From the NCBI GenBank assembly GCA_015066805.1, contig SVNP01000010.1:1-64000 (forward strand): a DNA stretch of 64,000 bases, given 5' to 3'. Position 1 is the stretch's first letter, and each line of letters opens with the position of its first letter. The position numbers were made by a program, and so were the translations under genes. This document shows, piece after piece, positions 1 to 64,000 of this stretch. A model generated the notes under the pieces. The model saw nothing but the letters and a program-made list of their open reading frames with translations, ran no database searches and was not told the origin of the DNA. The stretch is from Ruminococcus sp. (lineage in GTDB: Bacteria > Bacillota > Clostridia > Oscillospirales > Ruminococcaceae).

Positions 1-42
1 GGAATGTCGCCTGTTGAATACCGTCTCTCAACTGCTGCATAA
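1..42 (+). CDS. IS3-family transposase OrfB, C-terminal 13 residues
   Basis: The open frame from base 1 reads GMSPVEYRLSTAA and then TAA. The motif G-(M/L)-SP-(V/E)-x-YR is the hallmark C-terminus of IS3-family OrfB DDE transposases. Only this fragment is in the window, so activity cannot be judged. The terminal inverted repeat follows 60 bases downstream, as expected for this family. Confidence 0.8.
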   Translation, partial: GMSPVEYRLSTAA

Positions 43-127
43 TGCAGCAAAGCGACCAAGCCTGCCGCTTAATCGCTTTGCACAATGTTTTCTATTATTC
101 TTTGTCTAACTTTTGGGTGTCAGTTCA
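1..127 (+). mobile_element. IS3-family insertion sequence, right end only
   Basis: The window opens inside an insertion sequence. The first 42 bases encode the conserved C-terminus of an IS3-family transposase. Positions 103-127 (tgtctaac...cagttca) match the usual IS3/IS150-type terminal inverted repeat, which ends in CA at 126-127. The left end and most of the transposase lie outside the window. The element has landed in the leftward ATPase gene, so the stop codon of that gene (106-108) lies inside the IS end. Confidence 0.8.
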
Positions 128-1308
128 AATAATCTTCGTAAGTACTTATTTTGAAATAACTGTACCTCTGATTCACCCTCCACATAAACAAGATAATCAC
201 TGAAATAGCATTCCGTTTCTTTAATGGTTACGGTATGTTTTCCGTCTTTCAGCCATTGCAGATTCAATTTTGTAAGAATCGTGTGCAGTCTATAATCCGA
301 AGTGCGATATAATGCATATTCAACACCTTGATTGGTGAGCTCCTCAATTACTTTTGGAGAATGGGTTGTAAAAAGCAACACCGCCTTATCTTCTATACTA
401 TGATGTATGCATTCAACCAATTCCGTAATAAATGCACTATGCAAACCTATTTCTGGTTCATCTATCATGATAAGCGGATGTTTACAGCTCAACTCTGACA
501 CATAAGGAATCAACGAAATCAATAACTTCAGATATTTATACGAGTTTGTTCCATCAGAGTAATAATCCAGATTCCGTTCATTAAATTCAAATTGCTCTCC
601 ACCAAAACGCAATTTAAATACATCCTTAAATCTCGAACGAAAACTAAATGGATCCAAGCTGATTCCTTCTTCTTTGAAGGTATCTTCTATTTTCTGTTTG
701 CTTTTGATGTATCGTTCGCCATATATTGCAAAAAACGCTTCATCCAGTTTCTTAAGGTGTTCTACATTTTCCCGAGGCACCGACATCAACAAATCACCGA
801 TGATATCCCATAGTTTGTTCCATGATTGTAAATCAAGATTACGAACATTAATAAAATAAATGGGAAAATATCTTTTGATTGCATTCAGTATTTTCTCCTG
901 GTACTTCTTATCAATACTCCATACAATTCGTCCATCTCTATATTGAATCATGGTTATTGATAGCACATCAGAAACTTTCCCAAAGAACTCTTGCTGATAT
1001 TCTTGAATGAAATTCATGATTTCAGACAATTCTTTGTTGCCCTTGGATTTCATAAACATTCTCGCCAGATTAAAGGATATTGTAATGGTACACTTCTGAA
1101 CATACGGATTCACACCGTCAATTACTACATCATCTGAGTGTTGCTTATTTAGTTTGGAAAAGAAGTAGTTAACAGCATGAAACAGGGTAGACTTTCCCGT
1201 TCCATTCTTACCTAAAATACCAATTATGTGTTCATTTTGAATACATAGTTTCAAAGACTCGATTGATTTGAAATTTGTGATCTCTATACGTTTAATCAAA
1301 GCTTTCAC
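106..1308 (-). CDS. OLD-like AAA ATPase, C-terminal TOPRIM domain cut off by IS3 insertion
   Basis: This is an SMC/RecF-like AAA ATPase. It has a Walker A GKNGTGKST at about residues 33-41, a Walker B LIMIDEPEIGLHS near 280-292, and an H-loop-like FTTHSP near 314. After about residue 370 a TOPRIM domain begins (VYVEGESE), as in OLD-family nucleases, but it breaks off after a few residues. The last six residues (ELTPKS) and the TAG stop are encoded by the IS3 terminal repeat. The native gene was therefore longer, and this allele probably lacks nuclease function. It is the last gene of a leftward operon, 17 bases after the 253-aa membrane protein. OLD-type ATPases often act in DNA repair or phage defence; a defence role here is inference. 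Confidence 0.8.
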   Translation of the reverse strand: MKALIKRIEITNFKSIESLKLCIQNEHIIGILGKNGTGKSTLFHAVNYFFSKLNKQHSDDVVIDGVNPYVQKCTITISFNLARMFMKSKGNKELSEIMNFIQEYQQEFFGKVSDVLSITMIQYRDGRIVWSIDKKYQEKILNAIKRYFPIYFINVRNLDLQSWNKLWDIIGDLLMSVPRENVEHLKKLDEAFFAIYGERYIKSKQKIEDTFKEEGISLDPFSFRSRFKDVFKLRFGGEQFEFNERNLDYYSDGTNSYKYLKLLISLIPYVSELSCKHPLIMIDEPEIGLHSAFITELVECIHHSIEDKAVLLFTTHSPKVIEELTNQGVEYALYRTSDYRLHTILTKLNLQWLKDGKHTVTIKETECYFSDYLVYVEGESEVQLFQNKYLRRLFELTPKS

Positions 1309-1325
1309 CTACTCAATATTGACAT

Positions 1326-2087
1326 TCAATGAACGTAATACTCGTTCAGTTCATCATATTGAGCTTTACCGATCTCTATGCCATTCAAAGCATAGTACAT
1401 TGTATCAACGCTGATATACTCCTCATAAAGCTCATCTTTTGAAGAAATGTTACCCCGTGCATCCATCTCAAAGATCTTTCGTACCGATGCACCACCATAG
1501 CCAAATGACTGTATCAGATGCTGCGCAGCGCATATCTCTGCACTCCCACCAAATGACACTGCTTGTCTGTAATCGGTCTCAAAAAAAATGTACATGGAGG
1601 TCATATCGTCAGCCTCCGTAGCATAGTTGATCAGAAGCTCCGGCACACCATCTGCGTTGATATCGCACAAGCCATACATTACAGAGTCATTGAAAGAGTT
1701 GTCAAGCATGAAGTCCTCCAGTGCTCGAAGACTTGCGGATTCATACGTTTCATAAGGAACAGCACTTATTGTTGTCTGCGTTTTTGTAGTAATTTCTGAT
1801 GCAGTACTGGTTGTGACTTCAGAATGTGTAGTTGAAGATTCAGTAGTATAAGTTGTAACAGAACTTGTAGTGGTTTCTTCCGGGCTTGTAAATATAGTTG
1901 TTGTGATATCTGTTGTAACTGTTTCAGCATAATTAGAATTGAGAATTTCATCTTGTTCATGTTTCTCGCTATATCCTTTGTAGAAAAGTATGTATATAGC
2001 AGCTGCAATGATTACTATAAAAATGTAAATGATAACGCCAATGCTCCATGAAGCGGAGCCATTCTTTGTGACATCTGTATTGCTCAT
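1326..2087 (-). CDS. Membrane-anchored protein with Ser/Thr-rich stalk, unknown function
   Basis: A 253-aa protein. A short N-terminal cytoplasmic segment is followed by one transmembrane helix (about residues 16-36), then a low-complexity Ser/Thr/Glu stalk (about 55-110), then an outer globular domain. That domain carries an EF-hand-like CDINADGVPELLI segment, as seen in FG-GAP or dockerin-type calcium loops. The gene lies 9 bases after the 347-aa multi-pass protein and 17 bases before the ATPase, so the three are probably co-transcribed. I do not recognise the family. The topology suggests an extracellular sensor or binding domain on a stalk. Confidence 0.7.
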   Translation of the reverse strand: MSNTDVTKNGSASWSIGVIIYIFIVIIAAAIYILFYKGYSEKHEQDEILNSNYAETVTTDITTTIFTSPEETTTSSVTTYTTESSTTHSEVTTSTASEITTKTQTTISAVPYETYESASLRALEDFMLDNSFNDSVMYGLCDINADGVPELLINYATEADDMTSMYIFFETDYRQAVSFGGSAEICAAQHLIQSFGYGGASVRKIFEMDARGNISSKDELYEEYISVDTMYYALNGIEIGKAQYDELNEYYVH

Positions 2088-2096
2088 AGATAATCC

Positions 2097-3140
2097 TCAC
2101 CTCTTCATTTCATTATCGATATCAATATCGATCTTACTTACATCAGACGTTTTTATTCCTGTAAAAATCATTTTAAACGCAATACTCATTATGCTGACTG
2201 CTGAACCTATTACGAAAGCGATAAGCGCAATATACAGAAACATATTCATGATGTCCGGAATAAATGGAAGTGGTGAGCCGAAATAACGAAGTCCCCCCGA
2301 AACAATAGTTCCAATTGCAGCATACAGCAAGGGACTAAAAAAATCCATAAATGAAGCAGAAGGTGTGACGATTTCAATGATCATAAGGACGAATAGCGCA
2401 AGTATAGTTAATACGATGAATACAACACACGCGTATTCGGTGATTCCATCCAGATCGACCATTATCTGTAGATCATTGCTGTGAAACATATTGAAATAAT
2501 AGTATAACGTAATAGAAAGAATTAAGCAGGCAATGTTGGAGGAAAAAAACTTTGACGCGAAATTCTTTTCGGTATAACCAAACATAAGTGCAAAAACAAG
2601 TCCCATAACAAGAAAAGACAACAGTATGACTAAGAGTTTGGAAATTGCGGTGATTTCACGAATGATTGGCAACACTCCGATGCATCCGAAAGCAAATCCA
2701 CAATAAAAAGCAAATCGGAACAATTTCACCATAACAATATTATGATTCTTCGTGAATTTAAGTGCTGCTGTAATAAAGATATCATAGCCATATATCAAAA
2801 AGCAAGCGACTGCTCCGACAAAGCAGAATGTCATTCCGTAATAGCAAATGTTATGATTCAATTTCTCAGGAAAGTTAATTACGTCAAGACGGTTATTTAT
2901 CGAGCATGAAAAAGCATACATGACACTCATAAAACAAGCAGAAATGAGCAGTGATAAACCTGATACTATAAAGTGATGTTTTGTATTTATCTTTTGGAAT
3001 AGATAGATACAAAGACTTATAGCTGCCATTATCCCAAAAAAAGTAGAAATCAATACAGTGATCGGGAATAAAAAGCCACATACTCCAAAAACTAAAGCCC
3101 CTATCATCGAAAAAATAAAGCATTTAACACTAACCGGCAT
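2097..3140 (-). CDS. Multi-pass membrane protein, unknown function
   Basis: A 347-aa protein made almost entirely of hydrophobic helices. I count about nine or ten likely transmembrane segments. They are joined by short loops, and the C-terminal tail is charged and rich in Asp and Lys. A strong Shine-Dalgarno (AAAGGAGG) precedes the ATG. It follows the 55-aa Cys-rich gene by 72 bases and precedes the single-pass stalk protein by 9, so it sits in the leftward operon that ends in the interrupted ATPase. No transporter signature is recognisable. The ORF, ribosome site and operon position make it a real gene. Confidence 0.7.
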   Translation of the reverse strand: MPVSVKCFIFSMIGALVFGVCGFLFPITVLISTFFGIMAAISLCIYLFQKINTKHHFIVSGLSLLISACFMSVMYAFSCSINNRLDVINFPEKLNHNICYYGMTFCFVGAVACFLIYGYDIFITAALKFTKNHNIVMVKLFRFAFYCGFAFGCIGVLPIIREITAISKLLVILLSFLVMGLVFALMFGYTEKNFASKFFSSNIACLILSITLYYYFNMFHSNDLQIMVDLDGITEYACVVFIVLTILALFVLMIIEIVTPSASFMDFFSPLLYAAIGTIVSGGLRYFGSPLPFIPDIMNMFLYIALIAFVIGSAVSIMSIAFKMIFTGIKTSDVSKIDIDIDNEMKR

Positions 3141-3212
3141 ATTAGAACCTCCTTTAACTTAGCTGGGATTTTACTTAGCATATGCTGCAACATATTAATC
3201 GTATATTTATCA

Positions 3213-3380
3213 TTACTTATCACTCTCCTTTTCAACTATCGGTATATCCCGCTTAATGATAGGCTCATGAAATGGATGCGTCTTTTTATTGCTTAATCTG
3301 CATTTGGAGCATGGATTCTGCGTGCATTTGATCATTCCTAAGTGATAAGGACAGCTCAGGCATTTTTTTAATAATTTCAA
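3213..3380 (-). CDS. 55-aa Cys-rich small protein, TTG start
   Basis: This short ORF starts with TTG at 3380, six bases after a good ribosome site (GGAGGG, 3387-3392). It encodes a basic protein with Cys at about residues 7, 10, 19, 24 and 27 (CxxC, then CxxxxCxxC), which resembles a small zinc- or metal-binding knuckle. It is the first gene after the consensus leftward promoter at 3452-3480 and comes before the membrane protein, ATPase operon. No homologue is recognised. The gene call rests on the promoter, the ribosome site and the Cys pattern. Confidence 0.55.
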   Translation of the reverse strand: MKLLKKCLSCPYHLGMIKCTQNPCSKCRLSNKKTHPFHEPIIKRDIPIVEKESDK

Positions 3381-3451
3381 AGCGCTCCCTCCAAAAAGAG
3401 TTAAGTGCGAGTTGCATCAAAATATCACACCATCCGACAGGATTAACATCT

Positions 3452-3480
3452 ATTATACACTATAAGTTCTTGTTTGTCAA
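3452..3480 (-). promoter_or_regulatory. Sigma-A promoter for the leftward membrane/ATPase operon
   Basis: On the minus strand TTGACA (3475-3480) and TATAAT (3452-3457) are separated by 17 bases, a perfect consensus. The start of transcription would fall near 3445, about 50 bases before the 55-aa ORF. Confidence 0.75.
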
Positions 3481-3553
3481 CCCCGAGAGTTTATGTATAT
3501 CCACCAAAATTTGTAGTACAATAGGAGAGAAATCACCGAAAAGGATGGAAGAA

Positions 3554-3883
3554 ATGCGGAATATCGACTATAAACAAATGGGACAGCGTGTACGTACACA
3601 ACGAGAACTTTTAGGGTATACCCGAGAACAGTTGGCAGAAGCCCTGGATGTGTCCACAAAATTCTGCGCAGATATTGAACTGGGGGTAAAGGGCATGTCG
3701 ATTCAGACCCTTGCCAAGCTATCCGATCTGCTTTGTATGTCCACAGATGAGATTTTGTTTGGTGCGACACCAAACGCACAGCTCCATACGCTTTCTGCAC
3801 TGATCGCCAAATGTCCCGAGCAATATCAGACAGAGCTGATTGCGATTATAAGAGCTTTTCTATCCGCAGTGGAAAAGGACTGA
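3554..3883 (+). CDS. Xre-family helix-turn-helix regulator
   Basis: A protein of about 109 aa with an N-terminal Xre/cro-type HTH: MGQRVRTQRELLGYTREQLA, then VSTKFCADIELG as the recognition helix. A short helical C-terminus follows. The start at 3554 is chosen because AAGGA (3541-3545) is spaced 8 bases before it; an in-frame ATG at 3545 is possible. A weak TACAAT -10 lies at 3517-3522. It sits at the left edge of the mobilizable element, opposite the mobilization genes, and would be expected to control element genes. It is a typical accessory regulator and its target is unknown. Confidence 0.8.
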   Translation: MRNIDYKQMGQRVRTQRELLGYTREQLAEALDVSTKFCADIELGVKGMSIQTLAKLSDLLCMSTDEILFGATPNAQLHTLSALIAKCPEQYQTELIAIIRAFLSAVEKD

Positions 3884-3904
3884 CACGAACATCATATGCA
3901 CGAA

Positions 3905-3924
3905 AGCCCGCCGATTGGCGGGCT
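3905..3924. terminator. Bidirectional hairpin terminator
   Basis: A perfect 8-bp stem AGCCCGCC/GGCGGGCT with a GATT loop lies between the converging Xre and relaxase genes. Confidence 0.6.
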
Positions 3925-3937
3925 ATTCCTATATCTG

Positions 3938-4411
3938 CTACTCAAATACAAATCTACAAGGGCGTTGGGTCAGTGCAGATACATAGTCACAAAATGCTTG
4001 TACATTCGTTGCGCTGCTGTGATACATCATACCGTTGATGTAGCTGACTGAATTGATGACAATATGACAGTGATAGAACGAGCTCTGCCGATGTTTTTCA
4101 TGCACACACCAAAGCACCTGATACTGTGAGTGAAAATAAGCAGCGATCTGTCTGCTCAAAATACAAGCTCTTTGCGTATCTCTGACCGATTGGTCAAAGG
4201 AAACCACAAAATGCATCAGTGGATTGCCGCTTGTCTTGCCGAAGTACGCCTTTACCTGCATCATCTGGTGCACGGTGTATTCCAATTGATACGGATCAAC
4301 CCCGTACCCGTCACAGTCGATGTTTCTTTCCGCATTTTCAAGATAGCGGCAGGCATTGAGCAGATATCGCTCTCCGCCATATGTATCACGCTTTACTTTA
4401 ACAATGACCAT
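3938..4411 (-). CDS. Minimal relaxase (mobilization nuclease domain)
   Basis: A 157-aa protein corresponding to only the nuclease core of a MOBP-like relaxase. An N-terminal ACRYLEN segment carries the likely catalytic Tyr. MHFVVSFD forms the central strand. A YHCHIVINSV motif near residue 117 supplies the His metal-binding cluster. Relaxases of this class normally exceed 300 aa and carry extra C-terminal domains, which are absent here. The start overlaps the MobC-like gene by 19 bases, which suggests translational coupling. It would nick the element at an origin of transfer, to be carried by a helper conjugation system. Confidence 0.75.
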   Translation of the reverse strand: MVIVKVKRDTYGGERYLLNACRYLENAERNIDCDGYGVDPYQLEYTVHQMMQVKAYFGKTSGNPLMHFVVSFDQSVRDTQRACILSRQIAAYFHSQYQVLWCVHEKHRQSSFYHCHIVINSVSYINGMMYHSSATNVQAFCDYVSALTQRPCRFVFE

Positions 4412-4671
4412 ATATCGTTCGCCTCCTTTCTCATTTCATTGAGCGCTTCTGGTTCCAGTTTTCCTTCGATCCGAACGGCTGTATTGAGGAGATTCTGTAT
4501 CCGAACGAGCAGTTCCGGTCGCATACCATGTCCGGGATGCATTGACTGCTCCACCATATAAGCAGATACGGATTGTTTTCGCTGCTTGGCGAGGCATACA
4601 ATGTTTTGATCTTCTTCCTCAGTCATACGCACTGATCGAATGACATCTTTCTTTTCTGATTGTTTTCTCAT
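4393..4671 (-). CDS. mobC: MobC-like relaxosome accessory protein
   Basis: A 92-aa protein. Its N-terminal half (RSVRMTEEEDQNIVCLAKQ) looks like a ribbon-helix-helix DNA-binding domain, as in MobC/MbeC relaxosome proteins, and its C-terminal half is helical. The start at 4671 is fixed by GGAGG eight bases upstream; longer in-frame ATGs lack a ribosome site. It is coupled to the downstream minimal relaxase. The likely origin of transfer lies in the AT-rich DNA just upstream (4672-4879), but I could not identify a nick site. Confidence 0.7.
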   Translation of the reverse strand: MRKQSEKKDVIRSVRMTEEEDQNIVCLAKQRKQSVSAYMVEQSMHPGHGMRPELLVRIQNLLNTAVRIEGKLEPEALNEMRKEANDIWSLLK

Positions 4672-4770
4672 AGTCAAATCCTCCATAATTATCATAATAT
4701 TCATATTACAGGTCTCTCGCTTCGCTCGTTCTTATCATATTGTATTACATTTTTGAAGATTTTGATTTTT

Positions 4771-4793
4771 GCCTGCATATGCAGGCGATTTTT
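4771..4793. terminator. Palindrome with T-tract
   Basis: A perfect 16-bp palindrome GCCTGCATATGCAGGC is followed by GATTTTTTT in the intergenic region between mobC and the DUF960 gene. It may be a rho-independent terminator, or part of an origin-of-transfer region. Confidence 0.45.
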
Positions 4794-4879
4794 TTCGTTT
4801 TCCATATATATATGATTACTGTGATGCCACAGAGGCGGAAGCTCAAGGCGCATTCAATCAACGAAAGGAGGAAAGAATC

Positions 4880-5164
4880 ATGTTTCGGAATCCACGTTAC
4901 CTGACAAAAGGAATCGAAGGAACTGTTCCTATTGTCATGCAGCAATTCCTGTGGCAATGCATTGACGCAATGCCCGAGCCAAAAGACTACCTGCAGGTAT
5001 TCGAGCTGGGAGCCATCAACGGTATGCAGCGTATCTGCCACACATCGGAGCAGCCGTACTACCGTATGGAGTATCTGCTCCCCACGCCCGAACCGATCAC
5101 CGCAAAGATTTATGTGATCGACGACAATACGCACAGCACCATGCTGCTTGCGGAAGAATACTGA
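4880..5164 (+). CDS. DUF960 family protein
   Basis: A 94-aa protein beginning MFRNPRYLTKGI and carrying the internal LWQCIDAMPEPKDYLQVFEL segment split by this family's usual spacing. It matches the DUF960 family of small Firmicutes proteins of unknown function. The start at 4880 is set by AAAGGAGG about 7 bases upstream; upstream in-frame codons lack a ribosome site. A terminator follows directly at 5167-5195, so it is probably transcribed separately from the amidoligase. DUF960 genes are common on Firmicutes mobile elements, and their role is not known. Confidence 0.75.
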   Translation: MFRNPRYLTKGIEGTVPIVMQQFLWQCIDAMPEPKDYLQVFELGAINGMQRICHTSEQPYYRMEYLLPTPEPITAKIYVIDDNTHSTMLLAEEY

Positions 5165-5166
5165 AT

Positions 5167-5195
5167 GCCCCTGTCAATCGACAGGGGCAATTTTT
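5167..5195 (+). terminator. Rho-independent terminator after DUF960 gene
   Basis: A 9-bp perfect stem GCCCCTGTC/GACAGGGGC with an AATC loop is followed by AATTTTT. Confidence 0.85.
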
Positions 5196-5211
5196 GTTTA
5201 TGGAGGTTTCA

Positions 5212-6300
5212 ATGGAAAACGAAAGAATCTGTGTCCTGTGCGAATGCACCTTAGAAAACGATGACGACTGTGTGGAGGTGGAAGATTCCATCGTCTGTTC
5301 GGATTGCTCCTGTGAGGAATGTACTGTCTGCCAATGCTGCGGTCGTCGGGTATTCAACGTTAACGCGACCGCTGACGAGCATATTTGCGTCTGTGATTCC
5401 TGCTATGAACGCTGCTACACCCGCTGCGAGCAATGCAGCCGCATCATTCATTCGGATGATGTGTACGGCGATGAAGATGAAGAATACTGTGCGGATTGTT
5501 ACAGCCGCCAAAATCAGGCCATACGGGAATACGGTTATAAGCCCCGCCCTGTATTTTACGGCAGCGGCAGCCGCTTCTTCGGCGTGGAGCTGGAGATCGA
5601 CTACGGCGGACGTGACGAGGACAATGCCGAAGCGCTGCTGGAAATCGCCAACCGTCACCACAAGCATATCTACATCAAATCCGACGGCAGTCTGGATGAC
5701 GGTATGGAGATTGTAACGCACCCCATGTCTCTTGTCTATCACCTGGAGGAGTTTCCGTGGGAAGATTTGCTACATCAGGCAGTGCATATGGAATACCGTT
5801 CCCACCAAACAAGCACCTGCGGTCTGCATATTCATGTGGATCGGACAAGTCTGGGCACCAATCAGGCGATACAGGAGGAGACGATCTCACGCATCCTCTA
5901 CTTTGTGGAGGCCCACTGGAATGAGATGCTGCGGTTTTCACGCAGGAGCGAAGCCAATATGAACCGCTGGGCGGCACGCTACGGCTATGAGCATCAGCCG
6001 AAAGCCATTCTGGATAAGGCAAAAAGCGCCTATGGAAGATATACTGCCGTCAATCTCTGCAACGAACACACCATTGAGTTCCGGATGTTCCGCGGCACCC
6101 TGCGGCGCAACACGCTGTTTGCGACTCTGCAGCTGGTAGAGCATATCTGCAATGCGGCACTGTATCTGTCCGATGAGGAGATCAAGGGGCTGTCATGGTC
6201 GGACTTTGTATTGCACATCAACGAGACGGAGCTGATTCAATACCTGAAAGAACGCCGCCTGTATATCAACGAAGAAATCAAAACAGAGGAGGAATTGTAA
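5212..6300 (+). CDS. Amidoligase_2 family enzyme with Cys-rich zinc-binding N-terminus
   Basis: A 362-aa protein. Residues 1-105 contain about 20 Cys in CxxC pairs and resemble several treble-clef or LIM-like zinc knuckles. Residues 115-355 form a glutamine-synthetase-fold amidoligase (Amidoligase_2), with FFGVELEID, the substrate/metal motif TCGLHIHVD near 207-215, and EFRMFRGTL near 290. Family members are predicted to form amide bonds using ATP. The start at 5212 follows GGAGG. The stop overlaps the start of a 39-aa ORF (TAATG), and a class II glutamine amidotransferase follows. The three are likely one transcript, suggesting a peptide- or metabolite-amidating pathway. The substrate is not known. 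Confidence 0.8.
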   Translation: MENERICVLCECTLENDDDCVEVEDSIVCSDCSCEECTVCQCCGRRVFNVNATADEHICVCDSCYERCYTRCEQCSRIIHSDDVYGDEDEEYCADCYSRQNQAIREYGYKPRPVFYGSGSRFFGVELEIDYGGRDEDNAEALLEIANRHHKHIYIKSDGSLDDGMEIVTHPMSLVYHLEEFPWEDLLHQAVHMEYRSHQTSTCGLHIHVDRTSLGTNQAIQEETISRILYFVEAHWNEMLRFSRRSEANMNRWAARYGYEHQPKAILDKAKSAYGRYTAVNLCNEHTIEFRMFRGTLRRNTLFATLQLVEHICNAALYLSDEEIKGLSWSDFVLHINETELIQYLKERRLYINEEIKTEEEL

Positions 6301-6419
6301 TGAAAAATGCATGTAAGATTCTGACGGTGATCGGGATGATGCTGCAGCTGATCCCGTTCCTGATTCAGATGCAGGAGGACGATTCTGCGCCCCTTCTGTG
6401 GGGCGATATTCTGAAATAA
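6300..6419 (+). CDS. 39-aa small protein between amidoligase and amidotransferase
   Basis: The ORF starts at an ATG overlapping the amidoligase stop codon (TAATG), with GAGGAGG just upstream. It ends 13 bases before the amidotransferase. The peptide has a basic N-terminus (MKNACK), a hydrophobic stretch of about 17 residues suitable for one membrane helix, and an acidic tail (QEDDSAP...GDILK) with a single Cys. Overlapping start, ribosome site and position support translation. It could be a membrane-anchoring subunit or the substrate of the flanking enzymes; neither is shown by the sequence. Confidence 0.55.
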   Translation: MKNACKILTVIGMMLQLIPFLIQMQEDDSAPLLWGDILK

Positions 6420-6432
6420 GGAGGAAAAAGCA

Positions 6433-7389
6433 ATGTGTGCATTATTCGGTTTTCTGGATTACGGCAAGCAGACATCTCATAAGACTCTGCAGAAGCTGGT
6501 GCAGCTTCTTGCCCATGCATCGGAGGTGCGTGGTACTCATGCCAGCGGGATCTCATATATTCAAAACAACGAGCTGAAAATCTACAAACGCCCCAAGCCT
6601 GCCCACAAGATGCATTTCCGTATTCCCGACAATACTACGGCTCTTATGGGACATACCCGCTTTACTACCCAGGGCGATCAGAAGAAAAACTGCAACAACC
6701 ATCCGTTTCGCGGCTATGCAGATATGCCCTTTGCTCTTGCGCATAACGGCGTGCTGTACAATGATGATTCTCTGCGCAGAGAGAAGAATCTCCCTGCTAC
6801 CGACATTGAAACGGACAGCTACATTGCGGTACAGCTGATCGAATCCCAGAGGAAGCTGTCCTTTGAGTCCCTGCGTTATGCAGCAGAGGCAGTGCGTGGA
6901 TATTTCACCTTCACCTTGCTGGATATGCAGAATCGGCTTTACTTTGTCAAGGGTGAAAGTCCCCTGTATCTGCTGCATTTCCCTGCGACGGGGCTTTATG
7001 TGTATGCATCTACCAAGGAAATCATGGAGGATGCTCTTCGGCGTATGCATCTCCAATGGCAGAAGCACACGGTGATCGACGTAACGGAGGGCGAAATCCT
7101 TTGTATTGACTCGTGTGGCAGCATCACCCGTGACTGCTACACGGTACAGAAGGATTCCTATGGGTTCAGTTATCGCTATCCTCAATCCTATTATCCATGG
7201 GAGGACACTTTCCATTCCCCACGGCTCCACGCTGAGTACCATCTGCTGGCAGACCTATGCGGCTACTACGGTGTGACGCCCGAAGAAGTGCAGTATCTCT
7301 TTGATATGGGCTACACCTACGATGAGGTAGAGGCGTTTCTGATGGATCCCGGAGCTTTGCAGGCGGAGCTTGCCTGTGCGGAGGTATGA
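6433..7389 (+). CDS. Class II (Ntn-type) glutamine amidotransferase
   Basis: A 318-aa protein with an intact Gn_AT_II fold: catalytic Cys2 (MCALFGF), GTHASG near 36, the Arg loop GHTRFTTQG near 74-82, NHPF, and the oxyanion pair in LAHNG near 104, followed by TDIETDSY. This is the glutaminase domain of GlmS/PurF-type enzymes without a synthase domain, so it should release ammonia from glutamine for a partner. The partner is probably the amidoligase encoded immediately upstream. AAGGAGG precedes the ATG. The C-terminal ~60 residues are extra and helical, with a UBA-like pattern (GVTPEEVQYLFDMGYTYDEV). Confidence 0.85.
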   Translation: MCALFGFLDYGKQTSHKTLQKLVQLLAHASEVRGTHASGISYIQNNELKIYKRPKPAHKMHFRIPDNTTALMGHTRFTTQGDQKKNCNNHPFRGYADMPFALAHNGVLYNDDSLRREKNLPATDIETDSYIAVQLIESQRKLSFESLRYAAEAVRGYFTFTLLDMQNRLYFVKGESPLYLLHFPATGLYVYASTKEIMEDALRRMHLQWQKHTVIDVTEGEILCIDSCGSITRDCYTVQKDSYGFSYRYPQSYYPWEDTFHSPRLHAEYHLLADLCGYYGVTPEEVQYLFDMGYTYDEVEAFLMDPGALQAELACAEV

Positions 7390-7410
7390 ACGCAGCCACA
7401 TGGTATTCTG

Positions 7411-7424
7411 AAAGGTATACCTTT
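7411..7424. repeat. 14-bp perfect palindrome
   Basis: AAAGGTATACCTTT lies between the amidotransferase stop and the resolvase leader. It may be an operator or a recombinase site; no direct evidence. Confidence 0.35.
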
Positions 7425-7453
7425 TGAGATAAGCGAAAAACAACGAATATAGT

Positions 7454-7515
7454 GTTCCAAAAAGTGCGGTTCTGACTTTTGGAATGTACCGAAAGTCACC
7501 GCAGCTTTTTGGAAC
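7454..7515 (+). repeat. Long inverted repeat upstream of the resolvase
   Basis: GTTCCAAAAAG-TGCGGT (7454-7470) pairs with ACCGCAGCTTTTTGGAAC (7498-7515) with one bulge, and inner GACTTT/AAAGTC extends the stem. It lies directly before the resolvase ribosome site (GGAGG at 7521). It could be a res-type binding site, a translation-control hairpin or an element-internal crossover site. Confidence 0.55.
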
Positions 7516-7529
7516 AGATCGGAGGCAGT

Positions 7530-8129
7530 ATGGACAACAGAATTTATGGCTACGCCCGTGTATCCACCCGTGAGCAGAATGAAGACCGGCAAATCGCAGC
7601 GCTGACCGGCTTCGGTGTGCCCGAGCAGAACATTATCATTGACAAGTGCTCCGGCAAGGATACGGAGCGTGAAGGATATCAATATCTCAAGCGGCAGATT
7701 CTCCGCAGTGGTGATACACTGGTCATCAAGGAGCTTGATCGGCTCAGCAGAAACAAATCGGACATCAAGAGAGAGCTGGAGCACTTCCGGGGGGCTGGGG
7801 TTCGCGTGAAGATTCTGGATATCCCCACCACGCTCACAGACTTTCCGCCGGAGCAGCTGTGGGTCATGGATATGATAAACGCAATCCTGATTGAAGTGCT
7901 TGGCAGCATTGCCGAGAACGAGCGTCTGAAGATTCGTGCCAGACAGCGTGAGGGCATCGAAGCCGCAAAAAAGAAAAACGTCCGCTTCGGACGACCGCTT
8001 GCACCCCTACCGGATAACTGGCGGGAGGTTATGGCGAAAGTCCGCTGCGGACAGATGAAGCCCATAGAGGCCATGCGTTTGCTGGGGATTTCAAGATCGC
8101 ATTACTATCGGCTTTACAATAGTATGTAG
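7530..8129 (+). CDS. Small serine recombinase (resolvase/invertase family)
   Basis: A 199-aa protein with the resolvase N-terminal domain. The nucleophile Ser lies in GYARVSTREQNEDRQ near residue 11, conserved Arg in LKELDRLSRN near 70, the E-helix follows, and a C-terminal HTH_7-like motif ends it (MKPIEAMRLLGISRSHYYRLY). The length is normal for Tn3-type resolvases and DNA invertases. ATG 7530 follows GGAGG. An imperfect 62-base inverted repeat lies directly upstream. The element also carries a large serine recombinase, so this enzyme may resolve dimers or invert a segment. Confidence 0.9.
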   Translation: MDNRIYGYARVSTREQNEDRQIAALTGFGVPEQNIIIDKCSGKDTEREGYQYLKRQILRSGDTLVIKELDRLSRNKSDIKRELEHFRGAGVRVKILDIPTTLTDFPPEQLWVMDMINAILIEVLGSIAENERLKIRARQREGIEAAKKKNVRFGRPLAPLPDNWREVMAKVRCGQMKPIEAMRLLGISRSHYYRLYNSM

Positions 8130-8194
8130 ATTCTCTGCCCAATTATGGGCAGAGAAAAAGAATACGTAAAATGAGTGGTAAAAGTGGTAATTGC

Positions 8195-9029
8195 TCAAGC
8201 CAAATACTGCTCAAGTTCTATTGATATACACTCAAGAGCAACCATATATTTGGATACAGGCATCGCATCTAATAGTGATAGTACTACCTGGCTTGAGCAA
8301 CTCAAAAAATTCTTCTGTGTAAGTTGTTGGGAAAAAGGAGACGCAGATTTGAAGAGTTCGCACTCGTATTTTTGGAAATAGACACGCAGTCTGCTGTTTT
8401 GTTCTTGGTACACCTGAAACCTCTTTTGAAATTCATTCCATTCAGGGCACATTTCAGGCGGTTGCTGTTTCGAAGTCAAAACTACCCAATCTGCTACTTG
8501 GCATCCCACACTTTTAAGCATCTCCATCGTTGTTAAGACATCATTGATAGTTTCGTTAATTTCTTTGAGAATATTTTCCGGAATAGAAGCAAGCTCGTAA
8601 ATATCATCGCTCGCAGGCTTATTATCCTTCTTTTTAGCCGCATTCTTAATGATTATCTGAAAAAGATCAACTAACTTTCCTATACAATTTCCAGCATTGA
8701 TATCTGGGATATAGTCTTTGAACCCTTCGCAAGCCTGCTCTATTATTTCTTCGAACATAAGATCTTGTAAATACTTCTGTAATTCGTCTTTGCATATTTC
8801 ATTACAAATATTCTTAGCACAATGACCGATGTGATCACCAAAAATCTCTCTGTTTTTACCAGATCCTTTGCCTATTCCTCCACAAAACTTTTTATATGAC
8901 TCTGTAGAATAGTTGTCTAGCTTACCTTTCTTGACAGCTTTTTTTAAAAAAATTTTCCGTAAATTGAATCATATGTTCTTCGGGCTCAATGCAATAGTAA
9001 AGCATACGGATATATTGAGCAAAATACAT
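8195..9029 (-). CDS. Unknown protein, interrupted by a frameshift at a T7A7 run
   Basis: Translation from ATG 9029, preceded by GGAGGAG, gives a 35-codon frame (MYFAQYIRMLYYC...) that ends early. Skipping one base in the homopolymer at 8939-8952 (seven A then seven T on the reading strand) joins it to a second frame that continues without a stop to 8195, about 277 aa in all. The open frame across 8760-8938 has no start codon of its own, which argues that the two parts were one gene. An ATG at 8758 could yield a 187-aa C-terminal product. The protein is helical and has no recognised domain. The break may be a real mutation, a sequencing error, or programmed slippage on the homopolymer. Confidence 0.55.
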
Positions 9030-9096
9030 ACAACTCTCCTCCTAAATCATAAAGTTTACAGTTCATGAAGATATTTGGGTATTATACCCTACTGCA

Positions 9097-9125
9097 GTGA
9101 CACGCCACCGAAAAAGGTGTATAAT
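9097..9125 (+). promoter_or_regulatory. Sigma-A promoter for the HerA-like gene
   Basis: GTGACA (9097-9102) and TATAAT (9120-9125) are spaced by 17 bases. Transcription would start near 9132, leaving a leader of about 355 bases before the ORF at 9487. Confidence 0.7.
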
Positions 9126-9486
9126 ATGATCGTGGCCACAAAATCACGAGAAATACTACGATTTCGTTTTTGTTTTTAAGCGGAAATCAAAAATCAGCTA
9201 AACCGGTCCGGTTTTGATGGTTTTAACGTGGGATTTTCGTCATGGAAAGGAGGTGTATCTACAAAAACATACAGAGCTAGGCGATGGATTTACTTCCATT
9301 AAAATACCAACCAGGTTAGCTCTTCAAAAAAACGAAAACAAAAAAATTATTGGTGCGTTAAAGCCGACGCTCTGAAAAAAGCAAGAATCCCCCCTCTTTT
9401 GAGGAATAAGATGGGATGATTCGGTTTTGCTCCTATAATTCCTGAAAATTCAGATTGTTTTCGAGTTAACAACAAGGAGGTTATTT
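9126..9486 (+). other. Long structured 5' leader of the HerA-like gene
   Basis: No good ORF is visible. The stretch holds a perfect palindrome AAACCGG-T-CCGGTTT (9200-9214) and a ribosome-site-like AAAGGAGGTG at 9246. It also holds a nested fold: AGAGCTA (9273-9279) pairs with TAGCTCT (9317-9323) and encloses the hairpins ATGGA/TCCAT (9284-9299) and ACC/GGT (9306-9316), giving a three-way-junction shape. It may be a regulatory RNA or contain a leader peptide. I do not recognise a known riboswitch class. Confidence 0.45.
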
Positions 9487-12432
9487 ATGCACAATTTCAA
9501 CAATTATACGCAGTGGAACCCATTTCCAGATTCCGGTATACCTCCGGAAAAGATTGCGGCGGCATACCCGCCGCAGGACCCGCGTACAATGGCGCTCTAT
9601 ACCGGCGGTGGCCTTGTCGATCCGACAAGCAGGCGGAATATCGGTAAGTCAATTCCGGAATCGAAAACGATTCATACTGCCTATCAGTACGATGCTCACG
9701 CAGACATTTGGTATTGGACAGAAATTGTAAACGGCGTTTCACGAAAGCAGAAAGCCATTACGAAACGTTTTTACGTTGTTTCACATTTGGAAGGTATAGA
9801 CCCTATCTCAGGTAAACCTAACTCTCACCTTGTAGGCTACTTTACGGACAGAGAGCACAGGGCTATCATACCGGATGATGAATTTCACAACGGAAAATTC
9901 CATAAACACATGCGCGAAATCTCGGTATTTCCCCACACTCCCAATTGTCAGATTAACGATTTGATTGGATGGCAAATAAGTACTGTGCCGTCACAGCAAT
10001 TATTCTTGTATCCCCATCCGGGTTTCATAAGGTCAATTGACGGAAGGTTAGAATTTGTCGCTAATCAGCCTGATCAACAAATTCCGGATGAAATCCTTCA
10101 CCCGAGTATAAAAAAACGTACCGTACTAATGCCGCCTATGGATTCAAACGCATTTCTTTCGGAGTGGGCATCGCTGTATGGTTCACATCCGAAGCTCATG
10201 CTGCTCGGATTATTGGCTGTTTCATCGATTCTGCTGTATTTCTTTGAACAGGCAGAAAATTATCCGAATTTCCTGTTTATGGTCCGCCCGTCCGACACAG
10301 TAACCACATCCCACTTGAAAGCTATGCTTTGTCTCCATGACACGCAAACGTGTCCGATCCCGAATCTGGAATGCCGCACGAGTAAAATCCAGCATTATCT
10401 CAGTAATATTTACGACGGTACTGCTCTTTTCTGCGACGATTCCTTGGCGGATGAAAATGCGAAAATTGATGAGGCCATCCGATTTCTGGTGAGAGCAAGC
10501 ATGAATGTGGCTAACAGTAATCAGTGGGGGCGAAATATTATTATGATGATATCCCGATACGCTGCCGGCATCACCCGCAGAATTACAGAAGGAAACATTT
10601 GGACTCTGTCGATGGACGACGTTGCATTACACGCAAATCCGGGATATCTGAGTTATCTGACCAAGGGAATGGAATCGTTGATCATCCGGACAGCGATATC
10701 TCATCCTTCAGAAACACAGGCATTTTTCAATCGGGTTTCTCAACAAATGTCAGAGCTAACCCTGGCTTGTGCCAATGCGTCGGAGCGAATTCTATCCTTT
10801 TGGAAGTTCTTTCATATTACCGCACAATATATGGAGGAGTTTTTGCATATGAACACATTACTTGCACCAGAAGCCTGGCAGCAGATAGCAGATCTGCTGA
10901 ATAAAGAAGATTTGACAGTTGAGGCCGATCAGATGGTGATCCGTGACTTCTCTGCTGTACTGAGCAACCGTCTTCGCACCGGAGACATTACTGCTGTGCA
11001 GAAGCGTCAGCGGACGAAAATTGATCCGGAGGCTCCAATCGTCGTTGTCGATGGTAATCGTGTATTTATCAGCGGGGATACGTTGGATCATATCACCGAA
11101 GCCATGCCGATACAGATGAGGCACAACCGCCAGGGGTGTATCAATGCACTGCGGCAGCACAAATTGCTGCACACAACGGACGGCAATACCAGTCCGATTC
11201 AGGTTTATGACCTTAACGGAACCTCCGTGCGGCTTTATTGGTATTGTATTGACATTTCCATCCTGGAGGAAGATGTTGTGCACCAGCTTGAAAACTTGGA
11301 TTGTGAAGCGTATTGGCAAACGGCGGATGAAATGCCTCGGTACGATTATATTACATTGCTGAACAATGGATACGGTAAGTATGCCGGATTCCAGGTTCGG
11401 TATCAGGATGTGGAAAACCGACACTGCTATGTCTGCGGACAGAGCGGCGCAGGAAAAACGCATCTGCTCAGTCAGATGATTGCTAAAAATCACGAAATCG
11501 GACATCGAGTCGTGATTTTTAACAGCTCCGATTCTTTTACTGCAGAGGCGTTATGCCGCAATCTTTCACCGCAGTATGTCAACTGCAATTTCGTGTTGCA
11601 TGACATCGACAGCAGCGGTATTCCGATCAACCTATTTGGCATTGATCGGGATGCCACGCTTCCCATGCAGAAAAAGGAGCTTCTGAACGTCCTGAAAGCA
11701 GGAACCGGCGAACTGACTCCTACGCAGTCAAACAAGCTGCGCTCTGCGTTCTCAGACATGCTCACCATCATTGGGAAGGACGAGCTGATTCGTACACGCC
11801 ACATTCTTACAATGCTCGCCGAACAGGGTGCAACTTATGAAAGCTTGCGCACTCGGTTGGAACCGTTATTTGATGATATCGATGCCTGCGGTATGTCACA
11901 ACAATCGTGGGGTGCATATTTGAAGGATAAGGCAGCCAAGATCATCATTATCCGTACAGCGTCGGGAATGATGGAGCAAGGAAACCAAGTCATCGACATG
12001 CTCTTGGCGACGCTGATCAAATACCAGCAAGAGAATCCGGATGTACCACTCGACATCTTCATTGATGAGGTGCAAAATCAGAACTGTTCCGCCGGCAGTC
12101 CGATTTTTAAAATCATGACAGAAGGCCGGAAATATCACTTATCCTTCTACGGTGCCACACAGGATTACTATCCTCGCAGCACTGATTTGGGTAAGGTTAT
12201 GGGCAAGGCAGGAATTCAAATTTTCCTGTGCCCGACACAGAATTCCGCTAAGCTGGTCGCCGACGAGCTGCGTTTTCATAAGGCAGAAGCCGAACGCTTT
12301 GATACAATGCAGCGTGGTAATGCGATTGTCAAGGGAAGCTTTTACGACCGCCACCTGAAGCGGAACATTCCGACCATTCTGAACGGTAAAATCGATAGCT
12401 ATATTCCAAACACCTCGGCAAATGATGATTAG
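9487..12432 (+). CDS. Large HerA/FtsK-like ATPase of the mobile element
   Basis: A 981-aa protein. The C-terminal ~350 residues form a HerA/VirB4-type RecA-fold ATPase: Walker A GQSGAGKTH near 651-659, Walker B IFIDEVQNQ near 856-864, and a following sensor region (FYGATQDYYPRS). The N-terminal ~600 residues contain a second, apparently degenerate ATPase-like region. It has a hydrophobic strand, then FMVRPSDTVTTSHL where a P-loop would be, then LFCDDSLAD as a Walker-B-like strand, reminiscent of DUF927-type primase-helicase modules. GGAGG precedes the ATG. No T4SS genes are nearby, so it may act in element replication or as a DNA pump or coupling protein. Function uncertain. Confidence 0.75.
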   Translation: MHNFNNYTQWNPFPDSGIPPEKIAAAYPPQDPRTMALYTGGGLVDPTSRRNIGKSIPESKTIHTAYQYDAHADIWYWTEIVNGVSRKQKAITKRFYVVSHLEGIDPISGKPNSHLVGYFTDREHRAIIPDDEFHNGKFHKHMREISVFPHTPNCQINDLIGWQISTVPSQQLFLYPHPGFIRSIDGRLEFVANQPDQQIPDEILHPSIKKRTVLMPPMDSNAFLSEWASLYGSHPKLMLLGLLAVSSILLYFFEQAENYPNFLFMVRPSDTVTTSHLKAMLCLHDTQTCPIPNLECRTSKIQHYLSNIYDGTALFCDDSLADENAKIDEAIRFLVRASMNVANSNQWGRNIIMMISRYAAGITRRITEGNIWTLSMDDVALHANPGYLSYLTKGMESLIIRTAISHPSETQAFFNRVSQQMSELTLACANASERILSFWKFFHITAQYMEEFLHMNTLLAPEAWQQIADLLNKEDLTVEADQMVIRDFSAVLSNRLRTGDITAVQKRQRTKIDPEAPIVVVDGNRVFISGDTLDHITEAMPIQMRHNRQGCINALRQHKLLHTTDGNTSPIQVYDLNGTSVRLYWYCIDISILEEDVVHQLENLDCEAYWQTADEMPRYDYITLLNNGYGKYAGFQVRYQDVENRHCYVCGQSGAGKTHLLSQMIAKNHEIGHRVVIFNSSDSFTAEALCRNLSPQYVNCNFVLHDIDSSGIPINLFGIDRDATLPMQKKELLNVLKAGTGELTPTQSNKLRSAFSDMLTIIGKDELIRTRHILTMLAEQGATYESLRTRLEPLFDDIDACGMSQQSWGAYLKDKAAKIIIIRTASGMMEQGNQVIDMLLATLIKYQQENPDVPLDIFIDEVQNQNCSAGSPIFKIMTEGRKYHLSFYGATQDYYPRSTDLGKVMGKAGIQIFLCPTQNSAKLVADELRFHKAEAERFDTMQRGNAIVKGSFYDRHLKRNIPTILNGKIDSYIPNTSANDD

Positions 12433-12449
12433 GATATCACCGGTACCGC

Positions 12450-12476
12450 GTAGGCTCCTTCGGGAGCCCCGCCTAC
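12450..12476 (+). terminator. Hairpin after HerA-like gene
   Basis: GTAGGCTCC-ttcg-GGAGCC and an outer GCCTAC form a stable stem with a UUCG loop, followed by only a short T-tract (ATTT). Confidence 0.5.
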
Positions 12477-12570
12477 CATTTACTATACAGGAAAATGCCG
12501 ATTTTGTCAAAAGCAGGCAGACATAAGTACGCCGAGCAATTCATACTATGAACGGAAGGGAGGGATTTCT

Positions 12571-12690
12571 ATGAAAGAACGGCTACAAGTCCGAAGCAGC
12601 TTCACAGCACCGAGCAAGGAGCGGCTCAAGCAATCGGTCACGAAAAAGATCGAGAAGATTGCCAACGATAAAATGAAGAAAGCTGGATAA
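12571..12690 (+). CDS. 39-aa basic small protein upstream of the large recombinase
   Basis: The ORF starts at 12571 after GGAAGGGAGGG and ends 36 bases before the large serine recombinase. It is Lys/Arg-rich (about one third basic), with a predicted helix over most of its length. Small ORFs in this position occur in Tn4451-type elements, but the sequence does not clearly match a known family. It may be a DNA-binding accessory factor for the recombinase. Real by ribosome site and position; function inferred only. Confidence 0.5.
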   Translation: MKERLQVRSSFTAPSKERLKQSVTKKIEKIANDKMKKAG

Positions 12691-12726
12691 AATCCGCAGA
12701 ATTTACATAGAAGGGAGGTGCGGTCA

Positions 12727-14298
12727 ATGCCGAAAGTGGGAATCTACTGCCGCTTGTCCATCGAGGACAAGGATAAATCTGATGCCCATGACAGCCAGAG
12801 TATCAGCAACCAGAAATCAATGCTCCGGGATTACTGTTTGGATCGGGGCTGGGAGATCTACGACATTTATGTGGATGACGGATATAGCGGCATTGACCGC
12901 AGCCGTCCGGCATTTTGTCGGTTGCTTCGGGACTGCGAACAGGGTAAAATCAACATTGTACTTTGCAAAGACCAGTCCCGATTCTCCCGCGATACCATGG
13001 TCATTGAAGAATATCTGAACGATAAGTTTCTGGAATGGGACATCCGCTTTATCGGTGTGGCAGATCATGCGGATACGGAAAACGAGAGCTACGGCACCAT
13101 ACGGCTGTTTACCAGTGCATACAACGAGATGTACGTCAAGGATATCTCCGCAAAGATTCGCCGTACCCTCTCCTATAAGCGGGAGCAGGGGCAGTTCATC
13201 GGTTCCTTTGCGCCCTACGGATATCAGATCGACCCCGAAGATAAGCATCATCTCATCATTGACCTGGAGACTGCACCCGTTGTCAGGCGGATATTCGATC
13301 TGTATATCAGCGGCGAAGGCTATCGGAAAATCGTGCAGCAGCTGAATACGGATGGTATACTCAGTCCCAGTGCCTATAAGCGTGCAAACGGTTCCAAGTA
13401 TACCAACTGCAACGCCGATGCCAGTAATTCATGTGGGCTATGGACGCAATCAACCGTGTCAAAGATACTCACCAATGAAGTCTATACGGGTACGCTGGTG
13501 CAAGGAAAATCCCACCATGTCAGCTACAAGAACAAGAAACGGAAAAAGGTCAACCCCTCCGATTGGGTTCGTGTGCCGGATACCCATGAAGCCATTATTG
13601 ATGCGGAAACATGGGCACGGGCACAGGAGCGGCTCAACAGCAGAGCCCGTACCGGAAAAAACGCACAGACCCTCTCTCCTCTCTCGGGCAAGGTGCGCTG
13701 TGCTGTGTGCGGCAGACCCATGAAGCGAAATGTCTATTACAACAAGGCGAAAACCATCCAATATTACGGCTTGCAGTGCGCTTCCTATAAAACAGGTGCC
13801 ATGAATTGTCCGAATACACGTTCTGTCAGCGGTAAGATGCTGGAAAAGACCATTCTGGATGAGCTGAACAGCATCGTGAAATCCTACTGTCAATCGGATG
13901 AGATTCATTTCAACGATTTTCATTCCGACCAGCTGAAAACACTGGAAAGCAGTCTTGCTAAGCTGAAGGAACGGCAGGAATCTGCAAAAAAGCGGCTGGT
14001 TGCCATGTACAAGGATAAGCTGGATGGGGTCATATCAGAGGCAGATTATCAGTTATTCCGCAGCAGCCTGACCGTGGAGGAACAGCAAGCCTCCGAACGG
14101 ATAGAGACTGTGTGCGAGCAGATCGCTGCCTGCCGGAAGCGCATAGAGAACGCCGCAGGGCAAAGAGCGCTGCTGGAGCAGTACACACACTTTGAGCAGC
14201 TGGACCGCACCATTGCCGATGAGTTTATTGATTACATTGAGATCGGTATGACGGACGAGCAGGGTGTACGGGAGATACATATTCACTGGAAGATATAA
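12727..14298 (+). CDS. Large serine recombinase (TnpX-like)
   Basis: A 523-aa protein. The catalytic resolvase domain spans about 1-150, with the active Ser in YCRLSIEDK near residue 9 and the Arg-containing KDQSRFSRD near 80. A recombinase domain follows (about 160-280). A zinc ribbon (CAVCGRPM ... C) lies near 330-375, and a coiled coil near 400-490. This is the architecture of transposon integrases such as TnpX of Tn4451. AAGGGAGG precedes ATG 12727; a GTG at 12718 is less likely. It is probably the enzyme that integrates and excises the element. Confidence 0.9.
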   Translation: MPKVGIYCRLSIEDKDKSDAHDSQSISNQKSMLRDYCLDRGWEIYDIYVDDGYSGIDRSRPAFCRLLRDCEQGKINIVLCKDQSRFSRDTMVIEEYLNDKFLEWDIRFIGVADHADTENESYGTIRLFTSAYNEMYVKDISAKIRRTLSYKREQGQFIGSFAPYGYQIDPEDKHHLIIDLETAPVVRRIFDLYISGEGYRKIVQQLNTDGILSPSAYKRANGSKYTNCNADASNSCGLWTQSTVSKILTNEVYTGTLVQGKSHHVSYKNKKRKKVNPSDWVRVPDTHEAIIDAETWARAQERLNSRARTGKNAQTLSPLSGKVRCAVCGRPMKRNVYYNKAKTIQYYGLQCASYKTGAMNCPNTRSVSGKMLEKTILDELNSIVKSYCQSDEIHFNDFHSDQLKTLESSLAKLKERQESAKKRLVAMYKDKLDGVISEADYQLFRSSLTVEEQQASERIETVCEQIAACRKRIENAAGQRALLEQYTHFEQLDRTIADEFIDYIEIGMTDEQGVREIHIHWKI

Positions 14299-14332
14299 TG
14301 CAAGCTGTTTGGAGGAGAGCGGCTTGCATTTT
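14297..14332 (+). terminator. Terminator of the large recombinase gene
   Basis: A 9-bp stem AATGCAAGC/GCTTGCATT followed by TTCC. Its right arm contains the -35 box of the next promoter. Confidence 0.65.
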
Positions 14333-14352
14333 CCTGTTCTATGTGTTATAAT
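14324..14352 (+). promoter_or_regulatory. Promoter of the AAA-PD-(D/E)XK gene
   Basis: TTGCAT (14324-14329), 17 bases, TATAAT (14347-14352). The -10 lies inside what would be the first codons from the ATG at 14341, so translation must start later, at GTG 14386. Confidence 0.65.
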
Positions 14353-14385
14353 AACGATACTAGGCATCAGAGAGGATGTGAGACT

Positions 14386-15963
14386 GTGAAAAAGGTATTC
14401 AACATCACCGGCAGCTGTATTTCTCGGCTGCATTACATGGTGAATCTCGAAAGCCGTCTGCAAGCCATCCGAAAAATGGTGGATGCAGGGCAATATATCA
14501 CGATCAACCGCGGCAGACAGTACGGCAAAACCACTACGCTCAAGGCGTTGGCAGGCTATCTCAGTAACGATTATTATGTGCTGAACATGGACTTCCAGAC
14601 CGCAATGAGCAGTGCAGCGTTCCAAACGGAAGAAGCATTTGCAAAGGCGTTTGTAAAGGCATTCTGTTTTCTGTTTGATTTGCTTGATACGACCGATGAA
14701 TTGGACAGTCAGCTTGCAGCCATGCAGAAAGCGGCAGCCGAACCCATCGAACTGGTAGAGCTTTTCCGCTGTCTCGCTAAAATATGCAAGACAGCCGCCA
14801 AACCCATCGTGCTGCTGATTGATGAAGTGGACAGCGCTTCCAATAATCAGGTGTTTCTGGATTTTCTGGCACAGCTCCGTGGTTACTATCTGAACCGCGA
14901 TACCGTGCCTGCATTCCATTCCGTGATTCTTGCAGGCGTTCACGATATCCGCAATTTGCAGCTGAAGATCCGTTCGGATGCCGAGCATAAGCACAACAGC
15001 CCCTGGAACATCGCAACGGCTCTGGAGATCGATATGAGCTTTTCGTCAGACGACATTGCCGGTATGCTCGAAGAATATGAAGCCGACCACAGCACCGGAA
15101 TGGATATTGCCGCCGTTTCGCAGATCATCTACGACTATACCTCCGGCTATCCGGTTCTGGTATCCATGATCTGCAAGTTTATGGACGAGAACACTGCGCT
15201 TGCCGCATCGGAAGTGTGGACGGCGCAGGGCGTAAAGCAGGCAGTCAGACAGGTATTGTTTGTACAGGCTCCCCTGTTTGAATCCCTCATCAATAAGCTG
15301 GAGCAATATCCGGCTCTGAAACAGCAGGTCTGCGCGCTGCTGGAAAAGGGCAGCCGCATTCCCTACCGTCCCGACGATGAAGCCACCAAGCAGGCTATCA
15401 TGTTCGGATTTGCAAAGGTGCAAAGCGGCAGTCTTGTCATTGCCAACCGTATTTTTGAAACACGGTTTTATGATATGCTGCTGACGGATCCCGGTGTGAC
15501 CGATACGCAGATTTATCGTGCTGCCGAAGCCGAAAAGCCGCAATTCACGCAAAACGGTCAGCTGAACATGGAATTGATTCTCGAAAAGTTTGTGCAGTAC
15601 TTCCATGATATTTACGGCGAACAGACCGAGCGGTTCATTGAAGATGACGGCAGAAAGCTGTTCCTGATTTATCTTCGCCCGATCATAAACGGCACCGGTA
15701 ATTACTACATTGAAGCACAAACCAGAGATCTGACCCGTACAGATGTGATTGTTGACTATTTAGGACACCAATATGTGATCGAAATGAAGATCTGGCGCGG
15801 CAAGGAGTACAATGAGCGTGGCGAACAACAGCTTGCCGAGTATCTGGACTATTTCCATATCAAGAAAGGCTATATGCTGAGCTTCAACTTCAACAAGAAT
15901 AAACAGGTCGGCACGAAAACCATTCAGATCGGCGACAAAACACTATTTGAGGCAGTGGTATAA
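14386..15963 (+). CDS. AAA-like ATPase with C-terminal PD-(D/E)XK nuclease-like domain
   Basis: A 525-aa protein. Walker A GRQYGKTT lies near 43-50 and Walker B PIVLLIDEVDSAS near 143-155. The C-terminal domain has a PD-(D/E)XK arrangement: RTDVIVDY then YVIEMKIWRG near 458-480, with E-x-K intact. This combination (AAA-ATPase-like plus PDDEXK_9) is common in Clostridia and Bacteroidetes, often in many copies and on accessory DNA. GTG 14386 is preferred because the promoter -10 lies downstream of the ATG at 14341. Its biological role is unknown; a link to mobile elements or defence is inference. Confidence 0.8.
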   Translation: MKKVFNITGSCISRLHYMVNLESRLQAIRKMVDAGQYITINRGRQYGKTTTLKALAGYLSNDYYVLNMDFQTAMSSAAFQTEEAFAKAFVKAFCFLFDLLDTTDELDSQLAAMQKAAAEPIELVELFRCLAKICKTAAKPIVLLIDEVDSASNNQVFLDFLAQLRGYYLNRDTVPAFHSVILAGVHDIRNLQLKIRSDAEHKHNSPWNIATALEIDMSFSSDDIAGMLEEYEADHSTGMDIAAVSQIIYDYTSGYPVLVSMICKFMDENTALAASEVWTAQGVKQAVRQVLFVQAPLFESLINKLEQYPALKQQVCALLEKGSRIPYRPDDEATKQAIMFGFAKVQSGSLVIANRIFETRFYDMLLTDPGVTDTQIYRAAEAEKPQFTQNGQLNMELILEKFVQYFHDIYGEQTERFIEDDGRKLFLIYLRPIINGTGNYYIEAQTRDLTRTDVIVDYLGHQYVIEMKIWRGKEYNERGEQQLAEYLDYFHIKKGYMLSFNFNKNKQVGTKTIQIGDKTLFEAVV

Positions 15964-15968
15964 CGAAG

Positions 15969-16003
15969 AACGGGTATGATACAAAGGCGTATCATACCCG
16001 TTT
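15969..16003 (+). terminator. Strong rho-independent terminator
   Basis: A 14-bp stem AACGGGTATGATAC/GTATCATACCCGTT with a six-base loop and a following T, directly after the AAA-nuclease gene. Confidence 0.85.
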
Positions 16004-16169
16004 GCACTGCAAACTTTCGTTTTTACCGCAAAAGGTTCTAAGTATACTTTCGATCTTTGCTGTAAAAAAATGCATATTTCGTATCCATCTCGTCATAATC
16101 GTTCAGGATGCTGCTTCTGATTTTGCAGGACGATGGTGCCGATATGGCAAGGCACACCACACTCACCCC

Positions 16170-16198
16170 TTGACAAGCTATAAAATCCGTGCTATAAT
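16170..16198 (+). promoter_or_regulatory. Consensus promoter before the amidase
   Basis: TTGACA (16170-16175), 17 bases, TATAAT (16193-16198). Transcription would begin near 16205, about 30 bases before the conserved amidase sequence starts. The stretch 16004-16169 holds no supported gene. Confidence 0.75.
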
Positions 16199-16266
16199 CA
16201 ACTCAAAAAACGACGTATATACGAGGAAATTCGGACTCGGTTTTAGTAGATTCGCCACATGGCGGC

Positions 16267-16824
16267 ATGGATGGCGGATGCTCCACGGCAGAGGGCGTAC
16301 CCGAAAAGGGCATCAACCTGGAGATCATGCTGGCATTGCGGGATTGGCTTGAAGCCTTCGGGTACCATGTAGAGGTAACCAGAGAAACCGACCGTTCCAT
16401 TCATGATCAGGGCATTGAGGGCATTGCCAACCAAAAAAGCTCGGATATGGACAATCGGCTGGCGTTGTTTAACAAGTATGATAACGCTGTATGCATTTCC
16501 ATTCACCAGAATCAGTTTACCGATCCCAAATACAGCGGCGCGCAGATGTTTTACGCCAACACCAACAGTGAAAGCGAAGCACTGGCACAAAGCTTACAGG
16601 ATCAGTTCCGACAGCAGCTTCAGCCGCAAAACCAACGGGAGATCAAGCTGTGCGGCTCCGAGCTGTTTTTATGCTACTATTGTGAAAATCCCACGGTCAT
16701 GGTAGAATGCGGTTTCCTCTCCAATGCGGATGAAGCCGCCCTGCTGACCACGGAAGAATACCGTCAGAAGGTGGCATTTACCATTTTCAGCGGCATTCAG
16801 CAATGGCTTGCCCACAAAAAATGA
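16267..16824 (+). CDS. N-acetylmuramoyl-L-alanine amidase (Amidase_3), 5' end damaged
   Basis: The amidase fold is clear: EKGINLEIML, VTRETD, the zinc ligand in ISIHQN near residue 78, and the catalytic Glu in VMVECGFLSN. However, the first zinc His lies upstream of the only ATG (16267), in VLVDSPHGG encoded at 16240-16266. No in-frame ATG, GTG or TTG occurs between it and the stop at 16195-16197. The usual DPGHGG motif also reads DSPHGG. The protein has no signal peptide. A good promoter and a GAGGA site precede it, so the start codon has probably been lost or the gene truncated. It lies at the right edge of the mobile region. Confidence 0.7.
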   Translation: MDGGCSTAEGVPEKGINLEIMLALRDWLEAFGYHVEVTRETDRSIHDQGIEGIANQKSSDMDNRLALFNKYDNAVCISIHQNQFTDPKYSGAQMFYANTNSESEALAQSLQDQFRQQLQPQNQREIKLCGSELFLCYYCENPTVMVECGFLSNADEAALLTTEEYRQKVAFTIFSGIQQWLAHKK

Positions 16825-16830
16825 ATACAA

Positions 16831-16881
16831 AAAAGCATCTGCACGGTCTGTATGCAACAGATCATGCAGATGCTTGTTTTT
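16831..16881. terminator. Bidirectional terminator between amidase and trxB
   Basis: AAGCATCTGCA/TGCAGATGCTT stem with A-tract and T-tract on either side, between converging genes. Confidence 0.75.
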
Positions 16882-17788
16882 ATTGAGCATCCAGATAGCG
16901 GCAAGCAGCCAAAGCAGCCGCTGCGCCATCGGAAGTAGCGGTTACGATCTGCCGGACCGCCTTTGTGCGGCAGTCACCTGCCACAAACAGACCCTCCGTC
17001 TGTGTGGTACAACGTTCATCCGCCATGATGTAGCCCCAATCATCCAGTGCAGCATAATCACGGAAGGCTTCATTATCGGGCTGTTGACCGATTGCAACAA
17101 ACACACCTGTCACATCCAGACGCTGCTGCATACCGGCACCCAACTGAATATGGATTCCATCCAGAGCATCCTCACCGCAAAGCTGAGTGACCTTGGCATC
17201 GGTGATGATACGCACATTGGGCAGCTTACGCAATCTTGCCTGCAAAACCTTTTCACCGGTCAGCTCCGGCAGATTCTGCACCACGGTCACTTCCTCACAA
17301 AGATCGGCAAGCAAAATAGCATCCTGCAAGGCAGTATTGCCGCCGCCGATGACCGCAACCTTCTGTCCCCGATAGAAAGCACCATCGCAGACAGCACAGT
17401 AGCAAACGCCTGCGCCCACCAGCTCGGTTTCCTTGTCCAGTCCCAGCATTCTGTGCTTGGCACCTGTGGCAAGAATGACCGTTCTGCCTTCGTAGGCGGA
17501 AAACTCACCCTGCACCGCAAAGATATCACCGTTTTTGGCGATGGCCGTTACGGTATCCAGTTCGATATCCGCACCCTGTGCCTGTACCTGTGCCAGCAGC
17601 AGATCTGCAAAAGCACTGCCGCTGATCTCGGCATGAGTGGGGAAATTTTCAATTTTAGGGGAAAAAGTGATCTGTCCGCCGAAGGTTTCTTTTTCAATGA
17701 CCAACACAGATTTCTCCGCACGGCGGGCATACAGGGCGGCAGTCATACCTGCCGGCCCTGCGCCGATGACAATCACATCATACACCAT
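16880..17788 (-). CDS. trxB: Thioredoxin reductase
   Basis: A 302-aa flavoprotein. The FAD site GAGPAGMTAALYA lies near 9-21, the redox pair CAVC near 131-134 (after GVCY), the NADPH site GGGNTALQDA near 148-157, and the C-terminal FAD motif GLFVAGDCR near 272. It transfers electrons from NADPH to thioredoxins. It lies 17 bases after nrdD in the same direction. Because NrdD here carries a fused redoxin domain, this reductase is the likely electron donor for ribonucleotide reduction. RBS GGAGAG precedes the ATG. Confidence 0.93.
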   Translation of the reverse strand: MVYDVIVIGAGPAGMTAALYARRAEKSVLVIEKETFGGQITFSPKIENFPTHAEISGSAFADLLLAQVQAQGADIELDTVTAIAKNGDIFAVQGEFSAYEGRTVILATGAKHRMLGLDKETELVGAGVCYCAVCDGAFYRGQKVAVIGGGNTALQDAILLADLCEEVTVVQNLPELTGEKVLQARLRKLPNVRIITDAKVTQLCGEDALDGIHIQLGAGMQQRLDVTGVFVAIGQQPDNEAFRDYAALDDWGYIMADERCTTQTEGLFVAGDCRTKAVRQIVTATSDGAAAALAACRYLDAQ

Positions 17789-17805
17789 GATGGATCTCTC
17801 CTCGT

Positions 17806-20193
17806 TTAGTTTTTCACGGCTGCCTGATTGGCAAAGCGGCGGATCTCGGATGCGTTAACGATCTTATCGAAGGTACCGTCATGCTCCACGATCAGTGTGG
17901 GAGCCTGCTTTACGCCATACTTTGCAACCAGCTCGGGGTTTTCGTCTGCCATGATCTTTACAAAGGGAATGCCTGCCTGCTCCAAGAAGGTAGCAGCCAT
18001 GCGGCAGTTAGGACAGGTAGCGGTCGCAAAGAGCATCACACTTGCCTCGGTTTCGGTGCAGCAGGCAGCAGGTGCGGCAGAGCTCTCGGTATCTGCGGGC
18101 ACACCGTTGCGGGTCAGCACGGAATTGGCAATATCGTATACCTTACGGTCAACATACTCCTGTGCCTTACCGTCATTGAAGTTCTTCACAGGACGATAAT
18201 AACCGGTAATACGGCTGTAAACCTCGGTTTCTGCACCGCACTCGGGGCAGATTTTCTGCTCGCCCACCAGGTAGCCGTGGTGACGGCATACGGAATAGGT
18301 AGGAGAAAGAGTGTAGTAGGGCAGCTTGTAGTTCTCTGCGATCTTGCGGACCAGCGTAGCGGCAGCCTTCCAATCGGGCAGCTTTTCGCCCAGGAAAGCA
18401 TGGAACACCGTACCGGAGGTATAGCAGGTCTGCAGCTCATCCTGCACATCCAGAGCCGTAAAGATATCTGCGGTATAGCCAACCGGCAGATGAGAGCTGT
18501 TGGTGTAATAGGGGGTATCCCCTGCCTTGGCTGCGGTAATGATGTTGGGATAACGCTTCACATCATGCTTTGCAAGACGGTAGGTGGTGGATTCTGCGGG
18601 CGTAGCCTCCAGGTTGTACAGATCACCGTACATCTCCTGATAATCGGAAAGACGCTCACGCATATGATCCAATACCTGCTTGGTGAACACCTGTGTTTCG
18701 GTATGGGTCAGATCCTTACGCAGCCACTTGGCATTCAGGCCCACTTCGTTCATACCGATCAGTCCGATGGTGGAGAAGTGGTTATCCAGCGTGCCCAGAT
18801 ACCGCTTGGTGTAGGGGTACAGACCCTCATTGAGCAGGTTGGTGATGACAGTACGCTTGATCTTCAGGCTGCGTGCGGCAATATCCATCAGCTTATCCAG
18901 ACGCTGGTAGAAATCGGCCTCGTCGCTTGCCAGGTAAGCAATGCGGGGCATATTGATGGTAACAACGCCCACAGAGCCGGTGCTTTCGCCGCTGCCGAAG
19001 AAGCCGCCGGTCTTTTTCCGCAGCTCACGGAGATCCAGCCGCAGACGGCAGCACATACTGCGTACATCGCTGGGCTCCATATCGCTGTTGATATAGTTGG
19101 AGAAGTAAGGGGTACCGTATTTTGCGGTCATCTCAAACAGCAGACGGTTGTTTTCGGTATCCGACCAGTCAAAATCGCGGGTAATGGAGTAGGTGGGAAT
19201 GGGATACTGGAAGCCGCGGCCGTGGGCATCGCCCTCGATCATGGTTTCGATGAAGGCCTTATTGACCATATCCATCTCTTTTTTGCAGTCCTTGTACTTA
19301 AAGCCTGCGGGCTTGCCGCCGATGATGCACTCCAGCTCTGCCAGATCGTTGGGCACGGTCCAGTCCAGCGTAATGTTGGAGAAGGGAGCCTGCGTACCCC
19401 AGCGGGAAGGCGTATTCACACCGAAGATAAAGGACTCGATGCACTTCTTCACCTGATCGTAGGTCAGGTTATCCGCCTTGACAAAGGGTGCCAGGTAGGT
19501 ATCAAAGGAGGAGAAGGCCTGTGCGCCTGCCCACTCATTCTGCATAATGCCGAGGAAGTTGACCATCTGGTTGCAGAGGGTTGCCAGATGCTTTGCGGGT
19601 GCAGAGGTGATCTTGCCCTCCACGCCGCCCAGACCTTCCTGAATGAGCTGCTTCAGAGACCAGCCTGCACAATAGCCGGTGAGCATGGAAAGATCATGGA
19701 TGTGGATATCGGCATTGCGGTGTGCATTGGCGATCTCGTCATCATAAACCTCGGAGAGCCAGTAGTGTGCGGTAATGGCACCGGAGTTGTTCAGGATCAG
19801 ACCACCGACAGAGTATGTCACGGTGGAATTCTCCTTCACACGCCAATCGCTTACCTTAACGTAGCTGTCCACGATCTCCTTGTAGTCCAGAATGGTGGAC
19901 TTCAGGTTACGCAGCTTTTCCCGCTGACGACGGTACAGAATATAAGCCTTTGCCACATCGGCATAGCCTGCCTGAATGAGAACAGCCTCCACGCTGTCCT
20001 GAATATCCTCCACGGCGATGAGCTCATCCTTGATTTTCGGCTCAAAATCTGCCGTGACCTTGAGAGCCAGCATATCAATAACCGCAGGGTGGAACTGCTT
20101 GCCCTGTGCATTGAATGCCAGTTCGATTGCTTTTGCGATCTTGTCCAGACCGAAAGCAACTACGCTGCCATCACGTTTTGTAACTTGATACAT
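17806..20193 (-). CDS. nrdD: Anaerobic ribonucleoside-triphosphate reductase with fused redoxin domain
   Basis: A 795-aa class III RNR. The N-terminal ATP-cone spans about 1-95 and the NrdD catalytic barrel about 130-690. The zinc-site Cys pairs lie in VCRHHGY and ICPECGAE, and the glycyl-radical motif RITGYYRPV is near residue 670. The last ~75 residues are a glutaredoxin/thioredoxin fold with CPNC (near 727-730) and a cis-Pro QAPTL. The start at 20193 follows AAGGAG. The gene sits between nrdG and trxB. The fusion suggests the enzyme takes electrons from a redoxin rather than formate, as known for some class III enzymes. NrdR boxes upstream of nrdG indicate deoxynucleotide-responsive control. 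Confidence 0.93.
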   Translation of the reverse strand: MYQVTKRDGSVVAFGLDKIAKAIELAFNAQGKQFHPAVIDMLALKVTADFEPKIKDELIAVEDIQDSVEAVLIQAGYADVAKAYILYRRQREKLRNLKSTILDYKEIVDSYVKVSDWRVKENSTVTYSVGGLILNNSGAITAHYWLSEVYDDEIANAHRNADIHIHDLSMLTGYCAGWSLKQLIQEGLGGVEGKITSAPAKHLATLCNQMVNFLGIMQNEWAGAQAFSSFDTYLAPFVKADNLTYDQVKKCIESFIFGVNTPSRWGTQAPFSNITLDWTVPNDLAELECIIGGKPAGFKYKDCKKEMDMVNKAFIETMIEGDAHGRGFQYPIPTYSITRDFDWSDTENNRLLFEMTAKYGTPYFSNYINSDMEPSDVRSMCCRLRLDLRELRKKTGGFFGSGESTGSVGVVTINMPRIAYLASDEADFYQRLDKLMDIAARSLKIKRTVITNLLNEGLYPYTKRYLGTLDNHFSTIGLIGMNEVGLNAKWLRKDLTHTETQVFTKQVLDHMRERLSDYQEMYGDLYNLEATPAESTTYRLAKHDVKRYPNIITAAKAGDTPYYTNSSHLPVGYTADIFTALDVQDELQTCYTSGTVFHAFLGEKLPDWKAAATLVRKIAENYKLPYYTLSPTYSVCRHHGYLVGEQKICPECGAETEVYSRITGYYRPVKNFNDGKAQEYVDRKVYDIANSVLTRNGVPADTESSAAPAACCTETEASVMLFATATCPNCRMAATFLEQAGIPFVKIMADENPELVAKYGVKQAPTLIVEHDGTFDKIVNASEIRRFANQAAVKN

Positions 20194-20227
20194 AATGCTT
20201 CGACTCCTTTTTTCAAATTTTGTTGTG

Positions 20228-20920
20228 TTACATTCCTCGTAACGCTGCATGGGGTATGTTGGTCTGCACGATCTCCAAAAAACGGCGCATCTGCGACGGT
20301 GTACAGGCATGGAGCCCGCTTTGGATCAGTGCACCCGAATCCGTAAACTGCTGAAGATAATACGCCTTGGCACCCTTCAGCCAGCCGCCGATGACGGCAA
20401 AGGATTCTTCGTTGTGGTACTCCCGTACCACGGTTGTGCGGAACTCATAGGGAATGCTGCCATTCATCAGATAACGCACGCTTTCGTTGACAGCCTCCAC
20501 GGATACCTGTTCGGTACCGACAGTGGCGGCATACAGCGCAGGTGCATTTTTGATGTCCATGGCAACCATATCTATCAGACCGCTTTCACACATTGTGATC
20601 AATCGCTGCGGCATGGAACCGTTGGTATCCAGCTTAATGGCGTAGCCCATCTCCCGAATGGGACGGATGAACTCTGCCAGATCAGGCTGCAGCAGCGGCT
20701 CTCCTCCGGTAATGCAGACACCATCCAGCAGCCCCCTGCGCTTTTGCAGGTAGGCGTAGACAGTTTCGATATCCACGGGTGCATCGGGGGCTTTCTGTGT
20801 TACCAGCGGAGCGTTATGACAGAACGGGCAGCGGAAATTACAGCCATAGGTAAACAATGTACAGGCTGTTCTGCCGGGAAAATCCAGCAGTGTAAGATTC
20901 TGCATCCCTGCTAAGATCAC
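20228..20920 (-). CDS. nrdG: Anaerobic RNR activating enzyme (radical SAM)
   Basis: A 230-aa radical SAM protein. It has the CxxxCxxC cluster motif CNFRCPFC near residues 27-34, then the GGEP motif (CITGGEPLLQ) near 79. It generates the glycyl radical on NrdD using S-adenosylmethionine. GTG 20920 is chosen because GGGGAGG lies seven bases upstream; a longer frame from 20947 has no ribosome site. It is the first gene of nrdG-nrdD-trxB, 34 bases before nrdD, with a consensus promoter and NrdR boxes upstream. Confidence 0.92.
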   Translation of the reverse strand: MILAGMQNLTLLDFPGRTACTLFTYGCNFRCPFCHNAPLVTQKAPDAPVDIETVYAYLQKRRGLLDGVCITGGEPLLQPDLAEFIRPIREMGYAIKLDTNGSMPQRLITMCESGLIDMVAMDIKNAPALYAATVGTEQVSVEAVNESVRYLMNGSIPYEFRTTVVREYHNEESFAVIGGWLKGAKAYYLQQFTDSGALIQSGLHACTPSQMRRFLEIVQTNIPHAALRGM

Positions 20921-21011
20921 AGCGACTCCTCCCCTTTTTGCGCACATATGGAAGGCATTTTCCGGCGCAGGATGATTCTACGCAGTTTTTGCGGTGTAAA
21001 CCCGCCCCAAA

Positions 21012-21059
21012 ACACTATATGTTGTGTTTTGGAGGAGAATCAACCACAATATTTGCGAG
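21012..21059 (-). promoter_or_regulatory. Pair of NrdR boxes
   Basis: ACACTATATGTTGTGT (21012-21027) fits the NrdR consensus. A weaker half-conserved copy, CCACAATATTTGCGAG, lies at 21044-21059. The two are 32 bp apart, about three helical turns, as usual for NrdR operator pairs. They sit just downstream of the promoter of nrdG. Confidence 0.75.
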
Positions 21060-21068
21060 TGTTACTCT

Positions 21069-21097
21069 ATTCTAACAGGTTTCCCACCATTTGTCAA
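21069..21097 (-). promoter_or_regulatory. Promoter of nrdG-nrdD-trxB
   Basis: TTGACA (21092-21097), 17 bases, TAGAAT (21069-21074) on the minus strand. Transcription would start near 21062, directly before the NrdR boxes. Confidence 0.75.
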
Positions 21098-21138
21098 GAA
21101 GCTAAGCCGCCCAAACAGAAATATTTTTCATATAACAA

Positions 21139-21170
21139 ACAGCCCCCTGCACCGAAGCACAGGGAGCTGT
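21139..21170 (-). terminator. Terminator after the dockerin peptidase
   Basis: ACAGCTCCCTGTGC pairs with GTGCAGGGGGCTGT, with a CGAAG loop (plus-strand reading); T-tract weak (TTTGTTATA). Confidence 0.6.
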
Positions 21171-21190
21171 CTGCGAAAAGGGGGGCAAAA

Positions 21191-22885
21191 TTAATCCTTG
21201 AAGCCTGCAAGGTAACGGAGGATAGCAGTGGAATCATCGTTATTGGGCGAGCCGCTCTGGTTGTAATCGGCATTGGCAAGACCCTGATCGCTGATCTGGG
21301 ATTTTGCCTCATTGTCCTCGGCAATAAAGCGGTTGAGCAGGATAACGTCACCGATTTTTACAAAACCATCGCAGTTTACATCGCCCAACAGGCTTGCGCC
21401 AATGGGTTCTGTGACAGTGGTGGTAGTCGTAGTCGTTGTAGTAGTTGTTGTGGTGGTAGATGTAGTCGTATTCACAGGCACATTGCCGTAAGCATTGAAC
21501 ACCAGAGCAGAGGGATCCTGACTGACCATATCATTGGCAGCATTGTCCCACTGGGCGTAGTAGTACACCTGAATCTGAAGCTGTGTGGTAGCAACATCAT
21601 CGGGCAGGGTGATGGTAATGGTCTCAATACCGTCATCGCCCAGACTGTTTTCGTACATATACTCCCCTGTCAGCCATTGGTTGCTGTTGGAATCCCAATA
21701 GCCGTATGCGCCGCTGAGCGCAGCCCAGGGCAGACCCATAGCCTCCAGTGTAATGGTCTTTGCGCCGTTGGTATCCACCAGCCAGAAGGCATTGCCGCTG
21801 TCATAGTTCACGGGCAGCTTGATCACATCCCCTTCGGGGGTGGTGGTCACACCGGTATTGACCGTTGCACTTGTGGTGGTAGTTGTAACGGTAGTAGTAG
21901 TGGTGGTGGGAGTGGTCACAGAAGGATCCACTGCATTGGCAAGATCAAAACGACCGCTTTCGGCAGAAACCTTTGTCCACATATAGCGCAGCATCCAGGC
22001 ATCGAAATCAGTGATCTCGGAGGAAGAGCCTGCCATCATAATGGATCTGCCGCCGGGGAAGCCCCCGGGGGGATAACCGTCGCTGGCACCCTCGCCGCCG
22101 TAGAAGTCGGTCATGCCAAAGCCGTGACCCAGCTCATGGATATGCACATGAGGGAAGCCTGTGCCGTTGACCATACCCAGGTAGGCGTTATCGGAAAGTC
22201 GCTGACCCCAGTCACCGCCGCAGCCGCCTACATCAGGCCAGCCCTGCGTACACCACAGGTACATATCAAAACGAGTACCGGGGTACACATGGTTGCGGTC
22301 GTGGAAGTAGTTAAAGCTCCACAGCTCCTCGGGTGCAGAAGGCAGCACCGTAGGGATCTCCTCTCTGCCGTTGGAGGTATCATACTGGGGATCATAAGCG
22401 GAATGGAGATTATCCCATACCACCTCATCGGGCTGTCTGTCCACAATGGAGTTGGCATCCAGCACGGCCCAGCCCACAATATTCACGTTAACGTGGTCGT
22501 AGGGCCAGTTCTCGTAGCCTACCAGATGATCTGTCCATGCGTTGATGGAGTCCTCCACCAGTGTTTCAAAGGCCTGACGCTGTGCAAGCGTTACCTGCTT
22601 GTAGGATTGCCAGCGTACCACATAGTTCAAAGTACCCTTGCCTGCAATGATCTGATCGAACAGAACATTGTAGCGTCTGCTTTTGGATCCCGTAGAATCC
22701 TCGTTGCTGATGCGGTTTGTCCAGATCCAGTCGGCGGCATACTGATACTCACTGGGCATATCGCTGATGCTTGCAGCCTTTGCCGTCAAGGTATCGTTGA
22801 CCGTCATGGGCAGATCCAGCGTAAAAGCCGATGCTGCCAGAACCGCAGACAAAGCAACAGCCGTTGCCTTTTGTCCTTGTTTCAT
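21191..22885 (-). CDS. Secreted metzincin-like metallopeptidase with CBM-like module and dockerin
   Basis: A 564-aa protein with a signal peptide at about 1-38. The catalytic domain carries HELGHGFGMTD at 250-260, an HExxHxxGxxD motif with Asp as third zinc ligand (as in snapalysin), and a Met-turn SIMMAG near 281-286. A Thr-rich linker (~322-345) leads to a carbohydrate-binding-like module (~355-470, GYWDSNSNQW ... YYYAQWDN). That module closely resembles the one in the GH9 enzyme of this window. A second poly-Thr linker (~473-492) and a type I dockerin (499-564, GDVNCDGFVKIGDVILLNRF) complete it. It would be carried on the cellulosome. Start at 22885 after GGAGGG. Confidence 0.85.
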   Translation of the reverse strand: MKQGQKATAVALSAVLAASAFTLDLPMTVNDTLTAKAASISDMPSEYQYAADWIWTNRISNEDSTGSKSRRYNVLFDQIIAGKGTLNYVVRWQSYKQVTLAQRQAFETLVEDSINAWTDHLVGYENWPYDHVNVNIVGWAVLDANSIVDRQPDEVVWDNLHSAYDPQYDTSNGREEIPTVLPSAPEELWSFNYFHDRNHVYPGTRFDMYLWCTQGWPDVGGCGGDWGQRLSDNAYLGMVNGTGFPHVHIHELGHGFGMTDFYGGEGASDGYPPGGFPGGRSIMMAGSSSEITDFDAWMLRYMWTKVSAESGRFDLANAVDPSVTTPTTTTTTVTTTTTSATVNTGVTTTPEGDVIKLPVNYDSGNAFWLVDTNGAKTITLEAMGLPWAALSGAYGYWDSNSNQWLTGEYMYENSLGDDGIETITITLPDDVATTQLQIQVYYYAQWDNAANDMVSQDPSALVFNAYGNVPVNTTTSTTTTTTTTTTTTTTVTEPIGASLLGDVNCDGFVKIGDVILLNRFIAEDNEAKSQISDQGLANADYNQSGSPNNDDSTAILRYLAGFKD

Positions 22886-22931
22886 ATAGAACCCTCCTGT
22901 ATTTGCTCTCTGACGGAGCTTCAATGTGTAT

Positions 22932-22960
22932 ATTCTACCAAAGATTCTACAAAACGTCAA
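22932..22960 (-). promoter_or_regulatory. Promoter of the dockerin peptidase
   Basis: Minus-strand TTGACG (22955-22960), 17 bases, TAGAAT (22932-22937), about 45 bases before the ATG. Confidence 0.65.
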
Positions 22961-23013
22961 TTCTAAATTGTAATGTAAAATTTGCATTTTGTACTTTCTG
23001 CCGCAGAAAGCCT

Positions 23014-25206
23014 TCATCCCATCTGCATCATACGGCGGAACTGATCGGGAGAAGACCCTGTACACTGCTTGAATCTTCGCAAAAACGAGGTCACATTATC
23101 ATAAGCGCATTGCTCGGCGATCTCTGCAATGGAAGCATTGGTGGTACGCAGCAGCCGCTTGGCACAGATCATCTTGCTGTCGGTCACATCCTGCTTGCAG
23201 CTAATGCCGAAAAACTTGTGGTAAATGGTCTGGAAGTAAGTACGGCTCAGATACACTCTGCTGCACATTTCATCAATGTTCCAGCGGTGGTGCGGCTCTG
23301 CGTAGATCATCTTCCGCAGCATCAGCAGCTCCATATAATGGGGCAGTGCGCTCATTTGCCGCCGTTCCTCCCGCTTGTGGTCGCACCGGGTGATAACAGC
23401 ACCGATGAGGCTGTTAAAATCCATGTTATCATCACAGCGGAAGCAATCCAAGCCAACCGAAAAGGAAACCGCATAGGGCAGCCCGTTAATCTGATTGTAC
23501 TCCCGCACCTGTATATCCAGAGATCTTTGCCATTCCTCGCATTCCTGTGGCGTATCCACCGCACCCATCACAAGAAATCTGCCGCCTTCCAGACGGAAAC
23601 AGGTCTGCTCCATACCGCAGATGCTGCTGAGGAGCTTTGCCATGTTGAGAATCAGCTTATCGCCCTCCCCATAGCCGTACTGATTGTTGATGTAGGTCAG
23701 GTAGTCCAGATCCAGTGCGGCAAGCATCAGATATCTGCCGGAAACGGCAAGCTGGTTGCCGTACCGCATGATCATACCGGGAATCGCCTGCTGATCAAAC
23801 AGACCCGTAAAGGGGTCACGCACAGCGGAAAAAGCCAGCTTGCTGGAAACCCGCATGAGATGATTGCGTACACGGATGAATTCCAGTCCGTTGCAGACAC
23901 ATTCATTCCACAAGGCCATAACCCGATTGTAATACTCCGGCTCCTCGCCCATCCGCATCACGGAATATCCATAGCAGCGGTCATTGAAGTGCAAGGGCAA
24001 TATGACATCCACTGTGGGCGCATCGGTCTGCATAGAGGGCGGCAGCACCTTTGCCAGCGGAAATACCGTTGGAATGCCGGGAGAATCATTGACCTGCATC
24101 ATCTCGGAATAGCCCTCTGTGCGATAGGTATTCTGCTGTTCCATCTCATCCCAGTCCTTGCACAGGCAAAGTGCGTATTGCACCACGCCGCCCAGCACCG
24201 AGGTTTTCTCCTGCAAACATTGCACAAACTGCATCAGGTTTTCCGCACATTCCAGTGAAACCATAACATTACCGTTTTCAAAAGCCTTCATGCACTGTTC
24301 CTGGGCTTTTTTTCTGCGGAACACCATCATGGGAAATGCCATATCCAGCTCCGAGCAGCCGCAGGTGGTGCCGCATTCCATGGAGCCGCTGCCCTTGGCG
24401 ATATCGCAGGGCTCGTATTCAAAGCCCCGGCAGCGTGCCGACAGCCGAGCCACCGCTTCCGCACCTGCCTGATGCAAAGGCAGCGAAACCGTTGCGATCT
24501 TCGGGATATGATATGCGGCCTCCAGACTGTCTCCAAAGCCTGCAATGGCAACATCCTGCGGGATCTGCAAGCCGCCTGCCGCCATACATTCACAAAAAGC
24601 AATGGCCATGGCATCATGAGAAAACAGCATGGCACGGGGCATGGGTATCTCACCGCTGAGCATCTGCTCCCCCAGCCTGCGTACCGTTTCATCGGAGCCC
24701 CTTCCATCATAGAAGGTAACAGGGCAGCCTGCATTTTGTGCAATGACCCTTGCAAAGCGTTCCGATTCCGTAGGATGCTCACTGTCGGTGACCACGCCCA
24801 GAGAATCATACCCGTGATAATCCGTCATATGCCGCAGCAGCGTCAGGATCTGTTCATCGGCATCGGTTCTCACACAATCATAGCTGCCTGTCTGTCTGCC
24901 AACGGTGATGCAGGGCACCTTGCATTGCCGAGAAAGGATCTCCCCGATCATTTCCGTCAGCGGTGCATCCTCACGCTGAGATGGAATATACAGCACACCA
25001 TCAGCCTGCTCAAAGGGAATCATGCGGTAAATGTTGCTTTCCCCCACAAAATGCTCCCGATATTCGGGATCGGGGTTATTGGGCGCAACGATCATCAGAG
25101 ATGCGTTTTCGTGACGTGCCTGTGCAAACACGCCATGCAGCACACCCCAGGTGTAATCATCAAAAAGCTGTTCTGTCACTACGATCAACTGAAATTTTTT
25201 CTTCAA
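23014..25206 (-). CDS. Hybrid regulator: LacI-type sensor, degenerate GGDEF, AraC HTH
   Basis: About 730 aa. Residues 1-280 form a periplasmic-binding-like sugar-sensing domain of the LacI/GalR effector type (DGVLYIPSQ, AMLFSHDAMA, VAIAGFGDS) without a LacI HTH. A linker follows. A GGDEF-like domain (~455-610: DPFTGLFDQQA, then LEGGRFLVM where GGDEF should be) lacks the catalytic motif. The C-terminal 100 residues are an AraC double HTH (IAEIAEQCAYDNVTSFLRRFKQ). TTG 25206 is preferred because the promoter -10 lies only four bases before the ATG at 25224, and AGGGGG precedes the TTG. It lies upstream of the dockerin peptidase gene and may control it or other fibre-degradation genes. Confidence 0.8.
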   Translation of the reverse strand: MKKKFQLIVVTEQLFDDYTWGVLHGVFAQARHENASLMIVAPNNPDPEYREHFVGESNIYRMIPFEQADGVLYIPSQREDAPLTEMIGEILSRQCKVPCITVGRQTGSYDCVRTDADEQILTLLRHMTDYHGYDSLGVVTDSEHPTESERFARVIAQNAGCPVTFYDGRGSDETVRRLGEQMLSGEIPMPRAMLFSHDAMAIAFCECMAAGGLQIPQDVAIAGFGDSLEAAYHIPKIATVSLPLHQAGAEAVARLSARCRGFEYEPCDIAKGSGSMECGTTCGCSELDMAFPMMVFRRKKAQEQCMKAFENGNVMVSLECAENLMQFVQCLQEKTSVLGGVVQYALCLCKDWDEMEQQNTYRTEGYSEMMQVNDSPGIPTVFPLAKVLPPSMQTDAPTVDVILPLHFNDRCYGYSVMRMGEEPEYYNRVMALWNECVCNGLEFIRVRNHLMRVSSKLAFSAVRDPFTGLFDQQAIPGMIMRYGNQLAVSGRYLMLAALDLDYLTYINNQYGYGEGDKLILNMAKLLSSICGMEQTCFRLEGGRFLVMGAVDTPQECEEWQRSLDIQVREYNQINGLPYAVSFSVGLDCFRCDDNMDFNSLIGAVITRCDHKREERRQMSALPHYMELLMLRKMIYAEPHHRWNIDEMCSRVYLSRTYFQTIYHKFFGISCKQDVTDSKMICAKRLLRTTNASIAEIAEQCAYDNVTSFLRRFKQCTGSSPDQFRRMMQMG

Positions 25207-25227
25207 GGCTCCACCCCCTATCATCTC

Positions 25228-25255
25228 ATTATACCATATTTTAAGAAAAGGTCAA
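25228..25255 (-). promoter_or_regulatory. Promoter of the hybrid regulator
   Basis: TTGACC (25250-25255), 16 bases, TATAAT (25228-25233) on the minus strand, divergent from the polA promoter 43 bases away. Confidence 0.65.
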
Positions 25256-25297
25256 GCCTTTTCTGTAAATTTTGACCAAGGCCGTCATTTTTCTCAC

Positions 25298-25326
25298 TTG
25301 ACGATGCACAAAAACCGTGGTACAAT
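25298..25326 (+). promoter_or_regulatory. Promoter of polA
   Basis: TTGACG (25298-25303), 17 bases, TACAAT (25321-25326). Confidence 0.7.
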
Positions 25327-25365
25327 AAGATGATACGCTATTCTGATCCCGAAAGGATGATTTTT

Positions 25366-27912
25366 ATGAAGCTGCTGGTAGTAGACGGCAACAGCATTCT
25401 CAACCGTGCCTATTACGGTGTCAAGCCTCTGAGCAATCACAAGGGCGTGTATACCAATGCCATATTCGGATTTTTCAATATCCTCCTGAAAGCCATATCC
25501 GATCATCAGCCCGACGGTCTTGCCGTGGCCTTTGATCTTCCCGCAAAGACCTTCCGTCATAAGGCGGTGGCGGCCTATAAAGCCAACCGCAAGGGTATGC
25601 CCGAAGAGCTTGCCATGCAGCTCCCCCTGACCAAGCAGATCCTTACGGCCATGGGGCATCAGGTGGTTACCTGTGAGGGCTGGGAAGCCGATGATATTCT
25701 GGGTACTCTGGCAGCAGCCTGTACCCACGCATCGGCGGAATGTGTCCTGCTGACAGGTGACCGTGATAATCTGCAGCTCATCAATGATCATGTGCGGGTC
25801 TGCCTTGCCAAGAATCATGAGCAGGTGTTGTATGATGCTGCTTTGTTCCGTGAAGAATACGGCTTTGACCCCATCCACCTCATTGATCTGAAGGCATTGA
25901 TGGGTGACAGCTCCGATAATATTTCGGGCGTGCAGGGCATTGGCGAGAAAACCGCCAAGGCACTCATCAGCGAGCATCAGACCGTGGAAGCCCTGTACGA
26001 AAAACTCCCCGAGCTGAAACTGACTCCCTCGGTGCGCCACAAGCTGGAAAGCGGCTACGAGGATGCCATGCAGAGCAAATTCCTTGCAACCATCGTCACC
26101 GATGCGCCCATTTCCACTGCACTGCATGACTATCTGCCTGCGCCGAGAAACGAAGCTGCGCTTGCTGCTCTGCTGACAGAGCTGGAGCTGTTCAAGCTGA
26201 TGGAACGGCTGCAGGTAAAGGCATCGGCTGCCGCAGAGATCACACCAAGCACAGCAACGGAGGAACCCCCCCTGCCCACCGAAACCACTCTTACTGCCGA
26301 GGAACTGCACAAGCTGTGTCAAAGAAAGGATCTCACCGTTACCTTTATGTATGAGGACAAGCTGCTGTATCTGGCATGGGATGACAAAATGACACGCATC
26401 ACCGATGCAGCCCTTCAGGCAGCATTTTTCAGCTCTGCCGTTGCCAAGCAGGGCTTTGATTGCAAGCCTGTGTACCGCTATTGCGGCGAACAGGGTGATC
26501 CCCTGCGGAATCTCACCAACGATGCCGCCATCTGTGCCTATCTGCTGAACCCCTCCGCACCCGAATATACCATTGAGCGTCTTTGTGCCGCTGCGGGCAT
26601 TGCCTACCCCGAAGAAAAAGGCAGATTTGCGAAGATCGCTGTACTGCCCCGCCTGTGTGCCCGCCTGCTGGAGGATGTGAAAGAACAAGGCATGGAATCT
26701 CTGCTGCGGGATATTGAAATGCCGCTGGTGGAGATCCTTGCGGATATGGAAACCGTGGGTGTTCGGGTGGATGCCCGGGGCGTACAGGCCTTCGGTGATA
26801 TGCTCACAGCCGATATTGAGCGGCTGGAGCAGGAGATCTACGAAATGGCAGGGCATACGTTCAATATTCTTTCCCCCAAGCAGCTTGGCACGGTACTCTT
26901 TGAGGAACTGGGTCTGCCTGCGGGAAAAAAGACCAAAACAGGCTGGTCTACCAACGCAGAGGTACTGGAGGGTCTGCGGATGCAGCATCCCATTGTGGAG
27001 GCAGTACTGCATTACCGCCAGTTGAACAAGCTCAACTCCACCTATGTGGAGGGCCTGCTGAAAACCATTGCCCCCGATGGCAGGATCCATACCTGCTACC
27101 GCCAGACCGAGACCCGTACAGGCCGTATTTCCTCCACAGAGCCCAATTTGCAGAATATTCCCGTGCGTACCGAGCTGGGACGGGAAATGCGGAAATTCTT
27201 CATTGCCGCCGAAGATCATACTCTGCTGGATGCGGATTACAGCCAGATCGAACTGCGGCTGGTGGCACATCTCTGCGGAGATGAAAATATGCGCCGCAGC
27301 TTTGCGGAAGGCAAAGATATCCACAGAACCACCGCTGCACAGGTCTTTGATCTCCCCGAAGAAATGGTCAGCAAAGAAATGCGAAGTGCGGCAAAGGCAG
27401 TCAACTTCGGTATTTTATACGGCATCAGTGCCTTTTCTCTCTCCAAGGATATCGGTGTCAGCGTACCCAAGGCAGACCGCTATATCAAGGATTATCTCCG
27501 TTCCTTCCCCGGTGTGGAGCAATTCATGGAAAACACCGTGGCACAAGCCAAAGAGGACGGGTATGTTTCCACCATGTTTGGCAGAAAGCGTCCCGTGCCC
27601 GAGCTTCGTGCCTCCAACAAAATGGTACAGGCAGCAGGTAAGCGCATTGCCATGAATACTCCCATTCAGGGTACCGCAGCGGATATCATCAAAATGGCAA
27701 TGGTAAAGGTATGGCGGCGGCTCCGCGAGGAATTGCCTCAGGCCAAGCTGATCCTGCAGATCCACGACGAACTGATCGTGGAAGCTCCCGTTGCCGATGC
27801 GGCAGCAGCAGCCCGTATTCTGAAAGAGGAAATGGAGCAGGCCTGCAGCCTGACGGTTCCTCTGACTGCCGATGTGGAGGAGGGCAAAAGCTGGTATGAT
27901 GCCAAAGGCTGA
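25366..27912 (+). CDS. polA: DNA polymerase I
   Basis: An 848-aa protein. The 5'-nuclease domain (1-~285) contains LLVVDGNS, EADDILGT, LTGDRD and DNISGVQGIGEKTA. The middle region (~300-460) corresponds to the 3'-5' exonuclease fold but shows no DxE or YxxxD motif, so proofreading is probably absent, as in Bacillus Pol I. The polymerase domain has motif A DYSQIELRLVAH near 623, motif B KAVNFGILYG near 674 and motif C QIHDELIVE near 797. The start at 25366 is the conserved MKLLVVDGNS. rimI begins inside its last codons. Confidence 0.95.
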   Translation: MKLLVVDGNSILNRAYYGVKPLSNHKGVYTNAIFGFFNILLKAISDHQPDGLAVAFDLPAKTFRHKAVAAYKANRKGMPEELAMQLPLTKQILTAMGHQVVTCEGWEADDILGTLAAACTHASAECVLLTGDRDNLQLINDHVRVCLAKNHEQVLYDAALFREEYGFDPIHLIDLKALMGDSSDNISGVQGIGEKTAKALISEHQTVEALYEKLPELKLTPSVRHKLESGYEDAMQSKFLATIVTDAPISTALHDYLPAPRNEAALAALLTELELFKLMERLQVKASAAAEITPSTATEEPPLPTETTLTAEELHKLCQRKDLTVTFMYEDKLLYLAWDDKMTRITDAALQAAFFSSAVAKQGFDCKPVYRYCGEQGDPLRNLTNDAAICAYLLNPSAPEYTIERLCAAAGIAYPEEKGRFAKIAVLPRLCARLLEDVKEQGMESLLRDIEMPLVEILADMETVGVRVDARGVQAFGDMLTADIERLEQEIYEMAGHTFNILSPKQLGTVLFEELGLPAGKKTKTGWSTNAEVLEGLRMQHPIVEAVLHYRQLNKLNSTYVEGLLKTIAPDGRIHTCYRQTETRTGRISSTEPNLQNIPVRTELGREMRKFFIAAEDHTLLDADYSQIELRLVAHLCGDENMRRSFAEGKDIHRTTAAQVFDLPEEMVSKEMRSAAKAVNFGILYGISAFSLSKDIGVSVPKADRYIKDYLRSFPGVEQFMENTVAQAKEDGYVSTMFGRKRPVPELRASNKMVQAAGKRIAMNTPIQGTAADIIKMAMVKVWRRLREELPQAKLILQIHDELIVEAPVADAAAAARILKEEMEQACSLTVPLTADVEEGKSWYDAKG

Positions 27913-28345
27913 GTTTACCGTCACATTGATGGACGAAACCACCGTGGTGCAGGTTGCGGAGATCGCAGCCGCCTGCTTTACCACGCCATGGTCAGCAGGT
28001 GCCTATGCACGGGAGCTGACCAATCCCATGGCCATCACCCTTACCGCTGTCAGCGGGGATACCGTCATGGGCTTTGTCAACTGCGGCTTTGTGGCAGATG
28101 AACTGACCGTCAATGCACTGGCGGTGCTGCCGGAGTACCGCCGCATGGGGCTTGGCAGAACTCTCATGGAACATCTTTTTGCATGGATGAAGGAAACCTG
28201 TACCGTATGCTATCTGGAGGTGCGGGAAAGCAACACGGCAGCCCAAGCCTTGTACGAAAGTCTTGGCTTTGTGAAGAACGGCTACCGTGCAAACTACTAC
28301 GAGCAGCCTGCGGAAGCTGCCGTTCTTATGATGAAAGCAATGTAA
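27896..28345 (+). CDS. rimI: Ribosomal protein alanine N-acetyltransferase
   Basis: A 149-aa GNAT acetyltransferase with the acetyl-CoA loop VLPEYRRMGLGRTLM near 80-95, LEVRESNTAAQALYESLGF near 110-130 and the C-terminal RANYY typical of RimI. It acetylates the N-terminus of ribosomal protein S18. The gene overlaps polA by 17 bases and uses a ribosome site (GGAGGAGGG) inside polA, so the two are co-translated. ATG 27899 is an alternative start. Confidence 0.87.
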   Translation: MMPKAEFTVTLMDETTVVQVAEIAAACFTTPWSAGAYARELTNPMAITLTAVSGDTVMGFVNCGFVADELTVNALAVLPEYRRMGLGRTLMEHLFAWMKETCTVCYLEVRESNTAAQALYESLGFVKNGYRANYYEQPAEAAVLMMKAM

Positions 28346-28387
28346 AAAACGCCGTATGGAACCAAAAATTGTCCATACGGCGTTTTT
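28346..28387. terminator. Bidirectional terminator
   Basis: AAAACGCCGTATGGA/TCCATACGGCGTTTT stem between the converging rimI and phosphoesterase genes. Confidence 0.85.
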
Positions 28388-29240
28388 ATGCCTGTGTATG
28401 CAGGGTGATGCAGACGATCTCCGGGAAATTACCAAGGCGCACAGGAAAAGCACTGTTGCCAAGCCCTCGGCTGATGATCATAGCGGTACCGTTTTTTTCA
28501 TGCAGACCCTCCGTCATTTTTGGGAACAGACCCTGATCGGGAGCATATAACCCGCCCACAAAGGGCAGACGGAACTGTCCGCCATGGGCATGCCCCGAAA
28601 GGATCAGATCCACATCGGCTTTGGCGTAGTGGGAAAGAAGCTGAGGCTCATGGGCAAGCACCAGATGAAACTTTCTGCGGTACTCCCACTCCACCATATG
28701 ATGCAAAGTAAGGGTATCCAGAGAGCGGTCATTCAGACCGATGAGCGTGATCTCATCTCCGTTTTCCGCCTGCAAGACCGTTTGTTCATCATTCAGGTAA
28801 TGTACACCGCAGACCTCTGCCATGGCAACAAATTCTGCTGTTTTGTCCTTCGGCAGCTCCAGCTCGTGGTTACCGAAAACGTAATAGGTGGGCGCAATAT
28901 CGGGAAGCTGCTTCATCAGCAGCAAAGCCTTGTCGTAATCCGTGTGATTGCTTGCGTCGATCATATCTCCCGTGAGAACAATAAGATCGGGGGCAAGCTC
29001 CGTAATTTTCCCGATGAGCTTCTCATCGTTTTCCCCAAACACCGCATTATGAAGATCGGAAAGATGCACAATGCGATAGCCCTCAAAGCCCTCAGGGATA
29101 TCGGCATGAGCAAAGTCGTATTCGGTCACTGTCAGATGCGTATTGGAAAACACGCAAACAGGAATGAGGATCACCGCCACCAACCCATAGAACAACAGCC
29201 GCCTGAAGCCTTGACGCAGCGTCAGCTTTTGGAATTTCAT
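28386..29240 (-). CDS. Calcineurin-like metallophosphoesterase (YkuE/YaeI type)
   Basis: A 284-aa protein with an N-terminal membrane anchor (~14-30) and an outward-facing catalytic domain. It carries the full metallophosphoesterase set: HLSDLHN near 55, LTGDMID near 82, FGNHE near 107, LAHEP near 180, and SGHAHGGQF near 200. Relatives cleave phosphate esters, including UDP-sugars or nucleotides at the cell surface. Monocistronic, flanked by terminators on both sides. RBS AGGAGG before ATG 29240. Confidence 0.87.
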   Translation of the reverse strand: MKFQKLTLRQGFRRLLFYGLVAVILIPVCVFSNTHLTVTEYDFAHADIPEGFEGYRIVHLSDLHNAVFGENDEKLIGKITELAPDLIVLTGDMIDASNHTDYDKALLLMKQLPDIAPTYYVFGNHELELPKDKTAEFVAMAEVCGVHYLNDEQTVLQAENGDEITLIGLNDRSLDTLTLHHMVEWEYRRKFHLVLAHEPQLLSHYAKADVDLILSGHAHGGQFRLPFVGGLYAPDQGLFPKMTEGLHEKNGTAMIISRGLGNSAFPVRLGNFPEIVCITLHTQA

Positions 29241-29311
29241 TGCACATACCTCCTTTTCTTTGGGATCGCAGCTCCCATTATACCTTGATCAGCAAGCTTT
29301 GTCAAGAGAGA

Positions 29312-29346
29312 AAAACTGCGTATAGCATCACACTATACGCAGTTTT
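29312..29346. terminator. Bidirectional terminator
   Basis: AAAACTGCGTATAG/CTATACGCAGTTTT stem located between the 5' end of the phosphoesterase and the 3' end of the GH9 gene; it would serve the GH9 transcript. Confidence 0.75.
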
Positions 29347-29377
29347 GTCGTATTGCGGTCAATAAGCCCTGAAGTGA

Positions 29378-31531
29378 TTACAGCAGACCGGCAATGATCT
29401 TCAGAATGGAAACACTGTCATCACCGGTAACGCCGTTGCCGTCGATATCGGCATTGACCATACCCTGAGAAGTAATGTGAATGGTCTGATCCTCACCCAG
29501 GAAACGGTTCAGCAGGATAACATCGCCAACCTTTACCAGACCGTCGCAGTTCACATCGCCCGGCAGCACATCCAGAGGATCGGTGCTGGTGGAAGAAGTA
29601 GTAGTGGTAGTAGTAGTGGTTGTGGTAGTAGTAGTAGTAGTAGTGGTGGTTGTTGTGGTAGTAGTGGTGGTGGAAGAGGTCGTCACAACAGGAACATTTG
29701 CGTAAACGTTAAAGTCCAGCTTGGACTGATCCTGATTCACCATGCTGGAGGAACCGTTGTCCCACATAGCATAGTAGTAAACCTGGATCTCAACCTTATC
29801 GGTGGAAACAGATGCGGGGATATCAATGGTAAAGGTAGCGTTGCCGGTGCTGTCAAAGTAGACAGTGTTCCAGCTATTGTCGCTCCATGCATTTGCATTG
29901 TTATCCCAGTAGCCGTAGCCGCCGTTTGCCTGTGCACCTGCCACACCGCCGCTGATCTTGATCTCCAGCTCAGTTGCGCCGTTGGTCATAACGATCCACT
30001 TGTTATCGCTCTTGGAAACCTCAAGCTCAACAGTCTCCTCGCTGCCGGGGTTATTGGTGGTCACAGAGGTAGAGGTGGTAGTGGTGGAGGAAGTAGTAGA
30101 AGAGCCGGGGGTAGGAGGCGTATCCACATCGCCCACGCCAACAATGGAGCTGTCCACGGAGCCGGTGCCGAACTTCTCATACAGAGCAGCAGCCACGCCA
30201 ACGATAGCAGCATTGTAGTCAATGGCAACCTCGTTGCAGACGTAATCCTGCATGCTGTCTACATAAGTGGAGAAATCAGAGGACTTGGGGCCGCCTACCA
30301 GTGCGCCTACCAGAGTCTTGCTGTTGGTGGGGTGTACGGTAGTGCTCTTATTGACTTCACCATAGCTGGCATAGCCGGAGGCTGCGCGGTGGTGAGGATT
30401 CTTTGCGGAATTGTCGCTGAAGCCAACGACCATGCACTTGTCAATGCTGTTATCGCCCAGGATCATAGCAGTCTGAGCCTTGCACCATGCGGTATAATCG
30501 TTGGAGGTATGCTTGGAAACGACCAGTGCGGGAAGCTGCAGACCGGTGTTCAGTCTGGTGCTGCCCCACTGCTGGATCGGCACAAAAGCGGAACCGGTAG
30601 CGGTCTTGCTGACATAGGAGTTCGCCCACTTCCAGTCTGCACCCGTTTCTGCATACAGGCAGGCTGCGCCAAGGTTTACGTTATTCCAGCAATGGGTGTA
30701 GTAAACCTCGCCCCACTGACGGTTGCCGGTAGCAAAATAGTTATCCATAAAGCTCTTGTACTTGGAATCCTTGGTTGCCAGATACAGGAAGCCTGCTGCC
30801 CATGCCTGATCGTCGGCATAGTCCTCGGATTCATAGAAAGCGGAGCAGCCCTCGGTGGCCACGGCATTATACTTGGTGGAGAAATCATACAGAGCCTTTG
30901 CGTAGGTCAGGTCTTCCTCGTTGCCGAAGTTCAGGTAGTTGACAGCCAGTGCTGCGGCATATTCCGCTGCGATATCGCTGGCACCGCCGGAAGTCCAGAA
31001 CATTTTTCTGGTACCCTGCTGGGATTCCTGAGCCTCAGGCGGGCCCCAGTACTGGTGGTCCACGTCACCGTCACCCTTCTGGTACAGGAACTTGGAAACG
31101 GAACCGCCGCTGAGGACCGTGCTGTCCTTAAAGAACTTTGCGAAATAATCGGTAATGGTACGCAGATGGGAGGTCAGTCCCAGCTTATCGTAGGAATCCT
31201 TGAACTCGTAGTAGCCCCAGCCCAGTGTTGCTGCGGTGTAGCCCTGAGGCAGACCGAAAACAGCATGGTCACCGGCATCATGGAAGCCACCCACGACCTC
31301 ATCGCCGGTGTGGCAGTCGCCGCGCCAGTTCAGCGCAGTGTTCTCGCTGACCTGAGAACCGCACATATTGGCATCGTAGAAGTACATAGTGTACTGCAGC
31401 AGCTTGGCATAATTGTCTGTATCTGCGGCAGATACGGTTGCAGGAGCCGAGCCGGGAACGGTCATGGCACCAACCAGCATCGCCGAGCTTAACAGAACAG
31501 CTTTTGCCCGCTTCATAAAGGAATGGTACAT
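29378..31531 (-). CDS. Cellulosomal GH9 endoglucanase with CBM-like module and dockerin
   Basis: A 717-aa protein with a signal peptide (1-~36). The GH9 catalytic domain (~38-455) has GGFHDAGDHAVF (nucleophile/base Asp near 85-88), the NPHHR motif (378-382) and the acid Glu in VCNEVAIDYNA near 434. A Ser/Thr linker leads to a module (~500-612) similar to that in the dockerin peptidase. A run of some 30 Thr follows, then a type I dockerin (~657-717, GDVNCDGLVKVGDVILLNRF). It hydrolyses cellulose beta-1,4 links and docks to scaffoldin. Start 31531 is set by GAGAGG; longer starts lack a site. Confidence 0.95.
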   Translation of the reverse strand: MYHSFMKRAKAVLLSSAMLVGAMTVPGSAPATVSAADTDNYAKLLQYTMYFYDANMCGSQVSENTALNWRGDCHTGDEVVGGFHDAGDHAVFGLPQGYTAATLGWGYYEFKDSYDKLGLTSHLRTITDYFAKFFKDSTVLSGGSVSKFLYQKGDGDVDHQYWGPPEAQESQQGTRKMFWTSGGASDIAAEYAAALAVNYLNFGNEEDLTYAKALYDFSTKYNAVATEGCSAFYESEDYADDQAWAAGFLYLATKDSKYKSFMDNYFATGNRQWGEVYYTHCWNNVNLGAACLYAETGADWKWANSYVSKTATGSAFVPIQQWGSTRLNTGLQLPALVVSKHTSNDYTAWCKAQTAMILGDNSIDKCMVVGFSDNSAKNPHHRAASGYASYGEVNKSTTVHPTNSKTLVGALVGGPKSSDFSTYVDSMQDYVCNEVAIDYNAAIVGVAAALYEKFGTGSVDSSIVGVGDVDTPPTPGSSTTSSTTTTSTSVTTNNPGSEETVELEVSKSDNKWIVMTNGATELEIKISGGVAGAQANGGYGYWDNNANAWSDNSWNTVYFDSTGNATFTIDIPASVSTDKVEIQVYYYAMWDNGSSSMVNQDQSKLDFNVYANVPVVTTSSTTTTTTTTTTTTTTTTTTTTTTTTTSSTSTDPLDVLPGDVNCDGLVKVGDVILLNRFLGEDQTIHITSQGMVNADIDGNGVTGDDSVSILKIIAGLL
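29590..29690 (-). repeat. Trinucleotide tract coding poly-threonine linker
   Basis: A run of ACC/ACT codons (seen as gta/gtg triplets on the plus strand) encodes about 30 consecutive Thr. Such tracts are flexible, often glycosylated linkers, and are prone to length change by slippage. A shorter tract lies at 21416-21470. Confidence 0.7.
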
Positions 31532-31804
31532 AAAATCAGCCTCTCTTTCATATTTTGACCCACTTCTCATCGGCACATAAACCGACAACTATATTATACC
31601 GAAAATTTCCATTGCATATATGTACATTTTGTGAACGAGATGTGAATAAATATTTTTGCAGCGTAGAAAATCCGAGAGCTTTTTCGTTGAAATTGCCGAA
31701 AATACTGTTGAAAAACCACTTTGCAGTTTCCGAAATTATCAAAAAGCAATTTTGTTTTATAGCCAAAATGCTGAATTCCCTTCCCATCCATATGCAAAAA
31801 GCAA

Positions 31805-31833
31805 TTGCATTTTTCTGCGAACTGTGATATAAT
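31805..31833 (+). promoter_or_regulatory. Promoter of lepA
   Basis: TTGCAT (31805-31810), 17 bases, TATAAT (31828-31833). The rest of 31532-31804 is AT-rich and holds the leftward GH9 promoter region (a TATAAT on the minus strand near 31595-31600), with no gene seen. Confidence 0.7.
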
Positions 31834-31868
31834 GAAACAGTATGTAATGAAGAATGGAGGAAACCCAT

Positions 31869-33671
31869 TTGGCCAATCAGAAAATCAGGAATTTTTGCAT
31901 CATAGCTCATATTGACCACGGTAAATCCACCTTGGCAGACCGTATTCTGGAAAAGACACAGGCAGTCGCTGTCCGTGATATGGAAGAACAACTGCTGGAT
32001 AACATGGATATCGAACGGGAACGAGGCATCACCATCAAAGCCCGTGCCGTCACCCTCAACTATACTGCAAGCGATGGCGAAACCTACCTGTTCAATCTCA
32101 TTGATACCCCCGGTCACGTTGACTTCAACTACGAGGTCAGCCGCTCTCTGGCTGCCTGTGAGGGTGCTTTGCTCATCGTGGATGCCTCCCAGGGCATTGA
32201 AGCCCAGACCCTTGCCAATACCTATCTTGCCGTTGAAGCCGATCTGGAGCTGGTGCCTGTCATCAATAAGATCGACCTGCCTTCCGCAGACCCTGAACGT
32301 GTGGCGCAGGAGGTGGAATCCGTCATCGGTATCCCCGCCATGGATGCCCCCAGAGTATCCGCCAAGCGCGGCCTGAATATTGAAGAGGTGCTGGAACGTA
32401 TCGTAACGGATATCCCCGCACCCAAGGGTGATGAAAACGCCCCCCTTCAGGCATTGATCTTTGACAGCTACTATGATTCCTACAAGGGTGTTATCATTTA
32501 CATCCGTGTGAAAGAAGGTACCGTGCGTATCGGTGACAAGATCCGCCTGATGGCAACGGGTGCAGAGTTCACCATTGTGGAAGCAGGTGTTATGGGTGCC
32601 ACAGAGCTGATCAACACGGGTATTCTCCGTGCCGGTGAAGTAGGCTACCTGACTGCATCCATCAAAAGCATCGGTGATACCCAGGTGGGTGATACCATTA
32701 CCTCTGCGGAAACCCCCTGCAGCGAACCGCTGGCAGGCTACCGCAAGGTCAGCCCCATGGTGTTCTCCGGTATTTATCCCGCCGATGGTGCACACTACAA
32801 CGATCTCCGTGATGCACTGGAAAAGCTGCAGCTCAACGATGCTTCCCTGACCTTTGAGCCCGAAACCTCCATTGCACTGGGCTTCGGCTTCCGCTGCGGA
32901 TTCTTGGGTCTGCTGCATATGGAGATCATTCAGGAGCGACTGGAACGGGAATACAATCTGGATCTGGTCACTACCGCACCTTCTGTTATCTACCGTGTTA
33001 CCCTGACCAACGGTGAGGTGCTGATGATCGACAACCCCTCCAACTACCCCAACCCCGCCAATATTGCCGATGCCGAAGAACCCATGGTCAAAGCGGATAT
33101 TCTGGCACCCTCGGAATATGTAGGCGGCATTATGGAGCTTTGTCAGGAGCGCAGAGGTGTGTTCAAGGATATGCAGTACATGGATGAGACCCGTGTGAAT
33201 CTGCACTATACCCTGCCCCTCAACGAGATTATCTATGATTTCTTTGATGCCTTGAAATCCCGCACCAGAGGCTATGCCTCTCTGGATTACGAGCTGGCAG
33301 GCTATGACTCCTCCAAGCTGGTCAAGCTGGACTTTATGCTCAACGGTGACGTGGTGGATGCCCTCTCCTTTATCGTGCATGCGGACAAAGCCTACCCCCG
33401 TGCCAGAAAGATCGCAGAAAAGCTGAAGGAGAATATCCCCCGCCAGTTGTTTGAAGTGCCCATTCAGGCAGCCATCGGCGGCAAGGTCATTGCCCGTGAG
33501 ACTGTCAAGGCTCTGCGGAAGGACGTGCTTGCCAAGTGCTACGGCGGTGATATCACCCGTAAAAAGAAGCTGCTGGAAAAGCAGAAGGAAGGTAAAAAGC
33601 GTATGCGTCAGTTGGGTACCGTGGAAGTGCCCTCCGACGCATTTATGGCTGTACTCAAGTTCGATGAATAA
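31869..33671 (+). CDS. lepA: Elongation factor 4 (LepA)
   Basis: About 600 aa. It has the GTPase motifs G1 [10 protein letters not shown]3 DTPGHVDF and G4 NKIDLPSAD, then domain II, EF-G-like domains, and the LepA-specific C-terminus ([21 protein letters not shown]). It back-translocates or rescues stalled ribosomes. TTG 31869 is preferred because GGAGG lies eight bases upstream; the in-frame ATG at 31854 has no ribosome site. It heads a run with a zinc-ribbon membrane protein and hemW, a conserved Firmicutes neighbourhood. Confidence 0.95.
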
Positions 33672-33696
33672 GCCCTCATCGGGAAAGGAACCTGTT

Positions 33697-34014
33697 ATGA
33701 AGCACACCTGCCCCCATTGCGGTGAAAAAACCTTTACGCCCATTCAAAAAGCCCTTTGCGGCGGAATGTCCTCCGCAGGCAAGCCCTGTCAGGGCTGCGG
33801 ATTCCGCTGTGTCAACGGCAAATTATGTCTGGTGGTCAATTCCATTACACTGGCAATTGCCATGGTGATGGTGTTCATCACCTACTTTACCCATGATTCC
33901 AAAATGGATATCCTGCTGTTTGGCGTAGTGCCGCTGGTCATTGCCTATGTGTTCAACTTTGTTTTCAATATGTTCGTGGGCAAGCTGATCCCTGCCATCA
34001 AACGCGCCTCATGA
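33697..34014 (+). CDS. Small zinc-ribbon membrane protein
   Basis: A 105-aa protein with an N-terminal zinc ribbon (CPHCGEKTF ... CQGCGF) at about 4-40, then two transmembrane helices (~47-67 and ~73-95). The start at 33697 follows AAAGGA. Its last four bases overlap the hemW start (ATGA), so it is co-translated with hemW and lies 25 bases after lepA. Unknown function. Confidence 0.75.
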   Translation: MKHTCPHCGEKTFTPIQKALCGGMSSAGKPCQGCGFRCVNGKLCLVVNSITLAIAMVMVFITYFTHDSKMDILLFGVVPLVIAYVFNFVFNMFVGKLIPAIKRAS

Positions 34015-35114
34015 ATACCGCCGCATCGGTGGGCATCTATATCCATGTGCCGTTTTGTGCAAAAAAATGCCCCTATTGCGATTTTTATTCTCTCCCCTAC
34101 CGCCAAACTGCCGCATCTGAATACACCGATGCCCTCTGCCGAAATATCACTGCTCTCCCTCGTCATATCATGGCAGATACCGTGTATTTCGGCGGCGGAA
34201 CCCCATCTCTGCTAACAGAGGATGCCCTCAAGCGCATCATGGAAGCCCTGCAAAATAACGTTTCCCTCACCGCCCATGCCGAGATCACATTGGAAGCAAA
34301 CCCCTGCACCATGACAGCCAAAGCCCTTGCAGGCTGGCATCGTGCAGGCATCAATCGACTTTCCGTGGGTGTGCAATCCTTTTGTGATGAGGAGCTGCGC
34401 CTTCTTGGGAGAAATCACGGTGCCCGACAGGCAGCAGCAGCCATCTGCCTTGCCGCCGATGCAGGCTTTGCAAACATCTCAGCCGACCTGATGCTGGGCA
34501 CCCCCATGCAGACCGAGGATTCTCTGGCAGATAGCATTGCCAAGGCCGTATCATTGCCCGTGCAGCATCTTTCCGCCTATCTGTTAAAAATTGAGGAAGG
34601 CACAGCATTCGGGCAAAATCCACCTGCCGTTGCGGATGATGACACCGCCGCCGACCGTTACCATCAGCTTTCCGCAGCCATGACGGCAGCAGGCTTTGTA
34701 CATTATGAGATCTCCAACTATGCCAAACCGGGCTTTGAAAGCCGCCACAATCTCAAATACTGGCGGTGTGAACCCTACATCGGGCTGGGGCCTGCCGCAC
34801 ATAGCTGCTATGGCGGCAAGCGCACCTATGTGCCCGCATCCTTAGAGGATTTTCTCAACGCTCCCTTACAGCCTGTGCAGGTAGAATCCGAAACCGCCTG
34901 TGATGCCGAAGAACGCATCATGCTGGGGCTGCGCCTGAAGAAAGGCATCTGCCCCGACGATTTTCCCCGTCTACGGGATGCCCTGCTGCGCCTTGCAAAG
35001 CCCCTGATTCCACATTATTTGCAGCTTCAGAAGGGCAGACTGCATCTGACCGAGAAGGGTATGGCGGTTTCCAATGCCGTGATCGCACATCTGCTGCAGG
35101 CCTTGGACGCATAA
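34011..35114 (+). CDS. hemW: Heme chaperone / coproporphyrinogen oxidase-like radical SAM protein
   Basis: A 367-aa protein. YIHVPFCAKKCPYCDF carries the radical SAM CxxxCxxC with the extra HemW-type Cys-x-Phe position (CDF). YFGGGTPSLL, TLEANP and NRLSVGVQSF follow, as in HemW/HemN. HemW transfers heme to respiratory proteins; the oxidase activity of true HemN is not expected. It overlaps the preceding gene by four bases and ends just before a terminator. Confidence 0.9.
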   Translation: MNTAASVGIYIHVPFCAKKCPYCDFYSLPYRQTAASEYTDALCRNITALPRHIMADTVYFGGGTPSLLTEDALKRIMEALQNNVSLTAHAEITLEANPCTMTAKALAGWHRAGINRLSVGVQSFCDEELRLLGRNHGARQAAAAICLAADAGFANISADLMLGTPMQTEDSLADSIAKAVSLPVQHLSAYLLKIEEGTAFGQNPPAVADDDTAADRYHQLSAAMTAAGFVHYEISNYAKPGFESRHNLKYWRCEPYIGLGPAAHSCYGGKRTYVPASLEDFLNAPLQPVQVESETACDAEERIMLGLRLKKGICPDDFPRLRDALLRLAKPLIPHYLQLQKGRLHLTEKGMAVSNAVIAHLLQALDA

Positions 35115-35118
35115 AATC

Positions 35119-35151
35119 AAAGCACCTTTCCATTACGGATCGGTGCTTTTT
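35119..35151 (+). terminator. Terminator of lepA-hemW operon
   Basis: AAAGCACC/GGTGCTTTTT stem with an 15-base loop. Confidence 0.7.
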
Positions 35152-35345
35152 GCTGCAAAAACGGGATTTGCCCCCAAAAAAGAATTTTACGCTTCAAAAA
35201 GGACGGTAACAAACGACAAACAGTACCTTTTGCCCAAAGAGAACACAAAAAGTCGGCAGAGTATGAAAAACATAGAAAACGTGAGAAAACAGAAGAAAAG
35301 CCCATAAAATACGCAGATTTCAATTTTCAGCCCGTGCTGTTTCGG

Positions 35346-35375
35346 TTTGCGAATTTTTGTAGAATGTGGTATCAT
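35346..35375 (+). promoter_or_regulatory. Candidate promoter of the SPFH gene
   Basis: TTTGCG, 18 bases, TATCAT. The intergenic stretch 35152-35345 is A-rich and I see nothing else in it. Confidence 0.4.
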
Positions 35376-35436
35376 TGGAACATGGAACTCACGAGAAGCT
35401 CCGCCAACGTTTTTACATACAGAAAGGAAATTTTTC

Positions 35437-36348
35437 ATGGCACAAACAGTATTTACAGGTAATCTTCCCAAAGGCGCAAAGACATTTAAGCCCGGTAAAA
35501 TCATCGGCGCCGGCTGTGCAGCCATTGCCGCTATCATTCTCATCGCCTCTGCCGCCGCCGTGGTTCCCGCAGGTCATACCGGCGTGGTAGTCACACTGGG
35601 TAAGGTCAGCGAAAGCACCATGTCCGAGGGCTTCCATCTGAAGATACCTTTTGTACAAAGCGTGGAAACCGTCAGCAACCAGATCCAGGTCTATGAGGTG
35701 GATGCACCCGCTGTTTCCAAAGACCTTCAGACTGTCAGCAGCACCATTGCGGTGAACTATCGTGTACAGTCTGCCGCCTCTGCGGAGATCTACCGCAACA
35801 TCGGCTCTGATTATCAGGCAGTTGTGCTGATGCCCGCCGTGCAGGAAAGTGTAAAATCCGTTACCGCCCGCTATACCGCAGAGCAGCTCATTACCGAGCG
35901 CAGTGCCGTAGGTGAGGAGATCAAGGAGAACCTTGCCTACAAGGTGGGTGAGTACGGTCTGCTGATCGAAAAATTCAACATCGTAAACTTTGATTTCTCC
36001 GCAGAATTCAATGCCGCCATTGAGCAGAAGCAGGTTGCCGAGCAGAATCTGCTGAAGACCCAGACCGAACAGGAACAGGCTATCGTCATTGCCGAAGCGG
36101 AAGCCAAAAAGAAGGTCATTGCTGCCGAAGCGGAAGCCGAGGCCATCATGGCGCAGGCACAGGCACAGGCCGATGCCAACCAGTTGCTCAACGATTCTCT
36201 CACCGAGCTGGTGCTGCAGAACAAGATGCTGGAGCAGTGGGATGGTCAGCTTCCCATGGTCAACGGCTCCGATTCTTCCCTGCTGCTGGGTCTGGATGTG
36301 AATGAGGTGGCAAAGAAAACCGAAACAAGCACCTCCACAGGCGAATAA
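35437..36348 (+). CDS. SPFH/Band 7 (prohibitin-like) membrane protein
   Basis: A 303-aa protein with one N-terminal transmembrane helix (~24-46), a Band 7/SPFH domain (~50-220, PAGHTGVVVTLGKV near 48) and a long Ala/Glu-rich coiled coil (~210-260, with repeated EAEA units). The tail is short and polar. SPFH proteins oligomerise on the membrane, forming scaffolds for proteases or lipid domains. AAAGGAAA precedes the ATG. Transcribed alone, between two terminators. Confidence 0.87.
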   Translation: MAQTVFTGNLPKGAKTFKPGKIIGAGCAAIAAIILIASAAAVVPAGHTGVVVTLGKVSESTMSEGFHLKIPFVQSVETVSNQIQVYEVDAPAVSKDLQTVSSTIAVNYRVQSAASAEIYRNIGSDYQAVVLMPAVQESVKSVTARYTAEQLITERSAVGEEIKENLAYKVGEYGLLIEKFNIVNFDFSAEFNAAIEQKQVAEQNLLKTQTEQEQAIVIAEAEAKKKVIAAEAEAEAIMAQAQAQADANQLLNDSLTELVLQNKMLEQWDGQLPMVNGSDSSLLLGLDVNEVAKKTETSTSTGE

Positions 36349-36370
36349 CCGCAAACCCTTTCAATAACGG

Positions 36371-36407
36371 AAAACATCCCCGTGTATGCAAAACACGGGG
36401 ATGTTTT
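36371..36407. terminator. Bidirectional terminator
   Basis: AAAACATCCCCGTGT/ACACGGGGATGTTTT stem between the SPFH gene and the converging transglutaminase gene. Confidence 0.85.
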
Positions 36408-36411
36408 CGTT

Positions 36412-38973
36412 TCAGCAGATCCAGTGGCGCACCCAACGCATCACAAAGCGTCGGAAGGGTGAAGCCTGTTGGTACAGACGACGGGTCAGCTCACGGACAA
36501 ATGCCGCCTGCTCCTCTGCCTGTTCCTTGGTAACGCCCTGTGGACTGAAGGTCAGAGCCAGTTGGGTTTCCACCGTGTGCTCCATAGCACCCGCAGGAAT
36601 GGCCTTGCAAAGGGTTTCTGCCATAAGCGCAAACTCCTCATGGGATTGCTGCGGATGCCGATGAATCCCCTCCGCAGCCAGCAGCCGCAGCAGAAAACGA
36701 TAGGATTCTTCCGCCCCGCGGTTGGGATCGTTCTGTGTCATACGGCCTTCCAAGGCTTCATGTATCACACGATGTATGACCACATACAGCACCATCAGCA
36801 CTGCAATGGCCGCCATAGATAAGATCACACACAGGATCACCTGCACTACAGTTTTCAGGCTGCCGCCTCCCGACGATTGCCCCTCACCATCCGTTGTCAG
36901 TATCACGGATTCGGTGCGGGAGCTGCTTTGTGTGGTGTTGTCCGTCCATAAAACGTCTGAACCTGTGGTCGTAGTGGTTGTGGTGGAAGATGTACTGCCA
37001 TCGGTGGTCTGAGGCCGAACAGCCTGTGCATTGTCGGATTCGGTGTAGCCTGCGGTAAATTCATAGGGCATCCAGCCAAAGCCCGGCAGATAGATCTCCG
37101 CCCAGGCATGGGCACGGGAATCCTGTACATTGACATTGTAGTAGTAAGTATAACCGGATATCTGCTGCAAAGAATCCTCAAAATCCTCTGTAAAGATCAC
37201 ATAGCCCGAGGCATATCTGGCAGGGATCTGCAGCATACGGCACAGAAGTACACCTGCGGTGGCAAAATGCACACAGTAGCCCTCTCCGCCTTCCAGCAAA
37301 AAATAGGATGCAAAATCCCTGTCGTCCCTCACAATTTCAGGCTCCAGGGAATACACAGCCTTGCTGTGCAGATAGGTACGAATGGCCTGCAATGCCTCTG
37401 CGGTGTTGTTGTAGGAGCGGTTCAGCACCTCGGCAGCATCGTCACGGATGGCATTCATGGCATCGGAATAGGGCACCTGTAAATAATTCACGCGCACAAA
37501 GCTGTCATACTGCTTCCATTCGTTGACGATCAAAGGAGAATGCGTCCCCTGATCGTAATATTCCATAGCATCTGTTGTGGGATGGGAAAACCGCTCTAAA
37601 ATCTCATGATCCTGAAACAGGTATTCGGGATCAAAGGTATAAGTCTGGTGATCGTTCCGATCCAGCAGCATATCCGTATCATAGCGGTATCGTGCGGTCG
37701 GATCCCACACCGCCTGATAGGGCAGATATTTCTGTGCGGCACTGCGGCTGTTGGGATAGGTGATGGACGCAGAGCTGTACCCTGCATCACGGATGGGTGC
37801 CTGTGGCATACTCTGACCGGATTTCATGCTGTTGAACAGATCCAGCCACAGGGTATAGGTAGCTTCGGGCAAGGGCAGCCATGCACTGCCTGTGTATACG
37901 GAATGGGTATTGGCCTTAAGATACATGGTCTCCGCTTCTGTCGGAGACTGCATGGAAAAGGAAAATACAGTCTTGTTGTTAAATTTCGGGTTATTCCGCT
38001 CAGCCAGCGTGATCTCCTCGGCAGAATCCATGGGGCCAGGCTCAAAGGGTGAGCTGCCCTCTCCAACCGAAGAAAGCCGATCCATAAAGCCGTTCCACTT
38101 TTCCCGTATCTCCATTTGGACCTCATGAGCGGCGCGTGTTCTTGCCTCATTTCGGGTCAGCGCACAGCCCACACCGCCCAGCAGGATCACAGCAGCGGCC
38201 GCCACCCAACCGATGCATTCGGTGGGCATAAAGCGCATACCGGGCTTTGCAAACAAAGTATGCTCCACATAGAAGAACACATACTTGTTGTTCTTCTGTC
38301 TGCCAAAGCTCTCATTGCCATCGGTGAGAATGATCATGGCAACCATATAAGCGATCCAGCAGAACACCGCCAGGGAGCTTGTGCGCTTGCCGTGGAACAA
38401 ACCCAGCTCCACAAAGCCCATCAACAGAAGAAAAACAGGGATAAACCGCGGTCTGCGAACCGTAAACAGGCATACCAAAAAGCTGAGGCACACACCGCAA
38501 AGGGTAACAGCATATTGCAGGCACTGCTGTGCAGACCATGTAATCTTCCAGCCGGGTCTGCCCAGGATGAACTGCTTATCATCTATGACAGCCTGCACGA
38601 AGCCAACAGCCTTTTCCATACCGTAGTGCAGCTCATCCCAAAGAGGAACGCAGCACAGCAGCAGTGCAACAGGCAGCAGAACATACAGCCATACGGCAGA
38701 GCGCTGCTTCCGCAGAAAGAAGGAAAACACCAAAGTGGCAAGCACTGCAGCCAAATAAAACTGTCCCCGATTGACAGGCAGCGGAAAATAACCGAAAAAC
38801 ACGGCAAAGGTCGAGCATACACCCAGCAAAGCCAAAGCACATCGCAGCAGATTGCGAGGTACGGGACGAACATTCTGCAAGGACATGGATACGGAATCAT
38901 GGAGATTGACACAGGAGCGTTCCGAAGAGATCACATCTTTTTTGGAGCGTTTGCGACGTCGGATCATAGCCAT
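36412..38973 (-). CDS. Membrane transglutaminase-like protein
   Basis: About 853 aa. The N-terminal third has some five to seven transmembrane helices. A large outer domain includes a transglutaminase core (GEGYCVHFATAGVLLCRML, Cys; DSRAHAWAEIYL, His; WMPYEFT, Asp). A Ser/Thr-rich spacer (~690-715), one more helix (~735-760) and a cytoplasmic DUF4129-like tail follow. The ATG at 38973 lies just after the DUF58 stop; longer frames overlap that gene. It forms a MoxR-DUF58-transglutaminase operon, a widespread arrangement thought to link an AAA chaperone with a membrane protease/crosslinker. Confidence 0.85.
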   Translation of the reverse strand: MAMIRRRKRSKKDVISSERSCVNLHDSVSMSLQNVRPVPRNLLRCALALLGVCSTFAVFFGYFPLPVNRGQFYLAAVLATLVFSFFLRKQRSAVWLYVLLPVALLLCCVPLWDELHYGMEKAVGFVQAVIDDKQFILGRPGWKITWSAQQCLQYAVTLCGVCLSFLVCLFTVRRPRFIPVFLLLMGFVELGLFHGKRTSSLAVFCWIAYMVAMIILTDGNESFGRQKNNKYVFFYVEHTLFAKPGMRFMPTECIGWVAAAAVILLGGVGCALTRNEARTRAAHEVQMEIREKWNGFMDRLSSVGEGSSPFEPGPMDSAEEITLAERNNPKFNNKTVFSFSMQSPTEAETMYLKANTHSVYTGSAWLPLPEATYTLWLDLFNSMKSGQSMPQAPIRDAGYSSASITYPNSRSAAQKYLPYQAVWDPTARYRYDTDMLLDRNDHQTYTFDPEYLFQDHEILERFSHPTTDAMEYYDQGTHSPLIVNEWKQYDSFVRVNYLQVPYSDAMNAIRDDAAEVLNRSYNNTAEALQAIRTYLHSKAVYSLEPEIVRDDRDFASYFLLEGGEGYCVHFATAGVLLCRMLQIPARYASGYVIFTEDFEDSLQQISGYTYYYNVNVQDSRAHAWAEIYLPGFGWMPYEFTAGYTESDNAQAVRPQTTDGSTSSTTTTTTTGSDVLWTDNTTQSSSRTESVILTTDGEGQSSGGGSLKTVVQVILCVILSMAAIAVLMVLYVVIHRVIHEALEGRMTQNDPNRGAEESYRFLLRLLAAEGIHRHPQQSHEEFALMAETLCKAIPAGAMEHTVETQLALTFSPQGVTKEQAEEQAAFVRELTRRLYQQASPFRRFVMRWVRHWIC

Positions 38974-38980
38974 AATCGTA

Positions 38981-40144
38981 TCACACCTCCCCATCCGCAT
39001 CCTGCGGAACATAAACGGGATAGCATTCAAAACAGGTATCCTGCGGCAAAGCAGGATGCTCCTCATAGCTGATACAGAACACCATTACACGGCAGTGTGC
39101 CGCAAAAGCGGAAAGCTGCATAAAGGTTTCCGCATCGGGCAAGGCTGTGCAGTAGATCATTCGGGCAGCGGGCAGCTCCTCCATGCCAAGCAAAGCGGCC
39201 TCCCCCGTGGGATAAGGTGCGGAAGCCAGCATCTCACGCAGAGCATCCACAGTATCCTCCTGCGATTGACAACCGTAAGGCTCCAAGCCGCCGCGCACAA
39301 AGGGGTACCACATCAGCCGGTGGCTGCAGCCCTGCTCTGTCAGCAGAAAGGAAAGAGATGCATACACCGAGATCACATGATGCAGCAGCTTGGTATCTTT
39401 GCAATCGTCACCGCAGCGGCGGTAATCCACAAACAACAGAATATCATCATCCAGCGGCAGACTGAAATGCTTGATCATCATGGTATCGGTTTTGGCAGTC
39501 AGCTTCCAGTGGATTCCGGAAACCGCATCACCCTGCTGATAGGGCTCCACGGAAAAGATCTCCGAAGGATCATCGCCGCTACGCACCTCGGAAAACCGTT
39601 CACTCTGCTCTGCATCGCCGGGAGCAGGCAGAGCAGGAAGCATCTGCAGACAATCGGTTTCCGGCAGAATGGTCACAGCAACCCGATCTCTGCACTTCAC
39701 CTTCATGGAAAACAAAGAAAGCGGATCATAAATGAGAATATCGCTGCCCGTTACGGTGATCCTGCCGCAGCAGGGCGTGCTGAACGGCAGCCTGACCACC
39801 TGTGCATTGCTGCCCATCACGGGAACATGTACATCCAGCATATCGGGTTCCCCTGCCAGAGAATGGATGTAGTTCAGGGTGACAACCGCATAGTGTACGG
39901 GAACAGGGCATCTGCCCCGCATATGTATCAGCACATAAAAGCGATCCTGACACGCAGCCTCATGGGTGTCCGCCTCCAGATGTACGGAAAGCGTCAGCTT
40001 CTGCCACAGCAGCAGCAAAAACAGCAGAACAGGAAACAGCGTGCAGACGATCAGAAGCTGCAAGGAAAGATCGCCCCGATACATCACAAAAAACAACACC
40101 GAGCAGAGCCACAGCAGCAGATAGATCAGCTTATGAAGAATCAT
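38981..40144 (-). CDS. DUF58 domain protein
   Basis: A 387-aa protein with two N-terminal membrane helices (~5-47), a beta-rich middle, and the DUF58 segment with the signature DPSEIFSVEPYQQGDAVSGIHWKL split around residues 195-215. It ends in a vWA-like region (DDDILLFVDYR). DUF58 proteins occur beside MoxR ATPases and may carry a metal-ion adhesion fold. It overlaps the MoxR gene by four bases (ATGA) and is followed directly by the transglutaminase gene. Confidence 0.88.
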   Translation of the reverse strand: MILHKLIYLLLWLCSVLFFVMYRGDLSLQLLIVCTLFPVLLFLLLLWQKLTLSVHLEADTHEAACQDRFYVLIHMRGRCPVPVHYAVVTLNYIHSLAGEPDMLDVHVPVMGSNAQVVRLPFSTPCCGRITVTGSDILIYDPLSLFSMKVKCRDRVAVTILPETDCLQMLPALPAPGDAEQSERFSEVRSGDDPSEIFSVEPYQQGDAVSGIHWKLTAKTDTMMIKHFSLPLDDDILLFVDYRRCGDDCKDTKLLHHVISVYASLSFLLTEQGCSHRLMWYPFVRGGLEPYGCQSQEDTVDALREMLASAPYPTGEAALLGMEELPAARMIYCTALPDAETFMQLSAFAAHCRVMVFCISYEEHPALPQDTCFECYPVYVPQDADGEV

Positions 40145-41127
40145 AATGCGCCGCCCTTTACCTCGGGAACAGGTACGCTGCCGCAGACCTGCCTGAGAAT
40201 ACCATCCGCCGTAAGCTGTTCCATGCGGGCCTTGGGATGCAGCAGCATACGATGTGTAAACACATCACCGATGACCACGGAAACATCATCGGGAATCACA
40301 TAATCCCTGCCTCTTGCAAGTGCGGTGGCACGCACCATGGCAGTCAGTGCCAGAGAACCTCTGGGGCTGACGCCAAGGCGCAGCATAGGGTGATTTCTGG
40401 TGGCAGCCGCAAGCTGGGCAATATATCGCAGAATGGCATCGTCCACATAGATCTGTGCCACAAGCCGCTGCATGGCAATGAGCAACTGCTCGTCCAGTAT
40501 CTGTTTTACGTTTTCTATGGCATTGTTGCCAATACCGCCCCGCAGAATATCCACTTCGCTTTCCAGATCGGGGTAGCCCATATTCAGGCACAGCATAAAA
40601 CGGTCAAGCTGTGATTCAGGCAGCATTTGTGTGCCCACAGAGCCCACAGGATTCTGTGTGGCAATCACACAATAGGGCTTAGGCAGCACATGGGTCTGTC
40701 CATCCACCGTGACAGAGCCTTCCTCCATCAGCTCCAGCAGCGCAGACTGCGTTTTGGAGGAGGTACGGTTGATCTCATCTGCCAGCAGCAGATTACAGAA
40801 CGCCACACCGGGATGAAACACAAAGGAATCCGAATGCTTATGGTACATGGAAAAGCCCGTAATATCACTGGGCAGCACATCAGGGGTAAGCTGCACACGA
40901 TGATATTCCAGCCCAAGGGTACGGGCAAAACCCAGTGCCAGTGTGGTTTTACCCACACCGGGCATATCCTCCAGCAGAATATGTCCGCCCGCAAGGAAAC
41001 CCAGCAGAACCTTCAGCACAACGGTATCCTTGCCAACGATCACCTTCCGCATTTCCTGCATAATTTCCTGTATATAACGATGTCCCTCCCGACAGGACAT
41101 CTCCTGATATAAAAATGATTGCTTCAT
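40141..41127 (-). CDS. MoxR-family AAA ATPase
   Basis: A 328-aa protein with Walker A DMPGVGKTT near 54-62, Walker B LLLADEINRTSS near 113-124, sensor 1 VIATQNPVGS near 155, and the C-terminal lid (RLGVSPRGSLAL). MoxR ATPases act as chaperones that mature partner proteins, often through vWA domains, here presumably DUF58. First gene of the leftward operon. GAGGC precedes the ATG. Confidence 0.9.
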   Translation of the reverse strand: MKQSFLYQEMSCREGHRYIQEIMQEMRKVIVGKDTVVLKVLLGFLAGGHILLEDMPGVGKTTLALGFARTLGLEYHRVQLTPDVLPSDITGFSMYHKHSDSFVFHPGVAFCNLLLADEINRTSSKTQSALLELMEEGSVTVDGQTHVLPKPYCVIATQNPVGSVGTQMLPESQLDRFMLCLNMGYPDLESEVDILRGGIGNNAIENVKQILDEQLLIAMQRLVAQIYVDDAILRYIAQLAAATRNHPMLRLGVSPRGSLALTAMVRATALARGRDYVIPDDVSVVIGDVFTHRMLLHPKARMEQLTADGILRQVCGSVPVPEVKGGAL

Positions 41128-41238
41128 TCTTTGCCTCGTCTTTCTTTTTTTGATTTCTGCGGTAAAACACCGCAGGTCACATAAGGGATACGTTTCAACA
41201 CCCCGATTTGGTTCATCCTCTTTTGAATTTCAGCGATA

Positions 41239-41268
41239 TGCACAAATCCACGGCAGCATTATTGTGCA
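41239..41268. promoter_or_regulatory. Inverted repeat, possible operator of the moxR operon
   Basis: TGCACAA (41239-41245) and TTGTGCA (41262-41268) flank 16 bases, about 110 bases upstream of the moxR start. It may be a repressor site. The rest of 41128-41451 shows no gene. Confidence 0.4.
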
Positions 41269-41451
41269 CATATTACAACAAAAGAATGGTTTCCACCAAC
41301 GGTGATTGATTCATTATACCATATCCCCCCACCATTTGCAAGAGAAAACCCAACTTCCGTGAAGAATATATGAACACAGAGAAAAAGCTGTCATAGATTT
41401 GCCCTAAGATGGGCATAATTCGTGCAGAATCACAAAAATAAAAAGGCGGAA

Positions 41452-41480
41452 TTGACATTCCCGACGGTTTGTGCTATATT
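41452..41480 (+). promoter_or_regulatory. Promoter of ppa
   Basis: TTGACA (41452-41457), 17 bases, TATATT (41475-41480). Confidence 0.75.
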
Positions 41481-41518
41481 AGAAGTATCAATGTCGGAAA
41501 GAGAGGTCTTTGGACTGT

Positions 41519-42049
41519 ATGAACATCTGGCACAGCATCAGCCCCAAGCGCATTACCCCCAATGATTTTGTTGCCGTCATCGAGATCCCCAAGGGCAGCA
41601 AAAACAAGTACGAGCTGGATAAGGAAACCGGTCTTATCAAGCTGGACCGTATCCTGCACACCTCAACCCACTACCCTGCCAATTACGGTCTGATTCCCCG
41701 CACCTACGCAGATGACAACGACCCGCTGGATGTGCTTGTCCTCTGTTCCGAAACGCTGTTTCCCATGACGCTGGTGCGCTGCTATCCCATCGGTGTCATC
41801 CGCATGATCGACCAGGGACACCGTGATGACAAGATCATCGCCATCCCCTTTGATGACCCCAACTACAACACCTACACCAGCATCGATGACCTGCCCTCCC
41901 ACATCTTCAAGGAGATGGTGCATTTCTTCTCCGTTTATAAAGAGCTGGAAAAGAAATCCACCGCCGTCAATGAGTTTGGCGATGCAGAAACCGCCCGCAC
42001 CATCATTCAGCAGGATATCGACAATTATATCGAGCAGTTCTGTAAATAA
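41519..42049 (+). CDS. ppa: Inorganic pyrophosphatase, family I
   Basis: A 176-aa soluble pyrophosphatase with AVIEIPKGSKNKYELDK near 20-36, YPANYGLIP near 52, and the metal cluster DDNDPLDVLV near 64-73, plus DDKIIAIP. It hydrolyses pyrophosphate and pulls biosynthetic reactions forward. The next gene makes PRPP, so the pair belongs to nucleotide metabolism. ATG 41519 is chosen over an in-frame TTG at 41510 that sits too close to GAGAGG. Confidence 0.93.
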   Translation: MNIWHSISPKRITPNDFVAVIEIPKGSKNKYELDKETGLIKLDRILHTSTHYPANYGLIPRTYADDNDPLDVLVLCSETLFPMTLVRCYPIGVIRMIDQGHRDDKIIAIPFDDPNYNTYTSIDDLPSHIFKEMVHFFSVYKELEKKSTAVNEFGDAETARTIIQQDIDNYIEQFCK

Positions 42050-42141
42050 ATCCTGTCATAAACCGCAGGCAATTGCGGTTTGATATACCCCCTACGGCGC
42101 GTCTGCCGAATGTTCAAAAAATGTGGAAGGATGTACCGATT

Positions 42142-43296
42142 ATGACGCTTGCAGCCAGTGATACGCTTTACCGCAAGAATCAATCCGTTGCCCCTCTGGG
42201 CATCATCGCCATGCCCGGTGCCGAGCAACTGGGCGCACAGATCAACCAGTTCCTTGTTTCCTGGGCCAATGAAAACGGCATTCCCGACAGAAACTACCTC
42301 ATCGACTGCGAATGCCCCCGTTTTGCCTCCGGCGACGGTAAAGGCCTGATCCGTTCTACCGTCCGCGGTAAGGATCTGTTCATCATCGTAGATGTAGGCA
42401 ATTATAGCTGCACCTACAAAATGTTCGGCAAGGACAACGCCATGTCCCCCGATGACCACTACCAGGATCTCAAGAGAATCATCCAGGCAGCCTCCGGTAA
42501 GGCACACCGCCTGAATGTGATCATGCCCATTCTGTACGGCGGCCGCCAGCACCGCAGAAACTACCGTGAATCTCTGGACTGTGCCTACGCTCTGCAGGAG
42601 CTGGAAAGCATGGGCGTGGAGAACATCGTCACCTTTGATGCCCACGACCCCAGAGTCAGCAACGCTGTGCCTCTCATGGGCATTGATAACGTGATCCCCT
42701 CCTATCAGGTGTTGAAGACCATGCTGCGTACCATGCCCGATCTGGACATCACCCCCGACAACTTCATGGTCATCAGCCCCGATGAGGGTGCCCTGAGCCG
42801 TAATATGTACTACGCCACCATGCTGGGTGTCAACCTGGGTATGTTCTATAAGCGCCGTGATTATTCCACCATTGTGGATGGCAAGAACCCCATCGTTGCC
42901 CATGAGTATCTGGGTAACCCCGTAGACGGCAAAACCGTGTTCATCGCCGATGACATCATCGCTTCCGGTGAGTCTATGCTGGATCTGGCATACTCCCTGA
43001 AGAAGAAGAACGCAAACCGTATCTTTGCATACGCAACCTACGGCCTGTTCACCCATGGTCTGGAAAAGTTCGATAAGGCCTATGCAGATGGTATGCTGGA
43101 TGCCGTGTTCGGCACCAACCTTACATATCGTATGCCTGAACTGCTGGAGCGTCCCTGGTTCCACGAGGTTGATGTTTCCAAGTATGCCGCATACTTTATC
43201 GCAGCCATCAACCATGATATCTCTATCAGCTCCGTCATCGACCCCCACGAGAAGATCCGTGCCCTGCTGGACGCACGTCACAAGCATCTGGGCTGA
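42142..43296 (+). CDS. prs: Ribose-phosphate pyrophosphokinase
   Basis: A 384-aa protein, longer than the usual ~315 aa. It keeps the PRPP synthase core: GKDLFIIVDVG, PILYGGRQHRRNYRES (with the catalytic His/Arg region), TFDAHDPRVSNAV, the PRPP loop VFIADDIIASGESMLDLA near 280-297, and Tyr/His phosphate sites. It makes PRPP from ribose-5-phosphate and ATP for purine, pyrimidine, NAD and amino-acid pathways. The start at 42142 follows AAGGA; upstream codons are less supported. It is followed by a hairpin terminator. Confidence 0.9.
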   Translation: MTLAASDTLYRKNQSVAPLGIIAMPGAEQLGAQINQFLVSWANENGIPDRNYLIDCECPRFASGDGKGLIRSTVRGKDLFIIVDVGNYSCTYKMFGKDNAMSPDDHYQDLKRIIQAASGKAHRLNVIMPILYGGRQHRRNYRESLDCAYALQELESMGVENIVTFDAHDPRVSNAVPLMGIDNVIPSYQVLKTMLRTMPDLDITPDNFMVISPDEGALSRNMYYATMLGVNLGMFYKRRDYSTIVDGKNPIVAHEYLGNPVDGKTVFIADDIIASGESMLDLAYSLKKKNANRIFAYATYGLFTHGLEKFDKAYADGMLDAVFGTNLTYRMPELLERPWFHEVDVSKYAAYFIAAINHDISISSVIDPHEKIRALLDARHKHLG

Positions 43297-43308
43297 ATAC
43301 AACAGAAA

Positions 43309-43336
43309 GAGCAGTATCCTGTTTGGGATACTGCTC
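43309..43336 (+). terminator. Terminator of prs, first copy of a duplicated hairpin
   Basis: GAGCAGTATCC/GGATACTGCTC stem, loop TGTTTG; identical 28 bases recur at 43640-43667. Confidence 0.75.
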
Positions 43337-43639
43337 AGCTTTTCGAAAAAAGCCGTCATAAAAGTTTTGGTCAAGCTTTTTCAAAAGCTCGTGGGGTCAA
43401 GGGGCAAAGCCCTTTGCCGCTGTCCGCAGACAGCGGAACTCTCTGCGCCATTTTTTCGGCGCGCGGAGAAATAGGGTGAGAAATGCGACAGCATTTCGAG
43501 GGGAAAGCGAACAAGACCGCTTTCCCCTTGTTTCGTTTTCTAGGAAACTTTCTCTTGAAAACGTTCCGGTGGAACGTTTTCAACGTGATAACTCAAATAT
43601 GATCTCAAAAAAATGCCGAATGGAGTTTCTCTACAGACA
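43337..43639. repeat. Intergenic block of seven consecutive hairpins
   Basis: Inverted repeats follow one another: 43374-43389 (AGCTTTT/AAAAGCT), 43399-43414, 43417-43436 (CCGCTGTC/GACAGCGG), 43444-43467 (GCGCC/GGCGC), 43480-43497 (GAAATGC/GCATTTC), 43500-43527 (GGGGAAAGCG/CGCTTTCCCC) and 43557-43581 (GAAAACGTTCC/GGAACGTTTTC). No ORF is supported. It lies exactly between two copies of the same terminator hairpin and resembles a dispersed intergenic or MITE-like repeat. Confidence 0.7.
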
Positions 43640-43667
43640 GAGCAGTATCCTGTTTGGGATACTGCTC
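43640..43667. terminator. Second copy of the duplicated terminator hairpin (rnr end)
   Basis: Identical in all 28 bases to 43309-43336; located just after the rnr stop, where it serves the leftward rnr transcript. Confidence 0.75.
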
Positions 43668-43674
43668 TCTTTGT

Positions 43675-45885
43675 TTATTCCGCCATGGCAAAATCAATGT
43701 GTCCGCTGTTTACATCGGAACGGATGCACCGTACCCGCATGGCATCGCCAAAGCGGTATTTTTTGCCGGAGCGTACCTCGGTCAGCGTAAAGTAGCCGTC
43801 GTAATCGTAGTTGCCGCAGGGCAGCTCACTCATGGAGATCATGCCCTCCACAGTGTTGGCAAGCATCACATAAATACCGGAATCCGTCAGCCCCGAGATC
43901 ACACCGTCAAATTCCTCTCCGATATGTCCCTGCATAAATTCCGCATGATATCGTTCCTCGCAATCCCGTTCAATGTTCTGGGCACGCAGCTCTGTACGAG
44001 TGCTCTGTTCGGCAGCATCGGCCACCATTTTCATGGCATGGGGCAGCTTTTCTCCCCTGATAGCAGAGGTGATCATGCGATGCACCGTCAGATCCGGATA
44101 ACGGCGGATGGGTGACGTGAAATGAGCATAATCCTTCAGTGCCAGACCAAAATGACCCAGCGGCTCGGGAGAATACGCCGCCTTTGCCATGGCCCGCAGC
44201 ACCAGATGATGCACTACAGGCTTCAGCGGATGCTCCGCCACCGATGCAAGCACAGCAGAATAATCCTTGGGCGAGGGCTTTTCCATTACAGGATGAGCAA
44301 TCCCCAGCAGATCCAGAGATTCGGTAAGCCGTGTTACCTTTTCCTCCGGCGGCAGCTCATGCACACGATACACAAAGGGCAGATTTCTTGAGCGTGCAAA
44401 CCGTGCGGCAGCTTCATTGGCAAGAAGCATACATTCCTCTATGAGCTCCTCTGCCTCTGCTCTGGTACGAGGCACAATGCCGCAGCAAACCCCCTCCGCA
44501 TCCAGACAAAAAGCACTTTCCTCTGTTTCCAGCGTAGGCGCACCACGCTGTTTTCTGGCAGCCAGCCGAACCTGCAGCAGCTCCCGCAGTGTATAGAGAG
44601 AAGGCAGCACATCAGCATATTTGGCAAGAATACTGTCATCCGCTTCCTCACGGAAAATGGCATTGACCTCACGGTACACACCCTGCACCACCGAACGGAT
44701 CACGGTTTTCTCAAAGCGATAGGTTACGATCTCGCCCTTTTCATCCAGCTCCATCAAAGCGGAAAGAGCAAGGCGGTCAACCTGAGGAAACAGCGAGCAG
44801 ATGCCGTTGGAAAGAGCCTTTGGCAGCATGGGGATCACCTGATCGGCATAATACACGCTGGTACCCCTTGCAAAGGCATCGGCATCCAACGGAGAATCCG
44901 GCAGTACATAGTGGGAAACATCCGCAATATGCACGCCAAGCCGATATCCCTTTTCCGTTCTGGCAATGGAAATGGCATCGTCAATATCCTTGGTATCGGC
45001 ACCATCAATGGTAAAGATCACATCACCGCTGTTCCGCAGATCCAGACGGTTTGCCGGCTCCTCCTCAAGGATCCCCGCAGCGTTCATGGCTTCCGCATCC
45101 CGTAAAGCGGCATCGGAGAACACCGTAGGTGCGCCGCTGACAGCAACAATCGCCTTTGAGCAAGCCTTTGCGGTATCGCTGCTGCCCAGAACAGCATCCA
45201 CACGCACCTCATGATCGGAATGCCGGCGTCCGCGATTTACCACAGTTGCCAGCACCTTATCACCGGGTACCGCACCGCAATCTGCGGCATTGGTAATGAA
45301 CAAAGGCTGTCTGCAAAGGGTATCGGGCAAAAAGCGGATGACACCCGTATCATCCACCACCAAAGCACCGGAAACAGGCATGGTGCTTTCCGTGATAACC
45401 GTAACCACGGAGCCTTCGGGAGAATCTCCTCTGGGACTTCTGCCCATGGGCTGCACCAGCACCAGATCTCCCGGCAGCGCACCCTTCAGATCTTTGCCTG
45501 CAACGTAAAGGTCATCGCCGCCGTTTTCGGGGCGGACAAAGCCAAAGGTGCGGTTCACGGAGCATACCGTGCCCCTGATCATGCCAACCGCCGCAGAAAG
45601 CACATAGCCGTTATGCTTCCGTGCGATCTCTCCCTGTGCCTCCATACGATGCAGTGCCTCCGTAAAGGCATAACTGCCCCTGCCGCCGCATCTGACAGCC
45701 AGCTCCTTGGGAGAAATGGGCTTTTGACCTGACTTTCTCAAAAAAGTGCGTATGATATTGATATAATGAGTCACTTCCGCTTCCTTCACGGGCGGTGATC
45801 TCCGTTCCTTCTGCCCCGGGGCTTCCCTTTGGGCTCTCTCCCTGCCCATACGCTTGGGGGCAGAATGCTTTCTTTTCTTGGGCAT
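43675..45885 (-). CDS. rnr: Ribonuclease R
   Basis: A 736-aa 3'-5' exoribonuclease. A basic N-terminus and winged-helix region (PISPKELAVRCGG) precede cold-shock domains (GFVRPENGGDDLYV). The RNB catalytic core carries the acidic cluster TKDIDDAIS near 290-298, and an S1 domain (FDGVISGLTDSGIYVML) lies near the C-terminus. It degrades structured RNA and works with trans-translation. ATG 45885 has only a distant ribosome site (AGGAG at about 45919-45924), separated by a hairpin. It follows secG, as in most Firmicutes. Confidence 0.92.
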   Translation of the reverse strand: MPKKRKHSAPKRMGRERAQREAPGQKERRSPPVKEAEVTHYINIIRTFLRKSGQKPISPKELAVRCGGRGSYAFTEALHRMEAQGEIARKHNGYVLSAAVGMIRGTVCSVNRTFGFVRPENGGDDLYVAGKDLKGALPGDLVLVQPMGRSPRGDSPEGSVVTVITESTMPVSGALVVDDTGVIRFLPDTLCRQPLFITNAADCGAVPGDKVLATVVNRGRRHSDHEVRVDAVLGSSDTAKACSKAIVAVSGAPTVFSDAALRDAEAMNAAGILEEEPANRLDLRNSGDVIFTIDGADTKDIDDAISIARTEKGYRLGVHIADVSHYVLPDSPLDADAFARGTSVYYADQVIPMLPKALSNGICSLFPQVDRLALSALMELDEKGEIVTYRFEKTVIRSVVQGVYREVNAIFREEADDSILAKYADVLPSLYTLRELLQVRLAARKQRGAPTLETEESAFCLDAEGVCCGIVPRTRAEAEELIEECMLLANEAAARFARSRNLPFVYRVHELPPEEKVTRLTESLDLLGIAHPVMEKPSPKDYSAVLASVAEHPLKPVVHHLVLRAMAKAAYSPEPLGHFGLALKDYAHFTSPIRRYPDLTVHRMITSAIRGEKLPHAMKMVADAAEQSTRTELRAQNIERDCEERYHAEFMQGHIGEEFDGVISGLTDSGIYVMLANTVEGMISMSELPCGNYDYDGYFTLTEVRSGKKYRFGDAMRVRCIRSDVNSGHIDFAMAE

Positions 45886-45981
45886 ACTGTATTGTTGTCG
45901 GGTGATATTCCCCCGACACTCCTTTCTTATAAAAATAAAAACGCTCTGTATCCGCACAGGAACACAGAGCGTCGGCTGTTA

Positions 45982-46236
45982 TCAGAGATAAACAGGTACG
46001 ATGGTCACAACCAGAGTTGCAACAAAGAACACCACTGCAAGCCACAGAGTCCATCTTTTGAGGATAGCCTCCTTGGTGCGACCCTGATTCTTGCTGAACT
46101 GGGAATCATATGCAGAGCCGGTAATGGCGGATGCCATGTTCTGGTCGGCCTTCTGATCCTGCATCAGACCAAGAATGATCAGCAGTACACAAGCGATAAG
46201 CAGCACAGCGCCGCCAATGATCTCGATAATGCTCAC
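45982..46236 (-). CDS. secG: Preprotein translocase subunit SecG
   Basis: An 84-aa protein with two transmembrane helices (~5-25 and ~63-82) separated by a polar loop containing the SecG-type QDQKADQNMASAITGSA segment. It assists the SecYEG channel. GTG 46236 is chosen because GAAGG lies ten bases upstream and the length fits the family; the longer frame would add 29 residues. It is upstream of rnr, a conserved pair. Confidence 0.88.
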   Translation of the reverse strand: MSIIEIIGGAVLLIACVLLIILGLMQDQKADQNMASAITGSAYDSQFSKNQGRTKEAILKRWTLWLAVVFFVATLVVTIVPVYL

Positions 46237-46294
46237 TTCTGTGATACCTTCCTTTCGTTCCGTTGGGACATAGAATCCAATATACTTCTTGTCA

Positions 46295-46323
46295 ATTATA
46301 GCATACTTTATCTCAAATTGCAA
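46295..46323 (-). promoter_or_regulatory. Promoter of secG-rnr
   Basis: Minus-strand TTGCAA (46318-46323), 17 bases, TATAAT (46295-46300). Confidence 0.65.
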
Positions 46324-46404
46324 GGGGTTTTGGAAAAAAAGTTGGATTTACGGAGCTTTTTTCTCGGATTAGATGAAGATTCTGTGAAAAAACAGGGTGC
46401 CCCC

Positions 46405-46433
46405 TTGTAGAAATCAAAAAAGTATGGTACAAT
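46405..46433 (+). promoter_or_regulatory. Promoter of the RING-like membrane protein
   Basis: TTGTAG (46405-46410), 17 bases, TACAAT (46428-46433). Confidence 0.55.
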
Positions 46434-46472
46434 ACAGGTTATGAAAGATTTATTGTGAAAGGAAGCATATCC

Positions 46473-47360
46473 ATGATTGATTACAGCGGACAGGTCTGTC
46501 TGGTCTGCAAGGAAGCCTTCTCTGCGGAGGATGACATCGTCGTCTGTCCCGAATGCGGCACCCCCTACCACAGACATTGCTACCGTGAACAAGGAAAATG
46601 CATCAATACCCCATTGCATGAAAGCGGCGGAAGCTGGCAGATCGAGAAGCACAAGGAGCAGGAAGCGGAAAAGAAAGCCGCCCATCAGGAGGAAATGCGC
46701 CGTCAGGCAGCCGAGCGGGAGCAAAACGGTATGCACGACCCCTCCAACGCTCCCATGTACGATGGCATCCGCATGAACAACGACCCCTGTCTCGGGCTGG
46801 ATCCCGAAGAAAAACTGGAGGACACCACCATCAAGGAGATGACCTCTTTTATTGCCACCAATCGGTTTTACTACCTGCCCATGTTCCGCATAATGAAGCT
46901 GACGGGCAAAAAAATGTCCTTTAACCTGACTGCCCTGTTTTTCCCCCAGTTGTATTTTGCAAACCGCAAAATGTGGGCAATGACGTTATTATCCATTGTG
47001 CTGCAGTTTGCAATTTCCCTGCCCTCCACCTTGGTAATGGTCACAGAACAAATGGGCATCAGCATTGATTGGATCAACATGGAATCCGCCGTTTTTACAT
47101 GGCTGCTGAATCTGACTGCCTTTGCCGACCTGATCTTCTCTATGGTGTGCTGTCTCTTCGCCAATTATTTCTATTTCCGTTTTGCCCTGCGGAAGATCCG
47201 CAGCATCAAGCAGGAAACCGCCAAAGAAACCGCCGATCCCGCACAGCTTTATGCAAATCTGGAGGAAGCAGGCGGTACCAGCACCTCCAACATGGTCCTC
47301 GCACTGATCATCCAGATGGCTCTGGTGTTCACCTTCTCTCTGGCGATCCTTTTACTGTAA
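46473..47360 (+). CDS. RING-like zinc finger membrane protein (DUF2628-like)
   Basis: A 295-aa protein. Residues 8-45 form a prokaryotic RING-like finger (CLVCKEAF ... CPECGTPYHRHCY ... C). A charged helix (~58-85) follows, and the C-terminal half has four transmembrane helices, with an RFYYLPMF motif and short polar turns as in DUF2628 proteins. Unknown function; the finger may bind a cytoplasmic partner. The start at 46473 follows GAAAGGAAG; a GTG at 46455 is less likely. Confidence 0.75.
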   Translation: MIDYSGQVCLVCKEAFSAEDDIVVCPECGTPYHRHCYREQGKCINTPLHESGGSWQIEKHKEQEAEKKAAHQEEMRRQAAEREQNGMHDPSNAPMYDGIRMNNDPCLGLDPEEKLEDTTIKEMTSFIATNRFYYLPMFRIMKLTGKKMSFNLTALFFPQLYFANRKMWAMTLLSIVLQFAISLPSTLVMVTEQMGISIDWINMESAVFTWLLNLTAFADLIFSMVCCLFANYFYFRFALRKIRSIKQETAKETADPAQLYANLEEAGGTSTSNMVLALIIQMALVFTFSLAILLL

Positions 47361-47364
47361 CGCA

Positions 47365-47400
47365 AAAACCCGTGCCGATGTATTTTCGGCACGGGTTTTG
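47365..47400. terminator. Bidirectional terminator
   Basis: AAAACCCGTGCCGA/TCGGCACGGGTTTT stem between two converging genes. Confidence 0.85.
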
Positions 47401-47418
47401 TTGTTGGTGTCAGAAGTC

Positions 47419-47961
47419 TTACATAGCAGAGAGTGCAGAAGCAGCATCTGTTTGCTCAGCGGGAGCAGCATCCGCAGCAGCAGCCAGAGCAGCCAGATCA
47501 TCGGAAGCCGCAGCAGGAACAGCATCCGCAGCGGCAGCCTCGGCAGGAACAGCATCCGCGGCAGCAGCCAGTGCAGCCAGATCATCGGAAACAGCAGCTA
47601 CGGCAGCAGGTGCAGCAGCAGGAGCAGGAGCAGGATCTTCCTTCTTGGGCTCAGCCTTGGGGGCATCCTTCTTGGGAGCAGCCTTTGCATCCTTCTGAGC
47701 GGTTTCCTCTTCATCGTAATTTTTCTCGTCATAGTCGCCCTCCAGGAAGCCGACCATCTTCATCTGCTTCACAGGAATACGCTTCAGAGGAGAATAAGTA
47801 AACTTGGGGCAGTGGTCACCGGCATTGACCAGACCCTTGCGGGAACAAAGTACCTTGTCGCCATCCTTGGCACGCTTGCCGAATTCACAGTACTCACAGC
47901 GCGGCTCAATGGACTTACCGAAGTACTTGCCACCTCTGGAGAAAGCATCAAACAAACCCAT
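47419..47961 (-). CDS. Four-Cys protein with Ala/Pro-rich repeat tail
   Basis: A 180-aa protein. The N-terminal ~70 residues hold CEYCEF ... C ... C (Cys near 22, 25, 39 and 51), a probable metal site, as seen in a small Ruminococcaceae family of unknown role. The middle is Lys/Pro-rich. The tail is Ala-rich with an internal repeat (SDDLAALAAAADA occurs twice). The start at 47961 follows GAGGTG. Function unknown. The repeated DNA suggests tail length may vary among strains. Confidence 0.7.
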   Translation of the reverse strand: MGLFDAFSRGGKYFGKSIEPRCEYCEFGKRAKDGDKVLCSRKGLVNAGDHCPKFTYSPLKRIPVKQMKMVGFLEGDYDEKNYDEEETAQKDAKAAPKKDAPKAEPKKEDPAPAPAAAPAAVAAVSDDLAALAAAADAVPAEAAAADAVPAAASDDLAALAAAADAAPAEQTDAASALSAM

Positions 47962-48010
47962 TACGGTCACCTCAGTATCAAAGATTTGTCTACATTATAG
48001 CATATTTCTT

Positions 48011-49108
48011 TCATTTTGTCCAGTCTTTTTTTAAAAATAACGGAAAACCAGTGCAAAATATCAAAAAAGAGGGCAGCAAAGAGCCGCTTTTCGACAAAGC
48101 AGGCTGTGCCGAAAAGACATCTGCCACTTCCCGGGGCGGGAACAACGGCAACATGAGTGCACAAAGCACAGCCGCCAGAGCTGCCGTAAGGCCACGCATC
48201 CAAAGCAGCCTTCCCACAGGGAACCATCCGCCGCCCATGGCACGGTTCTGACAATGCACGCAAAGCCCCCCAAAGGAAAGAGCAGCAGCCATCACAGGCA
48301 GCATTTTTTGGTAGGGAAAGCCCGCACCGCAGATTTCCGGCAGCGCAGTCACATCCAGCAGCGCACCCAAGCAAGCATCGGCACCTGCAGCGGAATGCCC
48401 AAGCCACTCCCCTGTTTTTGTCAGCAGATATACCACACCCGTTTTTTCTGCAAGAAACCGCACCACACCAAACAGCATAACCATCCCCACAATGCGCCAA
48501 AGACCATCCATGGTCAGTTGTGCCGCCTTTACCAAAGCAGATATCCCATCATCAGCCTTTACAGCCGCAGATCTTGCAGGGCACCGCCACTGCCCCCGCA
48601 AAGTCATCAAAGCCACCAAAAGATTTGCTCCGCAGCAGCACAGAAACAACAGCCAACCTGCCATTGCATTGCCCAGAAGCTGTGCCCCTGCCAATCCCAC
48701 AATAAAAGAAGGCCCCGCACCAAAGCAGACACAAGCATATCGCCTTGCCTGATCTCGGGAAAGAATCCCCTCCGCCACATGATCCTTCAGTAAGATCACT
48801 CCGGCGGGGTACCCCGCCGCCTGACTGATGATGTAAGAAGTGATCAAAGGACCGTTGAGTCCTCTGCGGCACAAAAAACGCTCACTGCGCTGCAGCGCAC
48901 CGCAGCATACCGCCAAGTTGCAAATCAGCATTCCTCCGAACAATGCAGGGATCAGATGCTCCATACAATACAGCAGCCGCTGCCCAAGGATCTCCGAAAG
49001 CTCAGCGGAAAAGGTAGAAAGCAAAATCAGCAAAGCCCCAAGCGCAGGCAAAAGCAAGGCTTTGTGTACACGATATACAGCAGATGGCAAAGGATCATCT
49101 CGTTTCAT
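48011..49108 (-). CDS. ylbJ: YlbJ-like sporulation integral membrane protein
   Basis: About 365 aa with some eight to ten transmembrane helices. GYPAGVILLKDH and CFGAGPSFIVGLAG match the nucleoside-recognition (Gate) repeats of YlbJ/SpmA-type proteins. In spore formers YlbJ is needed for late spore coat or cortex maturation. Cys content is high. ATG 49108 is the best-placed start, but no clear ribosome site is seen; an in-frame TTG at 49201 gives a longer form. It diverges from yqfC-yqfD. Confidence 0.7.
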   Translation of the reverse strand: MKRDDPLPSAVYRVHKALLLPALGALLILLSTFSAELSEILGQRLLYCMEHLIPALFGGMLICNLAVCCGALQRSERFLCRRGLNGPLITSYIISQAAGYPAGVILLKDHVAEGILSRDQARRYACVCFGAGPSFIVGLAGAQLLGNAMAGWLLFLCCCGANLLVALMTLRGQWRCPARSAAVKADDGISALVKAAQLTMDGLWRIVGMVMLFGVVRFLAEKTGVVYLLTKTGEWLGHSAAGADACLGALLDVTALPEICGAGFPYQKMLPVMAAALSFGGLCVHCQNRAMGGGWFPVGRLLWMRGLTAALAAVLCALMLPLFPPREVADVFSAQPALSKSGSLLPSFLIFCTGFPLFLKKDWTK

Positions 49109-49217
49109 GGTTGTACTTTGATGTACTGTATGCGGCTTTTGCATAGTTTCAGAACAACCGCCATATATTGCAGCACAGAGAAAATCATCATATTCTGCCA
49201 AACCATGGGAGGTTTTT

Positions 49218-49454
49218 ATGTCTGTCGGCTATTTGTTTCCCCACGATCATATCCAGATCGTAGGCAATACGGATGTGTTTTTCAACCCCTGCAAGCGTCT
49301 GCTGGAATGCAGCGAGCTGCTCATGCGTGTACAGACAGCCAAGCATACCGTCGATATCTGGGGCGAGCATCTCACCGCCACCGATTTCGGCAAGGATGGT
49401 CTGCATATCGAAGGAAAGATCGCAACCATTGAACTGGACGGAGGTCTGCAATGA
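49218..49454 (+). CDS. yqfC: Sporulation protein YqfC
   Basis: A 78-aa protein of the YqfC family. Strands run through HDHIQIVGNTDVFF, then a short helix, then LLMRVQTAKHTVDIWGEHL and LHIEGKIATIEL, the family pattern. GGGAGG precedes ATG 49218. It overlaps yqfD by four bases, and the yqfC-yqfD-phoH order is the conserved one in Firmicutes. YqfC/YqfD are sigma-E-dependent sporulation proteins. Confidence 0.85.
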   Translation: MSVGYLFPHDHIQIVGNTDVFFNPCKRLLECSELLMRVQTAKHTVDIWGEHLTATDFGKDGLHIEGKIATIELDGGLQ

Positions 49455-50617
49455 AAGCCTTCGCCTCCTATCTCCGTTTCGTAGCGGAAGGCGCACAGCT
49501 TTCAGCCTTTCGGGATGCCCTGCGGAAAGAAAACATCCCCTGTATGCGGCAGGTCATCATGGGCGGCCGCTTCCACGGCATGATCCACCCCCATTACCGT
49601 AAGCTGTTCTTCCGTCTGGCAGAAGCCTGCGATATCCGCATCACCCTTACCGAAGAAAAAGGCTGGCGGGTCCGCCTGCGTCCCCTGCGTCTGCGATACG
49701 GTCTGCTGGCAGGCCTGCTCCCTGCGGCAGCCTTTTTGTGGTGGAGCAACAGTACCATCCGCAGCATCGAGATCTACGGCAACCAAACCATCTCCGACAC
49801 TCACCTGCTGCGCGTCATGGAGGAGCTTGGCATCTGCCGCGGTGCCGCCTATGCGGATCTGGATCTTTCTCTGGCAGAGCAGCAGCTCCGTCTTGCGGTA
49901 TCCGATCTGGAATGGATCACCCTGCGCCATACAGGTGGCCGTCTTGTGGTAGAGCTGGAAGAGGAAACCAAACCTCCCCAACGGTATGCCGACCGTATTC
50001 CCACCAATTATGTGGCAACGGTCACAGCGCAGATCACCGAAATGCAGGTGTATAACGGCAAGGCACTGGTTTCCGTAGGCGATGCGGTCAAAGCAGGCGA
50101 TGTACTCATCAGCGGCGTAACAGAGGATGTACGGGGGATCTCCTATCTCAAGCACGCTGATGGCATCATTACAGGCATTTATGAAGAGACCCTGCATCTT
50201 TACCATCCCTTCTGTAAGGAAACTACCGTAACGGGAGCTGTCAGCAATGCCACCTATCTGGAGTGCTTCGGTAAGCGGTTTTCTCTTTCTCCCGGCTTTA
50301 CTGCCCCCAAAAAGGATTTCATCTACACCGAAACTGCCACCCCCCTGAAGCTGTTTGGACGTGAACTGCCCTTTTATAAAATAGATTGCCGCTATTCCCG
50401 GCAGGAAACCACCATAGCCGTATATTCCCCGCAGGAGATCGCGGCAATGCAGGAGGAAGAAGCCCTGCGCTTTGAGCAAAACTTTCACAGTAAGGATCAG
50501 ATATTAGGCAAAGAGTACATACAAACCGTTGATGATTTGGGTATATCGCTGAAAATCCACTATATTTTCAAGGGCGTTATCGGAAAAACAAGCGAAATTT
50601 TTGTGAAAATGCAATAA
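49451..50617 (+). CDS. yqfD: Sporulation protein YqfD
   Basis: A 388-aa protein with an N-terminal soluble part, one transmembrane helix near 76-93, and an outer YqfD domain that includes a POTRA-like stretch (STIRSIEIYGNQTI) and GDAVKAGDVLISG. In Bacillus it is made in the mother cell during engulfment. Starts inside the yqfC stop. Upstream of phoH. Confidence 0.87.
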   Translation: MKAFASYLRFVAEGAQLSAFRDALRKENIPCMRQVIMGGRFHGMIHPHYRKLFFRLAEACDIRITLTEEKGWRVRLRPLRLRYGLLAGLLPAAAFLWWSNSTIRSIEIYGNQTISDTHLLRVMEELGICRGAAYADLDLSLAEQQLRLAVSDLEWITLRHTGGRLVVELEEETKPPQRYADRIPTNYVATVTAQITEMQVYNGKALVSVGDAVKAGDVLISGVTEDVRGISYLKHADGIITGIYEETLHLYHPFCKETTVTGAVSNATYLECFGKRFSLSPGFTAPKKDFIYTETATPLKLFGRELPFYKIDCRYSRQETTIAVYSPQEIAAMQEEEALRFEQNFHSKDQILGKEYIQTVDDLGISLKIHYIFKGVIGKTSEIFVKMQ

Positions 50618-50725
50618 AACTATTTCCTTTTTTTTTCGAGTATGGTATAATGAACATAGAATTTTGCTGTAATCTCGTTACAGCGTGAAAGGAGCCTGCT
50701 TTCATCGGGAAAGCACACGGATTTC

Positions 50726-51712
50726 ATGGCAGAACAACTCATCCATGCCGAAAGCAATGAACTCATCGCCACGGTTTTTGGCAGCTATGATTCCCACATT
50801 GACCTGATCCAGCGAAAGTTTCAGGTCATAGTCATCAACCGCGGTACAGCCATAAAAATCACAGGCGAAGAGCCTAACGTCACACAAGCCGCCAAAGCCA
50901 TGGAGGCTCTCATTGCCACCGCCCGCAGCAACGGCACCCTCAATGAGCAGACCGTGCGCTATGTGGTGTCCATGGTCACCGAAGGCGCAGCGGAGGATCT
51001 GAAAAAGCTGACAGAAGATGCCGTCAGCGTGACGGTATCGGGTAAGCCGGTACGCCCCCGCACCGTGGGACAAAAACGCTATCTGGATGCCATTGCACAG
51101 GATACCATCGTGTTGGGCATCGGCCCTGCGGGAACCGGTAAGACCTACCTTGCAGTGGCAATGGCGGTAAAAGCACTCAAAGCCCACGAGATCAGCCGAA
51201 TCATCCTAACCAGACCTGCCGTGGAAGCAGGTGAAAAGCTGGGCTTTCTCCCCGGCGATCTGCAGGATAAGGTGGACCCCTACCTCCGCCCGCTGTACGA
51301 TGCCCTCTATGATATGCTGGGTGCCGAAAACGTCCAGCGAGATCTGGAAAAGAACATCATAGAGATCGCACCGCTGGCGTATATGCGCGGCAGAACGCTG
51401 GAAGACGCTTTTATCATTCTGGATGAAGCACAGAACACCACCTCGGAGCAGATCAAAATGTTCCTGACCCGACTGGGTACCGGCAGCAAAATGGTCATTA
51501 CGGGCGATATCACCCAGATCGACCTGCCCGAACCCGGCCGTTCCGGTCTGATTGAGGCCATGAAGGTGCTGAAAACCGTGGATGGCATCACCATACACCA
51601 TTTCTCCGAAAAAGATGTGGTGCGCCACCACCTGGTACAGGATATTATCACCGCCTATGCGAATTACGAACATCAATCATTCAGAGAAAGGAAGAAATCA
51701 AAAAATGGCTAA
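50726..51712 (+). CDS. phoH: PhoH-family ATPase
   Basis: A 328-aa protein. An N-terminal KH-like region (1-~100) precedes a PhoH P-loop ATPase: GPAGTGKTYLA near 133, RPAVEAGEKLGFLPGD near 155, AYMRGRTLEDAFIILDEAQN near 217-236 and VITGDITQIDLP near 253. It is an RNA helicase-like partner of the YbeY nuclease, whose gene follows with an 8-base overlap. TATAAT at about 50646 suggests a promoter. Start ATG 50726 has a weak ribosome site. Confidence 0.9.
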   Translation: MAEQLIHAESNELIATVFGSYDSHIDLIQRKFQVIVINRGTAIKITGEEPNVTQAAKAMEALIATARSNGTLNEQTVRYVVSMVTEGAAEDLKKLTEDAVSVTVSGKPVRPRTVGQKRYLDAIAQDTIVLGIGPAGTGKTYLAVAMAVKALKAHEISRIILTRPAVEAGEKLGFLPGDLQDKVDPYLRPLYDALYDMLGAENVQRDLEKNIIEIAPLAYMRGRTLEDAFIILDEAQNTTSEQIKMFLTRLGTGSKMVITGDITQIDLPEPGRSGLIEAMKVLKTVDGITIHHFSEKDVVRHHLVQDIITAYANYEHQSFRERKKSKNG

Positions 51713-52214
51713 GTTAAAGGTTTATATCAAGGACGATCAGAATCAGGTCAAGATCCCCGTGGGTGTGCGTCTGCTCATCCGCCGTTGCTGTCAGGCAGTA
51801 CTGACCACCGAAGGCTTCGGCAGAGATACGGAGATCAGCGTTTCCTTTGTCAGCAATAACGAGATCCGTGCCCTGAACCGTACCTGCCGCAATAAGGATT
51901 CCGTCACCGACGTGCTCTCCTTCCCTCAGGCCGAAGGGGACAAGCTGCAGATCAACCCCGAAAACGGCTTTGTGGTGCTGGGCGATATCGTCATTTCCAT
52001 GGAGATGGCAGTCAAGCAGGCCAATATGTACGGCCACCTGCTGGAGCGTGAGATCGCATTCCTCACCGTGCATTCCATGCTGCACCTGCTGGGCTATGAC
52101 CACGAAAAATCCCCTCTGGAGCAGAGATTGATGCGTGAGAAGGAAGAATCCGTGCTGGAAAAGCTGGGCTTTGCCCGTGATACCAGCTACGTTGCCCCCG
52201 GAGAGAAAGACTGA
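51705..52214 (+). CDS. ybeY: Endoribonuclease YbeY
   Basis: A 169-aa protein with the zinc site HSMLHLLGYDH near 124-134 and SVTDVLSFPQ near 66, both diagnostic. It matures the 3' end of 16S rRNA and takes part in ribosome quality control. It overlaps phoH by 8 bases (AAAGGAAG before the ATG) and era by one base (TGATGG), so the three are translated as a unit. Confidence 0.95.
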   Translation: MAKLKVYIKDDQNQVKIPVGVRLLIRRCCQAVLTTEGFGRDTEISVSFVSNNEIRALNRTCRNKDSVTDVLSFPQAEGDKLQINPENGFVVLGDIVISMEMAVKQANMYGHLLEREIAFLTVHSMLHLLGYDHEKSPLEQRLMREKEESVLEKLGFARDTSYVAPGEKD

Positions 52215-53137
52215 TGGCTCATATGATCGCACCCAAGCAGCCCGGCTCCAAAATCCTCTTTGCCGCCATTGCAGGACGCACCAACGCAGGCAAATCCTCC
52301 CTGCTCAACGCCCTCATTGGTGAAAAGATCGCATCGGTCAGCCCCAAGCCCCAGACAACCCGTACCCGCATCACAGGTATTGTAAATCAAGGCGAAACAC
52401 AGCTTGTGTTTACCGATACCCCCGGTCTGCATAAGGCACAGACCCGTCTGGGCAATCACATGATACAGGCAGCCAAAGAGGCTGTTTCCGATATCGACTG
52501 CGTCATCTTTATGGCGGATTGCACCCGCCCGCTGGGTGAGCCGGAGCAGGCTATGCTGGACAAGCTCGCCGCGCAGAAGGCAAAGGTCATCTTTGTGTTC
52601 AACAAAATCGACCTGCCTTCCGCTATGACAAAGCTTGCCCCCATGCTGGCACAGGTGCAGCAGCGTTGGATGCCCCATACCATCATCCCCGTCAGCGTGC
52701 TGAAAAACGACGGCATCGACCTGCTGATGCGGGAGCTGATGCAGCTTGCACAGCCCGGTCCCCACTACTTCCCCGAGGATATGATGACCGACCAGCCCGA
52801 GCGTGTGCTGGCAGCGGAGCTGATCCGTGAACAGATGCTCTGCCGTTTGCAGGATGAAATCCCCCACGGTGTTGCCGTGGTGACAGAGCAGTTCTCCGAA
52901 CGGGATGACAAGGATATCCTCAATATCTCTGTGACCATTTACTGCGAAAGAGAATCCCACAAGCGGATCATCATCGGCAAAAACGGCTCTATGCTGAAGA
53001 AGATCGCATCCGCCGCCCGTGCCGAGCTGGAGCAGTTCTTCCGCATTCAGGTGAACCTCCAGACGTGGGTCAAGGTCAAGGAGGACTGGAGAAACCGTGA
53101 AGGTCTCATCCAGAGCTTTGGACTGTTTGAAAAATAA
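52214..53137 (+). CDS. era: GTPase Era
   Basis: A 307-aa protein. GTPase motifs are G1 GRTNAGKSSLLN near 17-28, G3 DTPGLHKAQ near 64, G4 NKIDLP near 129, and a C-terminal KH domain (IIIGKNGSMLKKIASAAR near 254-271). It binds the 3' end of 16S rRNA during 30S assembly. It overlaps ybeY by one base. Confidence 0.96.
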   Translation: MAHMIAPKQPGSKILFAAIAGRTNAGKSSLLNALIGEKIASVSPKPQTTRTRITGIVNQGETQLVFTDTPGLHKAQTRLGNHMIQAAKEAVSDIDCVIFMADCTRPLGEPEQAMLDKLAAQKAKVIFVFNKIDLPSAMTKLAPMLAQVQQRWMPHTIIPVSVLKNDGIDLLMRELMQLAQPGPHYFPEDMMTDQPERVLAAELIREQMLCRLQDEIPHGVAVVTEQFSERDDKDILNISVTIYCERESHKRIIIGKNGSMLKKIASAARAELEQFFRIQVNLQTWVKVKEDWRNREGLIQSFGLFEK

Positions 53138-53177
53138 GGGAATCTTTCCCATGTAAATCCAAACCGAATCTGCCAAT

Positions 53178-53214
53178 ACTACCTCCGGTACCGATTGGAA
53201 AGGAGGTAGTTTTT
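53178..53214 (+). terminator. Hairpin with T-tract that contains the yqzL ribosome site
   Basis: ACTACCTCC (53178-53186) pairs with GGAGGTAGT (53202-53210), followed by TTTT. It looks like the era terminator, but its right arm is the Shine-Dalgarno of the next ORF, so it may also limit downstream expression. Confidence 0.7.
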
Positions 53215-53397
53215 GTGGAAGAAATGCCATCTGCAAAAAACAACAGACAGCCTGCCCAAAGCTGGGCAGCGTTCTATCAAAGCGGTTCCATCCGCGATTA
53301 TCTGCAGTACCGCAACTGTGCAAGACAGGAGGGATCCCCCCATGCTCCTGACCGTCAAGGGTCTGGTGATCCGGGAAACAGCCTACGGCGAGAGTGA
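53215..53397 (+). CDS. yqzL: YqzL-family small protein
   Basis: A 60-aa ORF from GTG 53215, eight bases after AAAGGAGG. Residues ~17-33 (SWAAFYQSGSIRDYLQY) match the short YqzL signature W-x-x-F-x-x-(S/T)GSI-x-x-YL-x-Y. In Bacillus, yqzL lies between era and recO, exactly as here. The C-terminal part overlaps recO by 56 bases in another frame and is unlike the family, so the overlap could reflect an altered stop. Function unknown. Confidence 0.6.
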   Translation: MEEMPSAKNNRQPAQSWAAFYQSGSIRDYLQYRNCARQEGSPHAPDRQGSGDPGNSLRRE

Positions 53398-54112
53398 TAA
53401 GATCGTCGATCTTCTCACGGAAAACGGCGTGCTCACCGTGCGGGCACGGGGCGTAAGAAAAAGCAGCAGCAAATATGCTGCGCTGGCGCAGTTATTCGCC
53501 TATGGGGAATACTGCCTGCGGCAGTCCGGAGAACGTTTCTTTCTGGATAGTGCCGTTCCCATCTCTTTGTTTTACGGGCTCCGTAATGATCTGGAAGCGT
53601 TGGCTCTGGCATCCTATTTTGCCGAGCTGACACAAAGGATCGCCACTGCACAGTCACAGCCGCAGCTTTTGCGGCTGTTCTTGCATTGTCTGCACTATCT
53701 TTCCGAGCACACCCGTCCCCTTCCCCTGCTGAAATCCATTTTCGAGCTGCGTCTGGTATCGGAGATGGGTATGATGCCCGATGTGCTCTGCTGTCGGGTC
53801 TGCTGCAGCTATCTGCCGCAAAAAGCAGTCATGCGCCTGCAGGAGGGCTACTTCCTCTGCAAGGACTGCTGCGAGGAAACCACCCCACAGGACATGACCG
53901 TTTCCGTGGGTACGCTGCGCGCCATACGCCATATCGCCCTTGCGGATTTCGACAGACTGTTTCATTTCCGTATGGGTGCCGCCGAGCAAAAGGAGCTTGG
54001 CAACTTTACCGAACGCTATCTCATCCTGCGGCTGGAAATCCGCTGCAAGACCCTGCAATTTTATCATGCCCTTGCCGCACAGGAGCCATCCCCCTGTGAA
54101 GGCACAACCTGA
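53342..54112 (+). CDS. recO: DNA repair protein RecO
   Basis: A 256-aa protein. The N-terminal OB-fold contains KGLVIRETAYGESDKIVDLLT, and the helical C-terminus holds a zinc site (CCRVCC ... CKDCC near 155-185). It loads RecA with RecR in recombinational repair. ATG 53342 is preceded by CAGGAGG. Follows era/yqzL, precedes mutS2. Confidence 0.9.
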   Translation: MLLTVKGLVIRETAYGESDKIVDLLTENGVLTVRARGVRKSSSKYAALAQLFAYGEYCLRQSGERFFLDSAVPISLFYGLRNDLEALALASYFAELTQRIATAQSQPQLLRLFLHCLHYLSEHTRPLPLLKSIFELRLVSEMGMMPDVLCCRVCCSYLPQKAVMRLQEGYFLCKDCCEETTPQDMTVSVGTLRAIRHIALADFDRLFHFRMGAAEQKELGNFTERYLILRLEIRCKTLQFYHALAAQEPSPCEGTT

Positions 54113-54124
54113 TAGGAAAATACT

Positions 54125-56518
54125 ATGAATCAAACAAATCTTTCTCAGGATTATATTACCCTGGAACTACATAAGGTGCTGGAATCTCTGGCTGCGGAAG
54201 CCGCCAATGAGCGCACCAAGCAACTGGCACGCTCTCTTGTGCCCGATCATGACCTGCATCGGGTACGGCAGGAGCTGCAAAAAACCGAGGATGCCTTTTC
54301 TCTTTCGGTACGTTTCGGTACACCGCCCTTTTATTCCTTTGAGGATGTCTGCTCGGCGGTCAGACGAACCACCTCAGGTGCAAGGATCTCTCTCCGTGAG
54401 CTGCTGGAGATCGCCCGTCTGCTGCGGCAGATCTCCGCACTGGATGACTGGTATGCCCACTGCGACCGCATGGAAACCTCCCTTTCCGATCTGTTTGCAC
54501 GGCTGCAGCCCGACGCCTACCTTGCCGACCTGCTGGAACGCTCCATTGAAAGCGAAGAACAGCTTGCGGATGCTGCAAGCCCCGCACTGGCATCCATCCG
54601 CAGAAAGATCACACAGGCAGGTCAGCGGCTCCGTGAAAAGCTGGAAAAAATGATCAAATCCCCCTCCATGCAGACCTACCTGCAGGAGAGCATCGTTACC
54701 ATCCGTGACGGCCGCTATGTGCTGCCCATTAAGGCAGAGCACCGCGGCGATGTGGCAGGCCTCATTCATGATACCTCCGCCACAGGGCAAACCTACTTCA
54801 TTGAGCCTATGGCCATCGTGGATGCCAACAATGATATCCGCCTGCTGGAAGCACAGGAGCAGGAGGAGATCGACCGCATCATCGAGCGTCTTTGTGCCGC
54901 CTGCGGTCAGGCAGCCCCCGCCCTGCTCAGCGGATATGAAATCGCCGCCGAGCTGAATCTGTATTTTGCCAAAGCCAATCTGGGAGCCCACCAGCATGGC
55001 TGTATCCCCCGGATGACCGATGACGGCAGCATCGAACTGAAAAAAGCCCGCCATCCTCTGATCGACCCCAAAACCGTGGTACCCATCTCCCTTTCTCTGG
55101 GTGAGGATTACCACGCACTGATCATCACAGGCCCCAACACAGGCGGTAAAACCGTCGCCCTGAAAACCGTCGGTCTGCTTTCCGCCATGGCAATGTGCGG
55201 CCTGATGATCCCCGCCGCCGACGGCAGTAAGCTCTCGGTATTCAATCATATCCTTGCAGATATCGGTGACAGACAGAGCATCGAGCAAAGCCTTTCTACC
55301 TTCAGTGCCCATACCTTGCAGGATATCTCCATTCTGGAGCGTGCCGATGACCGAACTCTGGTGCTGATCGACGAGCTTGGCTCCGGCACCGACCCCGTAG
55401 AGGGTGCTGCGCTGGCAGTTGCCATCATTGAGCGATTGAAGGATCAGGGTGCCACACTGATGGTAACCACTCACTATCAGGAGCTGAAGCGTTACGCCAT
55501 TGAAACCCCCGATGTGGAAAATGCCTCCTGTGAATTTGATCTGGAAACCCTGCGTCCCACCTATCGTCTGCTGCTGGGATCTCCGGGTAAATCCAACGCC
55601 TTTGCCATTTCCCGTTCTCTGGGTATGCCCGAGGATGTCATCGACCACGCCAGACAGCTTGTGAGCACGGAGAATATGCGCTTTGAAGCCGCCGTTGAAG
55701 AGCTGGAGCGTGCCAGAGTCAAGCTGGAAAACCAGGCCGAAGAGCTGGAACGTCTGCGCAGAGATGCAGCCGAGCATGAAAAAGCACTGCGGGAAGAAGC
55801 CGAGCAAATGGAGCGCCGCCGCAACGAGGAGCTGGATCGCATCCGCAGTCAGGCAAGACAGATCATCGAGCAGACCATGACCGAATCCGCCTCCCTGCTG
55901 GAGGAGCTGCGTGCCCTGAAAAAAGAAAAGGACAAAGCAGATTTCGCAGACAAAATCAACGCTGCGAAAGCCAGATCCCGCCAGACCATCGACGGTCTGT
56001 ACCAACAATCGGAGCCCACTGTGGAGGAAGGTGCCTATGTGCTGCCCCGTCCCCTGCAGATCGGCGATACGGTAACGGTCACAAAAATGGGCAAAAGCGG
56101 CACTGTCGCCACCCTGCCCGATAACAAAGGCATGGTCACCGTACAGATCGGTGCCATGAAAACCAAAGTCTCCGTAGATACCCTGCGGCTGGAAAAACCC
56201 AACGCAAACGGCGGAACTCAACAGAAGCAAAAGCGCAATGCGGTGATCACCTCCAAATCCCAGATGACCCGCAAAGCCTCTCTGGAGCTGGATATCCGCG
56301 GCTGCACCACCGATGAAGGCATCATGATGACCGATCAGTTCATAGATGGTGCCGTGATGTCGGGACTGAACTGTGTTACCATCATACACGGCAAGGGTAC
56401 CGGCGTGCTGCGAAAAGCCATTCACGCCCATCTGCGCCATATGAAGCATGTCAAGGAGTTCCGTCTGGGACTGTACGGTGAGGGTGAAGACGGTGTCACC
56501 ATCGTAACCCTGCGATAA
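54125..56518 (+). CDS. mutS2: Endonuclease MutS2
   Basis: A 797-aa protein. The MutS-type core has Walker A TGPNTGGKTVALKT near 333-346, Walker B TLVLIDELGSGTDP near 415-428 and MVTTHYQELK. A long coiled coil (~510-620) and KOW-like segment follow. The C-terminal Smr domain (LDIRGCTTDEG ... HGKGTGVLRKAI) is about 85 aa. It splits collided ribosomes or suppresses recombination. It follows recO by 12 bases. Confidence 0.95.
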   Translation: MNQTNLSQDYITLELHKVLESLAAEAANERTKQLARSLVPDHDLHRVRQELQKTEDAFSLSVRFGTPPFYSFEDVCSAVRRTTSGARISLRELLEIARLLRQISALDDWYAHCDRMETSLSDLFARLQPDAYLADLLERSIESEEQLADAASPALASIRRKITQAGQRLREKLEKMIKSPSMQTYLQESIVTIRDGRYVLPIKAEHRGDVAGLIHDTSATGQTYFIEPMAIVDANNDIRLLEAQEQEEIDRIIERLCAACGQAAPALLSGYEIAAELNLYFAKANLGAHQHGCIPRMTDDGSIELKKARHPLIDPKTVVPISLSLGEDYHALIITGPNTGGKTVALKTVGLLSAMAMCGLMIPAADGSKLSVFNHILADIGDRQSIEQSLSTFSAHTLQDISILERADDRTLVLIDELGSGTDPVEGAALAVAIIERLKDQGATLMVTTHYQELKRYAIETPDVENASCEFDLETLRPTYRLLLGSPGKSNAFAISRSLGMPEDVIDHARQLVSTENMRFEAAVEELERARVKLENQAEELERLRRDAAEHEKALREEAEQMERRRNEELDRIRSQARQIIEQTMTESASLLEELRALKKEKDKADFADKINAAKARSRQTIDGLYQQSEPTVEEGAYVLPRPLQIGDTVTVTKMGKSGTVATLPDNKGMVTVQIGAMKTKVSVDTLRLEKPNANGGTQQKQKRNAVITSKSQMTRKASLELDIRGCTTDEGIMMTDQFIDGAVMSGLNCVTIIHGKGTGVLRKAIHAHLRHMKHVKEFRLGLYGEGEDGVTIVTLR

Positions 56519-56529
56519 TCACAGAAAGG

Positions 56530-57717
56530 ATGTGTTGCAACATCGAAACCCTCTCCCATATCGGCGATACCGCCTATGTCAATGGTATCAACGAGCCCAT
56601 TGATCCCTTTGACCCTTTTCGCAACCCCACACAGGAAACGGATTATACCCCCGATTATACCGAGATCGTACCCCAGATCCGCATTCCGGGCTGTCGGCTG
56701 CCTCTGTCCCCCTCCAAACGGGAAAAAACAGCCATCCGCCGATATTTTACACTGGCAGGACTGCTGGCATTTTTTGATTTCACCTTTGCAGCGCTCATTG
56801 CCAACGTGCTGTTTATGGCAGCTATATTCCTGCTGCGGCTTATTGATGCCCATGCACTGGAGGGCGAGCTGCCGGGGAATTATATGCAGATCGCCCAGCA
56901 GTATCTCTCAGACAGCTCCGTGGAAATGGCATCCAATCTTCTGGGATTTTTCATCAGCAACGTGACCGTATTCTTCCTGGGCTGCAAGCTCACACGCATC
57001 AGACCCATGTCCTTCTTCCAAGACCGTGATATCTCCCTGCCAAGCGTGCTGCGCTACTGTGTGCTGGGATTGTTCATCCAGTTTGGTGCAGGCTATGGCG
57101 TAGATTATATCGGCTCCCTGCTGCGGGAGGGTAACCCCCTGTTTTCCGCCCCCGATATGACCATGGGAGATTCCCCCACCAAGCTGCTGGTTACGATCCT
57201 GTATACCTGTCTCATCGCACCCATCACCGAAGAACTGGTCTTCCGCGGCGTATTTCTCAAAAATATGAGCCGTGTCAGTCAGCGTTTCGGAATCTTCACC
57301 TCTGCCCTGTTTTTTGCACTGGCACACCAGAATGTGCCACAAGGTGTGCTGGCATTTTTCCTGGGCATACTGCTGGGCTATATCACCATCAAGCACAATT
57401 CGCTGGTACCCGGCATGATCGTCCATTTTACAGTAAACGTTACCTCCATGCTGTTTACCCGCCTGGGCGAAATCGCACCCAACTCGGCGGATAAGCTGTT
57501 TACGCTTGTGACCGTCATCGTATGTGTACTGGGTATGATCATGCTGATCTACACCCTTTCCACCGAACGTCTGCCCGACGATACCCCTTTTCAGAAGATC
57601 CGTTGTGCCCCCCTTGCATGGACTTCATGGGGGCTATGGCTTGCAGCACTCCTTCATGTGGGCATGATGGCTCTTACCACATTGATGAACCGTTTTACGG
57701 AAGCCTTTACCGGCTAG
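56530..57717 (+). CDS. CPBP-family intramembrane metalloprotease
   Basis: A 395-aa protein with about eight transmembrane helices. The CPBP/Abi signatures are present: EELVFRGVFL near 236-245 (motif 1), FALAHQN near 266 (motif 2) and a third polar position in VHFTVN near 301. These residues bind the active-site metal. The soluble N-terminal ~70 residues are Pro/Asp-rich. AAAGG lies immediately before the ATG at 56530, an unusually short spacing, so the true start may differ. Relatives include bacteriocin-immunity and type II CAAX-processing-like proteins. Confidence 0.85.
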   Translation: MCCNIETLSHIGDTAYVNGINEPIDPFDPFRNPTQETDYTPDYTEIVPQIRIPGCRLPLSPSKREKTAIRRYFTLAGLLAFFDFTFAALIANVLFMAAIFLLRLIDAHALEGELPGNYMQIAQQYLSDSSVEMASNLLGFFISNVTVFFLGCKLTRIRPMSFFQDRDISLPSVLRYCVLGLFIQFGAGYGVDYIGSLLREGNPLFSAPDMTMGDSPTKLLVTILYTCLIAPITEELVFRGVFLKNMSRVSQRFGIFTSALFFALAHQNVPQGVLAFFLGILLGYITIKHNSLVPGMIVHFTVNVTSMLFTRLGEIAPNSADKLFTLVTVIVCVLGMIMLIYTLSTERLPDDTPFQKIRCAPLAWTSWGLWLAALLHVGMMALTTLMNRFTEAFTG

Positions 57718-57729
57718 AAAGGAAGCATT

Positions 57730-58473
57730 ATGTATCATTTTGATGTAGAATCCGCCATCAACGATTGCTGCCGCTGGATCCAGCACTGGTTTGCGGAAAA
57801 CGGCGACGGCTGCCCTGCCGTGCTGGGCATCTCCGGCGGAAAAGACAGCTCTGTGTGTGCCGCCCTGCTTTGCCGTGCATTGGGCGTGCATCGTGTGGTA
57901 GGCGTGATGATGCCCAACAACGTACAGCCCGACATCGCCGATGCCAAGCAGCTTTGTTCGCATTTGGGTATTGTGAATTATACGGTCAACATCGGTGCCT
58001 GTGCCAATGCCCTGACAGAAGAAATCAACGCACAACTGCCCATGAGCCGGCAGGCAACGGTAAATCTTCCGCCCCGCCTGCGTATGGCAACGGTGTATGC
58101 GGTTTCCCAAAGTATCAACGGCAGAGTTGCCAATACCTGCAATCTTTCCGAGGATTGGGTAGGCTACTCTACCCGCTGGGGTGACAGCGTAGGTGATTTT
58201 GCTCCCTTGGCGCAGTTTACCGTAACCGAGGTAAAAGCCATGGGCAGAGCCTTGGGACTGCCTGAAAATCTGGTGGAAAAACCGCCCTCCGACGGTCTGA
58301 CAGGCAAAACCGATGAGGATAATCTGGGCTTTACCTACAAAGAGCTTGACGCATATCTCCGTGAGGGTATTGAACCTTCCCCTGAAATCAAGGAACGCAT
58401 TGACCGCAAGCATAAGGCAAATCTCTTCAAACTTTCCATGATGCCTTCCTTCCCCTTTTCTCCCAAAGAATAA
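57730..58473 (+). CDS. nadE: NH3-dependent NAD synthetase
   Basis: A 247-aa protein with the PP-loop LGISGGKDSSVCAALL near 32-47, RMATVYAVSQ, TCNLSEDWVGYSTRWGD near 136-152, and KPPSDGLTGKTDEDNLG near 179-195. It lacks the N-terminal nitrilase/glutaminase domain, so it uses free ammonia to amidate NaAD. GAAAGGAAG precedes the ATG. It is 12 bases after the CPBP gene. Confidence 0.93.
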   Translation: MYHFDVESAINDCCRWIQHWFAENGDGCPAVLGISGGKDSSVCAALLCRALGVHRVVGVMMPNNVQPDIADAKQLCSHLGIVNYTVNIGACANALTEEINAQLPMSRQATVNLPPRLRMATVYAVSQSINGRVANTCNLSEDWVGYSTRWGDSVGDFAPLAQFTVTEVKAMGRALGLPENLVEKPPSDGLTGKTDEDNLGFTYKELDAYLREGIEPSPEIKERIDRKHKANLFKLSMMPSFPFSPKE

Positions 58474-58476
58474 CAA

Positions 58477-58512
58477 AAGGCCTCCTATGTGATTTCATAG
58501 GAGGCTTCTTTT
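58477..58512. terminator. Bidirectional terminator
   Basis: AAGGCCTCCTATG/CATAGGAGGCTT stem with A- and T-tracts, between nadE and the converging lipoprotein gene. Confidence 0.8.
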
Positions 58513-58519
58513 GTCAGGC

Positions 58520-58816
58520 TCAGTTGGTGCCAACAGGCTTGGTAGCTTCCGTCAGGATACTTGTCACACCATCCACAACGGAATCTACTGCATCAGTAAC
58601 ATCATCCAGCAGAGAATCATCCTTTTTGGTGGTGGAAGTGGTAGAACCGGAAGCATCTGTACCGGAGGTTGCTTTGGTAGTAGTTGTTGTAGTGGAAGAA
58701 GAAGTCTTGCTGTTCTCGGGAACAGAAGAGCTTTCTTCAGCCATACAACCACAGCCTGTAAACAAACTGCTCACCAGAAGTGCAGCCGCAGCAGCGGCGA
58801 TCGTCATCTTCTTCAT
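58520..58816 (-). CDS. Small Ser/Thr-rich lipoprotein
   Basis: A 98-aa protein with an N-terminal signal (MKKMTIAAAAAALLVSSLF) and a lipobox LFTGC, giving Cys21 as the lipid-attached residue. The rest is a Ser/Thr/Lys-rich stalk and a short amphipathic C-terminus (DDVTDAVDSVVDGVTSILTE). The start at 58816 has AGGAA upstream. Unknown function; possibly a surface spacer or membrane-associated helix. Confidence 0.8.
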   Translation of the reverse strand: MKKMTIAAAAAALLVSSLFTGCGCMAEESSSVPENSKTSSSTTTTTTKATSGTDASGSTTSTTKKDDSLLDDVTDAVDSVVDGVTSILTEATKPVGTN

Positions 58817-58917
58817 ATGCCCATTCCTTTCCGCAAATTCACCTGCGATGCAGGGCAATGGTAGTATTTCCGACGCTGTGATGAATATGCACTTTTGTCG
58901 CTGTCAAATAAAACATA

Positions 58918-58956
58918 AAAAAAGATCCTGCAAGCAGTTGCCGCAGAATCTTTTTT
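58918..58956. terminator. Hairpin terminator near the proS 3' end
   Basis: AAAAAGAT(C)CTGC/GCAG(A)ATCTTTTTT stem with an A-tract and T-tract; for the leftward proS transcript. Confidence 0.7.
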
Positions 58957-58969
58957 GTATTGTAATGCT

Positions 58970-59024
58970 GATATGGTATGGATATCATTTTGATATCATT
59001 TCAATATCGTTTTGATATCAGTCA
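58970..59024. repeat. 11-bp tandem repeat, five imperfect units
   Basis: GATATGGTATG, GATATCATTTT, GATATCATTTC, AATATCGTTTT, GATATCAGTCA follow in direct tandem between the terminator and the proS stop. The 11-bp period is one DNA turn, so the ATATC cores face the same side. Confidence 0.7.
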
Positions 59025-59032
59025 CCTGTTTT

Positions 59033-60751
59033 TCAGCGATATTCTGCCAGCATGGCAGCCACACGCTCACGGAGCCAATCCAAAGCCTCCGCAACGGGCA
59101 CATTCTCACGGAAGGATTTGTCACGGGCAGCGATCTCCACGCAGCCTTCTGCCAAAGTTTTGGGGCTGACGATCACTCGTACAGGCACACCCAGCAAATC
59201 GGCATCGGCAAACATAGCACCGGGACGAATATCACGGTCATCATACAGCACTTCCACGCCTGCTGCCTGCAGATCGGCATACAGCTTTTCGGCAGTTTCG
59301 GTTACGGCAGCATCATCCACACGCAGATTGCACACCTGAACCTGCCAGGGTGCAATGGACATGGGCCAGATGGGACCGAATTTATCACGGCTTTCCTGGC
59401 AGATAGAAGCACACAATCTGCCGACACCAATGCCGTAGCAGCCCATAATGGGATACTGACGCTCGCCGTTTTCATCCAGATAGGTCATTTCCATGGACTT
59501 GGTGTACTTCTGTCCAAGCTGGAAGATGTTACCGATCTCAATGCCCTTTTCTACACGGATATGGGGCTTGCCGCAATTGGGGCAGATACCGCCTGCAAAC
59601 GCCTTTGCAACATCCACATAGGTCACATCGCCCACATCACGCTTGATATTCATGCCGGTATAGTGGGTATCCACTGCATTACCGCCGCAAACCAGAGCCT
59701 CAATGCCCTTAAGAGATGCATCAAACACGGTAACGATATCCTTGCTCATGCCAACGGGGCCGATAAAACCGGGCACCACACCGCTGTCTGCGGTCAGCTC
59801 GGCAGCAGGATGGATCTCAAAGCCAAGGTAGTTACGCAGCTTGGTTTCATTGACTTCCAGATCGCCGCGGATAAAGGCAACTACAAGGCTGTCATCCTCA
59901 TTCTTGCGGTATACCACCGCCTTGCAAAGCTGCTTGGCATCGATTTTCAGGAAGGCAGTCAGATCGTCAATGGTCTTCACATCGGGGGTATCCACCTTGG
60001 TAAGAGCCTGCACTTCACCGGGGATATTTTCCAGAATCACGGCTGCGGCTTCCATATTTGCGCTGTAACCGCAATCACAGATGGCAAGGGTATCCTCACC
60101 CACTTCGGTCAGCAGCATAAACTCGTGGGAAATGCTGCCGCCCATCATGCCGGAATCGGACTGCACGGAAATGAAATTCTTGCAGCCGCAGCGGGAGAAG
60201 ATGCGGTTATAGGCATCAAAGGCACGCTGATAGTAGGTTTCCAGATCAGCCTGAGAGGTATGGAAGGAATAAGCATCCTTCATGGTAAATTCACGCACAC
60301 GGATGAGACCGCCGCGGGCACGGGGCTCATCACGGAACTTGGTCTGGATCTGATAGATCATAAAGGGGAAATCCGCATAGGATTTTGCGGTATCTCTTGC
60401 CAGATGGACAGCGGCCTCTTCGTGGGTCATACCCAGCACCACGCCGTTGCCGGAGCGATCCTTGAAACGTGCCATTTCGCTGCCGATGCTGTAATATCTG
60501 CCGGATTCCTCCCAAAGGCTGGCGGGCATGACAACAGGGAACATGACCTCCTGACCATCGATGGCATCCATTTCCTCACGAATGATCTGCTCAATTTTGC
60601 GGGTGATCCGCTTGGTGGGCATATACAGGGAATAGATACCGTTGGCCATATGCTTCATATAGCCGCCCCGCATCATCAGCGCATGGCTTTCAATGGAACA
60701 ATCCTTGGGGGCATCCTTAAAACGCTCACCCAGTAAGTTTGCAACTTTCAT
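59033..60751 (-). CDS. proS: Prolyl-tRNA synthetase
   Basis: A 572-aa bacterial-type class II synthetase. Motif 2/3 elements include FRDEPRARGGLIRVREFTMKDAYSFH split near 137-160 and GCYGIGVGRL near 440. The YbaK-like editing insertion (~225-380) carries the conserved DDSLVVAFIRGD region and presumably clears Ala-tRNA(Pro). The C-terminal anticodon domain ends ... GVPVRVIVSPKTLAEG and KSFREN. The start at 60751 follows AAGGATG. Confidence 0.95.
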   Translation of the reverse strand: MKVANLLGERFKDAPKDCSIESHALMMRGGYMKHMANGIYSLYMPTKRITRKIEQIIREEMDAIDGQEVMFPVVMPASLWEESGRYYSIGSEMARFKDRSGNGVVLGMTHEEAAVHLARDTAKSYADFPFMIYQIQTKFRDEPRARGGLIRVREFTMKDAYSFHTSQADLETYYQRAFDAYNRIFSRCGCKNFISVQSDSGMMGGSISHEFMLLTEVGEDTLAICDCGYSANMEAAAVILENIPGEVQALTKVDTPDVKTIDDLTAFLKIDAKQLCKAVVYRKNEDDSLVVAFIRGDLEVNETKLRNYLGFEIHPAAELTADSGVVPGFIGPVGMSKDIVTVFDASLKGIEALVCGGNAVDTHYTGMNIKRDVGDVTYVDVAKAFAGGICPNCGKPHIRVEKGIEIGNIFQLGQKYTKSMEMTYLDENGERQYPIMGCYGIGVGRLCASICQESRDKFGPIWPMSIAPWQVQVCNLRVDDAAVTETAEKLYADLQAAGVEVLYDDRDIRPGAMFADADLLGVPVRVIVSPKTLAEGCVEIAARDKSFRENVPVAEALDWLRERVAAMLAEYR

Positions 60752-60811
60752 GGAAAGATTCATCCTTTCGTACATCAACTGATTGCAGCACAACGCTGCA
60801 CATACTCTGTT

Positions 60812-60840
60812 ATTTTATCATATTTTTCAAAGGATTGCAA
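60812..60840 (-). promoter_or_regulatory. Promoter of proS
   Basis: Minus-strand TTGCAA (60835-60840), 17 bases, TAAAAT (60812-60817). The leader is short, with no T-box. The stretch 60841-61025 holds nothing else I can support. Confidence 0.6.
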
Positions 60841-61025
60841 GAGGTTTCGGTGATTTTCGGCTGACATTCCTCTGATTTTACGGCAAAACAGCAGAAAAAG
60901 GGAAAGGGAGGCTTGGCTCAGATGAAGGAAACATTGATTTTGTGGACAAAAAGCACAATGCATCTTTTTGTTCCATTGCTTTATTTGTTTGTTTCTACAA
61001 AAAGGAAGAATTTCTCGAATTGGTA

Positions 61026-61054
61026 TTGACTTTTCCGGCTGATTGCGGTATAAT
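61026..61054 (+). promoter_or_regulatory. Promoter of the tRNA pair
   Basis: TTGACT (61026-61031), 17 bases, TATAAT (61049-61054), about 40 bases before tRNA-Met. Confidence 0.75.
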
Positions 61055-61095
61055 GTTTAAGTCGCAAGTGAGAAGTCACTTGCACTGATAGAGAT

Positions 61096-61169
61096 GGCTG
61101 CGTAGCTCAGTTGGCTAGAGCAATCGGTTCATACCCGATCGGTCGCTGGTTCAAGTCCTGCCGCAGCCA
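61096..61169 (+). tRNA. tRNA-Met (CAU)
   Basis: A 74-base cloverleaf: acceptor GGCTGCG/CGCAGCC, anticodon stem ATCGG/CCGAT with loop TTCATAC (anticodon CAU), TPsiC arm with GGTTCAAGTCC, discriminator A. G1-C72 pairs, so it is an elongator type; a lysidine-modified Ile2 cannot be excluded. The CCA is not encoded. Confidence 0.9.
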
Positions 61170-61176
61170 CTTTTTT

Positions 61177-61248
61177 GGCCCGTTGGTCAAGCGGCTAAGA
61201 CGCCACCCTTTCACGGTGGAATCATGGGTTCAACTCCCGTACGGGTCA
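61177..61248 (+). tRNA. tRNA-Glu (UUC)
   Basis: A 72-base cloverleaf: acceptor GGCCCGT/ACGGGTC (with one G-U), anticodon stem CCACC/GGTGG with loop CTTTCAC (anticodon UUC), TPsiC GGTTCAACTCC, discriminator A. It lies 7 bases after tRNA-Met. CCA is not encoded. Confidence 0.92.
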
Positions 61249-61251
61249 CTC

Positions 61252-61285
61252 AAAACGCACTTCTGTTTTGCAGAGGTGCGTTTTT
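61252..61285 (+). terminator. Terminator of the tRNA operon
   Basis: AAAACGCACTTCTG/CAGAGGTGCGTTTT stem followed by TCTTTTC. Confidence 0.8.
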
Positions 61286-61321
61286 CTTTTCTCTGTACCC
61301 TGTGTTCTCACCCACAAAATC

Positions 61322-61357
61322 AAAGACCGATCCGCTGCTGCGGACCGGTCTTTTTTT
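61322..61357. terminator. Terminator for the LOG-family gene
   Basis: AAAGACCGATCCGC-tgct-GCGGACCGGTCTTT stem with T7 on the plus side and A-tract on the minus side. Confidence 0.75.
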
Positions 61358-61379
61358 GATGTATCACTATACCGGCATA

Positions 61380-61961
61380 TCAGCCGTTTTTCAGATCATG
61401 GACATTGCGCTTGAGCTGCGCATCATTTTCGATGTAGTGGAAGATCTCCTCTGCGTTGTCGCTGACAAAATACAGCTCCTTGCAGTCGGAACGGATGAAC
61501 TTATGCTCCACGGAATAATCCAGCAGGGCAATCAGTTCCTTATAATAGCCGTTGACATCGTAGATGGCAATGGGCTTGGTATGTCTGCCAAGCTGCTTTG
61601 CGGTGAGAACCTGGAAAAATTCCTCAAAAGTACCGATGCCGCCGGGGGTGATGACAAAAGCATCTGCACGATCTTCCATGGCTTCCTTGCGGTCTGCCAT
61701 ATCTTCGGTGTAAAGGATCTCGGAGCAGTTTTCAAAAATCAGCTCGATTTCTTCATCACGGAAAAATGCGGGGATCACGCCGTAAATATAGCCGCCCTTG
61801 CGATATACGCCTCTGGCTGCGGCACCCATCAGGCCATTGCCGCCTGCGCCGAATACCAGACTGTGACCGCGTTCAACCATCATTTCACCGAATTTTTCTA
61901 CTGTTTCAATGTACAGGGGGTCAATTTCCGCACTGGCAGAGCCGAAAACACAAAGATTCAT
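61380..61961 (-). CDS. LOG-family (TIGR00730) nucleotide phosphoribohydrolase
   Basis: A 193-aa Rossmann-fold protein with the LOG signature: CVFGSASAE, LVFGAGGNGLMGAAARG near 36-52 and PGGIGTFEEFF near 106-116. It carries the conserved RK and PGGxGTxxE catalytic residues of enzymes that release free cytokinin-like bases from nucleoside 5'-monophosphates. Monocistronic. RBS AAGGGAG precedes the ATG. Confidence 0.88.
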   Translation of the reverse strand: MNLCVFGSASAEIDPLYIETVEKFGEMMVERGHSLVFGAGGNGLMGAAARGVYRKGGYIYGVIPAFFRDEEIELIFENCSEILYTEDMADRKEAMEDRADAFVITPGGIGTFEEFFQVLTAKQLGRHTKPIAIYDVNGYYKELIALLDYSVEHKFIRSDCKELYFVSDNAEEIFHYIENDAQLKRNVHDLKNG

Positions 61962-62111
61962 AAAAACATATTCTCCCTTCGTTCACGAAAAAATCAGTAT
62001 ACAGAGCTTGCCGAGGCATGGGCCTGCTCCGTAGTTGCATTATATCATATTACCATAAGCGATGTCAAGTACATTGCGGTCTGAAGGGAAGAATATTCGC
62101 ACAAAAAGCAA

Positions 62112-62141
62112 TTGACAACTACCCTTGGAACATGATATAAT
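62112..62141 (+). promoter_or_regulatory. Promoter of the HD-GYP gene
   Basis: TTGACA (62112-62117), 18 bases, TATAAT (62136-62141). Confidence 0.75.
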
Positions 62142-62203
62142 GATAGCAGATTCCAACGGATGCCTTTGTGCACATTATTATACAGATGAAGAGTGTGATC
62201 CAC

Positions 62204-63496
62204 ATGAGTGTGATTTCCAGCAAGCCACAGAAGCATGAGATCCCCGCTTTTGAGCTGATGGCGGATTATGTCGGTCTGCTGCAGCGTAATCGTTCGGTGT
62301 TCCGTGTAGCTATGGTAATCCTGACCCTTGCAATCATTATTTGCTACCCTTTGAATCTTTTCCTTGCCAAAACACAGTCCAACCGCAGATGTGTGTATCA
62401 GTTTGACCCGAGCAATCCGCTGCCTCAGGATGGCATTTCCTTTTCCATGGCCGTTACCAAACAGTGGATGGATGAGTCGCTGCACCCAAGCACCCCTGCG
62501 GGCGCACAATATGATGGTGTTCTGGCACTTTCCGAGGAACTGAATTTCCGTGACTGGACGGTTTCTGTTACCTTTAACGAAGCCCCTATGATCGACAGTT
62601 CCTGGAACGGTAAATTTGTCATTTCGGGCAATACCCTTTCCTTTACCCCCGATGATGATACCGCTATGACCTTCGGTGCAGTGATGTATTCCCGCCAACT
62701 GCTGACACCTGTTGCGTACACCGTAAACGGCTATCATATCGTGAACCCCTACCGCACTCCCCTGTTTTATCTGACTATACTGCTTGCAGTGGTGTGGGTG
62801 ATCCTTGTGGTCACGCAGATCCTGACGCACTTCCGCACGCAAAGCCTCATAAAGCGGCAGGCAGAGGCACTGGAGATCATCAATCAGGCCATGCAGACCT
62901 TTGCAAGCTTTATTGATGCCAAGGATTCCTATACCAGAGGTCACTCCCAGAGAGTTTCCGCTTACAGCGTGGAGATCGCATTCCGCATGGGTCTGGACAG
63001 TGACTCCATTTCTCACATTTACTACACCTCCATGCTACATGACTGCGGCAAGATCGGTATTTCCGATGCGGTGCTGAAAAAACGCTCCGAACTGACTGAT
63101 GAGGAATATACGCGCATCCGTGAGCATACCACGCTGGGTGCCAGAATGCTAGAGAATTTTACCACAATTCCCGGTATTCAGGATGGCGCACATTATCATC
63201 ATGAACGCTACGACGGCACGGGCTATCCCGAAGGGCTGAAAGGGATCCGCATTCCGCTGGTGGCTCGTATCATCTGCATTGCCGATGCCTTTGATGCCAT
63301 GAGCAGCAATCGCTGCTACCGCGGCTGTATGTCCATGGATGCCATTATTGAGGAGCTGCAGGCCAATGCAGGCAAGCAGTTTGATCCCAATATCGTGGAG
63401 TTTATGATTGAAATGATCCGTGACGGATTTGTGGATGCTGTACAGCGGCAATATCCCTTCTCCTTTACACAGGCACCCGATAAAGCAGAAGTCTGA
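62204..63496 (+). CDS. Membrane HD-GYP phosphodiesterase
   Basis: About 430 aa. Two transmembrane helices (~33-53 and ~188-210) flank an extracytoplasmic domain of ~130 aa. The cytoplasmic HD-GYP domain (~240-410) is complete: RGHSQRVSAYS, LHDCGKIGI, the HHERYDGTGYP motif, and ADAFDAMSSNRCYR. HD-GYP proteins hydrolyse cyclic di-GMP or related dinucleotides in response to an outer signal. The start is unsure: 62204 (MSVISS) is preferred, with ATG 62186 possible; ribosome sites are weak. Confidence 0.9.
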   Translation: MSVISSKPQKHEIPAFELMADYVGLLQRNRSVFRVAMVILTLAIIICYPLNLFLAKTQSNRRCVYQFDPSNPLPQDGISFSMAVTKQWMDESLHPSTPAGAQYDGVLALSEELNFRDWTVSVTFNEAPMIDSSWNGKFVISGNTLSFTPDDDTAMTFGAVMYSRQLLTPVAYTVNGYHIVNPYRTPLFYLTILLAVVWVILVVTQILTHFRTQSLIKRQAEALEIINQAMQTFASFIDAKDSYTRGHSQRVSAYSVEIAFRMGLDSDSISHIYYTSMLHDCGKIGISDAVLKKRSELTDEEYTRIREHTTLGARMLENFTTIPGIQDGAHYHHERYDGTGYPEGLKGIRIPLVARIICIADAFDAMSSNRCYRGCMSMDAIIEELQANAGKQFDPNIVEFMIEMIRDGFVDAVQRQYPFSFTQAPDKAEV

Positions 63497-63505
63497 TACG
63501 TTCCC

Positions 63506-63540
63506 AAAGATCCGTGAGCTTTGCCTCACGGATCTTTTTT
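63506..63540 (+). terminator. Terminator of the HD-GYP gene
   Basis: AAAGATCCGTGAG/CTCACGGATCTTTTTT stem with a TTTGC-type loop. Confidence 0.85.
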
Positions 63541-63597
63541 GCATGATGCGGCACTTTTGCGGCATCCTAAGAATATATCATTTCAGGAGGCTGCTGC

Positions 63598-64000
63598 ATG
63601 ACCCGAAAGCTGAACCCTGCACATTGCTCCGCACTGATGCGTATGGTGAATCAGAGTGCATATTTTGCCTATACCGGTATCCATCTGGTCAGGCTGGATC
63701 ACGGCTATGCCGCTGTGGAAGCAGAGATCACAGAACAGTTATGCAATCCCTTCGGCACGGTACACGGTGGGGTGTATGCTTCGGTCATCGACACCGTTAC
63801 CTATTGGGCGGCTTACGGCAATCGCGACGAAGATGCAGGGTTTACCACACTGGATCTGCAGGTCAATCATCTGGCCATGGCACAGAAGGGGAAACTCCTT
63901 GCCACCGCTACTGCGGTCAAGGAGGGCAGAAGTGTGTGCCTGTGTGAGGCTGTGATCGAAGATGAAACAGGCAGGATCCTTGCCCACGGCACCTCCAAGC
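63598..64000 (+). CDS. PaaI-family hotdog thioesterase, 3' end beyond window
   Basis: The open frame from ATG 63598 (preceded by CAGGAGG) continues to the window end. It has the hotdog motif CNPFGTVHGGVYASVIDT, with the catalytic HGG and acidic Asp, then a central TTLDLQVNHLA strand, typical of PaaI/ComA acyl-CoA thioesterases. About 134 residues are visible, close to the usual total of 130-145, so little is missing. Substrate unknown. Confidence 0.85.
   Translation, partial: MTRKLNPAHCSALMRMVNQSAYFAYTGIHLVRLDHGYAAVEAEITEQLCNPFGTVHGGVYASVIDTVTYWAAYGNRDEDAGFTTLDLQVNHLAMAQKGKLLATATAVKEGRSVCLCEAVIEDETGRILAHGTSK

Follow-up and report, generated by a model that had tools for sequence, protein, structure and literature searches.

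A near-obligate amidoligase and glutamine amidotransferase pair with a small hydrophobic ORF at its junction in a mobilisable element of Ruminococcus sp.

The window, which is the whole 64,000-nucleotide stretch of DNA that we analysed, carries an amidoligase and a class II glutamine amidotransferase (GATase) whose genes are near-obligate partners across phages and mobile elements, and between them a 39-aa ORF that belongs to a class of small, mostly hydrophobic junction genes. We see about an even chance that the pair forms a two-subunit amidation enzyme, that the peptide serves it as an optional and exchangeable membrane adaptor, and that the element thereby alters its host, a gut bacterium, to its own advantage. 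The enzyme pair is already known from phages; what is new is its peptide partner. The features of the locus are as follows.

3938..4411, minus strand: small MobA/VirD2-like relaxase, 157 aa (Pfam Relaxase E=3.2e-14, over cut-off)
4393..4704, minus strand: NikA-like mobilisation accessory protein (Pfam NikA-like E=1.6e-5, 25.3 bits, cut-off 27)
4708..4727, no strand assigned: candidate oriT-like motif ACAGGTCTCTCGCTTCGCTC adjoining the NikA-like gene (pattern found by eye, a lead only)
4880..5164, plus strand: DUF960 protein, 94 aa (Pfam DUF960 E=4.2e-26)
5166..5199, plus strand: terminator-like hairpin (5166-5189, 10-bp perfect stem) and T-rich tail, directly before the amidoligase ribosome site
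5212..6300, plus strand: amidoligase, 362 aa (Pfam, PHROG, model pLDDT 94)
5230..5499, plus strand: LIM-like zinc fingers, amidoligase residues 7-96 (12 conserved Cys, six CxxC pairs)
5563..6273, plus strand: predicted glutamine-synthetase-fold catalytic domain, amidoligase residues 118-354
6287..6292, plus strand: ribosome-binding site AGGAGG of the 39-aa ORF, within the amidoligase 3' end (sequence)
6300..6419, plus strand: 39-aa hydrophobic peptide (ORF; position equivalent to small ORFs at 39 other loci)
6433..7389, plus strand: class II GATase, 318 aa (Pfam, model pLDDT 89, PurF/GlmS fold)
7219..7383, plus strand: GATase C-terminal helical domain, residues 263-317 (model helices, alignment pattern)
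7530..8129, plus strand: small serine recombinase (Pfam Resolvase E=4.6e-28)
12727..14298, plus strand: large serine recombinase (Pfam Resolvase, Recombinase and Zn_ribbon_recom, all over cut-off)

The plus strand thus reads DUF960, hairpin, amidoligase, 39-aa ORF, GATase and small serine recombinase, and the relaxase and NikA-like genes lie in the opposite orientation just upstream of the DUF960-amidoligase block. The tight packing, overlapping start and ribosome sites described in the original prediction were all found in place on the plus strand: the ATG of the 39-aa ORF overlaps the amidoligase stop codon (TAATG), 7 nt separate the ORF from its AGGAGG, and a GGAGG at 6420-6424 precedes the GATase start.

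The window amidoligase scored 21 bits against Pfam Amidoligase_2, which has a cut-off of 22 (E=3.5e-4), and 64 of 69 relatives matched the same family at E<=0.1 (best 4.4e-11). Matches to the protein also came from two PHROG amidoligase families (6e-10 and 1e-5) and, over nearly its full length, from a PHROG family of unknown function (1e-97). A structure model (pLDDT 94) and fold comparison place a glutamine-synthetase fold in residues 118-354, in agreement with the assignment to Amidoligase_2 that had been made from the sequence. In the 69-row alignment R245 is invariant and E128, H206, H208, E289 and R291 are nearly so; we take these six to be active-site positions with a catalytic role, and two of them belong to the HIH motif (residues 206-208). 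The predicted role of such an amidoligase is ATP-dependent amide formation. The Cys-rich N terminus, previously proposed to bind zinc, turned out to be LIM-like. Ten of its 12 finger cysteines are invariant and two nearly invariant in 14 relatives, its profile matches LIM proteins such as CRP1 (E=1.8e-4), and Pfam LIM was matched by 21 of the 69 relatives at E<=0.1.

The window GATase matches Pfam GATase_6 (E=3.8e-12) and GATase_7, both over cut-off. It begins with Met-Cys and carries an HNG motif, so that the catalytic Cys2, HNG and HIH motifs reported for the two enzymes are indeed intact. Met-Cys, R76, N105-G106 and D128 are common to all 39 aligned GATases, with C2 invariant, and the structure model (pLDDT 89) matches the glutaminase fold of PurF and GlmS. 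By start, profile and modelled fold the protein is a predicted class II glutaminase. Its C-terminal helices (residues 263-317) look conserved in the alignment and gave no confident Pfam family match among the 39 members. A UBA-like appearance of this C terminus, noticed by eye, yielded one DUF4250 and one UBA_2 match among the 39 (E 0.077 and 0.19), and we do not claim it.

To describe the distribution of the pair, we counted amidoligase relatives in three overlapping genome sets. The family set gave them in 21 of its 197 genomes, the order set in 32 of 394 and the phylum set in 15 of 398 (3 strong, 12 weak and partial). Genome contigs held 451 relatives among 567 pattern matches and viral contigs at least 579 among at least 600; only the best 80 of each collection scan were kept, and the counts therefore favour close relatives. 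Of the 220 loci compared, the collection part being these best 80 each, 8 hold fragments and 5 end at a contig edge, which leaves 207 with a near-full-length amidoligase (a frame no shorter than 200 aa and a score of 100 or more). At 197 of the 207, a class II GATase gene follows on the same strand no more than 2 kb downstream: in 134 of 136 core loci, where core means an amidoligase score of at least 350 in context and pairing counts, and in 63 of 71 distant loci, for which the GATase profile was built from 58 Met-Cys...HNG ORFs beside viral amidoligases. Such pairs occur in Ruminococcus-type elements and in diverse viral contigs, none of the 207 loci holds a fusion of the two, and at 90 of the 220 loci they are spaced -53 to +20 bases apart (family profile). 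Amidoligase and GATase are near-obligate partners. Duplicates were kept in the gap, hydrophobicity, context, pairing and shuffle counts (L005/L081 and L003/L022/L082 look like identical loci), and alignment A2 includes two badly started rows, L171 and L173. No GATase was found at the ten remaining loci, each with an amidoligase of at least 200 aa and enough downstream sequence (L003, L017, L030, L033, L155, L164, L177, L183, L187 and L216). L003 shares its contig with L022, and there it is the second amidoligase copy that has a GATase after it; the amidoligase of L017 is truncated. These ten loci suggest that free ammonia or a different amine may serve the ligase in some cases. That the GATase supplies ammonia to the amidoligase, as had been proposed, is very probable from the pairing and from the conserved residues in both proteins.

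With a relaxase, an accessory protein just under its cut-off and two serine recombinases, the window carries the gene set of an integrative mobilisable element. The expectation of a mobile element is upheld in this respect; its boundary, which we sought by flank alignments and one att comparison, was not found in the window. Positions 16250-20310 are partly matched by 26 of 30 genomes of the genus, the window's own included, and in G760, the one genome examined there, the alignment begins only at 16258. Comparison of 14251-14520 with 1-4000 for att sites gave one common 11-mer and nothing longer. The left flank is the contig start, and the search with positions 1-3500 yielded nothing beyond a short repeat, in a single other genome out of 30. 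Where 2.5 kb or more of upstream sequence was available, 28 of 69 core loci have both a relaxase and a NikA-like gene upstream in divergent orientation. Among 33 loci that carry both relaxase and NikA, the oriT-like motif occurs in 4, two of which (the window and L083) gave the pattern; it occurs in none of 105 core loci that lack NikA. Five of the retained loci (L083, L099, L104, L115 and L128) come from Ruminococcus flavefaciens XPD3002. Two of them, L083 and L099, are 89% identical over 3.8 kb around the module and have no other match to each other at E<=1e-10, which shows that the block itself moves; a relative of the small serine recombinase lies within the block that these two copies in one strain have in common.

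Given the position of the module between mobilisation genes and recombinase, it may belong to the leading region of transfer. The leading region of plasmids is a place known for anti-defence genes (PMC11541004), and a term search of the accessible part of that paper returned neither amidoligase nor amidotransferase nor DUF960. PADLOC gave no match at E<=0.01 for the amidoligase, the peptide, the GATase or the DUF960 protein. A CARF3 match of the small serine recombinase (PADLOC, E=0.005) was weak and single and was taken as chance.

Of 124 core loci whose upstream sequence reaches 800 bp or more, 81 encode DUF960 upstream of the amidoligase on the same strand. The 71 distant loci with that much sequence yielded no DUF960, relaxase or NikA, all three being counted with profiles built from core loci, which other kinds in distant phages may escape. 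A terminator-like hairpin was present in 51 of 87 unique DUF960-amidoligase spacers and in 0 of 870 shuffles. Since only 12 bases separate the hairpin tail from the amidoligase start codon in the window, transcription probably reaches the amidoligase by read-through.

Forty loci leave 104-392 bp between the two enzyme genes. An ATG ORF fills this gap in 38 of them, compared with 0.71 expected from shuffles, and 27 of these 38 ORFs have a membrane-grade stretch, compared with 0.01 expected. Eight of the 40 gap genes encode DUF4314 (identified in L103, Pfam E=2.9e-30). Among the 32 others, 30 reach a mean Kyte-Doolittle value of at least 1.6 over 17 residues, against a background of 17% of 201 other small ORFs at the same loci, which come from a simple caller and are in part false; for peptides of 45 aa or more, which match that background in size, the count is 27 of 29. 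Hydrophobic residues are clustered beyond own-residue shuffles (p<0.05) in 24 of the 32, and the last 12 residues hold at least one acidic residue in 32 of 32 and at least three in 27. L031, whose amidoligase frame is broken by a stop, was left out of the 40, as were five gaps below 60 bp (L075, L146, L186, L213 and L217), and the hydrophobicity and shuffle counts omit L022, L082, L119 and L123 (tandem amidoligases) and L087 (402-bp gap). Among 51 junction-peptide pairs of more than 55% identity, in groups chosen by eye and with 28 of the pairs being DUF4314, pN/pS was 0.10-0.39 in 46, lower in 3, 0.54 in 1 and undefined in 1. The peptide families that can be compared are under purifying selection, and the small ORFs in the junction form a genuine class of genes.

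The window's own peptide has no relative and lies outside the pN/pS comparison. Its hydrophobic stretch has a mean Kyte-Doolittle value of 2.02 over 17 residues, its last 12 residues hold two acidic residues, and it is not among the 24 peptides that beat their shuffles. An ATG ORF fills the window gap by chance in 319 of 5000 dinucleotide shuffles, and one with a membrane-grade stretch in 5 of 5000. A protein search of the 395 other genomes of its family found no recognisable homologue; besides the window itself, the 396 genomes gave three weak matches (E 0.06-0.09), one with an internal stop.

On a tree of 128 core amidoligases (here those with a score of at least 470, identical copies left out), the junction holds no gene in 80, a small hydrophobic ORF in 33 and DUF4314 in 8, with 7 unclassed, so that 80 of 121 classed loci are empty; L031 was entered as empty, and the states of L003, L022, L082, L087 and L119 were set by hand. 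The hydrophobic ORF requires at least 12 changes, 7 of them forced by starred branches, and the DUF4314 genes form one clade. The same turnover appears among close relatives. Among 105 locus pairs whose amidoligases share 85% identity or more, 16 have a peptide at one locus only, 13 have peptides less than 50% identical, 27 have similar peptides and 49 are both empty; even amidoligases 92-97% identical carry different peptides or none.

These data bear on what the peptide does. Its adjacency, its overlapping start and the acidic residues near every peptide's C terminus would suit a substrate, the role offered in the original prediction; the peptide would be amidated at the C terminus or at Asp/Glu and so matured into a small bioactive peptide. 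We consider this improbable: an obligate substrate is not to be expected where most junctions are empty, where near-identical enzymes go with unrelated peptides or none, and where the window peptide lacks a recognisable homologue. The substrate idea also fails on the conserved Asp, Glu, Asn or Cys that it had been expected to show in a conserved small ORF, and precursor peptides conserved together with their enzymes, as in a ribosomal peptide modification cluster, are not what these junctions contain. The small ORF might instead be independent cargo, for example a small membrane-active gene that uses the junction for translation only. The high turnover, the DUF4314 clade and a small hydrophobic ORF with a ribosome-site match just after the GATase at 4 of 78 loci without a junction gene (L040, L042, L045 and L058) speak for cargo, but 30 of 32 genes of one physical type, far above background, are not expected of a random cargo site, and we regard this reading as somewhat unlikely. 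A membrane adaptor ranks best, cargo next, and a substrate role is unlikely; the alternative of a membrane anchor, raised alongside the substrate, accordingly fits better, given the membrane-grade stretches of the junction peptides. Two observations do not sit easily with an adaptor, namely that 8 loci hold DUF4314 rather than a membrane peptide in the junction, and that the window peptide has no homologue and clusters its hydrophobic residues at only p=0.081 relative to its own shuffles.

In the adaptor model, amidoligase and GATase would act as a two-subunit, glutamine-dependent amidation enzyme. Cys2 of the GATase would hydrolyse glutamine and hand the ammonia to the glutamine-synthetase-fold ligase, which would activate a carboxylate with ATP and convert it to an amide, with the LIM-like fingers probably binding the substrate or a partner. 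The 39-aa peptide, an optional and exchangeable membrane-seeking accessory and most likely an adaptor, would place the enzyme at the membrane's inner face, and the enzyme would be co-expressed with DUF960 through the leaky terminator. The ten loci without a GATase and the lack of any fusion of the two enzymes count against the model. A cell-wall precursor or a membrane-protein carboxylate as the substrate, and a changed host cell as the benefit to the element, are only guesses. We hold it unlikely that, across conjugative and phage-like elements of gut Firmicutes, the rapidly exchanged peptides are targeting or specificity subunits whose swap redirects the enzyme to another membrane substrate, giving element-specific exclusion or counter-defence that is switched on at DNA entry into the recipient.

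What the enzyme acts on has been discussed for phages. Modification of the cell wall against superinfection has been suggested with reference to Iyer et al. 2009 (PMC10580990, PMC11318856, the latter naming the amidoligase only) and likewise in PMC11945000, which describes a phage peptidoglycan-modification module of GGCT, ATP-grasp, aminohydrolase, amidoligase and COOH-NH2 ligase. By analogy with the prediction for phiEco32-like phages, the window pair may modify peptidoglycan precursors and so block phages or competing elements, a tentative possibility that is compatible with the adaptor model, since a membrane peptide would suit a lipid-linked substrate. Against it, gamma-glutamyl cyclotransferase (GGACT) was found in only 6 of 15 genomes and each time on another contig than the amidoligase, several of the contigs being short; the window's genome, which is 80% complete, gave none. 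COOH-NH2_lig was found in 0 of 15 genomes, with no match in the control genomes either, so this zero does not establish absence, and no ATP-grasp was recognised by eye among 45 neighbour families. For a Planctomycetes phage with such a pair, a role in nitrogen metabolism was suggested, and the phage promoted growth on nitrate or ammonium (PMC10945688). An auxiliary pair that helps the host to assimilate ammonia is highly improbable here, as a GATase that draws ammonia from glutamine brings no nitrogen assimilation, and the LIM-like fingers and membrane peptides would be left unexplained.

Several known enzymes resemble parts of the module. The GATase has its fold and Met-Cys start in common with the glutaminase domains of PurF and GlmS, but it stands alone, with its own C-terminal helical domain and without an attached synthase domain. 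Compared with YbdK-type carboxylate-amine ligases and glutamine synthetase, the window ligase adds a LIM-like N terminus and probably obtains its ammonia from a separate GATase. The peptidoglycan amidotransferase MurT-GatD is a two-protein system for the glutamine-dependent amidation of a carboxylate, in which MurT is of the Mur-ligase type and GatD is class I. The window pair, a glutamine-synthetase-fold ligase with a class II GATase, belongs to families unrelated to these. Papers on MurT-GatD include PMC3267633 and PMC5871853.

The closest counterparts are in phages. Amidoligase and GATase are annotated in phage UFV-P2 (PMC3890496), in the OM43 phages MEP401/402 (PMC10580990) and in the Planctomycetes phage (PMC10945688). 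In UFV-P2 the two are separated by an HNH gene, and genes for a COOH-NH2 ligase and an ATP-grasp enzyme are nearby. The mycobacteriophage Marvin group and MEP401/402 have amidoligases homologous to that of the window, and in MosMoris a Met-Cys GATase ORF adjoins a homologous amidoligase; LUZ24-like phages, which also encode such a pair, were not among the 24 amidoligase matches listed. The phage peptidoglycan module resembles the window locus in its amidoligase, which here stands together with an amidotransferase. The product and benefit had been thought undescribed, which holds in that only a predicted role exists; the pair itself has been named and wall modification predicted, as far as the accessible parts of these sources go (PMC3890496, PMC10580990, PMC10945688, PMC11945000, PMC11318856). 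None of the open-access titles listed for amidoligases concerns a LIM-fingered mobile-element module or a junction peptide. The pair recurs in phages and mobile elements, with the viral-contig relatives alone numbering at least 579, and the exchangeable membrane peptides offer a handle missing from the consulted parts of the published descriptions: they point to the membrane and provide natural variants for finding the substrate. Set against the phage pairs, the window is distinguished by its LIM-like fingers, the DUF960 gene upstream, the junction peptide and the mobilisable-element context.

Among the loci holding relatives of the window amidoligase, tandem amidoligase copies followed by one GATase were found at L003/L022, L082, L119, and L123, most of them with extra small ORFs between the copies; L003, L022, and L082 look like one and the same locus. 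For L030 and L033, a Clostridioides difficile phage and plasmid, we found no GATase within 2 kb downstream of the amidoligase on the same strand, and the amidoligase adjoins a gene which is annotated as a nucleotidyltransferase in L033. Comparison of L122 with L124 suggests recombination within the operon, since the amidoligases share 93% sequence identity but the GATases only 70%. Ruminococcus flavefaciens XPD3002 carries five module copies in one strain (L083, L099, L104, L115, and L128), with two different families of junction peptides among them.

Immediately 5' of the amidoligase start, the window contains:

5166–5199, terminator-like hairpin

Such a hairpin is present in 51 of the 87 unique DUF960–amidoligase spacers and is possibly an attenuator.

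The contig begins with a multi-copy repeat at which the assembly breaks:

1–127, repeat at the contig start

Copies with 100% identity over 97–126 bases occur at nine other sites in the same genome, several of them as the first bases of other contigs.

Two ATPase genes lie elsewhere in the window:

106–1308, minus strand, AAA ATPase
14386–15963, AAA_35 ATPase

The C terminus of the AAA_35 ATPase shows a weak PD-(D/E)XK nuclease match, below the cut-off of the nuclease family. The AAA ATPase matches the PADLOC model ATPase-Toprim_I-B (7.5e-103) and, more weakly, the GajA, Old, and AriA models, and is a possible defence gene close to the module.
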